Shown here one piece after another: positions 1 to 51,859 of a stretch of DNA of 51,859 bases. Both the position numbers and the translations under genes were made by a program. Source of the stretch: Thermoleophilaceae bacterium (GTDB lineage Bacteria; Actinomycetota; Thermoleophilia; Solirubrobacterales; Thermoleophilaceae); NCBI GenBank assembly GCA_036378175.1, contig DASUWY010000053.1, forward strand, positions 1 to 51,859, written 5' to 3'. Position 1 is the first letter of the stretch; every line of letters starts with the position of its first letter. The notes beneath the pieces were generated by a model. That model had not been told where the DNA came from. It ran no database searches and saw only the letters and a list, made by a program, of their open reading frames with translations.

Positions 1-281
1 TGCTGGAGGCGGTCGAGGGGATCGAGCTCGTGGAGCTGCCCTCGGCCGCCGAGTGCTGTGGTTTCGGCGGCACGTTCGCGGTGAAGAACTCGGAGGTGTC
101 CTCGGCGATGCTGGACGACAAGGTGCGCGCGGTGCTCGACACGGGCGCCGAGGTCGTCTGCGCGGCCGACAACTCGTGCCTGATGCACATCGGCGGCGCG
201 CTGTCGCGCCAGCGCACCGGCGTGCGGACGATGCACTTCGCCGAGATCCTCGCCTCCACGGAGGAGGACGCGCGGGCGTGA
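1..281 (+). CDS. lutA: LutA-type (Fe-S)-binding lactate oxidation protein, C-terminal part
   Basis: This is the last 90 or so residues of a LutA/GlpC-type CCG-domain protein; the 5' end lies outside the window. The frame is open from base 3. The CCG motif E-C-C-G-F-G-G is visible at bases 54-74, followed by a cysteine in A-A-D-N-S-C-L, as in the second cysteine-rich repeat of this family. LutA works with LutB and LutC in the oxidation of L-lactate to pyruvate (shown for Bacillus subtilis LutABC). The stop at 279-281 overlaps the GTG start of the next gene, so the three genes are probably one operon. GlpC or heterodisulfide-reductase-like homologues share the domain, but the lutB-lutC context decides for LutA. 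Confidence 0.85.
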   Translation, partial: LEAVEGIELVELPSAAECCGFGGTFAVKNSEVSSAMLDDKVRAVLDTGAEVVCAADNSCLMHIGGALSRQRTGVRTMHFAEILASTEEDARA

Positions 282-1654
282 CCTTCCAGGAGTCGGCGCA
301 CATAGCGCTGCAGGACACGCAGCTTCGCCACAACATCGGCAATGCCACGCGCGCGATCCGCGCCAAGCGCAACCACGTGGTGGCCGAGCTGCCGGACTGG
401 CAGGAGCTGCGGGAGGCGGGGCGGGCGCTGAAGGAGCGGGTCCTCCGCCATCTCGACCACTACCTGGTGCAGTTCGAGCAGGCCGTGCAGGGCAATGGTG
501 GACACGTCCACTGGGCGCGCGACGCCGCCGAGGCCAACCGTGTGGTGGTGGAGCTCGTGAGGGCCACGGGGGTGGACGAGGTGGTGAAGTCGAAGTCGCT
601 CACCACGGAGGAGACGAGGCTCAACGAGGCACTCGAGGAGAACGGCATCAGGCCCCGGGAGACCGACCTCGCGCAGTTGATCATCCAGCTCGGGCGCGAC
701 AAGCCGTCGCATGTGCTCGTGCCCGCAATCCACAAGAACCGGGCCGAGATCCGCGAGCTGTTCAAGCGGGAGCTCGGCATCGAGGACCTGTCCGACGATC
801 CGGCCGAGCTCGCGGAGGCGGCGCGGCGGCATCTGCGTGACAGGTTCTTACACGCGCGCGTGGGGATCAGCGGCGGCAACTTCGGTGTGGCCGAGACGGG
901 CACGATCGCCCTCTTCGAGTCCGAAGGCAACGGGCGCATGTGCACCACGCTGCCGGACACGCTCATCACCGTTCTCGGGATCGAGAAGCTCATCCCCACC
1001 TGGCAGGACTTCGAGGTGTACCTCCAGCTGCTGCCGCGCTCCTCCACCGCCGAGCGGATGAACCCGTACAACTCGTTCTGGACCGGCGTGCACGAGGGCG
1101 ATGGCCCGCGGGAGTTCCACCTCGTGCTGGTGGACAACGGGCGCACGAACGTGCTGGCCGACGAGATCGGCCGCCAGGCGCTGAACTGCATCCGCTGCTC
1201 GGCATGCATGAACTTCTGCCCGGTATACGAGCGCACGGGCGGGCACGCGTACAACTCGGTGTATCCCGGGCCTATCGGCGCAATTCTCACACCGCAGCTC
1301 GAAGGGCTCGACCGTGCCGGCTCGCTGCCGTATGCCTCCAGCCTGTGCGGCGCGTGTTACGACGCCTGCCCGGTGAAGATCGACATCCCGCAGGTGCTCG
1401 TGCATCTGCGCCGCGAGGTGGTGAAGAGCGAGGGGCTGGATCCGGAGCACGCGGCGATGCGCGCCATGGCCAACGTGTTCTCGAGCCGGCGCCGGTACGA
1501 ACTGGCACAGCGGCTCGCGCGGGCGGGCCAGTGGCCGCTCGCGCGCCACGGCGTGATCCAGCACCTGCCCGGCGCGCTTTCCGGCTGGACCGCCACGCGC
1601 GACATGCTCCCCGTGCCGAAGCAGTCGTTCCGTGACTGGTGGAGGCAGCGGTGA
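278..1654 (+). CDS. lutB: LutB, LUD-domain ferredoxin-like lactate oxidation protein
   Basis: Predicted 458 aa, near the usual 470-480. The GTG at 278 overlaps the lutA stop (GTGA); the frame stays open further upstream but that part is the shadow of lutA. An N-terminal LUD domain (about residues 60-290, with G-G-N-F-G-V-A-E-T-G-T near 195-206) is followed by two cysteine clusters: C-x2-C-x2-C-x3-C-P from residue 304 and C-x2-C-x3-C-P from residue 357. These fit two [4Fe-4S] centres of the LutB/YkgF family. Role by family: electron-transfer subunit of the LutABC L-lactate dehydrogenase. The C-terminus has the usual long alpha-helical tail with an R-D-W-W segment. Confidence 0.93.
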   Translation: MTFQESAHIALQDTQLRHNIGNATRAIRAKRNHVVAELPDWQELREAGRALKERVLRHLDHYLVQFEQAVQGNGGHVHWARDAAEANRVVVELVRATGVDEVVKSKSLTTEETRLNEALEENGIRPRETDLAQLIIQLGRDKPSHVLVPAIHKNRAEIRELFKRELGIEDLSDDPAELAEAARRHLRDRFLHARVGISGGNFGVAETGTIALFESEGNGRMCTTLPDTLITVLGIEKLIPTWQDFEVYLQLLPRSSTAERMNPYNSFWTGVHEGDGPREFHLVLVDNGRTNVLADEIGRQALNCIRCSACMNFCPVYERTGGHAYNSVYPGPIGAILTPQLEGLDRAGSLPYASSLCGACYDACPVKIDIPQVLVHLRREVVKSEGLDPEHAAMRAMANVFSSRRRYELAQRLARAGQWPLARHGVIQHLPGALSGWTATRDMLPVPKQSFRDWWRQR

Positions 1655-2295
1655 GCCAGGCGCGCGAGGAGATCCTGGGGCGCATCCGCACCGCGCTCCG
1701 CGACGTGCCCGATCACGAGGCTCCCGGCGACGTTCGAGTGGAGCGCGCCTACAGGCGCGGCTCCAACGAGAGCGCGGAGGCGCTGGTGGCGCGCTTCGTG
1801 GAGCGCGTGGCGGACTACCGCGCGGAGGTGGAACGGGTGCCCGGGGCGTCCCTCGGGGAGGCGGTGGCGCGCGCCTGCGAGCGCCATGGGGCGCGGCGTC
1901 TCGTGGTGCCTGAGAACGTACCCGCCGCCGCACGGCCCGAAGGGCTCGACCTGATCCCTGACGACGGGCTGACGCACGCGGAGCTCGACGCGGTGGACGG
2001 CGTGATCACGGGCTGCGCGGTGGCGATCGCCGACACGGGCACGATCGCGCTCGACGGCGCCGGCGATCAGGGCCGCCGCGCGCTCACGCTCGTGCCCGAC
2101 CTCCACGTGTGCATCGTGCCGGGGAGCCGGATCGTCGCGTCGGTGCCGGAGGCCACCGCGCGTCTGTCCGACGCCGTCACGGCACAGCGCCCGATCACGC
2201 TGATCTCGGGTCCGTCCGCCACCTCGGACATCGAGCTCCGCCGCGTGGAGGGAGTGCACGGGCCGCGCCGCCTGGTGGTGCTGGTGGTGGAATAG
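1651..2295 (+). CDS. lutC: LutC, LUD-domain lactate utilization protein
   Basis: Predicted 214 aa. I chose the GTG at 1651 because it overlaps the lutB stop (GTGAGC) and has a GGAGG ribosome site at 1641-1645 with good spacing; an in-frame GTG at 1639 would also be possible. The protein is a single LUD domain (DUF162): the A-D-T-G-T-I-A-L-D segment and the later V-P-G-S-R-I-V-A-S-V-P-E stretch are typical, and there are no cysteine clusters, unlike LutB. It completes lutABC, so the cell probably grows on L-lactate. No regulator of the LutR type is visible in the window. Confidence 0.92.
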   Translation: MSQAREEILGRIRTALRDVPDHEAPGDVRVERAYRRGSNESAEALVARFVERVADYRAEVERVPGASLGEAVARACERHGARRLVVPENVPAAARPEGLDLIPDDGLTHAELDAVDGVITGCAVAIADTGTIALDGAGDQGRRALTLVPDLHVCIVPGSRIVASVPEATARLSDAVTAQRPITLISGPSATSDIELRRVEGVHGPRRLVVLVVE

Positions 2296-2299
2296 CGTC

Positions 2300-3358
2300 A
2301 TGGCGCGGCGAGTGAACTCCGAGCTCCTGCTGGTGGGAAGCATGCCCGCCGATTCCACGGATGCCGCCTTCCGCGCCGGCGCCGAGCTGTTCGGCGACAT
2401 GGTCTTCGCCCTGCCCGACGGTGAGACCGGCCCGCGTTCGGCATGGGTCGGCTACGAGCGCGAGCGGCTCGCGCGCCCCAACCGCGACGTGGTGGTGCTC
2501 GAGGAGACGGAGTCGCCCACCGGCATCCCGCGCCACGCGTACGAGACGCCGGTGTTCGGCATCCGCCCGGGCGCGACCCAGCTGCGCTTCGACTCCTGGC
2601 CGCGCATCGACGACGCGATCTCCTCGTATCAGCGCTTCCGCCTGCTCCGCGATGAAGGCGTGATTCCGGCCGAACTCCGCTTTCAGGTGGGTCTCCCCTT
2701 CCCGGCCAGCGCGATGAACGCCTTCAAGGCGAACTTCGCGGCCGACTATCCGATCGCCGCGCGGGGCTTCGAGGAGCTCGTGGCCCGGGAGCTCGACCGG
2801 CTGCTGGGCGAGGTGCCGGCGGCGGACCTCGCCATCCAGTGGGACTGCGCCTATGAGACTCAGGACATCGAGGGCGTGCTCGCATGGACGGACGAAAGCG
2901 GCTGGGAGCGTTTCGCCGGACCCGTCACGCGGCTCACTCGCCTGATCCCCGAGGACGTCCTCGTGGGGTACCACCTCTGCTACGGCACCTTCCCGGAGTG
3001 GCCGATGTACGAGGCGCGCGACTACTCGGTGCTGGTGCGGATGGCGAACTTCGCGGTGGCCGAGTCGGGCCGCACGGTGGACTGGCTGCACCTCGCCGGG
3101 CCGCGCTACCTCCGCAGCGAGGACCGCAGCTTCTTCCGGCCGCTGGTGGACCTCGAGCCGGGCGACGCCCGCGTGTTCCTCGGCATCGTGCTGCCGGTCG
3201 ATGGCGAGCGCGGGCTGGGGCGCCGGCACCACACGGCCTCGCGCTATATCCACGACTTCGGCGTGGCGATGTACTGCGGGTTCGGGCGCCAGCCCGGCCG
3301 GGACGGCATGGAGACCATGCGCGAGCATCGCCGGGTGGTGGCCTCGCTGCGCGGCTGA
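2300..3358 (+). CDS. UROD/MetE-like TIM-barrel protein of unknown function
   Basis: 352 aa, starting 5 bp after lutC and probably cotranscribed. The N-terminus (L-L-V-G-S-M-P near residue 10 and F-A-L-P-D-G-E-T-G-P-R near 38) and the barrel-strand segment A-I-Q-W-D near 178 resemble a group of uncharacterised proteins related to cobalamin-independent methionine synthase and uroporphyrinogen decarboxylase. I see no Cys/His zinc triad of the kind needed by MetE, so methionine synthesis is doubtful. There is no signal peptide or membrane segment. The link with lutABC suggests a role in small-acid metabolism, but that is only positional inference. Confidence 0.6.
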   Translation: MARRVNSELLLVGSMPADSTDAAFRAGAELFGDMVFALPDGETGPRSAWVGYERERLARPNRDVVVLEETESPTGIPRHAYETPVFGIRPGATQLRFDSWPRIDDAISSYQRFRLLRDEGVIPAELRFQVGLPFPASAMNAFKANFAADYPIAARGFEELVARELDRLLGEVPAADLAIQWDCAYETQDIEGVLAWTDESGWERFAGPVTRLTRLIPEDVLVGYHLCYGTFPEWPMYEARDYSVLVRMANFAVAESGRTVDWLHLAGPRYLRSEDRSFFRPLVDLEPGDARVFLGIVLPVDGERGLGRRHHTASRYIHDFGVAMYCGFGRQPGRDGMETMREHRRVVASLRG

Positions 3359-3400
3359 GGGCGGTTGCGTCCCTCGCGCGGCCCGACTTATCCTCGACCC

Positions 3401-4807
3401 ATGCCCGTCTGGTCGTCCGTCCGGTACGCACACAACGGCGACGTGTCGATCGCGTACACCACCGCGGGCGAGTCCGAGCTCGACCTGCTCGTCATACAGG
3501 GGTTCGTGAGCCACATCGAGACCTCGCCGTCGCTGCCGCTGGCCGAGCACTTCTACGACCGGCTCAGCTCGTTCGCCCGGATCATCGTGTTCGACAAGCG
3601 GGGCATGGGGATGTCCGACCGCGATTCCGGCAGCTACACGATCGAGAACGTGAGCGACGACGCCGTGGCCGTGCTCGACGCGCTGGGTGTGGAGCGCGCG
3701 GCCGTGCTCGGGATCTCGGAGGGCGGTACCGCCGCGACGATGTTCGCCGCCACGCATCCCGAGCGGGTGAGCGCGATGGTCCAGTACGGCACCTACGCGC
3801 GTCTGTCGCGAGCGCCGGACTATCCGCAGGGCATTCCGGTGGAGGAGATCCGGGGCTTCTATGACTGGCTGTTCGAGACCTGGGGCCAGGCATCGAGCGT
3901 GGCGGCGTGGGCGCCGAGCATGCGACACGACCCTGAGCTTGGGGACTGGTGGGCACGGCTCACGCGTTCGGGCGTGAGTCCGGGGGCGCTGCGGGCGATG
4001 TCGCTCATGCACGAGCAGCTGGACGTGCGGCCACTGCTCCCGGCTGTCCGAGCACCCACGCTCGTGATGTATCGCGCGGGTGACACGCTCATCCCTCCCG
4101 CCACGACCAGGACCGTGGCCGAGGGCATCGCCGGCGCGCGGGCGCTGGCCCTGCCCGGCCCCGACCATCTGTTCGTGGTCAACCACGACCGGATCGTCGA
4201 CGAGACCGAGGAGTTCCTCACCGGACGCCCGGTGGTGCCGGCGACGGATCGCGTGCTCGCCACGGTGCTGTTCACCGACCTCGTGGAGTCCACGAGGATG
4301 GCGGCCGAGCTCGGCGATAGTTCCTGGCGCAGCCTGCTCGAGAAGCACGAGCGCACTGCCCGTTCGCTGACCGAGCGCTTTCGAGGCCGCGTGGTGAAGA
4401 CCACGGGGGACGGTGTGCTCGCCACCTTCGACGGTCCCGCGCGGGCGGTGCGCGCCGCGCTCGCGATCCGCGATGCCGCGCAGGGTCTCGGCCTCGGTCT
4501 TCGCGCCGGGATCCATACCGGCGAGTGCGTGGCGCGAGGGGACGACCTCGCGGGAATCGCGGTGCACATCGCCGCGCGCGTTGAGGGCATGGCGCGGCCG
4601 GGCGAGGTGGTCGTGTCGAGCACCGTGCGCGACCTGGTGGTGGGCTCCGGGCTCGAGTTCGAGGACCGCGGGTCGCACGAGCTCAAGGGCGTGCCGGACG
4701 AGTGGCGTCTCTTCGCCGTGGTGGGCGACGCGGAAGGGTCACCGATGACTTCTGGGGAGCACGCGGGTCTCTACCCGCGTATGTCGACCACAAGAGGAGG
4801 CGCGTGA
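3401..4807 (+). CDS. Alpha/beta hydrolase fused to class III nucleotide cyclase
   Basis: 468 aa from the ATG at 3401; the frame is open to 3365 but the family begins at M-P-V-W-S. Residues 1-280 are an alpha/beta hydrolase with the nucleophile elbow G-I-S-E-G-G (Ser about 106) and a late His in G-P-D-H. Residues 285-455 are a class III adenylyl/guanylyl cyclase domain: F-T-D-L-V-E-S-T supplies one metal aspartate and T-T-G-D-G the other. The transition-state pair usually written N-x3-R reads H-I-A-A-R here, so the asparagine is a histidine. The same order of domains occurs in Mycobacterium Rv1900c. Product could be cAMP; activity is inferred. Its stop overlaps the next start (TGATG). Confidence 0.9.
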   Translation: MPVWSSVRYAHNGDVSIAYTTAGESELDLLVIQGFVSHIETSPSLPLAEHFYDRLSSFARIIVFDKRGMGMSDRDSGSYTIENVSDDAVAVLDALGVERAAVLGISEGGTAATMFAATHPERVSAMVQYGTYARLSRAPDYPQGIPVEEIRGFYDWLFETWGQASSVAAWAPSMRHDPELGDWWARLTRSGVSPGALRAMSLMHEQLDVRPLLPAVRAPTLVMYRAGDTLIPPATTRTVAEGIAGARALALPGPDHLFVVNHDRIVDETEEFLTGRPVVPATDRVLATVLFTDLVESTRMAAELGDSSWRSLLEKHERTARSLTERFRGRVVKTTGDGVLATFDGPARAVRAALAIRDAAQGLGLGLRAGIHTGECVARGDDLAGIAVHIAARVEGMARPGEVVVSSTVRDLVVGSGLEFEDRGSHELKGVPDEWRLFAVVGDAEGSPMTSGEHAGLYPRMSTTRGGA

Positions 4808-5550
4808 TGACCGCCCACACGATCGGAAGCCGCGAGGAATGGCAGGCGGCTCGCAATGAGCTGGCCAAGCTCGAGGCCGAATACGCCGAGCTCGGCCAGA
4901 AGGTCACGGAGGAGCGCCGCCGGCTTCCGTGGGTCCCGGTGGAGAAGGAGTACGAGTTCGACACCGAGGAAGGGAAGAAGACGCTTGCCGAGCTGTTCGA
5001 AGGGCGCGCGCAGCTGCTTGCCTACAACGTCATGTTCGGCCCGGATTACGAGCTCGGCGGGTGCCCGGGCTGCACGAGCCTCGCGGACGAGCTGAGCGAC
5101 ACGCTCGTGCACCTGAACCATCGCGACGTCACGATGATCTGCTTCTCGCGCGCGCCCATCGAGCGCCTGACCGCGTACAAGGAGCGGATGGGCTGGGAGT
5201 TCCCGTACGTCTCCACCTACGGCACGGACTTCCCGTTCGACTTCGGCCTCGCGCTCAAGCCCGAGCAGGCGGAGGCCATCCCCGAGGTGAAGGGAATGAT
5301 CGACGACCCGCCGGAGTGGCTCGAGGAATGGAGCCGCCAGATCGGCGCCGGCCTCGAGGACGGCCTGCGGGAAGCGCCCGGGTACATCGCGTTCGCGCGT
5401 GAGAACGGCACCGTGTACCACACCTACACCGTCACGGCACCGGATCCGTTCGTCGCGCCGTACCACTCGTTCCTGCTCCAGCGGACCGCCAGGCCAGAGG
5501 AAGCGGAGCCGCGCGCCTGGCGCAAGGACGAGTACCCCGACGCTGCTTAG
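4807..5550 (+). CDS. DUF899 thioredoxin-like protein (copy 1)
   Basis: 247 aa. The ATG at 4807 overlaps the cyclase stop and has a strong GAGGAGG site at 4794-4800. DUF899 proteins have a thioredoxin fold of the AhpC/TSA type and are often next to ArsR and SRPBCC genes. Visible marks are a charged N-terminal helix, L-P-W-V-P-V near residue 40, and G-G-C-P-G-C-T-S near residue 83 giving a CxxC pair. It ends in D-E-Y-P-D-A-A. A paralogue lies convergent on the other strand, the two stops overlapping. Function is unknown; a redox or detoxification role is inferred from the fold. Confidence 0.88.
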   Translation: MTAHTIGSREEWQAARNELAKLEAEYAELGQKVTEERRRLPWVPVEKEYEFDTEEGKKTLAELFEGRAQLLAYNVMFGPDYELGGCPGCTSLADELSDTLVHLNHRDVTMICFSRAPIERLTAYKERMGWEFPYVSTYGTDFPFDFGLALKPEQAEAIPEVKGMIDDPPEWLEEWSRQIGAGLEDGLREAPGYIAFARENGTVYHTYTVTAPDPFVAPYHSFLLQRTARPEEAEPRAWRKDEYPDAA

Positions 5551-5558
5551 TACTCGTC
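5527..5558. repeat. Inverted repeat at the meeting point of two convergent paralogues
   Basis: GACGAGTAC at 5527-5535 is matched perfectly by GTACTCGTC at 5550-5558, with 14 bases between. Each arm encodes the terminal Asp-Glu-Tyr of one of the two DUF899 genes, so the repeat is formed by the same codons read from opposite strands. It could act as a two-way transcription stop, but there is no T-run and coding constraint is enough to explain it. Confidence 0.6.
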
Positions 5559-6281
5559 GTGGCGCCGCACCCAGAGCGGCTCGGTGGCACTCTCGTCGCG
5601 TCCCTTCGGCGTGCGGTCGAGCAGCGCGTAATACGCCATGCCGGGGGCCTCGAGCCCGCGCGCCGTGGTCACGTACGTCCGGTAGACCGTCCCGTCCGAG
5701 AGCGCGTACACGCTCAGGCCCGGCCCCTCGGTCACGTAGCCGAGCGCGTCGGTTCCGCACATCTCCGCGTTCTGCTCGACGGTGGCGGGAATGTTGCCGC
5801 TGTCGAGCCAGGGCCGGAGCTCCTCCTCGGTGTTGAGGAAGCCGATGTCGCGGTTGAAGTCGTTGTCGTCGCTGGACGCCCAGGGGATGCTCCAGCCCAT
5901 CCGCCGGCGGTAAGCGAGCAGCTGGTCGAGCGGCGCCCGCGAGGCGAGCATCAGGGTGGTGTCCCGCGCCGCGAGGTGCGGCACCTGCGGATTGAGGGTG
6001 TCTGCGATCGAGGTGCACACCGGGCAGCCACCGGCGCTGTACTGAGGGCCGAACATGAAGTGGTAGATCACGAGCTGAGAGCGCCCGCCGAACAGCTCGG
6101 CGAGCGTCCTCTCGCCGTCCTCGGTGTCGAAGACGTACTCCCTCTCCACCGGCACCCACGGCAGCTCGCGCCGCTTCTTCGTCAGCTCGTCGCCGCGGCG
6201 CGTGAGCTCCTTCTCCTGCTCGAGCAGCGCGTCGCGCTCCGCCTTCCACTCCTCCTGCGTGCCGATCCTGTGCTGTGTCAT
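5547..6281 (-). CDS. DUF899 thioredoxin-like protein (copy 2)
   Basis: 244 aa from the ATG at 6281, which has AGGAG at 6288-6292 with six-base spacing; an upstream in-frame ATG at 6287 would sit inside that site and is less likely. It is a clear paralogue of the neighbouring DUF899 gene: L-P-W-V-P-V, F-D-T-E-D-G and G-G-C-P-V-C-T-S all align, and both end near D-E-Y. The CxxC pair is kept. The gene is divergent from an ArsR regulator with a palindrome over that regulator's start, so it may be under ArsR control. Role unknown; probable redox protein. Confidence 0.88.
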   Translation of the reverse strand: MTQHRIGTQEEWKAERDALLEQEKELTRRGDELTKKRRELPWVPVEREYVFDTEDGERTLAELFGGRSQLVIYHFMFGPQYSAGGCPVCTSIADTLNPQVPHLAARDTTLMLASRAPLDQLLAYRRRMGWSIPWASSDDNDFNRDIGFLNTEEELRPWLDSGNIPATVEQNAEMCGTDALGYVTEGPGLSVYALSDGTVYRTYVTTARGLEAPGMAYYALLDRTPKGRDESATEPLWVRRHDEY

Positions 6282-6313
6282 GGCCATCTCCTGTTTGCGG
6301 GTCGCCGTATATA

Positions 6314-6331
6314 GTTAGCACAATGGCTAAC
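6314..6331. promoter_or_regulatory. Palindromic operator over the ArsR start codon
   Basis: GTTAGC at 6314-6319 and GCTAAC at 6326-6331 form a perfect 6-bp inverted repeat with 6 bases between, and the ATG at 6323 lies in the middle. A TATATA -10-like box sits at 6308-6313, which would start the message just upstream of the ATG and leave no ribosome site. The position fits an autoregulated ArsR operator that could also act on the divergent DUF899 gene. Confidence 0.6.
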
Positions 6332-6640
6332 GATACGTTCAAAGCCCTCGCCCATCCGATCCGGCGCGACATCGTCGAGCGGCTCAGTGGCGGCGTGGCG
6401 ACGGTGGGTGAGGTCACGCACGATTTCGGCGTGTCGAAGCCCACGATCTCGCGTCACCTGAAGATGCTGGAGGAGGCGGGCGTGGTGACTCGAGTGATCG
6501 ACGGCCGGACGCACCGCCTGGCCCTGCGGCCGGAGGCGCTTGCCGAGGCGGCGGATTGGCTCGAGGCGCAGCGCGCCCGCTGGGAGCGGCTGTTCGACGT
6601 GGTGGGCGAGTACCTCGACGAGCAGAAGGAGCGGCGTTGA
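6323..6640 (+). CDS. ArsR-family winged-helix repressor
   Basis: 105 aa from the ATG at 6323. Winged helix at about residues 5-85, with L-A-H-P-I-R-R-D-I-V-E near the N-terminus and recognition helix K-P-T-I-S-R-H-L-K-M-L. There are no cysteines, so it is not a metal sensor of the classical ArsR/SmtB kind; this subgroup is usually paired with an SRPBCC gene, as here, where the two overlap (TTGA). No Shine-Dalgarno is visible and translation may be leaderless. Likely represses its own operon through the palindrome over its start. Confidence 0.9.
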   Translation: MANDTFKALAHPIRRDIVERLSGGVATVGEVTHDFGVSKPTISRHLKMLEEAGVVTRVIDGRTHRLALRPEALAEAADWLEAQRARWERLFDVVGEYLDEQKERR

Positions 6641-7062
6641 GCTACGTGGTTCGCATCGAGCGGACGTTCGCGGCCTCCGCCGAGGAGGTGTTCGACGCCT
6701 GGACGAGCGCCGAGGTGATGCGCCGCTGGTTCCACTGCGAGCCCGACTGGGACACGCCGAAGGCCGAGGTGGATCTCCGCGTGGGCGGCAAGGTGAGCGT
6801 GGTGATGCGCCAGCCGGACGGCAGCGAGGCGGGCGCGCAGGGCGAGTACACGCTGATCGACCGGCCGCGCCGGCTGGTGATGACTTGGATCTTCGACTCG
6901 GACCCGTCGAACGAGCAGCTGATGGACCTTTCGTTCTCGGAATCCGAGGGCTCGACGACGGTGGTACTGGTGAACAGCCGCATCGCGACCGATGAGCGGC
7001 GCGAATCACAGGAGTGGGGATGGAACGGGTGCTTGAACGAGCTGGAACGTCTGTTCAGCTGA
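6637..7062 (+). CDS. SRPBCC/AHSA1-domain protein
   Basis: 141 aa. The TTG at 6637 overlaps the arsR stop and has AAGGAG at 6626-6631; the frame is open upstream, but that stretch is a shadow of arsR. Single START/Bet v 1-like (AHSA1) domain: E-R-T-F-A-A-S-A-E-E-V-F-D-A-W at the N-terminus, G-G-K-V central, and W-N-G-C-L-N-E-L-E-R-L at the end. Such proteins bind hydrophobic ligands. The ArsR-SRPBCC operon is a common pairing in actinobacteria, but the ligand is rarely known. Confidence 0.88.
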   Translation: MSYVVRIERTFAASAEEVFDAWTSAEVMRRWFHCEPDWDTPKAEVDLRVGGKVSVVMRQPDGSEAGAQGEYTLIDRPRRLVMTWIFDSDPSNEQLMDLSFSESEGSTTVVLVNSRIATDERRESQEWGWNGCLNELERLFS

Positions 7063-7748
7063 GGCGCGCGGCGCCGGCGGCGCTGCTGATAATGGCGGCC
7101 GCGGCGTGCTGGGCGATCACGGCGCACCGGATGCAGGGCATGGACATGGGTCCCGGCACGCCGCTCGGCGGCCTCGGCTGGTTCGCCGTTGTTTGGCTGA
7201 CGATGATGGCCGCGATGATGCTGCCGTCGCTCGTGCCCATGGCGCTGGCGAGCCGCAACGCGATCGTCTTCACCTGCGGGTACCTGGTCACGTGGGTGGC
7301 CGCCGGCGCGCTCGCCTACGGGGTGTTCGCCGCCGTGCGCTCGCTGGACGTCTCGTGGCTCGCATGGAATCGCGGCGGGCAGTACGTGGCCGCCGGCGTG
7401 ATCCTCGCCGCAGCGCTCTACGAGCTCACGCCCATCAAGTCGGCTTGCCTGCGCCATTGCCGCGATCCCGAGCTGGTCGCGCGACGCGATGAGGGGCCCG
7501 TGCTGCTCACGGGCGTTGAGCACGGCGCCTATTGCGTCGGCTCGAGTGGCGCGCTGATGGCGGCGCTGTTCGCGGTGGGGATGATGAACGTCACCTGGAT
7601 GGTCGTGATCGCGGCGCTCGTGGCGCTCGAGAAGCTCCTTCCGTGGCGGCGTCCCGCGGTGCTCGCTGTCGCGCTGTTCGTGGCAGCTCTTGCTCTTGCC
7701 GTCGCGTTCGCGCCCGGCCATGTGCCGGGGCTAACGCTTCCCGGTTAG
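7020..7748 (+). CDS. DUF2182 integral membrane protein
   Basis: 242 aa from the ATG at 7020 (GGAG at 7011-7014), overlapping the previous gene by 43 bases. DUF2182 family, sometimes annotated as predicted metal-binding or copper-related. Visible are W-x-T-M-M-A-A-M-M-L-P-S near residue 60, about six membrane segments, and the L-T-P-I-K-x-x-C-L-x-H-C motif near 140 with M/C/H residues that could hold a metal. An M-Q-G-M-D-M-G loop follows the first helix. Probably in the operon with arsR and the SRPBCC gene. Transport or metal handling is inferred from the residues. Confidence 0.87.
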   Translation: MERVLERAGTSVQLRRAAPAALLIMAAAACWAITAHRMQGMDMGPGTPLGGLGWFAVVWLTMMAAMMLPSLVPMALASRNAIVFTCGYLVTWVAAGALAYGVFAAVRSLDVSWLAWNRGGQYVAAGVILAAALYELTPIKSACLRHCRDPELVARRDEGPVLLTGVEHGAYCVGSSGALMAALFAVGMMNVTWMVVIAALVALEKLLPWRRPAVLAVALFVAALALAVAFAPGHVPGLTLPG

Positions 7749-7780
7749 TCTCGCCTTCGCCCCCGCGAAAGGAGACGGCC

Positions 7781-8392
7781 ATGCGTGCCGACATCGTCCC
7801 CGGCGCTCGTTTTCCCGACTACGAGCTCACCGACACCGACAAGCAGCGGCGCAAGCTGAGCGAACTTCAGGGAGGCGATCCGATGATCCTCCTCCTGTCG
7901 CGCGGACACTTCTGCCCGAAGGATCACCAGCAGCACCTCGAGCTCGCGGCCTTCCATCCGAAGATCGCTGTGGCCTACACCAAGATCGTGACCATCTCCA
8001 CCGACAACATCCTCGAGGGCCGGGAGTTCAAGGCCTCGGTGGGCGCGCAATGGCCGTTCCTCTGCGACCCGGGGCGCAAGGTTCAGAAGGACCTCGATAT
8101 CCAGGAGTACACGGACCCCCACCACGATCCGATGATTCCCCACACCCTCGTGCTCGACCCCGGCCTCGTGATCCACAGGATCTACAACGGCTACTGGTTC
8201 TGGGGCCGCCCCTCGACGCACGAGCTGTGGCAGGACCTGCGCGAGGTCACGCGCAAGATCCGCCCGGACTGGGAGCTGTCCGCGCCCGGCCTGCGGGAGC
8301 AGTGGGAGAAGGGCGACAAGTCGCACTTCTGGCCGTACGACGAGGAAGCGGCGCGCGAGATCGAGGCGGTGGTGAGCGCGAGCCACCGCTAG
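7781..8392 (+). CDS. Peroxiredoxin-like (AhpC/TSA redoxin) protein
   Basis: 203 aa from the ATG at 7781 with a clear AAAGGAG site. Redoxin domain at about residues 5-160: P-G-A-R-F-P-D-Y-E-L near the start and S-R-G-H-F-C-P-K-D near residue 45, where the cysteine stands in the peroxidatic position but the usual P-x3-T/S-x2-C surroundings are altered. A C-terminal extension is rich in Trp and charged residues. It may reduce peroxides or act as a thiol oxidoreductase; the non-standard active site makes the substrate uncertain. Confidence 0.82.
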   Translation: MRADIVPGARFPDYELTDTDKQRRKLSELQGGDPMILLLSRGHFCPKDHQQHLELAAFHPKIAVAYTKIVTISTDNILEGREFKASVGAQWPFLCDPGRKVQKDLDIQEYTDPHHDPMIPHTLVLDPGLVIHRIYNGYWFWGRPSTHELWQDLREVTRKIRPDWELSAPGLREQWEKGDKSHFWPYDEEAAREIEAVVSASHR

Positions 8393-8395
8393 CGG

Positions 8396-9130
8396 TCAGA
8401 ACGGCAGCCGCCGGAACACCGCACGCGGCAGGTGCCGCACCACCCACATCAGCGGGCGCATCGCGGCGGGCACCCACACCGTCTCCGATCCATGCGAGAG
8501 GCCACGGGCGATCGCATGGGCCACCTGCTCCGGCGTGGCGGACAGCGGCGGCGCCTTCATTGACGCGGTCATCTTCGTCCTCACGAAGCCCGGGCGCACC
8601 ACCATCACGCGCACGCCCGTGCCGGCGAGCGAATCCGCCAAGCCCTGCGCAAACCCGTCGAGCCCGGCCTTCGAGGCGCCGTACACGTAGTTCGCGCGGC
8701 GCACCCGCTCGCCCGCCACCGAAGACAGCACCACGATCGTGCCGTGCCCCTGACGCACCATGCGCCTGGCGAGTGGCTCTAGCACCGCCACCGCGGCCAC
8801 GAAGTTCGTCTCGATCACGTCCACCGGATCCCCGGTGAGGACGCCGAAGGCGAGCAGCACAAGGTCGATCTCGCCGAAGCGCGCGAACGCGTCGTCCACG
8901 AAGCGCTCGTGGTTCTCGCGCTCGAGCGCGTCGAAGCGGAGTGTGTCCACCTGACCGGCCCCCGCGCGCCTGAGATCCTCCACCGCCGGCCCGGCGGCGC
9001 GAGGGTCGCGGCACGCGAGCACCACCCGGCGCGCGCGGCCGTTCACGAGCGTCCTGGCGGTGGCCACGCCGATCTCGGACGTGCCGCCGAGCACGAGCAG
9101 CGACTGCACCGAGCCGAGCGCGTCCCTCAC
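8396..9130 (-). CDS. dprE2: DprE2-like short-chain reductase (decaprenyl-P-arabinose synthesis)
   Basis: 244 aa SDR. Its GTG start at 9130 overlaps the dprE1 stop. Nucleotide site G-G-T-S-E-I-G near residue 15, N-F-V near 110 and catalytic Y-x3-K in Y-G-A-S-K near 148. In mycobacteria DprE2 reduces the 2-keto intermediate made by DprE1 to decaprenyl-phosphoryl-beta-D-arabinose using NADH. Placement directly after dprE1, with overlap, supports that assignment over a generic SDR. The C-terminal R-R-L-P-F tail is basic, as in membrane-associated members. Confidence 0.87.
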   Translation of the reverse strand: MRDALGSVQSLLVLGGTSEIGVATARTLVNGRARRVVLACRDPRAAGPAVEDLRRAGAGQVDTLRFDALERENHERFVDDAFARFGEIDLVLLAFGVLTGDPVDVIETNFVAAVAVLEPLARRMVRQGHGTIVVLSSVAGERVRRANYVYGASKAGLDGFAQGLADSLAGTGVRVMVVRPGFVRTKMTASMKAPPLSATPEQVAHAIARGLSHGSETVWVPAAMRPLMWVVRHLPRAVFRRLPF

Positions 9131-10482
9131 TTCTGCAGTCCGAGACGGCGCGCGAGGTCCGAGCGCATCGCCCCGGCGGGGTCGAGCCGCGCGCGAACCT
9201 CGCGCCAGCGCGGAAGCTCCGGATACATGGCCTCGAGCAGCTCAGGCCGCAGGCGCGAGTCCTTGGCGAGATACACGCGCCCGCCGGCCTCGGCGGTGAG
9301 CTCGTCGAGGCCGTCGAGCAGCTCGGACAGCTGCGGGGCATCCGCGGGCAGGTCCATTGCGAGCGTCCAGCCCGGCAGCGGGAACGAGAGCAGGCCCTCC
9401 TGAGGGCCGAAGCGCTTGAGCACCGCGAGCGTGGCCGGCGCCGGCGATGCGGCCAGGCGTTCGAGCACCTCGCGCATCGCGTGCTCGCTGCCCAGCGGCA
9501 ACGCGAGCTGGTACTGCACGAGCCCGCGCCGCCCGTACACGCGGTTCCACCCCGCCACGGAGTCGAGCGGGTAGAAGAAGCGGTCGAGCGGTGTGAGGCG
9601 CTCGGCGCGGACGGGCGCGCGGCGGAAGTAGACCTCGTTGAACACCGCGACGGTCTCGCGCCGCACGAGGCCCGAAGGCAGCCACGGCGGCGCCGCCAGA
9701 GGGAGCCGTTGGGGAAGCTCGAGCGGCTTTGCCCGCGCTGGGCCGGAAAGCATCTCGACGGGCGCGTGGTCGCCCTGCATGAGGACGGACCTCCCCAGGC
9801 GATTTCCGCGCGCGAGGCAGTCGATCCAGGCGACGGAGTAGCGGTGCGACGCGTCCGTGGAGGCGAGCCCCTCCATCGTCGCGTCGAGGTCCGGCGCGCG
9901 CGCCACCTGCTCGGCGATGTAGGCGGTCTCGATCCTGATCGGTGTCAGCGTTGCCTCGAGCACGATCCCCGTGAGCCCCATCCCGCCCGCGGTGGCGAAG
10001 AACTCGTCAGGAGTTGTGGCGCGGTCCAGCGTGAGGCGCTCTCCGGCCGGCGACTGGAGGACCAGCGATGTGACGTGTGCGCACAGGCTGCCGTCAACGT
10101 GGTGGTTCTTCCCATGAACGTCGGCGGCGATCGCGCCTCCCAGGGTGACGTGCTGCGTGCCGGGCGTGACCGGGAGGAACAGCCCGAACGGCAGCAGCGC
10201 GTTCGCCAGGTCCTTGAGCGACACCCCTGCTTCGGCGGTCACGCTCGGGGTGGCGCGATCGATCGCCTTGATTCTCGACATCGCGGTCATGTCGAGCACG
10301 AGGCCGCCCGCGTTCTGCGCGGCGTCGCCGTAGCTCCTCCCAAGCCCGCGCGCGAGCACGCCGCGCTCGCCGGGGTGACGGAGCAGCGCCGCCACGTCGG
10401 CCGCTCCGGCGGGGGTTCTCACACGCGCGCGGGTGGCGGCGGTGCGCCCCCAGCCGCTCAGCAGCCTCTCCTCGGTACTCAC
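9127..10482 (-). CDS. dprE1: DprE1-like FAD oxidase (decaprenyl-P-ribose 2'-oxidase)
   Basis: 451 aa; the GTG at 10482 overlaps the ubiA stop. The N-terminal FAD domain carries A-R-G-L-G-R-S-Y-G-D near residue 45 and H-G-K-N-H-H near 120 (the His-rich site of the family), and the C-terminal substrate domain carries Y-G-R-R-G-L-V-Q-Y-Q and A-K-D-S-R with the conserved lysine near 407. Oxidises polyprenyl-phosphoryl ribose to the 2'-keto form. The residue aligned with the benzothiazinone target cysteine (Cys387 in M. tuberculosis) is Ala about 375 here. About the same length as the mycobacterial enzyme. Confidence 0.92.
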   Translation of the reverse strand: MSTEERLLSGWGRTAATRARVRTPAGAADVAALLRHPGERGVLARGLGRSYGDAAQNAGGLVLDMTAMSRIKAIDRATPSVTAEAGVSLKDLANALLPFGLFLPVTPGTQHVTLGGAIAADVHGKNHHVDGSLCAHVTSLVLQSPAGERLTLDRATTPDEFFATAGGMGLTGIVLEATLTPIRIETAYIAEQVARAPDLDATMEGLASTDASHRYSVAWIDCLARGNRLGRSVLMQGDHAPVEMLSGPARAKPLELPQRLPLAAPPWLPSGLVRRETVAVFNEVYFRRAPVRAERLTPLDRFFYPLDSVAGWNRVYGRRGLVQYQLALPLGSEHAMREVLERLAASPAPATLAVLKRFGPQEGLLSFPLPGWTLAMDLPADAPQLSELLDGLDELTAEAGGRVYLAKDSRLRPELLEAMYPELPRWREVRARLDPAGAMRSDLARRLGLQK

Positions 10483-11399
10483 CGTGGTGCCCCGCCCACC
10501 GCCACGATCACCGCCGCCGTGACTGCCCAGAGCACGATGCACGCGAGCAGCGGCCGATCCCGCAGCACCGTGAGCGCCGGCTCGTCGGCGAGGCCGTCCG
10601 GACGGTGGAGCAGGTACAGCACGCGGAAGATGCCGTAGAGCACGAACGGCACCGTGAGCAGCATCCAGTGGCTGCGCGCGCCATTCACGGCATAGAGGCA
10701 ATAGACCACCAGAGTGGCGGGTGTGACCACTGCGATCAGGTGGTCGAGAAGGGGCACCGTGTAGTCGTCGCGCACGAGCTGGCGCGGGGCCATTCCGGGC
10801 GACACGGCCTCGCCCCGGCGCTTCACCAGGCCGAGGAACGTGGCCAGCAGGCCCATGGACAGAAGAAGCCACGAGGACACCGGCACGCCCACCGCCAGCC
10901 CACCGGCCACAGCCCGGAGCACGAATCCGGCGGCGATCGCCATCACGTCGACGAACAGCACCTGCTTGAGCCGGTACGAGTAGGCGAGCTGGAGCGCGAG
11001 GTAACCGAGGAGCACCACCAGCGCTGCCGGGTTCACAACACCCGCCAGCGCGAGCGCCAGCGCGGCCGCCGGGGCGGCCACGGCAAGCGCGACGCCCGGG
11101 GACAGATCGCCCCGCGCGATCGGCCGCAGCGCCGTACGCGGGTTGAGCGCGTCCGCGCCGGCGTCGCGCACGTCGTTCACGAGATAGGTGGCGCCACTCG
11201 CGAGGCAGAAGGCGGCGGTCACGGCCAGGGCCTGAAGAACCGCGTCCGGGTGGCCTAGCCTGCCCGCGAACACAACTCCCGCGAGCACGAACGCGTTCTT
11301 CACCCAGTGCCGCGGCCGCATCGACACGACCACGAGGCGGGCGCGGTATAGCCGCATGCTCGACGTGCCGGCCGTAGCAATTGGCATCACCGCGCCCAT
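10479..11399 (-). CDS. ubiA: UbiA-type polyprenyl-phosphate phosphoribosyltransferase
   Basis: 306 aa with about eight membrane helices. The Asp-rich prenyl site N-D-V-R-D-A-G-A-D near residue 75 matches N-D-x2-D-x3-D. In mycobacteria the homologue (Rv3806c) joins 5-phosphoribosyl diphosphate to decaprenyl phosphate, the first step before dephosphorylation and epimerisation by DprE1/DprE2. The stop overlaps the dprE1 start, and the gene follows the membrane phosphodiester-glycosidase-like gene with a 3-bp gap, so all four are one transcription unit. UbiA homologues for quinone or haem synthesis exist, but the position argues for the arabinan pathway. Confidence 0.88.
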   Translation of the reverse strand: MGAVMPIATAGTSSMRLYRARLVVVSMRPRHWVKNAFVLAGVVFAGRLGHPDAVLQALAVTAAFCLASGATYLVNDVRDAGADALNPRTALRPIARGDLSPGVALAVAAPAAALALALAGVVNPAALVVLLGYLALQLAYSYRLKQVLFVDVMAIAAGFVLRAVAGGLAVGVPVSSWLLLSMGLLATFLGLVKRRGEAVSPGMAPRQLVRDDYTVPLLDHLIAVVTPATLVVYCLYAVNGARSHWMLLTVPFVLYGIFRVLYLLHRPDGLADEPALTVLRDRPLLACIVLWAVTAAVIVAVGGAPR

Positions 11400-11402
11400 T
11401 GG

Positions 11403-12770
11403 TCACCTGAGATAGACCGCGAAGAAGTCGCGATCGTCGGGAGTGAGGTAGCGGGTGGCTGGGCGCGCCATGTCCGGCAGCAGGCTGCTCGCGCCGCGGC
11501 CACCGGTGTACGCGTAGCTGTTGAGCGTGACCCAGGCCGTGTTGATGTCGAGCTCCACCGCGCGCACGGCCCCCGCGTGTATGAGCATGCGCGCGAGCGA
11601 GCTCACGGACTGGTACGGGGCCGCCGCGTAGATGAGGTTGCCGTGGCGATCGACACCGACCCCGGAGCGCCAGACCAGGATGGCGTTGCCGAGCGTCGCG
11701 CCCCACTGCGGGCCATCGCTGAGGTTGGGATTGGGCCGGTGGTGGTCGACGATCAGCGGAAGGTTCTGGCGTGCGAATGCGATGCTCGAGGGCGGTGCAG
11801 GACCGCCCTGCCACGCGCGCACGTCAAGGCGGCCGGTGGTGGTCCCGACGATCGTGCCCTGACCGGGCCGCAGCGGCTCGAAGAGGTGTCCGGCGCTGAA
11901 GAAGCCGCCGTTCGAGTCCGCGTGCTTGAAGCCGCTGTTGAAGGTGGCCAGAAGCTTCGTGAGTCCCGAAGCGGGCACCGCATGCGGTCCGGTTGCGCCG
12001 GGCGGCTCCTGCATGCCGGTGTAGAGCGCGAGGTGGGTGCGGAGGTGGTTGATCCAGGCGAGGCCCGCCACCACGCGCGGGTAGCTCGGGTCCGGCCGGT
12101 AGGTCGTTACCAGCACGGGCGGCGACGGCTCGTGCGCGAAGCGCGCCTGCGTCACGCGCCATACCCCTTCGCCGGGGAGAGCCGGGTGGATCACGGGCGT
12201 GATGTCGCGCGGGCGGTAGGCGGGATGCGGGCGCGGTGCGGTTGGCACCGGAGTCGCGCGGTGTGGCAGTTGATGGGTGAGCACCGGTGCCGCTGCCACA
12301 CCTGCCACCTCGAGATGCTTCAGCGCCGGGCCGCCCTTCGCCGGCGCCGTGATCGAGTAGTAGATGCGCTCGACCTCCGACACGAGCGAGCGCCCGCCGT
12401 TGTCCCGCAGCCACTCCACCGAGCGGATCGAGAGCGAGGAGTTCGACGGACGCGTCATCGCGGCGATGTAGGAGATCGCCGCCGGCACCAGCACGATCGC
12501 GGCTGCGAGCGTGGCGATGCGTCCCGCCGCCTGAGGCGCCGTGCGGCCGCGCGGTCTGCGCGTGCCCCGGATGCGCCTGATGAGCACGGTGGCGGCGTCT
12601 GCCAGGCCGAGCACCACCAGCGCGGCGGCGGCGATCAGAGCGCCGGGTCCCAGCCCGGGCCGCAGTGCGAGCGCAAGGAGCGCGACCACAAGTGCCGCGA
12701 TTCCCACTTCGGCCAACACGCGAGACACCCCGTTCGGACGGCGCCTCGGCAGAGCAGCTTGGGACTGCAC
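11403..12770 (-). CDS. Membrane-anchored phosphodiester-glycosidase-like protein
   Basis: 455 aa from a GTG at 12770 with GAGGAG at 12775-12780 (the frame is open to 12824). Three hydrophobic helices lie in the first 120 residues, then a long Pro/Arg-rich linker and an extracytoplasmic domain resembling the NAGPA/phosphodiester glycosidase family (PF09992): N-S-G-F with G-G-F-F near 275-290 and V-E-L-D-I-N-T-A-W near 405, where the family usually has L-D-G-G-G-S. First gene of the ubiA-dprE1-dprE2 operon. Polyprenyl-phosphoryl arabinose is itself a phosphodiester glycoside, so it may act on that lipid or on a sugar-phosphate link in the wall; this is inference. Confidence 0.72.
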   Translation of the reverse strand: MQSQAALPRRRPNGVSRVLAEVGIAALVVALLALALRPGLGPGALIAAAALVVLGLADAATVLIRRIRGTRRPRGRTAPQAAGRIATLAAAIVLVPAAISYIAAMTRPSNSSLSIRSVEWLRDNGGRSLVSEVERIYYSITAPAKGGPALKHLEVAGVAAAPVLTHQLPHRATPVPTAPRPHPAYRPRDITPVIHPALPGEGVWRVTQARFAHEPSPPVLVTTYRPDPSYPRVVAGLAWINHLRTHLALYTGMQEPPGATGPHAVPASGLTKLLATFNSGFKHADSNGGFFSAGHLFEPLRPGQGTIVGTTTGRLDVRAWQGGPAPPSSIAFARQNLPLIVDHHRPNPNLSDGPQWGATLGNAILVWRSGVGVDRHGNLIYAAAPYQSVSSLARMLIHAGAVRAVELDINTAWVTLNSYAYTGGRGASSLLPDMARPATRYLTPDDRDFFAVYLR

Positions 12771-12827
12771 CCCACTCCTCACGACGGGAAAACCCCCGCA
12801 ACAGGATCCTCCGCGGGAAGCCAAATT

Positions 12828-12837
12828 CCCTTAAGGG
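12828..12837. promoter_or_regulatory. 10-bp palindrome in a divergent promoter region
   Basis: CCCTTAAGGG is a perfect palindrome between the phosphodiester-glycosidase-like gene (minus strand, starts 12770) and the FkbM gene (plus strand, starts 12890). It could be an operator shared by both directions. It is short and no regulator is encoded beside it. Confidence 0.3.
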
Positions 12838-12889
12838 TCAGGTGAGACTTCGCTTACCGGGAGAGGTTTCATAAGGTGGCGCTTAACCG

Positions 12890-13765
12890 ATGGTCTTATC
12901 TCGAGCCTGGCGCCGCCGCATACTCCGCCTGCTCCGCTCCATCGGGGTGGAGGCCGCGACCATTGGTCCGGGATCCGGCGTGCTGGGCCGCCGGGGTCGC
13001 GCCCAGGTTCGAAAGCTCACCGCTGGAGCAGTGCTGGCCACCGACCGCGGGCTCGCCCGCGAGGAATGGTTCGAAATGGAGACCGGGCTCGCCGAGTACC
13101 TCGCACACGGACATGTGGCGGCGGTCATGGACATGTACGGGGTCAACTGCGTCCTGGACGTCGGCGCCAACCGCGGCCAGTTCGGGATGCGTCTCCGCGA
13201 TGCCGGCTACCGCGGCCACATCGCCTCGTTCGAGCCCGTGCCCGAGACATTCAGGCAGCTGCGCCGCACCGCCGAGCGGGATCCGGAATGGACGGTCTAT
13301 CCCTGGGCACTCGGGCGGGAGGAGGGTGAAGTGCCTATGAACGTCGTGGTCGACACGCTCAGCTCGATGCTGCCCGCCACGAGCTTCGGGGCCCGCCGCC
13401 ACCCGCGTCTGCGGAATCCCACGACAGTCGACGTTCCGGTCCGGCGATTGGACTCGATCCTCGATGAGGTCCTCGCAGAGGTGTCCGATCCGCGGCCCTA
13501 TCTCAAGCTCGACACGCAGGGCTACGACCTCGAGGTGTTCGCCGGACTGGGCGAGCGCGTGGCGGACTTCGTCGGACTGCAGTCGGAGGTCGCTCTGCTG
13601 CAGCTCTACGAGGGCATGCCGCGGATGCCCGAGGCGCTCGCCGCCTACGAGGCGGCAGGCTTCGAGATCACCGGCCTCTATCCGGTGAGCCGCGATGTAC
13701 GGACGGCGCGCGTGCTCGAGTTCGATTGCGTGATGCTGCGGAGCGAGGCTAGGCAGCGACGCTGA
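12890..13765 (+). CDS. FkbM-family methyltransferase
   Basis: 291 aa from the ATG at 12890; no good ribosome site is seen. SAM-binding motif L-D-V-G-A-N-R-G-Q-F-G at about residue 87, F-E-P-V-P near 107 and the FkbM signature Y-L-K-L-D-T-Q-G-Y-D near 205. FkbM enzymes O-methylate sugars or polyketides, often in glycan clusters. It is divergent from the arabinose-lipid operon, so methylation of a wall or exported glycan is a reasonable guess, not shown by the sequence. Confidence 0.9.
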   Translation: MVLSRAWRRRILRLLRSIGVEAATIGPGSGVLGRRGRAQVRKLTAGAVLATDRGLAREEWFEMETGLAEYLAHGHVAAVMDMYGVNCVLDVGANRGQFGMRLRDAGYRGHIASFEPVPETFRQLRRTAERDPEWTVYPWALGREEGEVPMNVVVDTLSSMLPATSFGARRHPRLRNPTTVDVPVRRLDSILDEVLAEVSDPRPYLKLDTQGYDLEVFAGLGERVADFVGLQSEVALLQLYEGMPRMPEALAAYEAAGFEITGLYPVSRDVRTARVLEFDCVMLRSEARQRR

Positions 13766-14639
13766 TCGGACGCTGACCACTCCAATGCCGCCGAAGGTGC
13801 GGCACGAACTCGTCGGCGCGCTCATCCGGGAAGAACAGGCGACCACCGGCGATCTCGACGACCTCGGTGGCGCCCGGAATGGTGGCTCGAAGCCAGTGGG
13901 CCCATTCGAGCTTGAAGAAGATGTCGCCGGTGCCCCACACCACGAGCGTGGGCACGTCGAGCGTCCTGAGGGCGGGCTCGACCGCGAGCAGGTCACGCGC
14001 ATGCAGCGAGGCGATCAGGCGCTGAAACTGCCGCGCCCTTTCGGGCGTGCCGAGCAGCGGCTCCTGGAACTCGCGAATCGTGTCGTCGCTCAATCGCTTG
14101 GGTTTTTCGTAGGCCTGAGCGAAGGCCGTCCGGCGGGCCATCGGCGGCCTCCTCGTGAGCCAGCGCAGGGTGGGAGCAAGTAGCCGAGCGCGGGCTAGGA
14201 TCACCGCCGGCTTGAGTGCCTTAGGCGGAACGTTGTCGTGCGTTTCGCAGTTGGTCAGGGTCAGCGTGGCGAGGCGCTCCGGATGCTTGGTGGCGAAGAT
14301 CTGCGCGACGGCGCCGCCGGTGTCGTTCGCCACCAAATCAATCTCGTCGAGCTCGAGCGCGTCGCAGAAGTCAGCCACCACGCGGGCGAACCACCCGAGC
14401 GAAAAGTCCTGGCCCGCCGCCGCGGGTGTGCGTCCGTGCAGGGGCAGGTCGAGCGCCACGCAACGGCGCTCGTGCTGAAGCTCGTCTATCACGTTGTGCC
14501 ACAGGTACGAGCTCGTGCCGACGCCGTGAATGAAGAGCGCGGTAGGCCCGCTGCCAATGTCGACGTAGGCCACCTCGCCGGAGCGGGTGCTCACGGTCTT
14601 GCGAAGGGAGTTGAAGCGTTCGAGGTTCATGCCGTCCAT
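13749..14639 (-). CDS. Alpha/beta hydrolase, dehalogenase-like, catalytic His replaced
   Basis: 296 aa. H-G-V-G-T oxyanion region near residue 39; the nucleophile elbow N-D-T-G-G near 106 has aspartate, as in haloalkane dehalogenases and epoxide hydrolases. The acid segment W-G-T-G-D is near 235. Where the family has a G-H-x-x catalytic histidine before P-D/E-x-x-D-E-F, this protein reads G-G-R-L-F-F-P-D-E-R, an arginine coded by CGC. It may therefore be inactive or use a different base. The 3' end overlaps the convergent FkbM gene by 17 bases. No clear ribosome site; an ATG at 14630 is an alternative start. Confidence 0.85.
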   Translation of the reverse strand: MDGMNLERFNSLRKTVSTRSGEVAYVDIGSGPTALFIHGVGTSSYLWHNVIDELQHERRCVALDLPLHGRTPAAAGQDFSLGWFARVVADFCDALELDEIDLVANDTGGAVAQIFATKHPERLATLTLTNCETHDNVPPKALKPAVILARARLLAPTLRWLTRRPPMARRTAFAQAYEKPKRLSDDTIREFQEPLLGTPERARQFQRLIASLHARDLLAVEPALRTLDVPTLVVWGTGDIFFKLEWAHWLRATIPGATEVVEIAGGRLFFPDERADEFVPHLRRHWSGQRPISVAA

Positions 14640-14689
14640 GCTGCTGCGAGCCGTGGCGGCTGTCGTCCCCCGATGGGAGGCAATTTCAT

Positions 14690-14707
14690 GTACTCCCTCA
14701 GGAGTAC
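14690..14707. promoter_or_regulatory. Perfect inverted repeat between response regulator and hydrolase genes
   Basis: GTACTCC at 14690-14696 and GGAGTAC at 14701-14707 form perfect 7-bp arms around CTCA. It lies 3 bp after the stop of the NarL-type response regulator and about 50 bp upstream of the hydrolase start, both on the minus strand. No T-run follows, so an operator for the hydrolase gene is more likely than a terminator; the neighbouring response regulator is an obvious candidate binder. Confidence 0.5.
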
Positions 14708-14710
14708 GGC

Positions 14711-15376
14711 TCAGCCCGGCTCGACGCGGACGAGCCCGGAGCGGTATGCGATCACCACGAGCTGCGCGCGGTCGCGCGCGCCGAGCTTCTGCATCGTGCG
14801 GCTCACGTGAGTCTTCGCCGTGGCGGGGCTGACCACCAGCCGCTGCGCGATCTCATCGTTTGTCAGGCCTTCCGCGACCAGCGTCAGCACCTCGCGCTCG
14901 CGCGCGGTCAGGTCCGCCAGCGTCGGCGGCAGAGAGCGCGCCGGCTGCGGGCGCGTGGTGTAGTCGGCGATGAGGCGCCGGGTGACGCTTGGAGCGAGGA
15001 GCGCCTCCCCGCCGGCGATCAGCCGGACCGCTCGGACCAGCTCATCGGGCTCGGTGTCCTTCAGCAGGAACCCGCTCGCGCCGGCGCGCAGCGCCTCGAA
15101 CACGTACTCGTCGCTCTCGAAGGTCGTGAGGATGAGGACCCGAACCTGCTCGAGCTCGTCCGCGGCGGCGATACGGCGCGTGGCTTCGATGCCATCGACG
15201 GTGGGCATGCGAATGTCCATCAGGACGACGTGGGGTTTGAGCTCGCGGGTCAGCTCGAGGGCCTCTTCACCGTCCACGGCCTCACCAACCACCTCGATGT
15301 CGTGCTCACCGTCGAGCAGCAGCCGGAAGCCTGCGCGGATCAGCGCCTGGTCGTCCGCGAGCAGTACACGGATCAT
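14711..15376 (-). CDS. NarL/FixJ-type response regulator
   Basis: 221 aa from the ATG at 15376, which overlaps the kinase stop (ATGA). Receiver domain at residues 1-120 with D-D at 8-9, phosphoacceptor Asp54 in L-M-D-I-R-M-P and the conserved Lys in L-L-K-D. LuxR-type helix-turn-helix at about 150-210 (L-T-A-R-E-R-E-V-L-x-L-V-A-E-G-L-T-N-D-E-I-A). DNA-binding output, cotranscribed with the sensor kinase. Target genes are unknown; a palindrome directly downstream, in front of the hydrolase gene, is a candidate site. Confidence 0.95.
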   Translation of the reverse strand: MIRVLLADDQALIRAGFRLLLDGEHDIEVVGEAVDGEEALELTRELKPHVVLMDIRMPTVDGIEATRRIAAADELEQVRVLILTTFESDEYVFEALRAGASGFLLKDTEPDELVRAVRLIAGGEALLAPSVTRRLIADYTTRPQPARSLPPTLADLTAREREVLTLVAEGLTNDEIAQRLVVSPATAKTHVSRTMQKLGARDRAQLVVIAYRSGLVRVEPG

Positions 15377-16482
15377 TCCCGCGGAAGCGTGAAGCGAAAG
15401 ACGCTGCCGCCGCCCGCACCCGGCTCGACCCATATGCGCCCGCCGTGCGCTTCCACGATGCGGCGGCAGACGGCGAGACCGATACCAGCACCGTCGGCCC
15501 GCGTGTCAGCCCGTGCGAAGAGACCGAAGATGCGGCCCACCTGCGCGGGGTCGACACCGACGCCGTTGTCGCGCACGCCGATGACCCACTCCTGGCTGCC
15601 ACGCTCCGCCGAAACCTCGACGCGCGGCGGCGCGTCGCTCCGGAACTTCAGCGCGTTCACGATCAGGTTCTGCAGCACGCGGCGGAGCTGACCCGAATCT
15701 CCCTGCACCACTGGAAGATCGCCCACGGCGATGGTCGCGTGCGCCTCGCCGACGCGCGCGCGCAGATCCTCCTTCACATCGGTCACGAGCCTCGAGAGGT
15801 CCACTCGCTCTGAGCGCAGCGCTCCCGCGCGCGCGTAAGTGAGCACGCAATCCACGAGCGCACGCGCGCGATCGGTGCTCGCGCGGAGCTGTCCCACCAG
15901 CTCCGCGGGCGGCGGCGCGTCACCCTGGCGCTCGATCAGCGCGACGAGGAGCGACATCGCGGTGATCGGCTCGCGCAGATCATGGGCCACCACCTCGGCA
16001 TAGCTCCGCAGGTCCGCCTCCATGCGGCGCTGCTCGGTCACATCGGTGAGGAAGGTCACCAGGCCGTCGCCGAGCTTCATCGTCCGCTCGGTGAACGTGC
16101 CGAGCATGTATCCGTCGCCGAACGGGGTGTCGTAGGTGATCTCCTGCACCCACGGCTCGCCACAATCCACCACACGCGTGTAGGCGTGAAATGCCCCGCT
16201 GTCTCGCATTTGCGGGAGCGCTTCGAGGAGCGTGTAGCGATCGGGGGTGGCGGCGGGCAGGCGGAAGCTGCGCAGGATGGCGGGGTTCCCGTATCCGAAG
16301 GAGAAGTCGACGATGCGACCTCCGGCGTCGCGGATCGCCCACAGCACACCGACGAGCTCGGGAAAGCCGTCGAGCACCGCCCGGAAACCCGCCGCGCCCT
16401 GCTCGCCCAGGAGGGCCACGAGCTTCGGATCGTCGCCCCAGCGCTCGACCGGGGCGTCGATGTCCAGTTCGAGTCCGCCCAC
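15373..16482 (-). CDS. Cytoplasmic PAS-containing sensor histidine kinase
   Basis: 369 aa with no membrane helix. A PAS-like sensory region spans about residues 20-150, followed by a HisKA dimerisation helix with the H-box V-A-H-D-L-R-E-P-I (His near 168) and a HATPase domain: N-box L-I-V-N-A-L-K-F, G1 D-N-G-V-G-V-D, G2 G-A-G-I-G-L-A-V-C. The H-box is of the phytochrome/HisKA type, not the HisKA_3 type that normally serves NarL regulators, yet the overlapping partner is NarL-type. The signal is probably intracellular (ligand, redox or light); none can be named. Confidence 0.94.
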   Translation of the reverse strand: MGGLELDIDAPVERWGDDPKLVALLGEQGAAGFRAVLDGFPELVGVLWAIRDAGGRIVDFSFGYGNPAILRSFRLPAATPDRYTLLEALPQMRDSGAFHAYTRVVDCGEPWVQEITYDTPFGDGYMLGTFTERTMKLGDGLVTFLTDVTEQRRMEADLRSYAEVVAHDLREPITAMSLLVALIERQGDAPPPAELVGQLRASTDRARALVDCVLTYARAGALRSERVDLSRLVTDVKEDLRARVGEAHATIAVGDLPVVQGDSGQLRRVLQNLIVNALKFRSDAPPRVEVSAERGSQEWVIGVRDNGVGVDPAQVGRIFGLFARADTRADGAGIGLAVCRRIVEAHGGRIWVEPGAGGGSVFRFTLPRE

Positions 16483-16559
16483 CTCCCGCAGGATAAGACC
16501 GCTGGAGGGCCGCTGACGCTTGACCGCGGCGAACGGGCCCGGTTAGGGTCGGCGTGCCC

Positions 16560-17396
16560 ATGCCCCGCTGTCTTCTACTCGCTGGGCTTGCGGCCGCCAC
16601 CGTGGCCGCCGCGCCGGACGCCGGCGCTCAGGGCGGCGCTCCACCGTGCCCGCCGGGCGGCGCCACTCCGACCCTGACGGCGAAGGATCGGCAAGCCGGA
16701 GCGGGCGGGCCGCTCACCGCCACGCACGATATAGACATCGAGACCAGCTTCCCCGACGGCTCGAACCCCGACGTCCAGATCTCGGCGCCCGCGGGCGTTC
16801 ACGTAAAGAGCTCGACGGTGATCTCGGACGCGGCCGGCCCGCTGCCCATCACGCTCACGTGGACGCAGCTGCAGTCGGACGGGAGCGAGTGCACCGCGTC
16901 CACTACCACCACGCTCCAGCTGCAGGCGCCGGCACCGTTGTCGTTCGGCAAGCTGCCCAGGTCGCTGCAGCCGAAGCGCGTCAAGTTCCACGGGAAGTAC
17001 ATGAGCTCGGGCTGGGCGCTGAGGGCGCTGATCGGTCCCTCCAGCGACCTTCGTCCGCTCGAGCTGCGCTTCAAGGGAGTGGCCCGCACGAAGCTGCCGA
17101 GCGCGTCGATGCCCTTCAAGACCGTCAACGCCTCGCTCCGCGACCTCGAGCCCGGCATCGACAAGCAGCGCTTCCTACGCGGGCCGAGGTGGCAGATCAC
17201 TTCACGCATCAACTTCGCGAGGACCGCTCTGTTCCTCGAGGCCCGCATCAAGACGGGATCGAGTCACGATCATCCGCTGGCCTACGAGTTCCAGGCGCTC
17301 CAGGCCGGCAGGCTGATGATCCGCGTCCGCGCCGCGGGCAAGTGCAACTTCGGCGTCTGCACGTGGCGGGTGTTCAAGGTGCAGGCTGGTCCCTGA
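16560..17396 (+). CDS. Secreted protein of unknown function
   Basis: 278 aa from the ATG at 16560 (GTG at 16554 also in frame). Residues 1-24 are a signal peptide ending A-P-D-A-G-A-Q, with likely cleavage after an Ala. The mature part is beta-rich with many Ser/Thr and Pro, including a run of four threonines near residue 116. Cysteines C-P-P near 32, S-E-C near 110 and K-C-N-F-G-V-C near the end could form disulfides. No family recognised; such proteins with two beta-sandwich-like halves are common in exported actinobacterial repertoires. Divergent from the kinase gene. Confidence 0.75.
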   Translation: MPRCLLLAGLAAATVAAAPDAGAQGGAPPCPPGGATPTLTAKDRQAGAGGPLTATHDIDIETSFPDGSNPDVQISAPAGVHVKSSTVISDAAGPLPITLTWTQLQSDGSECTASTTTTLQLQAPAPLSFGKLPRSLQPKRVKFHGKYMSSGWALRALIGPSSDLRPLELRFKGVARTKLPSASMPFKTVNASLRDLEPGIDKQRFLRGPRWQITSRINFARTALFLEARIKTGSSHDHPLAYEFQALQAGRLMIRVRAAGKCNFGVCTWRVFKVQAGP

Positions 17397-17480
17397 CGCG
17401 CACAGCGCGGCACGGGTGCGGCGATTAGTCACCCCGCAGGCAGCACGCCGGGCTTTCGGTGCTGTAGTCAGGGGGACCTC

Positions 17481-17891
17481 GTGGTCCATTGGCTGATCCT
17501 CATAGCCGTCGCGGCGGTGGTGCTCTACGCGGCCGGCGTGTTCGCGCTCGTCGTACTGGGCCGCCGCAGCGACGCCCGCGCGCTGGGCGGGTTCATCCCC
17601 GACTGCGTCGTCCTCTTCAAGCGGCTCGCCGCCGACCCGCGCGTGGACCGCCGGCGCAAGGGGCTCCTGCTGGGGATGATCGCCTACCTCGCGCTGCCGT
17701 TCGACCTGGTGCCCGACTTCATTCCGATTGCGGGCCAGCTCGACGACGCGATCCTCGTGGCCCTCGTCCTGCGAAGCGTCCTTCGCGGCCCAGGTCCCAG
17801 CGTCGTGCGGGAGCACTGGCCCGGTCCAGAGCAATCCCTGCGCTTGATCCTGCGGCTCGCTTACGGGGCGGCGAGCGCCGACTCGGCCTAG
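17481..17891 (+). CDS. DUF1232 (YkvA-like) membrane protein
   Basis: 136 aa from the GTG at 17481. An N-terminal membrane helix (residues 3-25) is followed by the DUF1232 signature around 66-90: a G-L-L-L-G-M-I-A-Y-L-A-L-P-F-D-L-V-P-D-F-I-P stretch. The domain is widespread and has no known activity. Just downstream is the remnant of a pfkB kinase, so the gene sits in a region that has lost sequence. Confidence 0.85.
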   Translation: MVHWLILIAVAAVVLYAAGVFALVVLGRRSDARALGGFIPDCVVLFKRLAADPRVDRRRKGLLLGMIAYLALPFDLVPDFIPIAGQLDDAILVALVLRSVLRGPGPSVVREHWPGPEQSLRLILRLAYGAASADSA

Positions 17892-17909
17892 CCATTCCGA
17901 GAAGACGGC

Positions 17910-18325
17910 GTGATCCCGTGCGTGGCTGCCAATCCGTCGATCGACAGACTCTTCGAAGTCGACCGGATCACCCTCGGCGCCACCCATCGGCCAAAGCACT
18001 TCGTCCTCGTGCCGGGCGGGAAGGGGCTCAACGTGGGCCGCGCTCGAGCACAGCGTGGAGGAACTGCTCCCGAAGGCGACCTGGGTCGCCCTCACGGGAT
18101 CGCTTCCCGCCGGCGCCACGACGATGCCTACGCCCGGCTCGCGGCCACAGCGAGAACGCACGGGGTGCGCTCGACGGTGGACGCCCAGGGCGCGGCGCTC
18201 GCGGCCAGCCTCGGCCAGGCCCCCGACCTCGTGAAGATCAACGCGCACGAGGCGGAGGAGCTGCTGGGCAGCGTGCCGGCGAGCTCGCGGATGCGCACCC
18301 GGGGCACGTCCTGCTCAGCGGATAG
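17910..18325 (+). pseudogene. Decayed PfkB-family sugar kinase (phosphofructokinase-like)
   Basis: The N-terminus reads A-A-N-P-S-I-D-R, then V-P-G-G-K-G-L-N-V-G-R-A, as in 1-phosphofructokinase/PfkB enzymes. Right after that, at about 18043, the sequence jumps in the next frame to L-E-H-S-V-E-E-L-L-P, V-A-L-T-G-S-L-P-A-G-A, which normally lies some 70-80 residues further on. Near 18115-18120 the frame returns to the first for D-D-A-Y-A-R-L through V-K-I-N-A-H-E-A-E-E-L-L-G, then shifts again for H-V-L-L-S-G before a stop. The C-terminal half with the G-A-G-D catalytic motif is missing. Internal deletion, at least two frameshifts and truncation make it a pseudogene. Confidence 0.8.
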
Positions 18326-18359
18326 CGTGCGAACGCGCACGCTTGGGTCTGAGCCTTGC

Positions 18360-19781
18360 CTACCGAGCGCGGCGGGCGAGTAACTCGGCCTCGGCCTGCC
18401 CGAGGGGCGTGGATGGCGGCTCGCCGTGCAGGTACTCGGCGGCGATCGCGCCCCAGTCCGCGCCGGCACGCAGCTGTCCCAGGACCACGGCCACGATGCC
18501 GTGCATCCGCCGGATCAGCACCGCCTCCGCCGGCAGGGTGAACTGGTTCACCTGCATCCTCATCGCGGCCCGCTCCTCCGGGTCCGGCCGGTCCCGATCG
18601 CGGCCCCGCCGGTCGGCGGGTGAGAAGCGGCGCTCTCCCGGGACCGCGTACCACTTGATCGCCATTCGCATGAGGCTCAGGGCGAAGTCGGCGTCCACGG
18701 CATCCGCGCGGCTGGCCGGCAGATAGCCGCCGGCGCGTAACGCAGCCTTGAGGCCGTCGGCGTCGCCATCTCTAACGGCGAGAGCGATTCCCCGCTCGGC
18801 CGCAACGCGCGCGGCGTCGACGCTGCGCAGCAAGCCGAAGTCGAGGAAGCACACCCGACCATCGGGACACAGCAGGTAGTTGCCGGGGTGCGGGTCCCCG
18901 AGCGCGATGCGGTCGCGGTAAAGCAGCCCGAAGTAGAGCCGGAAGACGATCTCTCCGTAGCGGTCGCGCTCCGCCTCGTCGGCTCGCCGGACCGCTTCGA
19001 AGCGCTCCCCTTCGACGTACTCGGACACGAGCACCCGCCGGGTCGAAAGGCTCGTGTCGACTTGCGGCACACGCACGAACGGATGTCCCCGCAGCAGCCT
19101 TCCGATGCGGCGCTGGTTCTGGGCCTCGAGCTCGTAGTCGAGCTCCTCGCTGATTCGCTCGCGCATCTCCGCGGCGAGCGCCTTCGCGTCCAGGCCCGGG
19201 GCAAGCCGCTTCACAAGAGGCAGCAGCATCATCGCGTTGCGCAGATCGGTGTCGACCGCCTCCGCCACTCCGGGATACTGGATCTTCACGGCCACGTCGT
19301 CGCCGTCGATCGTGGTGGCGCGGTGGACCTGACCAATCGACGCCGCCGCGAACGCGTGCTCGTCAAAGTCGCGGAACACCCGCTCGAGCGGACCGCCGAA
19401 CTCCCGGCGCATCAGCTTCTCGAGCTCCCCGAATCGAACGGGCGGGACGTCATCGCGGAGCGCCGCGAGCCTCCGTTGCAACTCGTCCCGCTCATCCTCG
19501 GGAAGGCCGTCGAACTCGACCATCGAGATCATCTGACCGACCTTCATGGCCGCGCCACGCATCTGCCCGAGCTGATCGACGAGCTGCTCGACGAGCGCCG
19601 ATGTGCGCTCCCTCCGAGCCGTCGCCGCGCGCTCAGGCGTCCGGACCCGGTTGGCGGTTCGCATCCCGGCCCAGCGCAGGCCCTGCCCGGTCACGAGGCC
19701 GCCGACCCGCGCCGTCCGGGCGAGCCGGCCTTTGGGAAGCCTCCCCGCCTCGCGAACCGGATCTTCGTCCTGCGTGCCCAT
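18360..19781 (-). CDS. UbiB/ABC1 (ADCK) family atypical kinase
   Basis: 473 aa from the ATG at 19781 (the frame is open to 19958 without family similarity). UbiB marks in order: the K-x-G-Q motif in A-A-M-K-V-G-Q-M near residue 80, A-A-x-S/A-I-G-Q-V-H near 140 (Ala-rich loop), V-A-V-K-I-Q-Y-P-G near 155, the E-L-D-Y-E-L-E-A-x-N segment near 215, G-D-P-H-P-G-N-Y catalytic loop near 300 and F-L-D-F-G metal motif near 317. Family members support quinone synthesis or lipid homeostasis through ATPase activity. No quinone genes are adjacent. Confidence 0.93.
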   Translation of the reverse strand: MGTQDEDPVREAGRLPKGRLARTARVGGLVTGQGLRWAGMRTANRVRTPERAATARRERTSALVEQLVDQLGQMRGAAMKVGQMISMVEFDGLPEDERDELQRRLAALRDDVPPVRFGELEKLMRREFGGPLERVFRDFDEHAFAAASIGQVHRATTIDGDDVAVKIQYPGVAEAVDTDLRNAMMLLPLVKRLAPGLDAKALAAEMRERISEELDYELEAQNQRRIGRLLRGHPFVRVPQVDTSLSTRRVLVSEYVEGERFEAVRRADEAERDRYGEIVFRLYFGLLYRDRIALGDPHPGNYLLCPDGRVCFLDFGLLRSVDAARVAAERGIALAVRDGDADGLKAALRAGGYLPASRADAVDADFALSLMRMAIKWYAVPGERRFSPADRRGRDRDRPDPEERAAMRMQVNQFTLPAEAVLIRRMHGIVAVVLGQLRAGADWGAIAAEYLHGEPPSTPLGQAEAELLARRAR

Positions 19782-19891
19782 TGAGCGAGCGTAGCGGCGG
19801 GGTCTTGTTCGGTCCGGACCATACGCCCGAGAGATAGAGGAACGCAACTTGGGCTCGCGCGGCTGGTGCAACCCGGTTGACAAAGCGAGAC

Positions 19892-19925
19892 GTAAGTGCA
19901 AACTTACCGTTCGTGCAGACTTACC
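19892..19925. promoter_or_regulatory. ArsR operator with promoter and leaderless start
   Basis: GTAAGT at 19892-19897 and ACTTAC at 19902-19907 form perfect 6-bp arms around GCAA. The half-site GTGCAAACTTACC (19896-19908) recurs as GTGCAGACTTACC at 19913-19925, 17 bp on, and the second copy includes the GTG start codon. A TTGACA hexamer at 19877-19882 could be the -35 box. The arrangement fits autorepression by the ArsR protein encoded here. Confidence 0.6.
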
Positions 19926-20233
19926 AAAGGGACGGGTGGACCGCGCTGGGTGACCCAACCAGGCGAGCGATCTTCGAGCAGCTCGCCGAACGGCCCCGGG
20001 CTGTGGTTGAGCTTGCCGGCGTGCTGCCGGTCAGCCGTCCCGCGGTGTCCCAGCACCTCAAGGTGCTGAAGAACGCTCGCCTCGTCATCGATCGGCGGGA
20101 GGGGGCGCGCCGCATCTATCAGCTCGACCCAGCCGGAATCGAGGCGCTGCGCGCCGAGCTCGACCAGTTTTGGAGCAAGGCGCTTCTGGCCTACAAGGAG
20201 GCCGTTGAACAACGAGCAAGGGAGAAGTCATGA
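19913..20233 (+). CDS. ArsR-family winged-helix repressor
   Basis: 106 aa from the GTG at 19913. The frame opens at a TTG at 19877, but that TTG is part of a TTGACA promoter hexamer, so I prefer the GTG. Winged helix with W-T-A-L-G-D-P-T-R-R-A-I-F-E near the N-terminus and recognition helix R-P-A-V-S-Q-H-L-K-V-L. No metal-binding cysteines. Its stop overlaps the ATG of the following SRPBCC gene, the standard pairing for this subgroup. Confidence 0.92.
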   Translation: MQTYQRDGWTALGDPTRRAIFEQLAERPRAVVELAGVLPVSRPAVSQHLKVLKNARLVIDRREGARRIYQLDPAGIEALRAELDQFWSKALLAYKEAVEQRAREKS

Positions 20234-20709
20234 GCACTGAGGCAGCGGGCACGTCGCTACGGACGTCGATGGTCGTGGAAGCGCCGATCGAGTTGGCGTT
20301 CGAGGTCTTCACAGAGGGCATAGACAGCTGGTTCCCGCGCGAGTACAACCTGCTCTCTGTCGACATCGCCGAGCGCGTGTTCGAGCCGCGCGCCGGCGGA
20401 CAGGTCTACGACCGCGGCACCGACGGCAGCGAGTGCCACTGGGCGCGGGTGCTCGCCTATGAGCCGCCGACTCGTGTGGTGATCAGCTGGGACATCAGCC
20501 CGCACTGGCAGATCGAGACCGATCACTCGAGGACGAGTGAGGTCGAAGTGCGCTTCAGCCCCGAGGGCGAGGACCGCACGCGGGTTGACCTGGAGCACCG
20601 CAACATCGAGCGGCATGGCGAAGGCTGGCAAGGCCTGCGCGACGCGCTCGGTTCCGACAACGGCTGGCCCGGCTGCCTGCGCGCGTTCGCCGACCGGCTG
20701 GCGGCCTGA
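20230..20709 (+). CDS. SRPBCC/AHSA1-domain protein
   Basis: 159 aa, ATG overlapping the arsR stop. AHSA1-like Bet v 1 fold: V-E-A-P-I-E-L-A-F-E-V-F-T near residue 15, R-A-G-G-Q-V-Y-D-R near 55 and W-x-G-L-R-D-A-L near the end. Likely binds a hydrophobic ligand that matters to the ArsR partner's regulon. The next gene is another SRPBCC protein, giving a three-gene unit with 23 bases before the third gene. Confidence 0.9.
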   Translation: MSTEAAGTSLRTSMVVEAPIELAFEVFTEGIDSWFPREYNLLSVDIAERVFEPRAGGQVYDRGTDGSECHWARVLAYEPPTRVVISWDISPHWQIETDHSRTSEVEVRFSPEGEDRTRVDLEHRNIERHGEGWQGLRDALGSDNGWPGCLRAFADRLAA

Positions 20710-20732
20710 CGACCACCGATTGGAGACCACGC

Positions 20733-21179
20733 ATGACAGCGATCATCGAGACAATCGAGGTCGACCGCGCGCCGGAGGATGTCTTCTCCTATGTCACCGA
20801 TCCTTCGCGCTTCGGCGAGTGGCAACAGGGCGTCGTCGACGGGCACATGGAAGGAAACGGCCAGACCGCCGTCGGCACGAGGTGCGTCACCACTCGCAGG
20901 ATTGGGCTGGCCGAAAGATCGGTGACCGCGGAGGTGACCAAGTTCGAGCCGCCACGCACCTGGGCCGTGCATGGGATCGAGGGACCGATCAGAGCGACCG
21001 TCAACGTCGGTGTCGAGCCGCTCGACCAGCGGGCGCGATCGCGCGTCACGATCGATATCGACTTCGAGGGGCACGGGATCGGCAAGCTGCTCGTCCCGCT
21101 CGTCGTGCGCAGAGGGGCGCAGAAGGAGATGCCGGAGAACTTGAGGCGCCTGAAGCAGCGCCTTGAGAGCGATGCTTAG
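20733..21179 (+). CDS. SRPBCC (polyketide cyclase-like) protein
   Basis: 148 aa from the ATG at 20733. Polyketide_cyc2-type SRPBCC: E-V-D-R-A-P-E-D-V-F-S-Y-V-T-D-P near residue 8 and a C-terminal basic helix N-L-R-R-L-K-Q-R-L. It differs from the preceding AHSA1-type protein, so it is not a recent duplicate. The 3' end overlaps the convergent MFS gene by 4 bases. Substrate unknown. Confidence 0.88.
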   Translation: MTAIIETIEVDRAPEDVFSYVTDPSRFGEWQQGVVDGHMEGNGQTAVGTRCVTTRRIGLAERSVTAEVTKFEPPRTWAVHGIEGPIRATVNVGVEPLDQRARSRVTIDIDFEGHGIGKLLVPLVVRRGAQKEMPENLRRLKQRLESDA

Positions 21180-22456
21180 GGAGCGCGCTTGACGATCGGC
21201 CAGGGTGCTGCCGAGCTGGCTCGCGCCCCGCGCGATGGCATGTCGAACAGCACCCAGACGCCGGATGCGGCGGTGAGGGCCGCGACCACAGCGATCGCGC
21301 CGCCGTAGCCGAGGGCATCCGCGACCACGCCTGCGATCACGCCCCCGGCCACGTAGCCGGTGTCACGCCAGAAGCGGTACACCCCGACCGTGGGGGCGCG
21401 CGCGATCGGCAGGACGGCGTCGGAGATCGCAGCTATCAGCGTCGGATAGACGAGCGCGGTCCCGGCTCCGAGCAGCACGGCAGACAGGCCCGCAATGGCC
21501 ACTCGTCCGCCCGAGAGGGCGAGGATCAGCAGCGCGCCGGACTGCAGCAGCATGCCGGCCACGATCAGTGGCTTGCGGCCGACGCTGTCTGACCAGTGGC
21601 CGGTCCAGATCTGGCCCGCCCCCCAGACCGCCGGGTAGATGCCGGCGACCACGCCGACCTCGCCCACCCCGGCCCCGTGGGCGGCCAGGAAGAGCGGCAC
21701 GAGCCCCCAGGCAAGTGCGTCGTTCAGGTTGTTCACGAGCCCGGCCTGCGAGCAGGAGCGAAGAGCGGGCTGGCGGTAGCTGGCGTCGCGGAACGCCTGC
21801 CCGAGCCGGGGTGCAGCAGCGTCTGCGCCGGGCTCGGCCTGCGCCTGCTCGAGCGCCATGTGCGCGGCGGTGTCACGCACGAAACCCGCCGACAGCAGGA
21901 ACGCGACGACCGCGATCGCCGCACCGGCGACCACCAGCACGTCGCGCGCCGCGAACTGGGAGGCGAGCAGCCCGCTCAGCGCGGCGGCTAGCGCTACACC
22001 CCCGTAGCCGGCGGCCTCGTTGAGCCCGAGGGCGAGTCCGCGGCGCTTCGGTCCAACGAGGTCGATCTTCATCACCACGGTCATGGACCAGGCGAGCCCC
22101 TGGTTGATGCCGAGCAGCAGGTTGGCGGTGACGATCCACGCCCAGCTCGGAGCGACCTGGATCAGCAGCGGTACCGGAAGCGCCACCCCCCAGCCGATCA
22201 CGAGCAGGCGCTTGCGGCCCACGCGCTCCGCCAGCACGCCCGCCCCGAGGTTGGTGAAGGCCTTGGCCAGCCCGAAGGCGACGATGAACGACAGCACCGC
22301 CGCGCTCGAGGTGATGCCAAAGTTGTCGCGGCCGATCAGCGGCAGCGTGGAGCGCTCGAGCCCGACCATCGCGCCGACGAAAGCGTTGACAGCAACAAGC
22401 AGCGAGAACTGCGCGGCGTTCTCGCGGAGGCCCAGACGAACGTCGGCGGTATGCAT
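21176..22456 (-). CDS. MFS transporter of the sulfide/persulfide module
   Basis: 426 aa from the ATG at 22456 (upstream in-frame GTGs exist and no strong ribosome site is seen). Twelve-helix MFS protein with the loop 2-3 motif G-V-L-A-E-R-V-G-R-K-R near residue 70 and the matching D-S-V-G-R-K-P between helices 8 and 9. It lies 67 bases after the metallo-beta-lactamase-fold gene and on the same strand; both diverge from the ArsR-rhodanese regulator. Export of a sulfur compound is a reasonable inference but is based on position only. Confidence 0.85.
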   Translation of the reverse strand: MHTADVRLGLRENAAQFSLLVAVNAFVGAMVGLERSTLPLIGRDNFGITSSAAVLSFIVAFGLAKAFTNLGAGVLAERVGRKRLLVIGWGVALPVPLLIQVAPSWAWIVTANLLLGINQGLAWSMTVVMKIDLVGPKRRGLALGLNEAAGYGGVALAAALSGLLASQFAARDVLVVAGAAIAVVAFLLSAGFVRDTAAHMALEQAQAEPGADAAAPRLGQAFRDASYRQPALRSCSQAGLVNNLNDALAWGLVPLFLAAHGAGVGEVGVVAGIYPAVWGAGQIWTGHWSDSVGRKPLIVAGMLLQSGALLILALSGGRVAIAGLSAVLLGAGTALVYPTLIAAISDAVLPIARAPTVGVYRFWRDTGYVAGGVIAGVVADALGYGGAIAVVAALTAASGVWVLFDMPSRGARASSAAPWPIVKRAP

Positions 22457-22523
22457 CACTGGCACCGGCGCGGGCGCGCCTATGACTTGAGCCGCTCGCG
22501 GATCGAAGCGATCCAGGGCAGCA

Positions 22524-23306
22524 CTACGCGCTTCGCGACGGGATCCATGCCTGGCTCCCTGCCTCCCCGGCCCGGTTGGCGGCGACGATCGCGGCCTGCT
22601 GCTCGGGCGCCGGGGGGATGTCCTCGAGCAGCGCCTCGACGAAGGCGTCCTCCGAGTCGAACTGCACGGCGCGGTTGTGGAGACGCTCAAAGCCGATCGT
22701 GGATATCGGGTTGGCTGACAGGCCGCGACCACAGACAGAGCCCGAGTAGTGCGACGGATAGAGGAGAAGCTGATCAGGCAGCGTGAGCAGCCGCTGCTTG
22801 ATCGAGCGATAGAGCGTGCGTGCCAGCTCCTCGGGCGTCTGCTCGCCGTGCGCATGCAGGTCAGGGCGCCCAGCGTCGCCAACAAGTAGCGCGTCGCCGC
22901 TGAGGACGAACCACGGCTCGTGCGCCCGAGTGTGGTCGGTGACGAGGTAGGCGTGGTGCGCGAGCGCGTGGCCGGGCGTGGCGATTGCCTGGATCTCGGT
23001 GTTGCCGAGCGTTACCACCTCCCCGTCGGCGAGCGCGTGGTGTGGGAAGTCCACCCCCGCTCCCTCTGGAAGGTACGCCGTCGCACCGGTGCGCCCGATG
23101 AGTTGCGGCAGACCGGATACGTGGTCCCCCTGCACGTGCGTGTCGAAGACCGCGACGATCGGCGCACCCTGCTGCTCGGCGAGCGCGATGTAGTGGTCGA
23201 CCAGGTCGACATGCGGCTCGACGACCGCGAACTGGCCGTGGGTCTTGCAACCGAGCAGGTACGAGGCGCAGGCCGTCTCGTCGTTCAGAAGCTGTCGGAA
23301 GTACAT
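22524..23306 (-). CDS. Metallo-beta-lactamase-fold enzyme, persulfide-dioxygenase-like
   Basis: 260 aa from the ATG at 23306; M-Y-F-R-Q-L-L-N-D-E-T-A-C-A-S-Y is the typical start of ETHE1-like and rhodanese-associated enzymes. The metal motif reads D-T-H-V-Q-G-D-H, so the second His of H-x-H-x-D-H is Gln. Other ligands are visible in T-P-G-H-A near residue 113 and S-G-D near 136. ETHE1-type enzymes oxidise glutathione persulfide to sulfite. The neighbouring ArsR-rhodanese regulator supports sulfide/persulfide detoxification. The catalytic chemistry of the H-to-Q variants is uncertain. Confidence 0.85.
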   Translation of the reverse strand: MYFRQLLNDETACASYLLGCKTHGQFAVVEPHVDLVDHYIALAEQQGAPIVAVFDTHVQGDHVSGLPQLIGRTGATAYLPEGAGVDFPHHALADGEVVTLGNTEIQAIATPGHALAHHAYLVTDHTRAHEPWFVLSGDALLVGDAGRPDLHAHGEQTPEELARTLYRSIKQRLLTLPDQLLLYPSHYSGSVCGRGLSANPISTIGFERLHNRAVQFDSEDAFVEALLEDIPPAPEQQAAIVAANRAGEAGSQAWIPSRSA

Positions 23307-23332
23307 GAGCGGCTCCGCGTCGAGTGGATTGG

Positions 23333-23366
23333 CACTTGACAAGCTATCAAGTGATCTATTGAATAG
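23333..23366. promoter_or_regulatory. Operator and promoter of the ArsR-rhodanese gene
   Basis: CACTTGA (23333-23339) and TCAAGTG (23347-23353) are perfect 7-bp arms with 7 bases between. CTATT-G-AATAG at 23356-23366 is a second small palindrome. A TTGACA box at 23336-23341 and TTGAAT at 23359-23364 are 17 bp apart and would drive the plus-strand gene with almost no leader before the ATG at 23375. Binding at the palindrome would cover the -35 box and the divergent promoter. Confidence 0.65.
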
Positions 23367-23374
23367 CAACGGCG

Positions 23375-24037
23375 ATGGGAAGCCAGCGAGACAAGCAGGC
23401 CCTGTTTGAGGCGATCGCGGTGATGGGCAAGGCATTCGCCAGCCCTGTACGGCTTGAGTTGCTGGACCTGCTGGCCCAGGCCCCTCGCTCCGTAGAGGAG
23501 CTGGCCCGGTTGAGCGACCAGTCCACTGCCAACACCTCGCAGCACCTCCAGGCGCTGCATGCGGCTGGTCTCGCTACGCGCACGCGCGAAGGCACCCGCG
23601 TGCGCTACGAACTCGCCGGTGAGGACGCGCTCAGGCTGTGGCTGGCGCTACGTGAAACTTCGGCCCGCCAGCTCGCCGAAGTCGATCGGGCCGCCCGCCA
23701 CTACCTGGGCGACGAGGTCGAGGCGATCAGCCGGGACGAGCTCGTCAAGCGGCTGGCGAGCGGCGACATCGTGCTGATCGACGTGCGGCCCGAGGACGAG
23801 TACTCGGCGGGTCACATCGAGGGTGCGCGCTCAGTTCCCATCGCCGAGCTCGAGCGGCGCCTAGCCGAGCTGCCGGCCGATCGCGAGATCGTGGCCTACT
23901 GTCGCGGCCCATTCTGTGCCTATGCCCATGAGGCTGTGCGAAAGCTCCGCGCCGCCGGTCACGACGCGCGGCGCCTTGAAGAGGGCTGGCCCGAGTGGCG
24001 CCTGTTACGGAAGCGTTCAAGGCGGGTGCCGGCCTGA
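23375..24037 (+). CDS. ArsR winged-helix domain fused to rhodanese domain
   Basis: 220 aa from the ATG at 23375. Residues 10-95 are an ArsR winged helix (S-P-V-R-L-E-L-L-D-L-L, S-T-A-N-T-S-Q-H-L-Q-A-L); residues 125-215 are a rhodanese domain (L-I-D-V-R-P-E-D-E-Y, G-H-I-E-G-A-R) with the active loop Y-C-R-G-P-F-C-A-Y near 176-184. The catalytic cysteine can carry a persulfide, so the fusion may sense sulfane sulfur directly and release the operator in front of it. The genes it faces, an MBL-fold enzyme and an MFS transporter, fit that role. Confidence 0.93.
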   Translation: MGSQRDKQALFEAIAVMGKAFASPVRLELLDLLAQAPRSVEELARLSDQSTANTSQHLQALHAAGLATRTREGTRVRYELAGEDALRLWLALRETSARQLAEVDRAARHYLGDEVEAISRDELVKRLASGDIVLIDVRPEDEYSAGHIEGARSVPIAELERRLAELPADREIVAYCRGPFCAYAHEAVRKLRAAGHDARRLEEGWPEWRLLRKRSRRVPA

Positions 24038-24471
24038 TGTCCTGCTACCGGCAGCAAGCTCAGCTAGATGTGCCGCGCACGACGGTCTGGCAGTTGGTCG
24101 GCAATGTCGAGCGCCACCCCGAGTGGTGGCCGCGGGTGGTTGACGTGGCCTGCGACGGTCTCGAGGCCGGCTGCAGCTACCGGCAGGTACTCAAGTCGCC
24201 GATGGGTGTGATCGAAACCGATGTGTCGGTCGAGCGGCTTGAGGACTGCCATGAACTCTTGCTGCGCTGCCTCGACACCGGCACCTACACCCACTGGCTG
24301 ATCACGGACGCACAGGGCGGCACCTTCATCGATGCCGAGTTCGGCGTCGATCCGAAGACGGCTCGCGTGCGCGTTTTCGACCTGGTAGCCGGCAAACGCT
24401 ATTTCCGCCACTGGCTCGAGCAGTCAATCGAGGGACTGCGCCGCGCCGCGCGCGACGAGGTGACCGTATGA
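24037..24471 (+). CDS. SRPBCC-family protein
   Basis: 144 aa from the ATG at 24037, sharing a base with the stop of the ArsR-rhodanese gene (TGATG). SRPBCC marks: V-P-R-T-T-V-W-Q-L-V-G-N-V-E-R-H-P-E-W-W-P near residue 10 and a C-terminal amphipathic helix. Third member of this superfamily close by, here in the sulfur module. Probably translated with the regulator; ligand unknown. Confidence 0.85.
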   Translation: MSCYRQQAQLDVPRTTVWQLVGNVERHPEWWPRVVDVACDGLEAGCSYRQVLKSPMGVIETDVSVERLEDCHELLLRCLDTGTYTHWLITDAQGGTFIDAEFGVDPKTARVRVFDLVAGKRYFRHWLEQSIEGLRRAARDEVTV

Positions 24472-24529
24472 GAACCGTGTTCACCCCGCCGGCGACCCAG
24501 GCGAGCCGCGTTGTCCCGCGTCTCCCACG

Positions 24530-24561
24530 TGGACAGCATTTTCGGATCTGATGTGTCCGAA
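24530..24561 (+). repeat. Imperfect 32-bp direct repeat, left copy
   Basis: This 32-bp segment, running from TGGACAGC to GTCCGAA, recurs at 29714-29745 with 29 of 32 bases the same (differences at repeat positions 9, 12 and 24). It contains an internal TTCGGA...TCCGAA inverted repeat. It sits in a non-coding gap just after the sulfur module and marks the left edge of the loosely packed accessory stretch. Confidence 0.65.
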
Positions 24562-24584
24562 GACGGCGTGGCCGACCCACGCCG

Positions 24585-24791
24585 CTAGAGCCCCGGAATT
24601 TCCCCGCGGTCGCCTGGTTCGGCCGGCGGGACGCTCGTGCCGGCCGGGTCAGCGCCGCCAGCGTCTCGCTGTTCCGCTGAGGCCAGTTTCCTGGCGGCCT
24701 TCTTGGCCTGCTTTTCGACGCGCCGTTCGCGGAGCTTGTTCTCGCGGGCGCGCTTCGACATCGTGGTCTTCCTGTTGCCACTCGAGGCCAT
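24585..24791 (-). CDS. Small basic protein of unknown function
   Basis: 68 aa from the ATG at 24791 (AAGGGA about 7 bases upstream). A second Met at residue 11 starts M-S-K-R-A-R-E-N-K-L-R-E-R-R, a strongly basic helix (residues 11-42) followed by an acidic, Pro/Gly-rich tail. Small lysine/arginine-rich proteins of this type occur in actinobacteria without known function; nucleic-acid binding is possible. Same strand as, and downstream of, the cold-shock gene. Confidence 0.5.
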   Translation of the reverse strand: MASSGNRKTTMSKRARENKLRERRVEKQAKKAARKLASAEQRDAGGADPAGTSVPPAEPGDRGEIPGL

Positions 24792-24844
24792 GCGTGTTCC
24801 CTTCGTGGTCGAGGGTGCGCCGGCCGGTGGGCTGACGTTGTACA

Positions 24845-24870
24845 GAGAGGGGCCGCCGGGGCGGCCTCTC
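24845..24870 (-). terminator. GC-rich hairpin downstream of the cold-shock gene
   Basis: GGCCGC at 24851-24856 pairs with GCGGCC at 24861-24866 around a CGGG loop, and GAGA/TCTC extend the stem past a two-base bulge. It begins 23 bases after the stop of the minus-strand cold-shock gene. No T-run follows, so it may be a stabilising or Rho-assisted terminator rather than a classical one. Confidence 0.45.
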
Positions 24871-24893
24871 GAAACTGTGAGCCTGTGCGGCTT

Positions 24894-25097
24894 CTACAGC
24901 AGTTGGACGTTGACGGCCTTCGGTCCCTTGTCGCCGGCCTCGGCGTCATAGGAGATCTTGGCGCCCTCGGCGAGCGACCTGTAGCCATCGCCCACGATGC
25001 CGGAGTGATGGACGAACAGGTCCTTGCCCGCCTCATCCGGCGTGACGAAGCCGAAGCCCTTCTCGTCGCTGAACCATTTGACGGTTCCTGTTGGCAT
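24894..25097 (-). CDS. cspA: Cold-shock domain protein
   Basis: 67 aa from the ATG at 25097 with GGAGGAG a few bases upstream. Complete cold-shock domain: G-T-V-K-W-F at residues 4-9, K-G-F-G-F-V RNP1, and D-L-F-V-H RNP2. RNA chaperone that binds single-stranded nucleic acid. About 220 bases of non-coding DNA lie upstream before the heptad-repeat gene; a long 5' leader is common for csp genes but I see no specific thermosensor structure. Confidence 0.95.
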
Positions 25098-25346
25098 GTG
25101 CTCCTCCGTTTGTCTGTGCCGCGTACGCGGAGGATGCTGGTTCGAGCAACGACCTACGAGCGCCTGCACTTCTCGCTGGCGATAACACCAGCCTGTGCGT
25201 AGGAACGTAGCAAGTATCAGGTGCGACCAGCTTGGACCAGCGGGTGAAAGCCGAGTTCGCCCGCAATCTCGATCCCGCTACAGCAAGTAGGGGGTTCAGC
25301 GCCGAGCGAGTTACGCTTGGGCGTAGTCGAAGGAAGCCGATCGCTG

Positions 25347-26216
25347 ATGCACGTGGACGGAGATCCAGCCGAGGGCGTCGCCGCGTCTGCGGGTGACGCT
25401 CGGGAGCAGGCGCGCGAGTCGAGTGAGGTCGTTCGGGTGGCTCGCGAGCGTGAGCGCGTCGCCGCGGAGCGCGAGCAGATCGCCGATAAGCGGGAGCAGC
25501 TTGCCGAAGAGCGAGAGCGGCTCGCCCTGAGGCGCGAGCAGCTGACCCAGGCGCGCGAGAGACAGGCCGCGGGCCTGGACGAGCGCGAGGCGGCTGCCGA
25601 GAGGCGCGAGCGGCTGGCGGACGAGCGCGAGCGGATCGCGGAAGAACGCGAGCGGCTGGCGAACGAGCGCGAGCGCCTGGCGGACGAGCGCGACGTGACG
25701 GCGGACGAGCGAGAGCGGATCGCCAACCAACGCGAGGGCACTTCGGAGCAGCGCGAGCTGGAGCGTCACGAGCGCGACGAGGCCAAGCTCGAGCGGGAGC
25801 GGCAGGCTGAGCGCAGAGAGCGATCCGCGACCAGCCGAGAGATCGCCGGCGCCGAACGGCAAGAGATTGCCGGCGACAGGCGCGAGCACCTGGCAGACGA
25901 GCGGGACAGGATCGCTGACGAGCGCGAGCGTCTGGCAGACGCGCGCGAGCGCTCCGCCGATGAGCGGGAGCACATCGCGGACGAACGCGAAGGGACTGCC
26001 GAGCAGCGCGAGGTGGAGCGTAGGGAACGAGCGGCGGCGGCGGCCGAGCGGGAGCGACAGGGCCAGAGAAGAGAGCAGGCGCAAATCAACCGCGAGACCG
26101 CTGCCACCGAGCGCGAGGTGGCCAGGGAAGACCAGCCCGATGAGGAAGCAGGCGGGGTCGCGCGAGGGCAGGAGGCGAGGACGAAGCGGACTAACCCAGG
26201 AAGTCCGGCTAGCTAA
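25347..26216 (+). CDS. Heptad-repeat coiled-coil / single-alpha-helix protein
   Basis: 289 aa from the ATG at 25347 (a GTG at 25317 is in frame). After about 25 residues the chain is almost entirely E, R, A, L, D and Q in 7-residue steps such as E-R-L-A-D-E-R. This predicts one very long charged alpha helix or coiled coil, with no membrane segment, signal or catalytic motif. Two long segments match one another: each ends in R-E-G-T-(S/A)-E-Q-R-E-(L/V)-E-R and then E-R-E-R-Q, which points to internal duplication. The last 35 residues are less regular. Function unknown; a structural or scaffolding role is possible. Confidence 0.75.
   Translation: MHVDGDPAEGVAASAGDAREQARESSEVVRVARERERVAAEREQIADKREQLAEERERLALRREQLTQARERQAAGLDEREAAAERRERLADERERIAEERERLANERERLADERDVTADERERIANQREGTSEQRELERHERDEAKLERERQAERRERSATSREIAGAERQEIAGDRREHLADERDRIADERERLADARERSADEREHIADEREGTAEQREVERRERAAAAAERERQGQRREQAQINRETAATEREVAREDQPDEEAGGVARGQEARTKRTNPGSPAS
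25440..26080 (+). repeat. 21-bp-period coding repeat
   Basis: The DNA of the heptad-repeat gene shows degenerate tandem units of 21 bases around GCGAGCGGCTGGCGGACGA, each coding one heptad. Units are diverged, so the repeat is old or is held by selection on the heptad pattern. It is not a CRISPR array: units are adjacent, without spacers. Confidence 0.7.
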
Positions 26217-26411
26217 AGGCAGGCCGGTTCCCGAGCGAGGTCTTCCTTATGGAATCCGCTGGACTGGCCCCGTCCCACACTTGCGCTGCTACGCGCGCGA
26301 CGGTCGCGTACACCCACAACTCCCTCAGCCCAATGCTGCGGCGACCTGTGCGCGCTACGATCGATGCGATTCCCAGTCCAGTGGGAGTGCCCGGACAGGA
26401 AGCGATTCGCT

Positions 26412-26792
26412 ATGGCGGAAGCGGAGCCGAAGGATGCAGTCGGCCGAAGCGCCGGGCTGGTCGAGATCACCAACGCGATCGTGGCGCTGCACAAAGAGTT
26501 CTATGGCCGTGGACCGATCAAGGCCCGCAGCACGCTCGATCGCGACCTGCTGGTGGTGGTGCTCGAGGGTGGCTTTACCCAGGCCGAGCGAACGCTGTCG
26601 GAGTCGGGCCGATCGTCGGCGGTCGACCAGGCTCGCCACAACATGCAGGACGTGATCAAAGATCACTGGATCGCCGCCGTCGAACGGCTGTTGGGGCGCC
26701 AGGTGCGCTGCTTCTTGAGCGCCAGCGACCCGACCCAGGAGGTCCAGGTGGAAACGTTCCTGCTCGAGCCGACAGCCAGCTCGGGGTCCTAA
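26412..26792 (+). CDS. MpsC-family (DUF2294) protein, copy 1
   Basis: 126 aa from the ATG at 26412 (frame open to 26364). Matches the DUF2294/MpsC pattern: I-V-A-L-H-K-E-F-Y-G-R-G-P-I-K-A-R near residue 22, an aspartate-rich L-L-V-V-V-L-E-G-G-F-T strand, A-E-R-T-L-S-E-S-G-R, and a final V-E-R-L-L-G-R-Q-V plus V-Q-V-E-T-F-L-L-E-P. The family name comes from a Na+-translocating membrane-potential system in staphylococci. No mpsA or mpsB is present here. A related gene lies opposite. Confidence 0.8.
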   Translation: MAEAEPKDAVGRSAGLVEITNAIVALHKEFYGRGPIKARSTLDRDLLVVVLEGGFTQAERTLSESGRSSAVDQARHNMQDVIKDHWIAAVERLLGRQVRCFLSASDPTQEVQVETFLLEPTASSGS

Positions 26793-26844
26793 CGCTGCCG
26801 CTCGTAGTTCGAAACTGCCGCCAGCCCGAGCCGACGTCACAGCT

Positions 26845-27246
26845 TCAGGCCGGCCCCTCGTCCCTCTCCTGGTCGGAGCTCTCCACCTCCGGAGCGAGGC
26901 GGAAGAACTCGACCGCGAACGGCGGGTCTTCCACGTGGGTATCGCTCACAAACCCAATGACCCGCCTGCCTGTCATGTGCTCAACTGCGGCCGCGAACGT
27001 GGTCCGGATCGTTTCCTGAAACTGCTGGCGGACAGTGCGGATGTGATCGCTCGGCTGCCCCGCGTCGAGAAGTGTGCGCTCGTGCGTGAGCAGGCGGATG
27101 TCGAGCACGCAGATCACCATGTCGTCGACGAACAGGGTGCGCACCGCGGCGACCTCCTGGCCGTAGGCCTGCTCGTGGATGCCTCGGATCTCTTCTGAGA
27201 TCCGCCGTTCGATCTCCGCTGTTGGTTCGGTCTCGCGCGGGCTCAA
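26845..27246 (-). CDS. MpsC-family (DUF2294) protein, copy 2
   Basis: 133 aa; the likely start is a TTG at 27246 and no ribosome site is clear, so the N-terminus is uncertain. It shares with the convergent copy the order R-T-L-F-V-D-D-M-V, L-T-H-E-R-T-L-L-D-A-G, V-E-H-M-T-G-R-R-V-I-G-F-V-S-D and F-A-V-E-F-F-R-L-A-P. This copy is nearer the usual family consensus than the other one. The two genes converge with about 50 bases between. Confidence 0.8.
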   Translation of the reverse strand: MSPRETEPTAEIERRISEEIRGIHEQAYGQEVAAVRTLFVDDMVICVLDIRLLTHERTLLDAGQPSDHIRTVRQQFQETIRTTFAAAVEHMTGRRVIGFVSDTHVEDPPFAVEFFRLAPEVESSDQERDEGPA

Positions 27247-27486
27247 GGGAGCGCCTGAGTGGTTCGCCGCGCCAGCGCGCCACGACGGCCTATGACATTC
27301 ACAAGAAGCCTCTCTCTCTCAATGGCTGTCGCGCACGCCGATGCCCTGCATCGGCGACCGTGGGCCTGCCCGGTGCAGCCCCTGGCCCGTCGCTACCCCC
27401 CGAGGAGAGTGTTCACACCCCGCATTCAGCGGCGGTCCCGCACCGCCGGAGCGCGAAGAGTCCACTTTCCGACGGAAGCCGGCCGG

Positions 27487-27726
27487 CTAGCCATCAAGGC
27501 TTAGTGCAGCGCGCTGTTCGTCGTCTGCCGCCAATCGGCTGTGGCGCCGGGCGGCGTGCCGATGCTGCTCGGCAGCTTGCGGCTTGCCGTGCCGCTCCCA
27601 GAACTCGGCCGCTGTGAACTCCAGCCGACAAGCGCGTTCGTGCGCCGCGGCGGCTTGCCGGTAGGCGCGCATCGCTCGCTCGTGGGCCAGCGCCGCTCGC
27701 TCGCCCGGGGTGTCGCTCGGCCGCAT
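27487..27726 (-). CDS. Small helical protein of unknown function
   Basis: 79 aa from the ATG at 27726. Composition is Ala, Glu, His and Arg in a helical pattern: A-L-A-H-E-R-A, A-A-A-H-E-R-A, F-W-E-R-H-G-K-P-Q-A-A-E-Q-H-R. Similar small proteins with repeated H-E-R-A units and a W-x-x-H-G segment occur in actinobacteria, but I know no function. No strong ribosome site. Confidence 0.5.
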   Translation of the reverse strand: MRPSDTPGERAALAHERAMRAYRQAAAAHERACRLEFTAAEFWERHGKPQAAEQHRHAARRHSRLAADDEQRAALSLDG

Positions 27727-28282
27727 AGGCTCATCATCTCCGGTCTGCGTGCTGGATTCCAGCGACCGGGGCCGGCTGAGCCGTTCAGCGACGTCTACCT
27801 GTCTGCCGCTCGGCTCGGGTTGGGCGGCGTTTGTCTGCGGTCAGTTTTCGGCGCCTGCGGCTGCGCGCAAGCCGCTCACTGGCGTGGGTAAGGAGAACGC
27901 ACCATGACCGCATCAGCCGGGCGGGCACTCCGCCTCGTGCGAGAGATCGAACAACAGGGGGCAGACTGGTCGCGAACTGGGAGCGTGCACTACGCGCACG
28001 AGCCAGTCGAGCCGGTCGCCCCGCCGAGATGACCGAACTGATCAGAGTCCGCGCTGTAACGCCACTCGCCAGCCTCCGGCGCACATCACCCGACGCACCA
28101 TTCGCGAACCCGCGCACGCCTAACGCGGACGCGCAGCCGCCGCTCGCGTTCCGATGCCGCACTCCGGCTGTGCAGGGTTATGGCTCGTCGCTCCGTCGTC
28201 CCAAAGCAGGTGTGGGGCCGAGCTTGCTTGTGCTGGCTTGCGGCACGGGCCCAGCGCCGGTCTGTTTTGGACAACGCGCCGG
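27727..28282. other. Gene-poor stretch
   Basis: Apart from one small open frame at 27904-28032 I find no convincing gene on either strand. Longer frames that cross it have low-complexity Arg/Ser/Pro content, no ribosome sites and no recognised family. I see no tRNA, hairpin or palindrome that stands out. It may be eroded sequence within the accessory segment. Confidence 0.5.
27904..28032 (+). CDS. Possible 42-residue protein
   Basis: A short frame with an AAGGAG site at 27891-27896 before the ATG at 27904. It begins M-T-A-S-A-G-R-A-L-R-L-V-R-E-I-E and ends P-V-A-P-P-R. There is a short amphipathic helix, with W-S-R-T-G-S-V-H in the middle and a Pro-rich end. The ribosome site is the main support; no homologue is recognised and it may be chance. 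Confidence 0.35.
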   Translation: MTASAGRALRLVREIEQQGADWSRTGSVHYAHEPVEPVAPPR

Positions 28283-28759
28283 TCAGTCGGCGCTGAGCGG
28301 CGGGCCCAGGAGTGACATTCCGTGGCGTTCGAAGATCGCTGCGATCTCGTCACGGTCGAACGTCGCGGTTCTGGTCGCTGGGCCGAGGTCCTCGAAGAAC
28401 TTGTGCCCACCGCCCGGCGCGAACACGATGATGAGCTCGGCCGGCTGATCGGTGAGGTTCAGGAACGCATGGGGGAGGCCGGCGGGTAGGTAGGCGAAGC
28501 CGCCGGACTCGAGCGTGTGCTCCTGATCGCCGATTCTGACCTTGAAGCGACCAGCGATGACGTGGATCGTCTCGTCCTGGTGGTGGTGCACGTGAAGCGG
28601 TGGTCCGCCGTGCGGCGCGACCTCGCAGATGAAGTAGTCCAGCGCGCCCCCGGTGTCCTCGCCGGTGAGCTTGAACACGAGATCCCGGCCCGGGCCCGAT
28701 TGCAGTCGTAGGCCGTCGTCTGCAGCTAGGGCCTTAGGTGTGGTGGCGGTCGCTGTCAT
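28283..28759 (-). CDS. Cupin-domain protein
   Basis: 158 aa from the ATG at 28759 with GAGAGGA upstream. Cupin motif 1 is H-V-H-H-H-Q-D-E-T-I-H-V near residue 57 and motif 2 P-A-G-L-P-H-A-F near 92, giving three His and a Glu to bind a metal. C-terminal extension of about 45 residues. Divergent from a MarR regulator with a strong palindrome between, so probably its target. Candidate roles are quercetinase-like dioxygenase or sugar/aromatic binding; the substrate cannot be read from sequence. Confidence 0.88.
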   Translation of the reverse strand: MTATATTPKALAADDGLRLQSGPGRDLVFKLTGEDTGGALDYFICEVAPHGGPPLHVHHHQDETIHVIAGRFKVRIGDQEHTLESGGFAYLPAGLPHAFLNLTDQPAELIIVFAPGGGHKFFEDLGPATRTATFDRDEIAAIFERHGMSLLGPPLSAD

Positions 28760-28783
28760 TCGGTCCTCTCCTCTACGTTGTAC

Positions 28784-28825
28784 AGTATTTGCGTGATGCA
28801 AACACTATCGCGCTTATTTGCGCAA
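28784..28825. promoter_or_regulatory. MarR operator between the cupin and MarR genes
   Basis: AGTATTTGC at 28784-28792 and GCAAACACT at 28798-28806 are inverted (8 of 9 positions) around 5 bases. A second palindrome TTGCGCAA follows at 28818-28825. Both lie between the divergent cupin and MarR starts, as expected for MarR-family sites that control the regulator and its target together. Confidence 0.65.
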
Positions 28826-28838
28826 GTCAAGTAATTCG

Positions 28839-29348
28839 GTGCCTGACAGCGAGATCCCCACCACAGTCGGTGAGCCGCCCGAGCCGGATCCGTTCACGCC
28901 CGAGGAGTTCGCCGCGTGGCGAGGGATGCTGCGCGTCCATTCGGCCGTCTTTCGCGAGCTCGACCGTCAGCTGCGCGCCGAGCACGGCCTCGGAATCGAT
29001 TCGTATGGCGTGATGATCACCCTGGTGGGAGCGCCGGGGCGGAGGGTCTCGATTGGGGAGCTCGGACTGCGGCGGAACTTGAGTCCCAGCGGTATCTCGC
29101 GCTCGGTCGACCGGCTCACCAAGCTCGGGCTGGTCGAGCGCGCCCCCAACCCCGACGACCGGCGCGGCCTCCTCGTCGGCCTGACGACCAATGGCCTCCG
29201 GCGCCTCCGCGAAGCACAAGTCACCCACCACCGGATCGTGCGCGAGATGCTCCTAGCGCGCTTCGACCGACGCGACCTCAAGCGCCTCGGCGAACTCTGG
29301 GAAAAAGCCATGCCGGGCGCGATCTCCAGCTCCACCTGGCCGGTCTGA
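28839..29348 (+). CDS. MarR-family transcriptional regulator
   Basis: 169 aa from the GTG at 28839; a TTG at 28818 is in frame but lies in the operator. Winged helix at residues 45-110 with V-S-I-G-E-L-G-L-R-R-N-L-S-P-S-G-I-S-R-S-V-D-R-L and the wing L-V-E-R-A-P-N-P-D-D-R-R-G. Flanking helices would form the dimer. Likely responds to a small phenolic or similar ligand and represses the divergent cupin gene; this is typical of the family and not shown here. Confidence 0.92.
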   Translation: MPDSEIPTTVGEPPEPDPFTPEEFAAWRGMLRVHSAVFRELDRQLRAEHGLGIDSYGVMITLVGAPGRRVSIGELGLRRNLSPSGISRSVDRLTKLGLVERAPNPDDRRGLLVGLTTNGLRRLREAQVTHHRIVREMLLARFDRRDLKRLGELWEKAMPGAISSSTWPV

Positions 29349-29563
29349 GCAGCCGGCCGCCGTCCGGCCCCGAGCCAGAGCCATGCTCGCCACAAGGACA
29401 ATGCAAGGCTCGCCATCAAGACATGATCGCGACCCGCAATTCGCCAGGACCAGGGGTCTGCACCAAGCTGCCGGCGTGTGGACCCTCGCTCTAGATGCGC
29501 GGGGGGTCAGATCTGTATGCGTTTTGTACGCCGCGTGCCCCGAGGGACAAGCGCAAGAGCCAA

Positions 29564-29605
29564 GCCGACGGAGGGATTCGAACCCTCGACCCCCGCTTTA
29601 CGAGG
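29564..29605 (-). tRNA. 3' fragment of tRNA-Thr (CGT)
   Basis: On the minus strand the sequence runs from the anticodon loop C-T-C-G-T-A-A through a 5-base variable loop, a perfect T-arm (GAGGG, TTCGAAT, CCCTC) and the 3' acceptor strand CGTCGGC. Upstream of position 32 the anticodon-stem partner (expected CCGCT) and the whole D-arm are absent. It is therefore not a functional tRNA but the 3' half left by recombination, as at attachment sites of integrated elements. CCA is not encoded. Confidence 0.75.
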
Positions 29606-29713
29606 GAGAATTTGGGTGTCTGCGCGCGTCCAACGGAGAGCAGCTAGGACCATCAAAATCGCTGCAAACAGGCCAGTTTCGAGCCGCAGCTGATGATCTG
29701 CCCTCGCCCCGCT

Positions 29714-29745
29714 TGGACAGCGTTCTCGGATCTGATCTGTCCGAA
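29714..29745 (+). repeat. Imperfect 32-bp direct repeat, right copy
   Basis: Matches the segment at 24530-24561 in 29 of 32 bases. It is followed by a second TGTCCGAAA 11 bases after the first (29738-29746 and 29749-29757). It lies about 110 bp from the tRNA-Thr fragment, so the pair may mark the ends of a 5.2-kb insertion or be copies of a dispersed element. Confidence 0.65.
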
Positions 29746-29807
29746 ATGTGTCCGAAAGCGATCCTCATCGCAGCGTCGGTTGAGCTAGCGATGGCGCCGC
29801 CGGGCGC

Positions 29808-30341
29808 TCAGGCTGTTGCGAGTCTTGCCCGCAGGATCTGCGGGAGTTCGCGCCAGGGCCGGTCCAGGCGCTCGCCGTCGAGGAAGAAGGTGGGCGTCGC
29901 GTGGACTCCAGCTCTCCGGCCGCCCTCGATGTCGGCGAGGACGCGCTCTCGAAACGTGTGCTCGCGAAGGGCCGCGTCAGTCTCCGCTGGGTCGAGCCCG
30001 AGTCGCTCTGCCACCGAGAGTAGGTCGTCGTGCGTGAAACGCCCGCGGGGTGTAAGGAGCAGCGAATGTGCGTCCCAGAACTGCCCGTACAAGCCGGCCA
30101 GTTCCGAGAGCTCCGCCGCGAGGTCCGCTCGGGGATGGAGCGCAGGCACGGGGAAGTGGCGCCAGACCAAGCGGAGGCCGTCGAGGCGGTCCACGAGTGA
30201 CTTCACCGGTCGACTCGCTTGGTAGCAGTACGGGCATCCGAAATCCCCGTACTCGACGAGCGTCAGCTTAGGGCTGCTCGAGCCGGTGACGTGATCACGC
30301 TCTCCGACCGCGGGCAGGGTGCTTGACAGCGAGGCGTCCAT
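29808..30341 (-). CDS. DsbA-like thioredoxin-fold oxidoreductase
   Basis: 177 aa from the ATG at 30341 (frame open upstream without similarity). DsbA/FrnE-type fold: V-E-Y-G-D-F-G-C-P-Y-C near residue 30 with the CxxC site C-P-Y-C, a helical insert, and the cis-Pro loop A-T-P-T-F-F near 155. No signal peptide or lipobox, so it is probably cytoplasmic, unlike secreted DsbA. Thiol exchange or protection of cysteines is likely. Confidence 0.9.
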   Translation of the reverse strand: MDASLSSTLPAVGERDHVTGSSSPKLTLVEYGDFGCPYCYQASRPVKSLVDRLDGLRLVWRHFPVPALHPRADLAAELSELAGLYGQFWDAHSLLLTPRGRFTHDDLLSVAERLGLDPAETDAALREHTFRERVLADIEGGRRAGVHATPTFFLDGERLDRPWRELPQILRARLATA

Positions 30342-30515
30342 CTCAACTGCGGACCTGTCCCCGGCTCGGCCGCGGCGAACTCCGCAAGGCAATGGCTCGA
30401 CACCTTGCCAGCAGGCGTCGGACTCTCGCCAGCAGACGCTGGTCTCGCGATCCCCCCAAGGGGGCACTCTCTCGCGGCCCGGGACTTGTTCGAGAAGTCT
30501 GGCTAGGAAGCGACG

Positions 30516-30869
30516 TCACGGACGAGCCCCTTGAGCCAGGGTCGTGTATCGACCGTCGAATCGCGTGCCCCGGCTCAGTTCCTTGAAGCTCAGCCCAACG
30601 ATCTCATCGCCCTCGACGATCCAGAGCAGGCCGTAACAAGCTCGATAGCTCGGCGGCCAGAACGAGCAGAAGCGTCCATCCTCGTCGACGTACCACTTGC
30701 CCTGCGTGGGACGACCGTCCGCCTCGATGTAGCTCGTGTCGCCGTTTGCGTCGAACGTCTGCGTCGCCCCGTCGTCGAAGAGCAGCTCGCCGGCCGTCAC
30801 TGCTCGCGGGATCAGGGGCGCCGCAACCGGCTCACCGTCAACGACCGCGACATCCTCCAAACCTTGCAC
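30516..30869 (-). CDS. Small protein, DUF995-like, unknown function
   Basis: 117 aa from a GTG at 30869; no ribosome site. Beta-rich: L-L-F-D-D-G-A-T-Q-T-F near residue 29, then G-K-W-Y-V-D-E-D-G-R-F-C-S-F-W and a second cysteine in Y-R-A-C-Y-G. The order W-x-x-D-x-x-G-x-x-C resembles small periplasmic DUF995-like proteins, although no signal peptide is visible. Confidence in the family is low. Confidence 0.55.
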   Translation of the reverse strand: MQGLEDVAVVDGEPVAAPLIPRAVTAGELLFDDGATQTFDANGDTSYIEADGRPTQGKWYVDEDGRFCSFWPPSYRACYGLLWIVEGDEIVGLSFKELSRGTRFDGRYTTLAQGARP

Positions 30870-30921
30870 GGGATCAACCTATTGCCTCGATCCGGGCCGG
30901 TTCGAACGGATTCGTTATCGC

Positions 30922-31458
30922 TCAATCGCGTCGCCTTGTCGGCGTGCTCGCGGTCTCGCGGCGTGGCAGCTTCCAGCGCGGCCGCGGGAAGTGGCAGGTG
31001 TAGCCGTTCGGGTGGTGCTGGAGGTAGTCCTGGTGCTCGGGCTCGGCCTCCCAGAACGGGCCGGCCTCACTCACCTCCGTCACCACCTTGCCAGGCCAGA
31101 GGCCCGAGGCGTCGACGTCGGCGATCGTGTCCTCCGCGACCTGGCGCTGCTCGTCGCTCGTGTAGAAGATCTCGGAGCGGTAGCTCGAGCCGATGTCGTT
31201 GCCCTGGCGGTCCTTGGTCGTCGGGTCGTGGATCTGGAAGAAGAACTCGAGGATGTCTCTGTAGGAGATGCGCTCGGGGTCGAAGACGATCTCGACGGCC
31301 TCGGCGTGACCAGGATGGTTGCTGTAGGTGGGGTTGTCGTTGTCCCCACCGGTGTAGCCAACCCTCGTTGAGATCACTCCATCGCGGTGGCGCAGCAGTT
31401 CCTGTACGCCCCAGAAGCAGCCCGCGGCAAGGATGGCGGTCTCGGTGTTGTCGTTCAT
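30922..31458 (-). CDS. msrA: Peptide methionine sulfoxide reductase MsrA
   Basis: 178 aa from the ATG at 31458. Active-site G-C-F-W-G at residues 13-17 with the catalytic cysteine, G-Y-T-G-G near 35, H-A-E-A-V-E-I near 50, and [12 protein letters not shown] near 77. Reduces methionine-S-sulfoxide. The C-terminus has R/T-rich residues after W-K-L-P-R, and no resolving cysteine is visible there. It sits between redox genes (DsbA-like and aldo/keto reductase). Confidence 0.97.
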
Positions 31459-31558
31459 GGTGTCGTCGTTCCTCCGATGTTCCGTTCCGGCCCAGCAGGG
31501 ATGGCCACCCCGTCGAGGCTATCGACCGTCGCGCGCTCGCCGGTGCCGGACTCGGACA

Positions 31559-32431
31559 TCAGGAGGTCTCCCGGGTGATTGCGTTGGGCTCGGGGCGGCT
31601 GGCACGGTTGGTGTCGAGGCCGTCGATCGCGGCCATCTCGTCCGCGGAGAGCTCGAAGTCGAACACGTCGATGTTCTCCGCGATCCGGCTGGGCCTGGTG
31701 GACTTCGGGATGACCGAGCGTCCCTGCTGCAGACCCCAGCGCAGCATTACCTGGGCCGGAGTCTTGCCGTGGCCGCTGGCGATGTCTCCGATGACGGGCT
31801 CGTCCAGCGTGCTGCCGCGGCTACCGTCGCGGTAGAAGGTGACGCCGCCGATCGGTGACCACGCCTGCGTGAGGATGCCGTGCTCGGCGCCGAAGCGCTG
31901 CACCTCTCGCTGCGCGAAGTAGGGGTGGAACTCGATCTGGTTGACCGCCGGCACCACGGTGACGCGATCGAGCAGCGTTTTGAGGTGCCCGACCACGAAG
32001 TTGCTTACACCGATCGCGCGTACCTTCCCGTCGGCGAGCAGCGTCTCCAGGGCACGGTAGGCCTCCAGGGTGCGGTCGAACGCTGACGGCAGCGGTCGGT
32101 GCAGGATCAGCAGGTCGATCTGGTCGACGCCCAGCTTGCTGGCGCTCTTCTCGAACGCGTGCAGCGTCTCGTCATATCCGTAGTCACTGATCCAGACCTT
32201 GGTCTCGAGGAAGATCTCCGAACGGGCCACCTCTCCGCTGTGGACCGCCTCGCCCACCTCGCGCTCATTGCCGTAGACGGCTGCGGTGTCGATGAGGCGG
32301 TAGCCCGCGCTAAGTGCGACGCGGACGGCGTCTCGGGTCTCCTCGGGAGGTATCTGGAAGACCCCATATCCGAGCACGGGCATCTGCACCCCGTTGTTCA
32401 GTTCCAGGCTCGGGGCGACGGCTTGGGCCAT
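31559..32431 (-). CDS. Aldo/keto reductase
   Basis: 290 aa from the ATG at 32431. The catalytic tetrad of the family is complete: Asp and Tyr in D-T-A-A-V-Y-G-N-E (about 48-56), Lys in E-T-K-V-W near 76 and His in L-I-L-H-R-P near 110. NADPH-site residues P-K-S-T-R-P-S-R near 240. AKR5-like enzyme for reducing aldehydes such as 2,5-diketogluconate or methylglyoxal; substrate unknown. Next to msrA, so general carbonyl and oxidative protection is likely. Confidence 0.94.
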   Translation of the reverse strand: MAQAVAPSLELNNGVQMPVLGYGVFQIPPEETRDAVRVALSAGYRLIDTAAVYGNEREVGEAVHSGEVARSEIFLETKVWISDYGYDETLHAFEKSASKLGVDQIDLLILHRPLPSAFDRTLEAYRALETLLADGKVRAIGVSNFVVGHLKTLLDRVTVVPAVNQIEFHPYFAQREVQRFGAEHGILTQAWSPIGGVTFYRDGSRGSTLDEPVIGDIASGHGKTPAQVMLRWGLQQGRSVIPKSTRPSRIAENIDVFDFELSADEMAAIDGLDTNRASRPEPNAITRETS

Positions 32432-32449
32432 GGTCGGGCTCGTTCTCTC

Positions 32450-32845
32450 CTATCGACCAATCACCGCGTCTGTGAGGGCGTTGATTCCCATCAGCCCTGT
32501 GGTGAGCTCATCGTTGAGCTGGTACCGAGCGGCGAGCTCGGCAGGCGCGGTGTAACTCACACAGGTCCGGTTCCGATCCGCCCGCACCAGCACCTTCAGC
32601 GGCAGGTCGAGCCCAGCGAGCGGCACAGCTTGCATGATCGGCGTGCCTACCAGCGGGTTGCCGAAGATCACAAGCTTCGTTTCGGGCAGCTCGAGGCCTA
32701 CCGCCTCTGCCTCGCCGCTGTGGTCGATCGTCGTGAACAGCTTCATTCCACGAGCTTCGACCTCGCCAATCAGACGAGCGACTGTCTCCGCGAGCGGCGC
32801 GTGGCTGACCTTGTTGATCACTGGCTTCATGCCGCGATCATCCAC
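32450..32845 (-). CDS. DUF302-domain protein
   Basis: 131 aa from the ATG at 32845 (an ATG at 32830 is in frame and could be the start; neither has a clear ribosome site). DUF302 pattern: T-V-A-R-L-I-G-E-V-E-A-R-G-M-K-L-F-T-T-I-D-H, L-V-I-F-G-N-P-L-V-G-T-P-I-M and L-D-L-P-L-K-V-L-V. The family has a small alpha/beta fold without known activity. 18 bases separate its stop from the aldo/keto reductase start. Confidence 0.86.
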   Translation of the reverse strand: MDDRGMKPVINKVSHAPLAETVARLIGEVEARGMKLFTTIDHSGEAEAVGLELPETKLVIFGNPLVGTPIMQAVPLAGLDLPLKVLVRADRNRTCVSYTAPAELAARYQLNDELTTGLMGINALTDAVIGR

Positions 32846-32872
32846 GAGCGATCCCTGACTTCAATCGGGAAC

Positions 32873-33124
32873 TCAGATCGAGCGATCGGCGGCAGGGCGC
32901 AGGCGAGCGGAGCTCGCCTTGGTTCGCTGCGGTGTCGCGTGAACCGTGTGCCGCCGACGCTTCGTCACCAGCCCGACGAGCCAGATCGCCCCAGCGGATG
33001 CGAGGTAGTAGGCACCTGCCAGGACGACGATGAAGCCGCCGGGAACGACCACGAAGATGACGCCTGCCAGGAGCAGTATCGGAAGGAAGATCAGGGCCGG
33101 CGAATAGAGAAGTAGAAACAACAC
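32873..33124 (-). CDS. Small membrane protein
   Basis: 83 aa from a GTG at 33124. Two hydrophobic helices (about residues 1-28 and 30-53) form a hairpin, followed by a basic cytoplasmic tail K-R-R-R-H. No family recognised. Ends 27 bases before the DUF302 gene on the same strand. Confidence 0.55.
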   Translation of the reverse strand: MLFLLLYSPALIFLPILLLAGVIFVVVPGGFIVVLAGAYYLASAGAIWLVGLVTKRRRHTVHATPQRTKASSARLRPAADRSI

Positions 33125-33272
33125 AGCGTCCGCCGGTCTACGCGTGCAGCTTGTTTTTTGATCGAGCCGTGTTCATGCCCTTCAAGGAAAGGGCACGGGA
33201 AGCGCGGCACAACCCGCCGTCACGCTCAATCGATCCGAGTTTCGTATCGCCGATTGGCCCGAGGAACGACCG

Positions 33273-36008
33273 CTAGGCCGCGGCTGGTTCTGACGGGAGT
33301 GCGCTGTCGAGCTGCGTGCGCGAAGTAATGCCGAGCTTCCTAAAGACCTTGTGGAGGTGGTACTCGACCGTGCGCGAGCTTATGAACAGCCGCGCGCCGA
33401 TCTCGGGGTTGGAAAGGCCGTCGCGGGCGAGCTGTGCGATCTGTTTCTCCTGCGGGGTCAGGTCATCTGCAGCGTCGACGCGTCGATTGCGTACCGCCTC
33501 GCCGGTGGCCAAGAGCTCGCCACGCGCCCGTTCGGCGAACGCGTTCGCGCCGATGCGGCTGAAGCGCTCGTAGGCGACTCGAAGCTGCTCGCGCGCGTCG
33601 GTGCGCCTCTTCTCACGACGTAGCCATTCGCCGTACAGGAGACGGGCCCGCGTCGCATGGATCATGCCGCGGCTGCGCTCGAGCCGCTCGACCGCCTCGC
33701 GGTAAAGCGGCTCCGCATCACGCCTGTCGGTGAGGAGCGCGCGGGAGCAGGCCTCGATCCCCAGCGCCCACTCCGTGCCGCTCGCTCGGGTTCGCGCGCT
33801 CAGGCGGTCGAGCGCGCCGGAGCTCGCATCCATCTCATCGCAGCGGACGCCTGCCTCGATCAACTCCACGAGCGACCATGCGAAGAGTCCGACATCGTCG
33901 TGCTCGCGGCCTCGCTGGGCGGCCGCGAGCGCTTCGGCGTAGCGGCCGTTCGCGTTGTACAGCAGGGCGGCTGCCCACGCGTTGATGCCCAGCGCCATGC
34001 CCTCGCCTCGTTCCCTCACGCCGACCGTCAGCTCCTCGATCAGCTTGAGCCCTTCCGCTTCATTTCCCCTCCAGGCGGTAAGCATCACCGTCCCATACTT
34101 CACGGTTGCCGCGTCAGTGGCGAGCGTGATGGCATCGACCTCGTCGATCAGCGCCTCCGCGCGGGCGAACGCTCCCTCATGGACATGGAGCGCCGCCAGA
34201 TACGTGAGCGCGATGGGGAGCACGCTGAGCGCACCTGTCTCACGCGCCACGAGCACGCCGCCCGTCGCGAGTACGTACCAGAGCTCGTCGTCCCAGAGAT
34301 CCTGCGCGAGGCGACACGCCAGCCAGAGCCAGCGCGCGTCGCCCGCGCTCAACTCCTCCACGCTCCGAAACGCCTCCAGCGCGGTCCGAAGCGGCAGCAC
34401 ACCGGCGGCGTAGCCCTCGGTGAGTCTCGTCGCCAAGCCGTCGAGAAGCAGGTCTGTCGGGCGTGGCGGCCGTGGCGTCGACGGCGCAGCGAGAGCGGCC
34501 TCCGCAGCCTCGCGGATGCTGGGTTTGCCGCCGAGGCGCCCTGCGAACATCGACGCCGCCATCGCCTCGAGGTAGGTCTCGCGAGCCAGCTCGATATCGA
34601 GCGGCTCCAAACGACGGGCGGCATCGAGCAACAGCGCCGGCGCGTTCCTGCCGCGCGCTCGGTTGAACGCAATCTGTGCGCGCATCCGCTCCAATCGGGC
34701 GCGTTGAAGTTCGTCGAGCGGGGCAAGCTCGGCCGTCGCGAGCAACTCGAGCGCCGCGTCGGATGCCGCAGCCTCGAACTTCGCCTGCGCGGCAGCCAAG
34801 GCCCGCCTGCCGCGCTCCGCAGGATCCGGTGTCAACTCGGCCGCGCGCGCGAGGAACGCCGCAGCCGCCGCGACACCTCCGCGCCGCTGCGCCCGGGCCG
34901 CGGAACGCTCGAGCTCGGCGGCGACGTCGTCATCTGGAGCAGGTGCCGCTTGCGCTCGGTGCCAGGCTCGCCGATCTGGGTCCGTGTCAGGATCGGTCAC
35001 CTCGGCCAACGCCGCGTGGACCGCCCGGCGGTCGCTGGCTGATGCCGCTCGATAAACCGCGGAACGGACCAGCGGATGGCGAAACCGAACCCGGGTTTCG
35101 AGCTTCAGCAGCCCAGCGGTCTCTGCGGGCGCCAGCGCGGCCCTTTCAATCCCCAGCCGACCGGTGGCATGCCAGAGAAGCGTCGGATCGCCGGCCGGCT
35201 CCGCCGCCGCCACCAGCAGCAGTCGCTGCGTCTGCTCGGGCAGCTTCGCAAGGAGACGCAAGAACTTCTGCTCGATTCGACTCGAAAGCGACAACGCGCC
35301 GGGCAAGCCGAACCCACCCGCCAGCTCTGCTGGCGACAGACCACGCGGCAGCTCCAGCAATGCCAAAGGATTCCCGTGAGTCTCCGCCACGATCCGCTCG
35401 AGCACTCGCTCATCCAACGGCCACGGCACCACCGACCCCAATAGGGCCTGCGCATCATGGACCGTCAGAGCTCCGACGGCTAGCTCTGGCAGGCCGCGGA
35501 AATCGTCGCTCGGCTCACGCGTACCGAGCAGCATGACCACCGACTCCGCCAACAACCTCCGCGCTACGAAACCCAGCACTTGAGCGGAGGCTCGGTCCAG
35601 CCAGTGTGCATCGTCCACCGCACAGATGAGTGGCCGCTCGGACGCCGCCTCCGACAACAGACTCAGGACTGCCAAGCCGACGAAGAGACGATCCGGCGGG
35701 GCCCCGGCCCGCAACCCGAAGGTGATCCTCAGCGCGTCGCGCTGGGGGTCCGGAAGCCGGTCGAGCTGATCGAGCATCGGCGCGCACAACTGATGCAGCG
35801 CCGCGAACGGCAGCTCCATCTCCGACTCCACCCCCGCCGCTCGCGCAACCCTGAGATCGGAGGCGGACCCGATCGCATACTCGAGCAGCGCCGTTTTCCC
35901 GATGCCCGCCTCGCCGCGAACCACCAGCGCGCCGCTGCGCCCGGAACGCACGTTCCCCAGCAGCCCGTCGAGCACCCCGCACTCGCGGTGCCGCCCGAGC
36001 AGCGTCAT
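33273..36008 (-). CDS. Large ATP-binding LuxR-type transcriptional regulator
   Basis: 911 aa from the ATG at 36008 (ATG at 36056 also in frame). N-terminal AAA/STAND ATPase: L-L-G-R-H-R-E at the start, Walker A G-E-A-G-I-G-K-T near residue 33, and Walker B-like L-I-C-A-V-D-D-A-H-W-L-D near 130. A long helical TPR-like middle runs from about 330 to 840. The C-terminal LuxR HTH reads L-T-P-Q-E-K-Q-I-A-Q-L-A-R-D-G-L-S-N-P-E-I-G. These LAL/MalT-like proteins bind an inducer and switch on operons. No autoinducer domain. Targets unknown. Confidence 0.94.
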   Translation of the reverse strand: MTLLGRHRECGVLDGLLGNVRSGRSGALVVRGEAGIGKTALLEYAIGSASDLRVARAAGVESEMELPFAALHQLCAPMLDQLDRLPDPQRDALRITFGLRAGAPPDRLFVGLAVLSLLSEAASERPLICAVDDAHWLDRASAQVLGFVARRLLAESVVMLLGTREPSDDFRGLPELAVGALTVHDAQALLGSVVPWPLDERVLERIVAETHGNPLALLELPRGLSPAELAGGFGLPGALSLSSRIEQKFLRLLAKLPEQTQRLLLVAAAEPAGDPTLLWHATGRLGIERAALAPAETAGLLKLETRVRFRHPLVRSAVYRAASASDRRAVHAALAEVTDPDTDPDRRAWHRAQAAPAPDDDVAAELERSAARAQRRGGVAAAAAFLARAAELTPDPAERGRRALAAAQAKFEAAASDAALELLATAELAPLDELQRARLERMRAQIAFNRARGRNAPALLLDAARRLEPLDIELARETYLEAMAASMFAGRLGGKPSIREAAEAALAAPSTPRPPRPTDLLLDGLATRLTEGYAAGVLPLRTALEAFRSVEELSAGDARWLWLACRLAQDLWDDELWYVLATGGVLVARETGALSVLPIALTYLAALHVHEGAFARAEALIDEVDAITLATDAATVKYGTVMLTAWRGNEAEGLKLIEELTVGVRERGEGMALGINAWAAALLYNANGRYAEALAAAQRGREHDDVGLFAWSLVELIEAGVRCDEMDASSGALDRLSARTRASGTEWALGIEACSRALLTDRRDAEPLYREAVERLERSRGMIHATRARLLYGEWLRREKRRTDAREQLRVAYERFSRIGANAFAERARGELLATGEAVRNRRVDAADDLTPQEKQIAQLARDGLSNPEIGARLFISSRTVEYHLHKVFRKLGITSRTQLDSALPSEPAAA

Positions 36009-36175
36009 CAACCCGCCGGAACAGGATGGCGATGACCAGCCATGAGCAGCAGCCATTCTAAGAGGATCGGGAAACGTCCCACAGCAGAGCCGATCCCGCC
36101 GCTGGCCAGCCGATGGGCGGCTTCCAGCCTCGCATCGCTGGACGAGTGGGCTAACCCGCCTCGACCAGACTTGCG

Positions 36176-36496
36176 CTAAGGCCGCTCGGCGTCGCCCCGT
36201 GATGACGCGCGGCCCGCGAGCAGCCGCACCAGCCGCTGCGCGTCCTGGCAGAGGCACTCGGCGCGTTTTGCCGACTCGTCTCCCCGACGCATGGCCTGCG
36301 CCGCGAAGCGCGGTAGAAGCCCACCATAGGTGCGCCGGATTTCGGCACGGATTTGGCTTCCCTCACGTAGTTCGAGACGCAGGGCGAGCAGCACGTCCTG
36401 GAGCTGCTCTGCCAAGGCATCGGGTTCGACGGATGGGTTCCTGGCGTTCGGGATGTTCAGCGCGACACGGTGGGGCAGCCTAGTGTGTGCGACCAT
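36176..36496 (-). CDS. Hypothetical protein divergent from TetR gene
   Basis: 106 aa from the ATG at 36496. Helical, with many Leu, Arg and Glu, and no motif I recognise. The start lies 42 bases from the TetR start on the other strand, with an inverted repeat between, so it could be the regulator's target. One frame over part of it on the other strand is also open, and the call rests mainly on position. Confidence 0.45.
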   Translation of the reverse strand: MVAHTRLPHRVALNIPNARNPSVEPDALAEQLQDVLLALRLELREGSQIRAEIRRTYGGLLPRFAAQAMRRGDESAKRAECLCQDAQRLVRLLAGRASSRGDAERP

Positions 36497-36512
36497 GCCT
36501 ATCCATACCGGT

Positions 36513-36536
36513 CAGTTTAGTTGACTAGACAAACTG
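36513..36536. promoter_or_regulatory. Probable TetR operator
   Basis: CAGTTT at 36513-36518 and AAACTG at 36531-36536 are inverted around 12 bases, flanked further out by CATACC and GGTATG. The site ends just before the TetR ATG at 36539 and lies in front of the divergent small gene. Confidence 0.5.
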
Positions 36537-36538
36537 GT

Positions 36539-37165
36539 ATGTTTAGCTTGCGTCGGGTGGCATCCCGGCGTCGGCCCGCACTCGAGGGGATCTCGATAGG
36601 TAGTCGGCGTAACGCTCGCGCCCGGGTCGTCGATACCGCGTACGAACTGTTCTCCGTCCATGGCATCCGGGCCGTTGGAGTGGACCGGATAAGCGCCGAA
36701 GCAGGCGTGACCAAGAAGACGCTGTACAGCCACTTCCGCTCGAAGGGCGACTTGGTGCTGGCATTCCTAGATGAGCGCGAGCAGCGCTGGACTCGGGCCT
36801 GGCTCGAAGCCGAGATCGAACGTCTCGCTCCAACCCCGGGCGATCGACTGCTGACCCTCTTCGACGTGCTCGACAAGTGGTTCCGTCGCCGCGACTTCGA
36901 GGGCTGCAGCTTCATCTCCACCCTTCTGGAGACCCAGGCTCAGGATGGTCCGGTTCATCGAGAATGCCGCCGCCAGCTCGATCTCATCAGGGCGATGCTC
37001 GAAGAGCACGCGAGGCAGGCCGGAGCCCACGACCCCGAAAGCACGGGCTACCAGGTCCAGATTCTGATGATGGGGGCGATTGTCTCCGCGACCCGCGGAG
37101 ACAAGACCGCCGCCCGCCGCGCGCGCGCGTTAGCCGCGCTGCTGGTCGACGCTGCGCCGGCATAA
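36539..37165 (+). CDS. TetR-family transcriptional regulator
   Basis: 208 aa from the ATG at 36539; the frame is open to 36521, but that part is in the operator. TetR HTH at about residues 25-70: A-R-V-V-D-T-A-Y-E-L-F, T-K-K-T-L-Y-S-H-F-R-S-K. The C-terminal ligand domain has L-E-E-H-A-R-Q-A-G and G-A-I-V-S-A-T-R-G-D in the manner of the TetR_C_16 group. Likely autorepressor. The N-terminal arm of about 20 residues is Arg-rich. Confidence 0.93.
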   Translation: MFSLRRVASRRRPALEGISIGSRRNARARVVDTAYELFSVHGIRAVGVDRISAEAGVTKKTLYSHFRSKGDLVLAFLDEREQRWTRAWLEAEIERLAPTPGDRLLTLFDVLDKWFRRRDFEGCSFISTLLETQAQDGPVHRECRRQLDLIRAMLEEHARQAGAHDPESTGYQVQILMMGAIVSATRGDKTAARRARALAALLVDAAPA

Positions 37166-37284
37166 CGGCTGGCGCATCTCCGAACGTCTGGTGATGCTGG
37201 CGCCTCCGCGCGCCACGCCGAACGCCGATTGGACGATCACGTTTTCGTCTTGCGATGAAGCGAACCGACGCAACCCTCGAAGGT

Positions 37285-38355
37285 ATGAAACCGACCGCGA
37301 AGCTTCATGAGTCCGGACAGAGCCTCTGGCTGGACAACATCAGCCGGGAGATGCTCGACTCAGGCCAGCTCCAGCGCTACATCGACGAGTACTCCGTGAG
37401 CGGACTGACCTCCAACCCGTCGATCTTCGACAAGGCGATCGCATCAGGCGCGTATGACGCTGAGATTCGCCGCAAGGGAGCCAAGGATCCCGAAGAGCTG
37501 TTCTTCGAGCTGGCGATCGAGGACCTCAGGCGGGCGGCAGACCTGTTCGAGCCGATCCACCGGCGGACCGACGGCGTGGACGGATGGGTATCCCTCGAGG
37601 TCTCTCCGCTCCTGGCATACGACGCGAGCCGGACGGCACAGGCCGCCGCCGACCTTCACGCTCGAGCGGACCGCGAGAACCTCTTCATCAAGATCCCTGG
37701 TAATGAGGCGGGCGCGGAGGCGATCGAGGAGTCGATCTTCGCGGGTGTCCCGGTGAACGTGACGCTGCTGTTCTCGCCTGAGCAGTATCTGGCCGCGGCC
37801 GACGCCTACATGCGCGGAATCGAGCGACGGGTGGCCGCCGGGTTGGACGCGCACGTGGATTCGGTGGCGTCGGTGTTCATGTCCCGCTGGGATGCGGCGG
37901 TGCTCGATCGGGTGCCAGCCCGCCTCCGCGGCCGGCTCGCGGTCGCCATCGGGCTGAAGACCTACCAGGCATACCGCGAGTTGATGGAGTCGGAACGCTG
38001 GCAGCGGCTGGCGAACGAAGGCGCACGCAACCAGCGACTGCTATGGGCGAGCACCAGCAGCAAGGATCCGGAGACCCCAGACACCTTCTACGTGCGTTCG
38101 CTCAGCGCGCCCAACACCATCAACACGATGCCCGAATCAACGTTGGCCGCCTTCCAGGACCACGGAGCGGTCGATGCGCCGATGCCGACGGACGGAGGCG
38201 ATGCCGACGCCACGCTGGCCGAGTTTGAAGCCGCCGGCGTCGACGTCGGCGCCCTCGGCGCGAAGCTCCAGTCCGACGGCGCGAAGAGCTTCACCGAGTC
38301 GTGGAACGATCTGCTGAAGCGGATCGACGATCAGGTCGCGGCGCTCCAAGCATGA
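37285..38355 (+). CDS. tal: Transaldolase
   Basis: 356 aa from the ATG at 37285, chosen because [17 protein letters not shown] matches the family start; an ATG at 37255 is in frame and neither has a strong ribosome site. TalB/actinobacterial type: T-S-N-P-S-I-F near residue 50, L-F-I-K-I-P-G-N with the Schiff-base lysine near 132, and V-N-V-T-L-L-F-S near 155. Transfers dihydroxyacetone between sugar phosphates in the non-oxidative pentose phosphate pathway. Its stop overlaps the pgi start. Confidence 0.95.
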
Positions 38356-39953
38356 CCGAGCTCCGGTCGCGCCCAGCGTGGAGGGCGCTGGAGAACCACT
38401 ACGAGGACGTTCGCGGCCTGCATCTGCGCGACCTGTTCGCCGAAGATCCCGCGCGCGGCGAGCGGCTCGTCGCCGAGGGCGCGGGACTGTATCTCGACTA
38501 CTCCAAGAATCGGATCACGAACGAGACCATCGCGCTGCTCGTGCGGCTGGCGGAGCAGTCGCAACTTCCAGCGCGGATCAGGGCGATGTTCCGCGGCGAG
38601 CGGATCAATGTGTCCGAGGACCGCTCGGCGCTGCACGTGTCGCTGCGTATGCCAAAGGGCGCGTCGCTGGTCCTCGACGGCGTCGACGTGGTCGCAGAGG
38701 TCCATGAGGTACTCGATCGGATGGCGGCATTCTGCGAGCGCGTGCGCGGCGGCGCCTGGACCGGCTACACGGGCCGGCGGATCCGTAACGTCGTGAATAT
38801 CGGCATCGGGGGCTCGGATCTCGGTCCGGTGATGGCCTATGAGGCGCTGCGCCACTACTCCGACCGCGGGCTGACGTTCCGGTTCGTCTCGAACGTCGAC
38901 GCGACCGATTTTGTCGAAGCGACGCGTGATCTGGATGCGGAGGAGACGTTGTTCATCGTCTCCTCCAAGACGTTCACCACGCTTGAGACGATGACCAACG
39001 CCCGATCCGCGCGCGACTGGGCGCTGTCAGCACTGGGCGACGAGCGGGCGATCGCCAAGCACTTCGTGGCCGTCTCCACCAACGCCCGGAAGGTCGCCGA
39101 GTTCGGGATCGAGACCGAGAACATGTTCGGGTTCTGGGACTGGGTGGGTGGTCGCTACTCGTTGGATTCGGCGATCGGGCTGTCGACCATGCTTGCGATC
39201 GGTCCGGACCGGTTCTACGAGATGCTCGCCGGTTTCCACGCGATGGACGAGCACTTCCGGACCACCCCGCTGGAGCGCAACCTGCCCGTGCTGATGGGGA
39301 TGCTCGCCGTCTGGTACGGCGACTTCTTCGGTGCCCAGACGGTCGCGGTGCTGCCGTACGAGCAGTACCTCAGTCGGTTCCCCGCATACCTGCAGCAGCT
39401 GACGATGGAGTCAAACGGTAAGTCAGTGACGCTCGACGGCGCGCGCGTGGACTATGAGACCGGCGCCATCTATTGGGGCGAGCCCGGCACAGGCGGCCAG
39501 CACTCCTTCTACCAGCTCATCCATCAAGGGACGAAGCTGATCCCAGCCGACCTTATCGCCTTCGAGCACAGCCTCAACCCCCTCGGCGACCACCACGACC
39601 TGCTCATCGCAAACGTCTTCGCGCAGGCCGAGGCCCTTGCGTTCGGCAAGACCGCCGACGTCCCGCATCGCACGTTCGAGGGCAACCGCCCAACGAACAC
39701 CATCCTGCTCGACCGGCTGACTCCGGAGGCGCTCGGCAAGCTCGTGGCGCTCTACGAACACAGCGTCTTCACCCAGGGCACGGTGTGGGGCATCGACTCG
39801 TTCGATCAGTGGGGCGTCGAGCTGGGGAAGGTGCTGGCCAAGCGGATCGCCGGGGAGCTCATGAGCGAGGCGGAGCCCGAACTGGCGCACGACTCGTCGA
39901 CGGCGGCGCTGATCCGGCGCTACCGCAGATCAAGAAACGGAAGGGAGAGCTAG
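38352..39953 (+). CDS. pgi: Glucose-6-phosphate isomerase
   Basis: 533 aa from the ATG at 38352, overlapping tal (ATGA). PGI marks: [11 protein letters not shown] near residue 157, S-K-T-F-T-T near 212, G-G-R-Y-S near 272, and [16 protein letters not shown] in the second half. Interconverts glucose-6-P and fructose-6-P. Here, with zwf and gnd, it can return fructose-6-P to the oxidative branch. In some actinobacteria tal and pgi are fused; here they are separate but overlapping. Confidence 0.96.
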
Positions 39954-39955
39954 TC

Positions 39956-40978
39956 ATGGCGCAGCTTGGGATGGTCGGCCTCGGGCGAATGGGCAACGGG
40001 ATCGTCCGGCGCCTGATGCGCGACGGGCACGACTGTGTGGTGTACGACGTCAACCCGGACGCTGTGGCGGCACTCGAGCGCGAGGGCGCCACGGGCACGA
40101 CGGCGCTCGAGGATTTCGTGCGGGCGCTGGACAAGCCGCGCGCCGCCTGGGTGATGATCCCCGCCGCGATCACCGGAAAGGTCGTCGACCAGCTCGCGGA
40201 GCTGATGGAGCCAGGCGACGTGATCATCGACGGCGGCAACAGCTACTACCGCGACGACATCGCGCGCGCGAGCAAGCTGCGGCCGACCGGGATCCACTAC
40301 ATCGACTGCGGCACGAGCGGCGGCGTGTTCGGTCTCGAGCGCGGCTTCTGCCTGATGATCGGCGGCGACGTGGAGCCCGTCCGGCGCCTCGATCCGATCT
40401 TCCGCTCGATCGCGCCCGGTGAGACAGCCGCACCGCCCACTCCGGGACGCCCGGGTGGTGGCACCGCGCAGGACGGCTACCTGCACTGCGGTCCCGCCGG
40501 CGCCGGTCACTTCGTGAAGATGGTCCACAACGGCATCGAGTACGGCGTGATGGCCGCCTACGCCGAGGGCCTGAACGTCCTGCACCGGGCAGGCGTCGGC
40601 AAGGAGCAGGCGCAGACGAGCGCCGAGATTGCGCCCCTGACCAACCCGGAGTACTACCAGTACGACTTCGACGTGCCCGAGGTGGCCGAGCTGTGGCGGC
40701 GCGGCAGCGTGATCGCCTCCTGGCTTCTCGACCTCACGGCGGCGGCCCTGGCGAGCGACCCGGGCCTCGAGGGGCTCGCGGGCCGGGTCTCGGACTCCGG
40801 CGAGGGCCGCTGGACGATTCACGCCGCGATCGACGAGGGTGTGCCGGCGCCGGTACTGTCCGCGGCGCTCTTCGAACGGTTCAGCTCTCGCAATCTCGAC
40901 GATTTCGGCAACAGAGTGCTGTCGGCGATGCGCAAGCAGTTCGGCGGCCATGTCGAGTCCCCCGGAATCAGCCACTAA
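39956..40978 (+). CDS. gnd: 6-phosphogluconate dehydrogenase, short form
   Basis: 340 aa from the ATG at 39956, 2 bases after pgi. N-terminal Rossmann site G-L-G-R-M-G; strand 2 ends in V-V-Y-D-V-N, and an acidic residue at that point favours NAD+ over NADP+. Substrate motif I-I-D-G-G-N-S-Y-Y-R-D-D near residue 92 and K-M-V-H-N-G-I-E-Y near 183 with the catalytic lysine. The length (340 rather than 470) is that of the short NAD-linked GndA/YqeC group. Cofactor use is inferred from the residue, not measured. Confidence 0.93.
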   Translation: MAQLGMVGLGRMGNGIVRRLMRDGHDCVVYDVNPDAVAALEREGATGTTALEDFVRALDKPRAAWVMIPAAITGKVVDQLAELMEPGDVIIDGGNSYYRDDIARASKLRPTGIHYIDCGTSGGVFGLERGFCLMIGGDVEPVRRLDPIFRSIAPGETAAPPTPGRPGGGTAQDGYLHCGPAGAGHFVKMVHNGIEYGVMAAYAEGLNVLHRAGVGKEQAQTSAEIAPLTNPEYYQYDFDVPEVAELWRRGSVIASWLLDLTAAALASDPGLEGLAGRVSDSGEGRWTIHAAIDEGVPAPVLSAALFERFSSRNLDDFGNRVLSAMRKQFGGHVESPGISH

Positions 40979-41038
40979 CGGGGTATCACCACGGAGGCGA
41001 CGCCGGACGCGAGCAGCCACGGCGGTGGAGGGCACCGC

Positions 41039-42169
41039 TCATCCGCCACCGGCTCTCAGGTGTGCCAGCCGCCCCAGCACGGCCTGGAGCGCCGGGGCGT
41101 AGGACCGGTCGCGCAGTTGTGCTTGCCTGACTCCTTCGCCGAGGATTCCGTACTCGCCTCGGGATGCCCCCAGCACCTGCCAGACCCGCGGCTGTCCTTG
41201 GGGTGAGCGCTCTCGCGCGCATAGCCCGCCGGGCGCGCGGTCCAGTGACAGCGAGAAACCGTCCCGGGAGGCGACTGTGATGCCGGCGAGTCCAGGCGCC
41301 TCCTGGTCGACCGCCTCGAGGACGATCTCGACCTCGGAGCTCGGGAGCGCCCCAGCGGCGGTGTGGCGGAATGCCACCCCGCCATTCGACCTGACCGGCC
41401 CCCGCTCCAACCGCAGGCGTGAGGCGAGCCAGCCAGCGAGCAGGAGGCCGCTCGCGCCGCTGCCCGGCCGATGACGGATAGAGACCGAATTCAGTTCTGG
41501 CAGCCTGCTCAGACGGTCGGGCGGGTCAAAGCTTGCGGCGAGGCGCTCGCGCCAGGGCGTCGTGCGAAGCCACGCCAGGTCGACGACATACGCGGAGCGC
41601 ACCAGCTCTGCGGCGCGCATCAAGCCAGCGCGCGGGTCAGTCGGCTCGTCGGAATCCAGCAAGATCGCATCGACCTTCCCGAGCAGCGGCTGGACTCCCC
41701 CCTCATACCCGCGAGCGCACCAGAGCGCGGTCGGGAGCTCGGAGGCGAGCACAGGGTCGACGATCGTGTCCAGGTGGCTGAGGTGCTCGCCGCCCATCTC
41801 GATCTCGACCTTCTCGTGAACCAAACCCAGCTTCCCGTCGCTCGGCTCCGTGTAGCTCATGACCACCGTCGCGTCGAGGGTGCGGCGCCCGTCCTCAACC
41901 GTGCAGAGGATCGTGCGCGAGGCTTCATAGCGCCCGACGTGTTCGAGTCGTGCCGCGATCGCGTCCTTGGACGCGCGGTCAACGACGACGATCAGGTTGA
42001 GGACCCGTGCCGGCGCGAGCGCGCGGTTTGCGGCGTGGCGCTCACGCAGCAGCCGGCGCAGCGCGCTGTCGATCGCGTCCGGGTTGGTGTCGCGGGCCGA
42101 CCACGAATCCTCGCTCACGCGCGGCGCCACGTTGCCGGCCGTTCGCGGCTCGCTCACAGCCGCCGCCAT
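41039..42169 (-). CDS. opcA: OpcA-type glucose-6-phosphate dehydrogenase assembly protein
   Basis: 376 aa; start overlaps the zwf end by 16 bases. OpcA family: R-V-L-N-L-I-V-V-V-D near residue 55, S-R-T-I-L-C-T-V near 84, L-P-T-A-L-W-C-A-R-G near 145 and A-G-W-L-A-S-R-L near 247. In cyanobacteria and actinobacteria OpcA binds Zwf and activates it. Cotranscribed with zwf on the minus strand, converging with gnd. Confidence 0.93.
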   Translation of the reverse strand: MAAAVSEPRTAGNVAPRVSEDSWSARDTNPDAIDSALRRLLRERHAANRALAPARVLNLIVVVDRASKDAIAARLEHVGRYEASRTILCTVEDGRRTLDATVVMSYTEPSDGKLGLVHEKVEIEMGGEHLSHLDTIVDPVLASELPTALWCARGYEGGVQPLLGKVDAILLDSDEPTDPRAGLMRAAELVRSAYVVDLAWLRTTPWRERLAASFDPPDRLSRLPELNSVSIRHRPGSGASGLLLAGWLASRLRLERGPVRSNGGVAFRHTAAGALPSSEVEIVLEAVDQEAPGLAGITVASRDGFSLSLDRAPGGLCARERSPQGQPRVWQVLGASRGEYGILGEGVRQAQLRDRSYAPALQAVLGRLAHLRAGGG

Positions 42170-43686
42170 CGCCGCCCGTTGTCGAGCAGTGCGGCAGCCT
42201 CCGCTGGCCCGTCCGAGCCCGACGTGTATTGCGGGATCGCCGAGGTGGTGTCCTCATGCCAGGCGGTGAGAATCGGGTCGATGATCCCCCACAGCGCCTC
42301 GATCTCGTCGTCGCGCGTGAACAGGGTCGCGTCGCCCCGCATCGCATCGAGGATCAGCCGCTCATATGCCTCAGGGGATTCTGAGAGGAATGCCGTGCCG
42401 TAGCGAAAATCCATGTTCACCGGACGGATCCGCATGCGAGGGCCGGGGATCTTCGCCCCGAGGGAGACCGACAGCCCCTCGTCGGGCTGCACCGTCAGGA
42501 TGATCTGGTTCTGCTGCGCGCCGACCGAGCCTGTGTTCCGGAACGCCAGGTGCGGCACCGGCTTGAGCGTTACGGCGATCTCCGTCAGCTTGCGCGACAG
42601 GTTCTTTCCGGTCCGCAAGTAGAACGGGACGCCGGACCAGCGCCAGTTGGAGATGTTCAGCCGCAGCGCGGCGTAGGTCTCGGTGCGCGAGTCCGGCGCG
42701 ACTCCCTCCTCCTCCACGTAGCTTGGGACCGCGGCCCCGCCGACGACACCCGCACGGTACTGAGCCCGAAGCGCCATCTCGTGCACCTCGTCGACGGTCG
42801 GCGGGGCGATCGCCTCGAGCACCTTCAACTTCTCGTCGCGAAGCCGGTTGGCGTCAAACGAGGTCGGCGGTTCCATCGTCAACAGCGCCAACAGCTCCAG
42901 CATGTGATTCTGAACCAGATCGCGCAGCGCACCGGCTCCCTCGTAGTAGCCGGCGCGGGCCCCGATCCCGATGTCCTCGGCAACCGTGATCTGCACGTGG
43001 TCGATGAAGTTGCGATTCCAGACGGGCTCGAACAGCGCATTCGCGAAGCGCAGGGCCATCAGGTTCTGGACCGTCTCCTTGCCCAGGTAGTGATCAATCC
43101 GGAACACCTGCGACTCGTCGAACACCCCGAGCACCTGCGCGTTCAGGTTTCGTGCCGAAGCCAGGTCGTAGCCGAAGGGCTTCTCGATCACGATCCGGGT
43201 CTGCGCCCGCTCGCCGCGCTCAAGCCCTGCAGCGCCGAGCTTGCCCGAGATCAAGGGGAAGAACTGCGGTGCTGTCGACAGGTAGAAGACCCGGGTGAGC
43301 TCGCGCCCGGCCCGCTCGTCGAATTCGGCCAGCGTGCGCGCGAGGCTGCTGTACACCCCGTCGTCGTCGAACGCGCCCGGGACGTAACGCACATCCGCGA
43401 GCAGCGAATCGAGCACATCCGGAACCGGCGGACGGCGTGAGAACCGCTGGATTGACTCGCGCGCAATGCGTCGGAAATCCTCGTGCGGGTGATCCGGCCG
43501 CGCTACCCCGATCAGCTCAAAACGCTCGGGGAGCGCCCCCTCATGAGCGAGGTTGTACAGCGCCGGCAGCAGCTTGCGATGGCCCAGATCTCCCGTCGCG
43601 CCGAAGATCACCAGCACGGTGGGGTGGACGGGCAGACGCTCCAGACCCTCAACCAGAGGGTTCTCGACCCGCGAACTGAGCTCCAT
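42154..43686 (-). CDS. zwf: Glucose-6-phosphate 1-dehydrogenase
   Basis: 510 aa from the ATG at 43686. G-A-T-G-D-L-G-H-R-K nucleotide site near residue 30, catalytic R-I-D-H-Y-L-G-K-E near 196 and E-K-P-F-G near 168. Oxidises glucose-6-phosphate to 6-phosphogluconolactone, giving NADPH. Divergent from the sugar transporter with a palindrome between. No lactonase (pgl) is seen nearby. Confidence 0.97.
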   Translation of the reverse strand: MELSSRVENPLVEGLERLPVHPTVLVIFGATGDLGHRKLLPALYNLAHEGALPERFELIGVARPDHPHEDFRRIARESIQRFSRRPPVPDVLDSLLADVRYVPGAFDDDGVYSSLARTLAEFDERAGRELTRVFYLSTAPQFFPLISGKLGAAGLERGERAQTRIVIEKPFGYDLASARNLNAQVLGVFDESQVFRIDHYLGKETVQNLMALRFANALFEPVWNRNFIDHVQITVAEDIGIGARAGYYEGAGALRDLVQNHMLELLALLTMEPPTSFDANRLRDEKLKVLEAIAPPTVDEVHEMALRAQYRAGVVGGAAVPSYVEEEGVAPDSRTETYAALRLNISNWRWSGVPFYLRTGKNLSRKLTEIAVTLKPVPHLAFRNTGSVGAQQNQIILTVQPDEGLSVSLGAKIPGPRMRIRPVNMDFRYGTAFLSESPEAYERLILDAMRGDATLFTRDDEIEALWGIIDPILTAWHEDTTSAIPQYTSGSDGPAEAAALLDNGRRWRRL

Positions 43687-43739
43687 GGACCGCAGCAAAG
43701 CGCACGGTCGGCGTCGCTCAACCGGTCCTGAAGGTCGAT

Positions 43740-43758
43740 CGATCGGCGGCGCCGATCG
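43740..43758. promoter_or_regulatory. Palindrome between zwf and the sugar transporter gene
   Basis: CGATCGGC (43740-43747) and GCCGATCG (43751-43758) are perfect 8-bp inverted arms around GGC. It lies in the 168-bp divergent region, about 54 bases upstream of zwf and 96 upstream of the MFS gene. Likely an operator for sugar-responsive control of both directions; the regulator is not obvious. Confidence 0.55.
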
Positions 43759-43854
43759 CCGGACCGCGACGCCGCAAGCAACTCATCGCCGATCCGGATC
43801 ACCCGATTTGCGATTGCGGTCGCTGGTGTGGGATCCCAGCGCACACTCCGCTGC

Positions 43855-45330
43855 ATGCCAGCGCTCCGGGACCGGAAAGCACTCGCCACTGTCGCCCGTC
43901 TGGCGTCCAGCGCGGCGCTGGGCGGCTTTCTCTTCGGTTACGACAGCTCGGTGATCAACGGAGCGGTCAGCGCAATCGGCAACCATTACGGCGTCGGCGC
44001 CACCGGCCTCGGGTTTACCGTGTCTTCGGCGCTGCTCGGTGCCGCCGTGGGTGCAATCGTGGCGGGCCGCGTGGCGGATCGCTTCGGTCGGTTGGCCGCG
44101 ATGCGGTTGGCTGCAGCGCTGTTTCTGATCAGCGCGCTGGGGACCGGGCTGGTCGACTCCCTGGCGTGGCTGATCGTGTTTCGCGTAGTTGGCGGGGTCG
44201 GTGTGGGGATGGCGTCGGTCGTCGCACCGGCCTACATCGCGGAGATTGCCCCAGCGCGCGCCCGGGGCCGACTCGGCTCAGTGCAACAGCTGGCGATCGT
44301 GTTGGGGATCTTCGTGGCGCTGCTGGCCGACTATGCGTTTGCGACGGCGGCGGGCGGTTCCGAGAAGCCATTCTGGTTGGGCCTCGCGGCGTGGCGGTGG
44401 ATGTTCTTGGCAATGACCGCACCGGCGCTGATCTACGGTGCGTTGACGCTGACGATCCCCGAGTCGCCGCGCTACCTGGTGTCCCGGGCGCGTCTGCCGG
44501 AAGCGAGGCGGGTGCTCCGCCGCGTGCTGGGCGACGTCGACGTGGATGCAAAGGTGGGTCAGATCCGCGAGACGCTGAACGTCGAACGCCGCCCGCGGCT
44601 GGCCGACGTGCGCGGCCCGGCGCTGGGGCTGTTGCCGATCGTGTGGGTCGGGATCGGCCTCTCGGTCTTCCAGCAGTTCGTTGGGATCAACGTGATCTTC
44701 TACTACTCGAGCGTCTTGTGGCAGGCGGTGGGATTCAGCGAGAGCAACTCGCTGGCCATCACGGTGATCACGAGCGCGGTCAACATCGTGACCACGCTCG
44801 TTGCGATCGCGCTGATCGACAAAGTGGGCCGCAAGCCGCTCCTGCTGGTCGGATCGGCCGGAATGACCATCACGCTCGGCGTGATGGCGGCGATCTTCGG
44901 CACCGCGGCGACGGGCGCCAACGGCCAGCCTGTCCTACACGGCGCCGCGGGACCGGTCGCGCTCGTGGCCGCCAATGCCTTCGTGTTCTTCTTCGGGATG
45001 TCGTGGGGTCCCGTCGTGTGGGTGATGCTCGGCGAGAAGTTCCCCAACCAGATCCGCGCCTCCGCGCTCGCGGTGGCCGCGTCCGCCCAGTGGATCGCCA
45101 ACTGGGCAATCTCGACCAGCTTTCCCTCGCTCAAGGATGCCGGGCTCGGATTGGCCTACGGCATCTACGCCGCTTTCGCGCTGCTGTCTTTTGTCTTCGT
45201 GCGCTGGGCTATCACCGAGACCAAGGGCCACGAACTCGAGGACATGCCCGAGGACGTAAGAGCACGCCTTCCGATGCGGGTGCGGCGCCCTCGGCGAGAG
45301 GTCCTGGCCGAAGAACCAGGCCGACCCTGA
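43855..45330 (+). CDS. Sugar-porter MFS transporter
   Basis: 491 aa from the ATG at 43855. Sugar porter family marks: F-G-Y-D-S-S-V-I-N-G in helix 1, A-D-R-F-G-R in loop 2-3, P-E-S-P-R-Y-L after helix 6, Q-Q-F-V-G-I-N-V in helix 7 and G-R-K-P in loop 8-9. Twelve helices. Probably a proton symporter for glucose or a similar hexose. Context with zwf, a ROK kinase and transketolase supports hexose uptake. Confidence 0.94.
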   Translation: MPALRDRKALATVARLASSAALGGFLFGYDSSVINGAVSAIGNHYGVGATGLGFTVSSALLGAAVGAIVAGRVADRFGRLAAMRLAAALFLISALGTGLVDSLAWLIVFRVVGGVGVGMASVVAPAYIAEIAPARARGRLGSVQQLAIVLGIFVALLADYAFATAAGGSEKPFWLGLAAWRWMFLAMTAPALIYGALTLTIPESPRYLVSRARLPEARRVLRRVLGDVDVDAKVGQIRETLNVERRPRLADVRGPALGLLPIVWVGIGLSVFQQFVGINVIFYYSSVLWQAVGFSESNSLAITVITSAVNIVTTLVAIALIDKVGRKPLLLVGSAGMTITLGVMAAIFGTAATGANGQPVLHGAAGPVALVAANAFVFFFGMSWGPVVWVMLGEKFPNQIRASALAVAASAQWIANWAISTSFPSLKDAGLGLAYGIYAAFALLSFVFVRWAITETKGHELEDMPEDVRARLPMRVRRPRREVLAEEPGRP

Positions 45331-45377
45331 AGTCGCACTGATCAACACCCGTCCATCCCCGTCACAAGGACCAGAAC

Positions 45378-47297
45378 ATGACCGCCGCTCTCACCACTTC
45401 CGATCTCGCAACCCTGGCGCAGCTGGCCCAGCAGTTGCGCGTCGATTCGATCCGGGCGAGCACGAGCGCAGGCTCCGGTCATCCCACCTCGAGCATGTCG
45501 GCAGCCGACGTCCTCGCCGTGCTCGTCGCTCGCCACCTGCGCTACGACTGGGATCGGCCAGACGCCGATGGAAACGACCATCTGATCCTCTCCAAGGGGC
45601 ACGCCTCACCGTTGCTGTACTCCCTCTACAAGGCCGTCGGGGTCGTGTCCGACGAGGAGTTGATGACCCGCTACCGCCGCTTCGGCTCTCGCCTGCAGGG
45701 CCATCCGACTCCCGTGCTGCCCTGGGTCGACGTTGCCACGGGGTCGCTCGGCCAGGGCCTACCCGACGGGGTGGGCATCGCGCTGGCCGGGAAATATCTC
45801 GATCGGGTGCCGTTTCGCGTGTGGGTGCTGTGCGGCGACAGCGAGCTGGCAGAGGGCTCGATCTGGGAGGCGCTGGACAAAGCCGGCCACTACGAGCTGT
45901 CGAATCTCGTCGCAATCGTTGATGTCAACCGGCTCGGGCAGCGCGGGCCGACCGAGCTGGGCTGGGATCTCGATGGCTACGCCCGCCGCGCTGAGGCGTT
46001 CGGGGCGCACGTGCTGGAAGTCGACGGGCACGATTTGAGCGCTGTGGACGATGCCCTGGCGGAGGCGGCTCGCGCGGATGACCGGCCGACGGTGGTTCTC
46101 GCCCGGACGATCAAAGGCCGCGGCTTCTCGGAAGTCGAAGATCACGAGGGCTGGCACGGCAAGCCGTTTCCCGAGGACATGGCGGCGCGAGCAATCGCCG
46201 AGCTGGGCGGGGAGAGCAACCTGCTGATGCGCGGACCTCTGCCCGCTCCCCAGTCGGTGAACGGCACCGCCCCGGTGGCGGAGACGGACCCCGGCGCCTC
46301 GCCGCCGAGCTACAGGCGAGGCGAGAGAGTGGCCACCCGCCAAGCCTACGGCGAAGCCCTGGAGGCGCTCGGCAGTCGCCGTCCGCGGGTGGTCGCGCTG
46401 GATGGCGAGGTGAGCAACTCCACCCGCGCCGACCTGTTCGCGAAGGCTCATCCGGACCGTTACTTCGAGATGTTCATCGCCGAGCAGCAACTCGTGGCGT
46501 CGGCCGTAGGGCTGAGCGTCCGCCGCTACATCGCGTTCGCCTCGACCTTCGCGGCGTTCCTCACGCGCGCGTACGACTTCATCCGCATGGCGTCGGTCTC
46601 CCAGGCGGACGTGCGCCTGGTCGGGTCCCACGCGGGCGTCGAGATCGGCGCCGACGGGCCCTCGCAGATGGCGCTCGAGGACCTGGCAATGATGCGCGCG
46701 GTGCAGGGATCCACGGTCTTCTACCCGAGCGACGCCGTCAGCACCGCCGCCCTGGTGGACGTGATGGCCGACACCGACGGGATCAGCTACCTGCGCACCA
46801 CTCGCGGTGCGTATCCGGTGCTCTACGACGCCGGGGAGTCCTTTCCACCCGGCGGCTCGAAGGTCCTACGGTCTGATCCCTCCGACGCGGTGACGCTGAT
46901 CGGCGCCGGTGTCACCCTGCACGAATGCCTGCTCGCCGCGGATCAACTCGCACTGGATGGCATCCGTGCACGAGTGATCGACCTGTACTCGATCAAGCCC
47001 ATCGACAGCGAGACGCTGATCGCGGCGGCCGACGCCACCGAGGGCCGAATCGTGGTCGCCGAGGACCACCACCCAGAGGGCGGTCTCGGTTCGGCGGTGG
47101 CGTCCGCGCTGCTGGCGGCGGGCGTACAGGGATTGCGCCTGGCACACCTGAGCGTGTCCGAGCTGCCAGGCTCCGGCACGACGGGAGAACTATTGGAGGC
47201 GGCCGGCATCGACGCCGAGCACATCGCCTCGGCGGCCGCTGCGTTGGTCGAAGAGGGCAAGCAGCCCTCGCCCGACGGCGAGTGGATAACCCGGTGA
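45378..47297 (+). CDS. tkt: Transketolase
   Basis: 639 aa from the ATG at 45378. TPP site: G-S-G-H-P-T-S-S near residue 33, G-D-S-E-L-A-E-G-S near 155. C-terminal half with E-V-S-N-S-T-R near 355 and a final domain V-I-D-L-Y-S-I-K-P-I-D. This is the shorter form of about 620-640 aa, as in animals and some bacteria, with a GDS rather than GDG motif. Transfers C2 units in the pentose phosphate pathway. Its stop overlaps the ndh start. Confidence 0.93.
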   Translation: MTAALTTSDLATLAQLAQQLRVDSIRASTSAGSGHPTSSMSAADVLAVLVARHLRYDWDRPDADGNDHLILSKGHASPLLYSLYKAVGVVSDEELMTRYRRFGSRLQGHPTPVLPWVDVATGSLGQGLPDGVGIALAGKYLDRVPFRVWVLCGDSELAEGSIWEALDKAGHYELSNLVAIVDVNRLGQRGPTELGWDLDGYARRAEAFGAHVLEVDGHDLSAVDDALAEAARADDRPTVVLARTIKGRGFSEVEDHEGWHGKPFPEDMAARAIAELGGESNLLMRGPLPAPQSVNGTAPVAETDPGASPPSYRRGERVATRQAYGEALEALGSRRPRVVALDGEVSNSTRADLFAKAHPDRYFEMFIAEQQLVASAVGLSVRRYIAFASTFAAFLTRAYDFIRMASVSQADVRLVGSHAGVEIGADGPSQMALEDLAMMRAVQGSTVFYPSDAVSTAALVDVMADTDGISYLRTTRGAYPVLYDAGESFPPGGSKVLRSDPSDAVTLIGAGVTLHECLLAADQLALDGIRARVIDLYSIKPIDSETLIAAADATEGRIVVAEDHHPEGGLGSAVASALLAAGVQGLRLAHLSVSELPGSGTTGELLEAAGIDAEHIASAAAALVEEGKQPSPDGEWITR

Positions 47298-48619
47298 CCG
47301 ACAGCACCTTGAACCCGGCACGTCCCCACGTCGTAGTGGTGGGCGGCGGCTTCGGCGGCATCGAGGCTGTGAAGCGCCTCGCGCGTGCCCCGGTGGACGT
47401 GACCCTCGTAGACCGCCGCAACTTCCACCTCTTCCAACCGCTCACCTACCAGGTGGCGACGGGCGTGCTGTCGGAAGGCGAGGTCGCCTTCTCGCTACGG
47501 GCGCTGTTTCATCGGGCGAAGAACGTGCGCGTGATGTTGGCCGAGGTGACGGGATTCGACCTGGACGCCCGCCAGGTCACGCTCGATTCCGTTAGCGGAG
47601 GCCACACGCCGGGCACGCTCGGCTACGACTCGCTCATCGTCGCCGGGGGCTCGACCTACTCGTACTTCGGGCATGACGAATGGCGCGGCATCGCCCCGGA
47701 GGTGAAGTCGCTCGAGAGCGCACTCGAAACTCGCTCGCGGCTCCTGACCGCGTTCGAGAAGGCCGAGCTCGAGCCCGACCCCGAGGCGCGACGCGCGCAG
47801 CTGACCTTCGTGGTCGTCGGCGCCGGGCCAACCGGCGTGGAGATGGCGGGGCAGATCGGCGAGTTGGCGCGCGACACACTGCGGCGCAACTTCCGTGCGA
47901 TCGACCCGCAGCAGGCGCGGATCGTGCTCGTGGAGGCGGGCGAGCGGGTGCTGCCAACCTTCCCGCCGTCGCTGTCCGCCAAGGCGGAACGAGCCCTGGC
48001 ACAGCTGGGCGTGACGACGATGCTGCGCAGCATGGTGGTGGGCGTCGATCCGGGCGGCGTCACGCTCCGAAGCGAGGACAACTCCGAGTACCTGCCCGCC
48101 GGCACGATCATCTGGGCTGCCGGCGTGCGCGCCTCGGCGCTCGCGGGAGAACTAGCAAGCGCTGCGGGCACCGAGCCGGACGGCGCGGGCCGCGTGACCG
48201 TGGAGAGCGACCTAACGCTGCAGGGGCATCCCGAGGTGATCGCGCTCGGTGACATGGTGCGCGTGCGCGGCATGGACGGCGAGGTGCAGCAGCTCCCCGG
48301 TGTGGCGCCGGTGGCGATCCAGCAGGGCCGCTACGCAGGACGCCTGATCGCGAACCGGGTCCGCGGCCGCGAGACCCCGCCGTTCCACTACCGCGACAAG
48401 GGCAACCTGGCCACGATCGGCCGCGCCCGCGCCGTGGCGGATCTCCACTTAGTCCGGGTCAACGGTCCGCTCGCGTGGTTGCTCTGGCTGGGGGTGCACA
48501 TCTTCTTCTTGATCGGCTTCCAGAACCGTCTGGTCGTGCTCCTCCGCTGGGCCTTCAGCTTCATTACGCGCGGGCGCGGCGCGCAGCTGATAACGGGTGC
48601 CGAGACACAACGGCACTGA
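47294..48619 (+). CDS. ndh: Type II NADH dehydrogenase (NDH-2)
   Basis: 441 aa from the GTG at 47294, overlapping tkt (GTGA). First Rossmann site V-V-V-G-G-G-F-G-G at residues 13-21 for FAD, second V-V-V-G-A-G-P-T-G near 175 for NADH. C-terminal hydrophobic and amphipathic helices, W-L-L-W-L-G-V-H-I-F-F-L-I-G-F, anchor it to the membrane. Oxidises NADH with quinone without pumping protons. Being in an operon with transketolase suggests it disposes of NADH made by the sugar module. Confidence 0.94.
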   Translation: MTDSTLNPARPHVVVVGGGFGGIEAVKRLARAPVDVTLVDRRNFHLFQPLTYQVATGVLSEGEVAFSLRALFHRAKNVRVMLAEVTGFDLDARQVTLDSVSGGHTPGTLGYDSLIVAGGSTYSYFGHDEWRGIAPEVKSLESALETRSRLLTAFEKAELEPDPEARRAQLTFVVVGAGPTGVEMAGQIGELARDTLRRNFRAIDPQQARIVLVEAGERVLPTFPPSLSAKAERALAQLGVTTMLRSMVVGVDPGGVTLRSEDNSEYLPAGTIIWAAGVRASALAGELASAAGTEPDGAGRVTVESDLTLQGHPEVIALGDMVRVRGMDGEVQQLPGVAPVAIQQGRYAGRLIANRVRGRETPPFHYRDKGNLATIGRARAVADLHLVRVNGPLAWLLWLGVHIFFLIGFQNRLVVLLRWAFSFITRGRGAQLITGAETQRH

Positions 48620-48631
48620 GGGGGCGCCGGC

Positions 48632-49198
48632 CTACGTGTCGCGGACCCAGTTCCAGCGCGCGAGCACTTCGGTCTCGCGCTCATAGCCCAACCACGAGAC
48701 GGCTCCCGGTGCGAATGCGAACCGAGCGCCGGCTGCCGGGTCCATCTGCAACCACCGAGCCGCCAGCACGCGCAGGACGTGTCCATGGGCGAACGCGAGT
48801 GCGTCACCGTCTGCGCTCCGCAGCCGCGCAAGCGCACGATCCGCCCGAGTGCCTATCTGCCGAGGACCTTCGCCTCCCGGAAAGCCATCGCGCCACATGT
48901 TCCAACCAGGGTTGCGCGCTCGGATATCGGGCGTGGTCAAGCCTTCGTAGTCGCCGTAGTCCCACTCGCGCAGGTCATCGCAGAGGACTGCCTGCTCTCC
49001 ATAGCCCGCGAGCCGGCACGTCTCACGCGCCCGCAGCAGCGGACTGCAGAGCACAGGTGAGAAGGTCTGGTCAGCGAGCTCGGCTCGGAGCGCTCGCGCC
49101 CGTCGCCGACCCGCTTCGCTCAGTGGCAGATCGGTGCGACCGGTGTGCCGTCCGGCTTCGCTCCAATCGGTCTGGCCGTGGCGGACGAGGACGATCAT
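48632..49198 (-). CDS. Histidine phosphatase (phosphoglycerate-mutase-like)
   Basis: 188 aa from the ATG at 49198, overlapping the ROK gene stop. Catalytic R-H-G-Q-T-D at residues 6-11, second arginine in P-L-L-R-A-R-E-T near 55, acid D-D-L-R-E-W-D-Y-G near 75 and F-A-H-G-H near 135. Broad phosphatase family; the neighbouring sugar kinase suggests a sugar phosphate as substrate, and it could act on glycolytic intermediates. Convergent with ndh. Confidence 0.93.
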   Translation of the reverse strand: MIVLVRHGQTDWSEAGRHTGRTDLPLSEAGRRRARALRAELADQTFSPVLCSPLLRARETCRLAGYGEQAVLCDDLREWDYGDYEGLTTPDIRARNPGWNMWRDGFPGGEGPRQIGTRADRALARLRSADGDALAFAHGHVLRVLAARWLQMDPAAGARFAFAPGAVSWLGYERETEVLARWNWVRDT

Positions 49199-50181
49199 CC
49201 TGAGGACTCACGCGCGTATTGCGGGACGCGGAAGTGCTGGAGCTCGTGCTCGGCCAGCAGTGCCGCGCCCAAGACTCCCGCCTTAGCGCCGTGCCGCGCC
49301 AGGCGGATCGTCGTCTCTCGGCCGGCACCGGGCACGACATAGCCGAGCGCCGTCCGCCGGGCCGGCTCGAGCAGCAGGTCGCCCGCCCTTGCCGCGCCAC
49401 CGCCGATGACGACCTCGTTGGGATCGAACGTGTTGATCGCGTTCGCCACGCCGATGCCCAGTCGCTCACCCCAGAGCTCGATTATGCGTGCGGCCCCCAC
49501 GTCGCCGGCGCGTGCGCAGCGCACGACGTCGGGGCCAAGCACGGGCTCGCCTGCAGCTCGCCGTCGCCCGAGCCCAGAGTCCGCATCAGCGGCAGCGGCA
49601 CTCGCAGCCAGCCGGTCCAGCGCCTGCCCTGCGGCCAAGCGCTCAAGCGATCCTGGCTGCGGAAAGTTGACTGGCGCGGGTACGGCGTCGACGAGATTCA
49701 GGCCAATGAGTGTGTGGCCGAGCTCCCCAGCGCCACCCGTCGCGCCTCGGTAGATGCGACCGCCCAGTATGAGGCCGCCCCCCACCCCGGTCCCGACGGT
49801 GAGCATGACCAGGTTGAGCGACACGATCGAGAACTCATGGTCATGTGCTTCGGCAAGTGCTGCCACCGTCGCATCGTTGTCGACGAACACGGGCACACCG
49901 AGACGCTCCTCCAGTACACGGCGCAGCGGAATGTCGGCAAGCGGCAGGTTGACGGAGGCGACAACCCGCCCGCTCTCGAATTCGACAACCGACGGGACCC
50001 CGATCCCCACTCCGTCCAACTGACCGCAGCGGAGCCTCTCGACCATGGCCACCAGCTGGTCGAGCAGCGCGGCAGAACTCGATTGCTCCGTAGGCTCGAC
50101 CACCACCGCGCTCAGCTCACTCTCATGCAGCGAGCCCGCCGCAACCTTGGTGCCTCCGAGATCGACCCCGACGACCATCAC
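49195..50181 (-). CDS. ROK-family sugar kinase (glucokinase-like), zinc motif lost
   Basis: 328 aa from the ATG at 50181. ATP loop D-L-G-G-T-K near residue 7, catalytic V-D-N-D-A-T-V-A-A-L near 101 and G-A-G-E-L-G-H near 151. The zinc-binding C-x-C-G-x2-G-C segment that normally follows reads V-N-F-P-Q-P-G-S-L-E-R-L, with no cysteine. Probably phosphorylates glucose or a related hexose to feed zwf. The stop overlaps the phosphatase start. Loss of zinc ligands is unusual for a ROK glucokinase and makes the substrate less certain. Confidence 0.9.
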   Translation of the reverse strand: MMVVGVDLGGTKVAAGSLHESELSAVVVEPTEQSSSAALLDQLVAMVERLRCGQLDGVGIGVPSVVEFESGRVVASVNLPLADIPLRRVLEERLGVPVFVDNDATVAALAEAHDHEFSIVSLNLVMLTVGTGVGGGLILGGRIYRGATGGAGELGHTLIGLNLVDAVPAPVNFPQPGSLERLAAGQALDRLAASAAAADADSGLGRRRAAGEPVLGPDVVRCARAGDVGAARIIELWGERLGIGVANAINTFDPNEVVIGGGAARAGDLLLEPARRTALGYVVPGAGRETTIRLARHGAKAGVLGAALLAEHELQHFRVPQYARESSG

Positions 50182-50241
50182 GGCAGCCGGCGGGCGTGCT
50201 TAGCCTCCATCCCGCAGAGAATGCGGCCGGCACCGGTCAGT

Positions 50242-50256
50242 CACAACACCGTTGTG
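50242..50256. promoter_or_regulatory. Small inverted repeat upstream of ROK gene
   Basis: CACAAC and GTTGTG at 50242-50247 and 50251-50256 flank a three-base loop, about 60 bases upstream of the ROK start. The rest of the 240-bp gap shows nothing else that I can support. Confidence 0.3.
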
Positions 50257-50425
50257 CGAGGGCACGATCCCTACGGCCGATCAGTTGGCTAGGGACTGGA
50301 CCGCCTCCAGCGTCCGGACTAGGGAGTCGCCCGAGGGGCTCACGGATGCGAGTGCGGCCGGGCGGCCGGACACTGCCCGTATGACCCGTTCACTTCACCG
50401 CTTTCCTGACGAACGGCAGGCCGCC

Positions 50426-50665
50426 ATGTGTGACCACCTGCACGACACCACCTCCCGGTATGACGCCGCAGAGAAGTTGCTGACCTTTCTTCGCGTCTGC
50501 CGGACCTGCGGCATCGAGCAGGTCGTCGAGACACTCGAGTACGAGCCCAGGCCAATCCGGACGGCTGGCGGAGCGGCGCCCCGGCTCGCTGTCCTCCCGG
50601 TGGAATCGTCGATACCGCCTGACACGACGCTGGACGAGTGGCGCTACCGGAAGCTGGCCGCGTGA
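50426..50665 (+). CDS. Small cysteine-containing protein
   Basis: 79 aa from the ATG at 50426 (ATG at 50381 also in frame). Begins M-C-D-H-L-H and has C-R-T-C-G-I near residue 35, giving a possible C/H zinc site, a ribbon-like pattern. The remainder is short beta strands and a Pro-rich link. It precedes the four-helix metal protein by 37 bases on the same strand. Function unknown. Confidence 0.6.
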   Translation: MCDHLHDTTSRYDAAEKLLTFLRVCRTCGIEQVVETLEYEPRPIRTAGGAAPRLAVLPVESSIPPDTTLDEWRYRKLAA

Positions 50666-50702
50666 TCGGGAGCCCCAAGAACGACACGAAGGAGACGAGG
50701 AC

Positions 50703-51104
50703 GTGACGGTTAGAGAAATCATCGCTCGGCATCCGCGGGCGGTCAGCCTGGATCGCGACCTGCTGTTGCGCTGTATTGACGAGTGCTTCGACTGTTCTGC
50801 CACGTGTACCGCCTGCGCCGACGCCTGCCTTGGCGAGCCGGACGTGCCAGAGCTGATCCGGTGCATCCGGCTCAATCTCGACTGCGCCGATATCTGCGAC
50901 AGCGTCGGCCGCGTCGTGACGCGCCAGACCGAGCCCGACATCGGCGTCGTCCGGGCCACGCTCGAGGCCTGCGTGGTCACCTGTAGTGCGTGCGCCGAGG
51001 AGTGCGAGCGCCACGCCGCCCACCACGACCACTGCCGCGTCTGCGCGGAAGTTTGCCGCCGCTGCGAGCAGGCTTGTAGCGATCTGCTCGCGTCGATGGG
51101 CTAA
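50703..51104 (+). CDS. Four-helix-bundle metal (copper) binding protein
   Basis: 133 aa from the GTG at 50703. Eighteen cysteines are spread along four predicted helices in C-x3-C, C-x2-C and single patterns (for example E-C-F-D-C-S-A-T-C-T-A-C-A-D-A-C and C-R-V-C-A-E-V-C-R-R-C). DUF326/Csp-like bundles line the helix core with cysteines and store Cu(I). There is no signal peptide, so it would be cytoplasmic. Several His lie near residues 105-112 (A-H-H-D-H-C). Confidence 0.88.
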   Translation: MTVREIIARHPRAVSLDRDLLLRCIDECFDCSATCTACADACLGEPDVPELIRCIRLNLDCADICDSVGRVVTRQTEPDIGVVRATLEACVVTCSACAEECERHAAHHDHCRVCAEVCRRCEQACSDLLASMG

Positions 51105-51237
51105 GCCGGAAGCGCGGCGAGCCGAGCCTGGGGCGCACTGCGCCGCCATTGCTCACCGCCGCGCAAGCTCCCGTCGTTATCGCGACATCGGCGGGACCTA
51201 TCTACAGCGGCCGTGCGATTGGCGAAGGTTGTCCAGG

Positions 51238-51859
51238 ATGTCTGTCCCCCTCAGCACCGAGGCGAGGAAGAAGCCGTTCCGGCGAGCGACGCTGTCGACA
51301 GGCGTGGCGTTTTGGGCGGCGGCCATGATCGCGTTCTTGGGCTTTGCCGCGAACACGGCAGCCTCGCCCTTGTACCGGATCTACCAGGCGGAGTTCGGCT
51401 TCTCGGCAACCACGCTCACCCTCCTGTTTGCTGTCTACATCGTCGTCCTGCTGCTCACGCTTCTTGTCCTCGGCTCGCTATCTGATTACGTCGGTCGCAG
51501 GCGGGTGATGCTCGCGGGCCTGGCCGCCGGTGCCCTCGCGTGCGGCCTGTTCCTGCTCGCGCACGGGATCGGGCTGCTGTTCTGCGCCCGGGCGCTGCAG
51601 GGTGTGGCCGTCGGCCTGATCGCCGGCGCGGCCAGCGCGGCACTGCTCGATCTGCGACCAGACAGCCGCGCTACGCCGGTGGTCTCCAGCGCCGCGCCCA
51701 CAGGCGGACAGGCGCTCGGCGCAATCGGAGCCAGCGTGCTGGCCCAGTACGCCGTGGCGCCGACCCGCTTGGTCTGGTGGCTGCTCCTCGCGGCCTTCGT
51801 CACAGGTGCCGTTGCTGTGCTTGCCATGCCCGAGCCCGGCGAGCTCCGTCCAGGCGTTG
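51238..51859 (+). CDS. MFS transporter, N-terminal part
   Basis: The frame from the ATG at 51238 runs off the end of the window, so only about 207 residues are seen. At least five membrane segments; the loop 2-3 motif reads G-S-L-S-D-Y-V-G-R-R-R near residue 82, and a second segment has L-Q-G-V-A-V-G-L. Twelve-helix drug or sugar type is likely. No ribosome site stands out. Substrate unknown. Confidence 0.85.
   Translation, partial: MSVPLSTEARKKPFRRATLSTGVAFWAAAMIAFLGFAANTAASPLYRIYQAEFGFSATTLTLLFAVYIVVLLLTLLVLGSLSDYVGRRRVMLAGLAAGALACGLFLLAHGIGLLFCARALQGVAVGLIAGAASAALLDLRPDSRATPVVSSAAPTGGQALGAIGASVLAQYAVAPTRLVWWLLLAAFVTGAVAVLAMPEPGELRPGV

Follow-up and report, generated by a model that had tools for sequence, protein, structure and literature searches.

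In the literature that we searched, polyprenyl-phosphoryl-D-arabinofuranose (DPA) figures as the arabinose donor for the wall polymers of mycobacteria, where it is used by enzymes of the GT-C type. The mycobacterial and corynebacterial pathway to this lipid consists of a UbiA-family protein (Rv3806c), DprE1 (Rv3790) and DprE2 (Rv3791), and among the GT-C enzymes is AftA, the galactan 5-O-arabinofuranosyltransferase (PDB 8if8). D-arabinofuranose is also used on a surface structure outside the mycobacteria, in the TfpW system, whose transferase is again a GT-C type protein. This Pseudomonas system of pilin arabinosylation is named in two papers (PMC11841053, PMC12369383). The NAGPA/DUF2233 glycosidases include the mammalian uncovering enzyme, BACOVA_00430 (PDB 3ohg) and Slr0280 (PDB 5h3k), and the known NAGPA enzymes hydrolyse sugar-1-phosphodiesters (PMC12419801, PMC12024695). 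The bond on which they act and the bond that holds arabinose on its lipid belong to one and the same class. Both the DprE genes and the NAGPA fold were already known; it is their stable union that may be new, and a literature search of limited scope returned no paper joining a NAGPA/DUF2233 protein to DPA.

The locus described here is that of a soil actinobacterium of the Thermoleophilaceae, and it lies in a window of 51,859 nucleotides, by which we mean the whole stretch of DNA that was analysed (GenBank assembly GCA_036378175.1, contig DASUWY010000053.1). Four tightly packed genes occupy positions 8396-12770 on the minus strand. The first, which we call G1 (11403..12770), starts with a GTG at 12770 and ends with a TGA at 11405-11403; a GAGGAG read upstream of it on the same strand (12775..12780), with a 4-nt spacer to the GTG, is its likely ribosome-binding site. 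The UbiA gene (10479..11399) starts with an ATG at 11399, 3 bp past the end of G1, and the other two junctions are 4-bp overlaps, between the UbiA stop and the GTG of DprE1 (9127..10482) at 10482-10479, and between the DprE1 stop and the GTG of DprE2 (8396..9130) at 9130-9127. These coordinates confirm an earlier sequence-only reading of the locus, which had described four minus-strand genes either overlapping or spaced by 3 bp. No promoter- or terminator-like sites were found in 8200-13200, a scan that is uninformative for a GC-rich actinobacterium. The locus resembles the mycobacterial and corynebacterial one in having all three enzymes, in one operon and with their catalytic residues kept, but differs from it in being led by G1 and in having no Emb/Aft or phosphatase gene alongside; nor was any Emb or Aft gene identified elsewhere within the window.

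The same reading had assigned the last three genes to the mycobacterial route to polyprenyl-phosphoryl arabinose, and the assignment is borne out, with DprE1 and DprE2 lying above their curated equivalog cut-offs and UbiA below its own. The 306-residue UbiA protein, an Rv3806c-like decaprenyl-phosphate phosphoribosyltransferase, matches Pfam PF01040 (6e-22), has NF008977, the family of that enzyme, as its top NCBIfam match (3.6e-62; 210 bits against a cut-off of 234) and has Rv3806c itself as its best PDB structure (8j8j, 1e-34). It keeps all six of the PRPP/Mg residues of Rv3806c (K28, N73, D77, Q135, Y138 and K143), whose roles have been described (PMC10994848). The K208 of Rv3806c is not conserved in it. 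DprE1, the FAD-dependent polyprenyl-phosphoryl-ribose 2'-oxidase (451 aa), scores 531 bits against NF053785 (cut-off 500), matches PDB 4aut at 2e-103 and retains all four of the positions tested, Y60, H132, K367 and K418, which we take to be those of FAD binding and catalysis. It departs from the mycobacterial and corynebacterial enzyme in having Ala in place of Cys387, the cysteine targeted by the benzothiazinones, and Thr in place of Asn385. DprE2, the SDR-type polyprenyl-phosphoryl-2-keto-pentose reductase (244 aa), scores 306 bits against NF053786 (cut-off 250). By these scores, both DprE proteins are classed as orthodox, equivalog-level members of their families.

G1 is a different kind of protein. 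Its 455 residues comprise three hydrophobic segments (about 15-35, 42-67 and 78-106), a conserved juxtamembrane motif, EWLRDNG...KGG, and a C-terminal domain (about 188-455) that is predicted to have the phosphodiester-glycosidase fold; most of its relatives have one membrane helix where the window copy has three. The loop between the second and third segments is rich in Arg, which is consistent with the C-terminal domain lying outside the cell. When searched alone against PF09992 (NAGPA), G1 scores 16.5 bits (E=0.01), below the Pfam gathering cut-off of 25; nonetheless, all 24 of the 24 family members match PF09992 at E<=0.1, the best of them at 4.5e-9. The AlphaFold model has a mean pLDDT of 83.7, with most of the domain above 90, and it superposes on 3ohg, 5h3k, 6ozd and animal NAGPA with Z scores of 17-21 over about 220-240 residues, whereas nothing unrelated rises above 4. 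A search of PDB sequences with the G1 profile gave 5h3k and NAGPA, the remainder being mainly repeat-like chance matches. Judged by the model, therefore, G1 has a NAGPA fold, as had been proposed from its three helices and NAGPA-type domain, and the possibility of an unrelated fold, which had been named beforehand as one point on which that proposal would fail, did not materialise. Such an architecture, membrane helices followed by a domain of predicted soluble type, is not that of a GT-C multi-pass membrane protein.

Within this fold, G1 nevertheless stands apart from the NAGPA/DUF2233 glycosidases. The stretches RSxxGVdxxGNLi and GAVxAxxLD align with theirs, but the overall identity is 14-18%, G1 is membrane anchored and two canonical motifs have been replaced: the DGGGS that follows the LxLD strand has become D(I/M)NxxW in nearly all G1 homologues, and QAGP has become RQNLP across the family. 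Both canonical motifs are present in the other NAGPA protein of the genome. Because of these replacements, we regard G1 as a NAGPA-fold protein of a distinct family. Its positions that are invariant in a set of 24 sequences include E119, W120, R122, G146-147, R334-Q335-N336, R368-S369, D408-I409-N410 and W413.

The association of G1 with the DprE genes extends well beyond the window. Among 249 Thermoleophilia genomes, searched for G1 with single sequences and for DprE1 at a threshold of >320 bits, DprE1 occurs in 25, G1 in 36 and both in 18, where 3.6 would be expected (Fisher 2e-12, shared ancestry ignored), and the two genes are neighbours in 15 of those 18. Across 396 genomes of the phylum, there were 27 with G1 and 63 with DprE1; the 22 that have both represent 12 families (p=4e-15, again with shared ancestry ignored), and the two genes adjoin one another in 15/22. 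At 12 of 23 G1 loci in named genomes, UbiA, DprE1 and DprE2 lie next door. Five gene arrangements were seen: G1 comes first in the window and at loci L072, L073, L088 and L139, between UbiA and DprE1 at L134 and last at L127 and L135; in the Solirubrobacterales its orientation is mostly divergent (L005-L007 and L010-L012 are examples), and in the Acidimicrobiia it is convergent (L021-L023, L125-L132). On a tree of 66 G1 domains the linkage to DprE requires about 10 changes, at least 7 of them forced by supported branches, and none of 500 label shuffles gave so low a number. The linkage is real and beyond chance. Thus, the expectation that relatives would share the gene order holds for the association itself, which is kept in at least two classes, but not for the exact order, which varies.

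Clustering of the neighbours of 38 loci showed only the four genes to be widely shared; the other shared neighbours were lineage-bound and, by appearance, mostly housekeeping, and no dedicated transferase or phosphatase emerged as a conserved companion. Directly upstream of G1 in one genus (g38) is a GtrA-family gene; we take this to be the family of Rv3789, which lies beside the mycobacterial pathway. In four genomes G1 adjoins a different UbiA that has the PRPP-binding residues of Rv3806c, sometimes together with DUF362. At L002 and L003, the loci with the nearest relatives of the window copy of G1, no DprE genes were seen alongside, and 11 of the 36 G1 genomes of the class, many of which fall in a separate clade, have neither UbiA nor DprE1. 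The G1 family is therefore not bound to the arabinose lipid alone, and its occurrence without DprE1 implies a wider range of substrates or several functions.

Which protein uses the lipid in the source organism is a question on which the rest of its genome bears. Among the arabinosyltransferases of the GT-C type, which also include AftB, AftC and AftD, the searches covered Emb and AftA. Emb (PF04602) was not found in the source genome, and among the 25 DprE1 genomes of the class it occurs in one (G085), which is without G1. An AftA homologue of 651 aa is, however, encoded on another contig (G000:C10:20982-22938), outside the operon; it has both AftA domains (AftA_N 2.4e-30, AftA_C 3e-11), matches PDB 8if8 at 2e-19 and has a fold unrelated to that of G1. 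Contamination was considered for this contig and judged unlikely, since its tetranucleotide profile correlates at 0.993 with that of the part of the window that holds the operon and its GC content is similar. In this genome, DPA plausibly has an orthodox user in AftA, and the notion that G1 stands in for a missing Aft is correspondingly weakened. Hence, the absence of Emb and Aft claimed by the sequence-only reading is true of the window but not of the genome, and the wholly separate arabinose-lipid system that it envisaged is not established for the source organism. An alternative route may exist in most of the other G1 and DprE genomes of the class, where neither AftA nor Emb was found; of the 24 further genomes of the class with DprE1, none yielded AftA. 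Other candidate users of the lipid are present in four genomes that have DprE1 but not G1: large multi-pass membrane proteins, of the PMT_2 or an unknown type, beside the DprE genes in G124 and G224, a weakly WsfD-like protein with a DUF2961 protein in G047, and the Emb of G085. The interpretation offered by that reading is, as a whole, partly supported.

We tentatively prefer, as quite possible, the view that the four genes form one module in which G1, membrane anchored and extracytoplasmic, acts on the bond between sugar and phosphate in polyprenyl-phosphoarabinose; its putative activity would most likely be the transfer of arabinofuranose. UbiA would use PRPP to attach 5-phosphoribose to polyprenyl phosphate, the 5-phosphate would be removed by a phosphatase (no candidate for this step was identified) and DprE1 and DprE2 would epimerise C2 to give DPA. 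G1, anchored at the face of the membrane where the lipid is expected and with its NAGPA-fold domain presumably outside, would then attack the sugar-C1-O-phosphate bond of DPA, or of a closely related lipid-linked pentose, and would most likely move the arabinofuranose to an acceptor in the envelope, thereby freeing polyprenyl phosphate. A transfer of this kind would differ from that of the Pseudomonas TfpW system in being carried out by a NAGPA-fold rather than a GT-C type protein. A bolder proposal, that G1 is the first DPA-dependent arabinofuranosyltransferase that is not of the GT-C type, a NAGPA-fold glycosidase turned transferase that takes the place of Emb/Aft in Thermoleophilia, Acidimicrobiia and other DPA-making actinobacteria without mycolates, we regard as somewhat unlikely.

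Alternatively, G1 might hydrolyse the arabinose lipid or its ribose-bearing precursor, and so recycle polyprenyl phosphate or set the level of the lipid, the transfer of arabinose being left to GT-C enzymes such as AftA. We think this unlikely, even though hydrolysis is what the characterised NAGPA enzymes perform, an AftA homologue is present in the source genome and benzothiazinones are reported (PMC3937683) to kill corynebacteria by blocking the recycling of decaprenyl phosphate. A futile cycle of synthesis and destruction would be costly, and the other Thermoleophilia genomes with DprE1 show no evident partner transferase, Emb being found in 1/24 and AftA in 0/24 of them.

The trimming of sugar-phosphate links, one of the options of the sequence-only reading, is likewise among several possible activities of G1, which would in that case remodel an arabinosylated or phosphodiester-linked glycan, such as a teichoic-acid-like polymer, after its synthesis. 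The NAGPA fold would suit this role, and since the AftA gene of the genome adjoins genes for CDP-glycerol glycerophosphotransferase and GT2 proteins, a phosphodiester polymer bearing arabinose is conceivable. Nonetheless, this role is distinctly unlikely: the linkage of G1 is to genes for a lipid precursor, no polymer gene was a shared neighbour at the loci examined, and both the membrane tether and the conserved juxtamembrane motif suit a lipid substrate. The replacement of QAGP and DGGGS throughout the family might also indicate that G1 has the fold but no catalytic activity, serving as a scaffold or regulator of a UbiA-DprE complex. We find this quite improbable, since the replacements themselves hardly vary, and the same is true of W, R, N and D residues across the domain, a pattern that suggests an active site kept with altered specificity, and since G1 is also found without UbiA or DprE1. 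That the operon is merely a standard pathway of the mycobacterial kind that supplies AftA with DPA, with G1 as a chance neighbour, would fit the orthodox DprE proteins and the presence of AftA but is highly improbable given a linkage that recurs in several families, at least two classes and five arrangements.

On the preferred reading, in which G1 is a lipid-directed enzyme of the module, it may represent an unrecognised route by which the arabinose lipid is used in building the cell envelope. That distantly related soil actinobacteria conserve this module of four genes suggests a wider use of DPA, and a phosphodiester-cutting fold of the soluble type may have become a user of it. The DprE1 copies with a natural Ala at the benzothiazinone-target position should be useful for comparisons of drug binding. 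If the proposal is true, arabinofuranosyl chemistry would gain in G1 an enzyme that is tractable, and the way in which arabinose came into the envelopes of the actinobacteria could be put to the test.

The arabinofuranosyltransferase AftA, which uses polyprenyl-phosphoryl arabinose in the mycobacterial pathway, has a homologue on another contig of the window's own genome (G000:C10:20982-22938, corresponding to L121:8883-10838). It is adjoined by two CDP-glycerol glycerophosphotransferase/GT2 proteins, and its neighbours also include a sulfotransferase and a GDPD gene; the locus may thus direct synthesis of an arabinosylated, teichoic-acid-like polymer.

Other loci pair the DprE genes with different candidate partners. 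At L077 4283-8411 (genome G047), DprE1-DprE2 adjoin a weakly WsfD-like membrane protein and a DUF2961 protein, DUF2961 being GH172, a family that includes D-arabinofuranosidases, a gene content that hints at D-arabinan turnover outside the mycobacteria. In three genomes without the membrane-anchored NAGPA-fold protein (L075, G124; L076, G224; L078, G162), the DprE genes are accompanied by polysaccharide exporters of the ABC-2/Wzt type, together with large membrane proteins that have no Pfam match and are candidate new arabinosyltransferases.

At L057 (G050) and L062 (G062), a distinct UbiA carrying the PRPP-site residues is grouped with the NAGPA-fold gene, a DUF362 gene and an LPG-synthase-like membrane protein, and DprE1 is absent alongside this set, which is possibly a polyprenyl-phosphoribose system. 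Across the class, 80 of the 249 Thermoleophilia genomes encode a UbiA homologue of this kind, and most of the 80 lack DprE1.

Within the window, two DUF899 thioredoxin-like genes (4702-5550, plus strand; 5547-6287, minus strand) converge tail to tail with a 4 bp overlap. When the window's DprE1 (9127-10482, minus strand) is aligned to that of M. tuberculosis, Asn385 is replaced by Thr and Cys387, the benzothiazinone-target cysteine, by Ala. The same Ala is present in nearly all other non-mycobacterial copies checked, and proteins that carry it would therefore be expected to be naturally insensitive to covalent DprE1 inhibitors.

Follow-up and report, generated by a model that had tools for sequence, protein, structure and literature searches.

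The question raised by this locus is how the 3′ half of a tRNA-Thr(CGT) gene came to lie, without its 5′ half, within the window, which is the whole stretch of 51,859 nucleotides analysed here and constitutes contig C53 of a 4.29-Mb genome (G000) assembled in 89 contigs. The fragment contains the whole anticodon loop, the 3′ strand of the anticodon stem, the variable loop, the T-arm and the 3′ acceptor strand, and is followed by a native trailer (Table 1) that also follows the intact tRNA-Thr(CGT) gene in both G000 and the sister species G001. The intact gene of G000 was located by ARAGORN at C65:10032-10105. Positions 29556-29604 of the window matched C65:10025-10073 at 49/49 bases (E 5.8e-19), and a chance origin of this identity can be taken as excluded. 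Consistent with a half gene, ARAGORN called no tRNA in the window, and Rfam detected no RNA family there at gathering scores, giving a sub-threshold tRNA match over the T-arm only. The earlier note on this DNA had thus described a real 3′ half, and the perfect T-arm and acceptor strand that it reported are both covered by the 49/49 identity; it had placed the fragment at 29564-29605, which is correct as to location but one base off, the fragment occupying 29563-29604 on the minus strand. Its statement that everything 5′ of the anticodon loop is replaced proved exact, because all seven bases of the loop are retained and, in a side-by-side comparison, identity to the intact gene ends at the 5′ edge of the loop. 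This edge is the crossover point of many tRNA-targeting tyrosine integrases.

Table 1. Features of the tRNA-Thr(CGT) fragment and its flanks in the window
Feature	Position	Strand	Comparison or repeat
Isolated partial copy of the P-arm end, without tRNA core	24524..24561	+	87% over 38 bp to 29708-29745
P′ (integrase-proximal) arm-type site GTACAAAACGCATACA (minus strand)	29514..29529	.	Repeat pair 7/9, 11-bp period
Native trailer, 7 nt past the tRNA 3′ end, TGGCTCT on the tRNA strand	29556..29562	-	
Displaced fragment (att core): 3′ 42 nt of tRNA-Thr(CGT)	29563..29604	-	Within 29556-29604, 49/49 to C65:10025-10073; side-by-side comparison
P arm of an integrative element, in place of the tRNA 5′ half	29605..29757	.	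Shared with C65:6643-6794
P arm-type site TGTCCGAAATGTGTCCGAAA, two 9-bp repeats, 11-bp period	29738..29757	+	9/9 repeat

The contig carrying the intact gene (C65) showed the traces expected of insertion at that gene. A direct repeat of 120 bp with 97.5% identity was found at 6527-6646 and 9958-10077; the latter copy holds the intact tRNA and the former a second 3′ fragment (C65:6594), while the 3.4 kb enclosed by the pair includes BrkB-family and PRC-barrel genes. This second fragment and the regenerated gene bound one continuous element of 3.4 kb, from C65:6594 to 10105, whereas no such continuity with the gene was recovered for the window fragment. The process behind the window fragment is visible, in mirrored arrangement and in this direct repeat, at the tRNA gene proper. 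Replic_Relax and HTH_17 genes neighbour a tyrosine integrase gene (C65:3191-4894; PF00589, E 5.3e-18) located 5.1 kb from the tRNA. In the sister species, an integrase with about 65% amino acid identity to that of C65 directly abuts tRNA-Thr(CGT) on G001:C247 and reads towards the tRNA gene; no relatives of the C65 integrase were confirmed in public genomes. In the window (25317-26216) and likewise at L009 (C65) 5303-5911, coiled-coil genes with long ERERLADERERIA-type repeats precede the tRNA fragment on its left.

Next to the fragment, the right flank is 153 bp long and ends in TGTCCGAAATGTGTCCGAAA. Together with the core, it was shared with the second fragment on C65 (29556-29757 versus C65:6594-6794, 87% identity over 204 aligned columns), and weaker copies were found at C62:3088-3245 and C33:1-158 (77-78% over about 160 bp). 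When up to three mismatches were allowed, a genome-wide search gave just four occurrences of TGTCCGAAATGTGTCCGAAA, one on C53, two on C65 and one, with a single mismatch, on C62, and none of a reversed control pattern. The exact 20-bp site gave 20 matches in public genomes, mostly in Bacteroidetes-type organisms, which were taken as unrelated. On C65, the core has a TGTCCGAAATGTGTCCGAAA-type site towards the integrase too, and a worn one on its opposite side; this layout agrees with what an element whose two arms share one type should show. Judged from these sequence comparisons, the right flank corresponds to the P arm that an inserting element should leave. A circular form of this right-hand element, were it still mobile, would be predicted to contain at its junction the 49-bp core between arms that each carry a TGTCCGAAA-type site.

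The left flank carries a site of another type, GTACAAAACGCATACA, 26 bp from the tRNA fragment. Its counterpart, GTACAAAACGCGTACA, was found at G001:C247:646-661, within the last codons of the integrase frame that abuts tRNA-Thr(CGT), and the two agree at 15/16 bases. A search of 14 genomes with one mismatch allowed gave three further occurrences of the motif and no others: those at G001:C266 and G000:C15 both adjoin tRNA-Pro(TGG) and a sequence resembling an integrase end, and the one at G000:C77 adjoins a 3′ fragment of tRNA-Pro.

These results support the view that the fragment is what remains of an attachment site displaced by integrative elements that target tRNA genes, the customary trace of such insertions. 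Because arm-like sites of two different types flank it, the fragment is probably the junction between two stacked elements and not the end of one; with good, though not complete, confidence, we interpret the displaced 3′ half as the product of tyrosine-integrase elements and its position as the seam of two of them. The crossover of such an element would fall in the anticodon loop of tRNA-Thr(CGT); the incoming element would bring its own copy of the 3′ half, keeping the tRNA functional, and the original 3′ half would be pushed to the far end of the element. The left-hand element (element A) would have had a G001-type integrase, since lost, with its P′ arm still present, and the right-hand element (element B), with a C65-type arm, would have been inserted after it. 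We infer this order from the flanks; entry of the two elements at tRNA-Thr is likewise presumed. The isolated partial copy at 24524..24561, which also matches C65:6744-6779 (92% over 36 bp), may tentatively be regarded as the worn distal end of the left-hand element.

The present position of the fragment bears on a variant of this explanation, in which the seam was formed at tRNA-Thr and later relocated by island recombination or chromosomal rearrangement, which would leave the window at a great distance from the tRNA gene. Blocks at 2.2-17.4 kb of the window were 77-88% identical to G001:C298, so that the left part of the window appears to be a backbone common to the two genomes; gene order relative to G001 is rearranged around 12-17 kb, and past the shared block G001:C298 maps to other contigs of G000. 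In relatives, tRNA-Thr(CGT) lies near tRNA-Tyr(GTA) and tRNA-Thr(GGT), an ancestral neighbourhood that in G000 is divided between C65 and C73. Contig-end overlaps of about 141 bp join C65 to C89 and C17, and C57 to C62; the same search joined C53 to no contig, C65 included, and in so fragmented an assembly the window could not be shown to be linked with the tRNA gene. The shared backbone, the location of the ancestral neighbourhood on other contigs and the missing join to C65 also count against the stacked-element explanation. Relocation would account for the shared backbone, for the rearranged order at 12-17 kb and for the additional fragments on C62 and C33 beside unrelated genes, and a homologue of LutB, whose gene stands at the left end of the window, lies about 1.4 Mb from a tRNA-Thr-like match in a single-contig genome of another family. 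However, the gene order of another family is a weak guide, and this assembly of 89 contigs, which gives no distances between contigs, yielded no direct evidence of a move. We rate a relocation at slightly less than an even chance.

The content of the right part of the window is pertinent to the stacked-element explanation itself. For 20-51.9 kb, only lower-identity matches were found in G001 (assembly 88% complete), and this part therefore looks accessory relative to the sister. Genes for transaldolase, PGI, G6PD and transketolase were observed at 37255-47297. Such sugar-phosphate metabolism genes are unusual for a small mobile element, and count against the explanation. The G6PD region was only 68% identical to the copy of the sister, versus 77-88% for the backbone blocks, and the set may for this reason be a second, acquired one. 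A DsbA-type gene and the next stretch (29799-30937) were 88-89% identical to G014:C2, the other shared genes being 68-79% identical, which suggests a recent transfer of this region. At about 24900-25100, on the minus strand, lies a cold-shock-type protein gene, named by eye from its sequence. This gene was multicopy in every family relative searched (75-85% nucleotide identity), which accounts for the repeated matches at 24.9-25.2 kb; an RNA or repeat at this stretch was accordingly rejected.

It is also conceivable that the fragment marks the far end of only one element, the left motif being coincidental and the left side ordinary chromosome. The match to the G001 integrase end is only 16 bp long, and its pattern was defined after both sequences had been seen. 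Beyond these 16 bp, the left flank was no closer to the G001 integrase end than shuffled sequence (score 76, against 77 for the best of 300 shuffles); no integrase was detected in the window contig, and tblastn with the C65 and G001 integrases gave no convincing relic to the left of the fragment. The step from one element to two is thus an interpretation of a motif picked post hoc. Against coincidence, the motif would be expected 0.07 times in a 52-kb window at three mismatches, and was present with none at this short distance from the fragment; moreover, its positions in G001 and on C15 and C77 are of a similar kind, next to tRNA genes. A single element therefore appears unlikely. Although tRNA pseudogenes occur in bacteria, a decayed pseudogene duplicated without a mobile element is scarcely credible, given that the truncation coincides with the edge of the anticodon loop, that four places share this 3′ half and the sequence following it, and that an integrase adjoins the intact gene in G001. 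Insertion of one element at a secondary site was rejected on logic, as it would not place the tRNA 3′ half beside a P arm.

Comparison with 60 relatives agreed with an origin by integration. Of these, 26 gave a match, either to an intact tRNA gene or to a short tRNA-like sequence confined to the first ~50 bases of the query; the fragment together with its right-hand flank was found in none of the 60. The lone right-flank match, of 27 bp in G030, had neither an arm site nor tRNA sequence nearby and was set aside as a short chance match. The earlier note had ascribed the fragment to integration of an element at a tRNA gene and had named the intact gene, an integrase near it and the gene order of a relative as the things to look for. 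The intact gene, with its extended perfect identity, and the integrase, near it on C65 and directly abutting it in the sister species, bear this origin out. Neither an intact gene lacking extended identity nor conservation of the fragment in relatives, either of which that note held to speak against it, was found. The comparison of gene order was informative in part: in relatives, tRNA-Thr(CGT) is present and no displaced fragment accompanies it, yet none of those examined gave a clean copy of the window locus as it would have been before insertion.

The window fragment is not the only one in this genome. Fragments of the 3′ end of tRNA-Thr(CGT) with the same following sequence are present at four places (C53, C65, C62 and C33), three of which lie outside the tRNA contig. 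Those at the right end of C62 (L010 3105-3245) and the left end of C33 (L051 1-141) end in the same 141 bases, and the shared sequence into which these ends run was not found in the genome; they represent either a single element in two copies or differences between strains. With near-intact cores and arms, the four fragments could in principle form a network in which each serves as a secondary attachment site, a proposal that we consider rather improbable; if true, elements could integrate at widely separated loci of the genome or recombine from one to another. An integrase pair with 88% DNA identity was also observed at C55 (L048) 3193-3350 and C73 (L049) 1001-1730: one abuts the intact tRNA-Thr(GGT), and the other is followed by the 3′ fragment of that gene and a window-like P arm, making this a second stacked tRNA site in G000. 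A displaced tRNA-Thr(GGT) fragment on C55, with a match on C1, and a displaced tRNA-Pro(TGG) fragment on C77 indicate that tRNA-targeted insertion is frequent in G000.

A feature common to these sites is the spacing of their repeats. The GTACAAAACGCATACA and TGTCCGAAATGTGTCCGAAA sites are of different types and are both repeat pairs with an 11-bp period, and such pairs were found at most other integrase and tRNA arms examined. The arms of the tRNA-Thr(GGT) sites on C73 and C55 had not been looked at in this respect before the test, and for them 11 bp was the best of the periods tested. The P arm to the right of C65:6594 was a weak case (6/9; 11 bp not its best period), and the partial copy at 24.5 kb contained no such pair. 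The repeat pairs are presumed to bind integrase.

The fragment belongs to a known kind of structure, namely, stacked elements at a tRNA gene. The islands catalogued by Islander (PMC4383910) lie in tRNA or tmRNA genes, the target being split and regenerated by the island and the displaced fragment standing at the other end. The split and regenerated target, the fragment marking the other end and the tyrosine integrase are shared with the present case, whereas here the regenerated gene and the window fragment are on different contigs and the integrase of the left-hand element is missing. An identical 3′ fragment, a tyrosine integrase with the regenerated gene and absence of the fragment from the relatives examined were found together, as in tDNA islands, and the sequence features of tandem islands were seen in the different arm-type sites on the two sides of the fragment and in the direct repeat pair on C65. 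In Dehalococcoides, many tandem islands are stacked at ssrA with displaced 3′ fragments, some without an integration module (PMC3146451). There too, several displaced 3′ fragments of one RNA gene mark stacked islands, but the target is tmRNA and the enzyme a serine recombinase, in contrast to tRNA-Thr and a tyrosine recombinase here. Among actinobacterial AICEs, Sav3708 and Sav3728, whose integrases belong to two subfamilies, occupy one tRNA-Arg gene in tandem (PMC3218068), resembling the two elements with different integrase types in one tRNA gene proposed here. The Replic_Relax and HTH_17 genes beside the C65 integrase are a further likeness to AICEs, and the only AICE-type genes seen there; unlike in AICEs, the window yielded neither a conjugation nor a replication module, and the elements look worn.

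The general understanding of integration at tRNA genes is unchanged by this locus, which illustrates a familiar process clearly but in no unusual way. If, as we suspect, the organism is a deep-branching actinobacterium, the locus provides well-marked stacked tRNA-targeted elements in a lineage on which a literature search found almost nothing on the subject. The 11-bp-spaced paired repeats near integrase ends and fragment flanks, seen at three tRNA targets, are suggested as a signature that could help to spot worn islands from which the integrase is gone.
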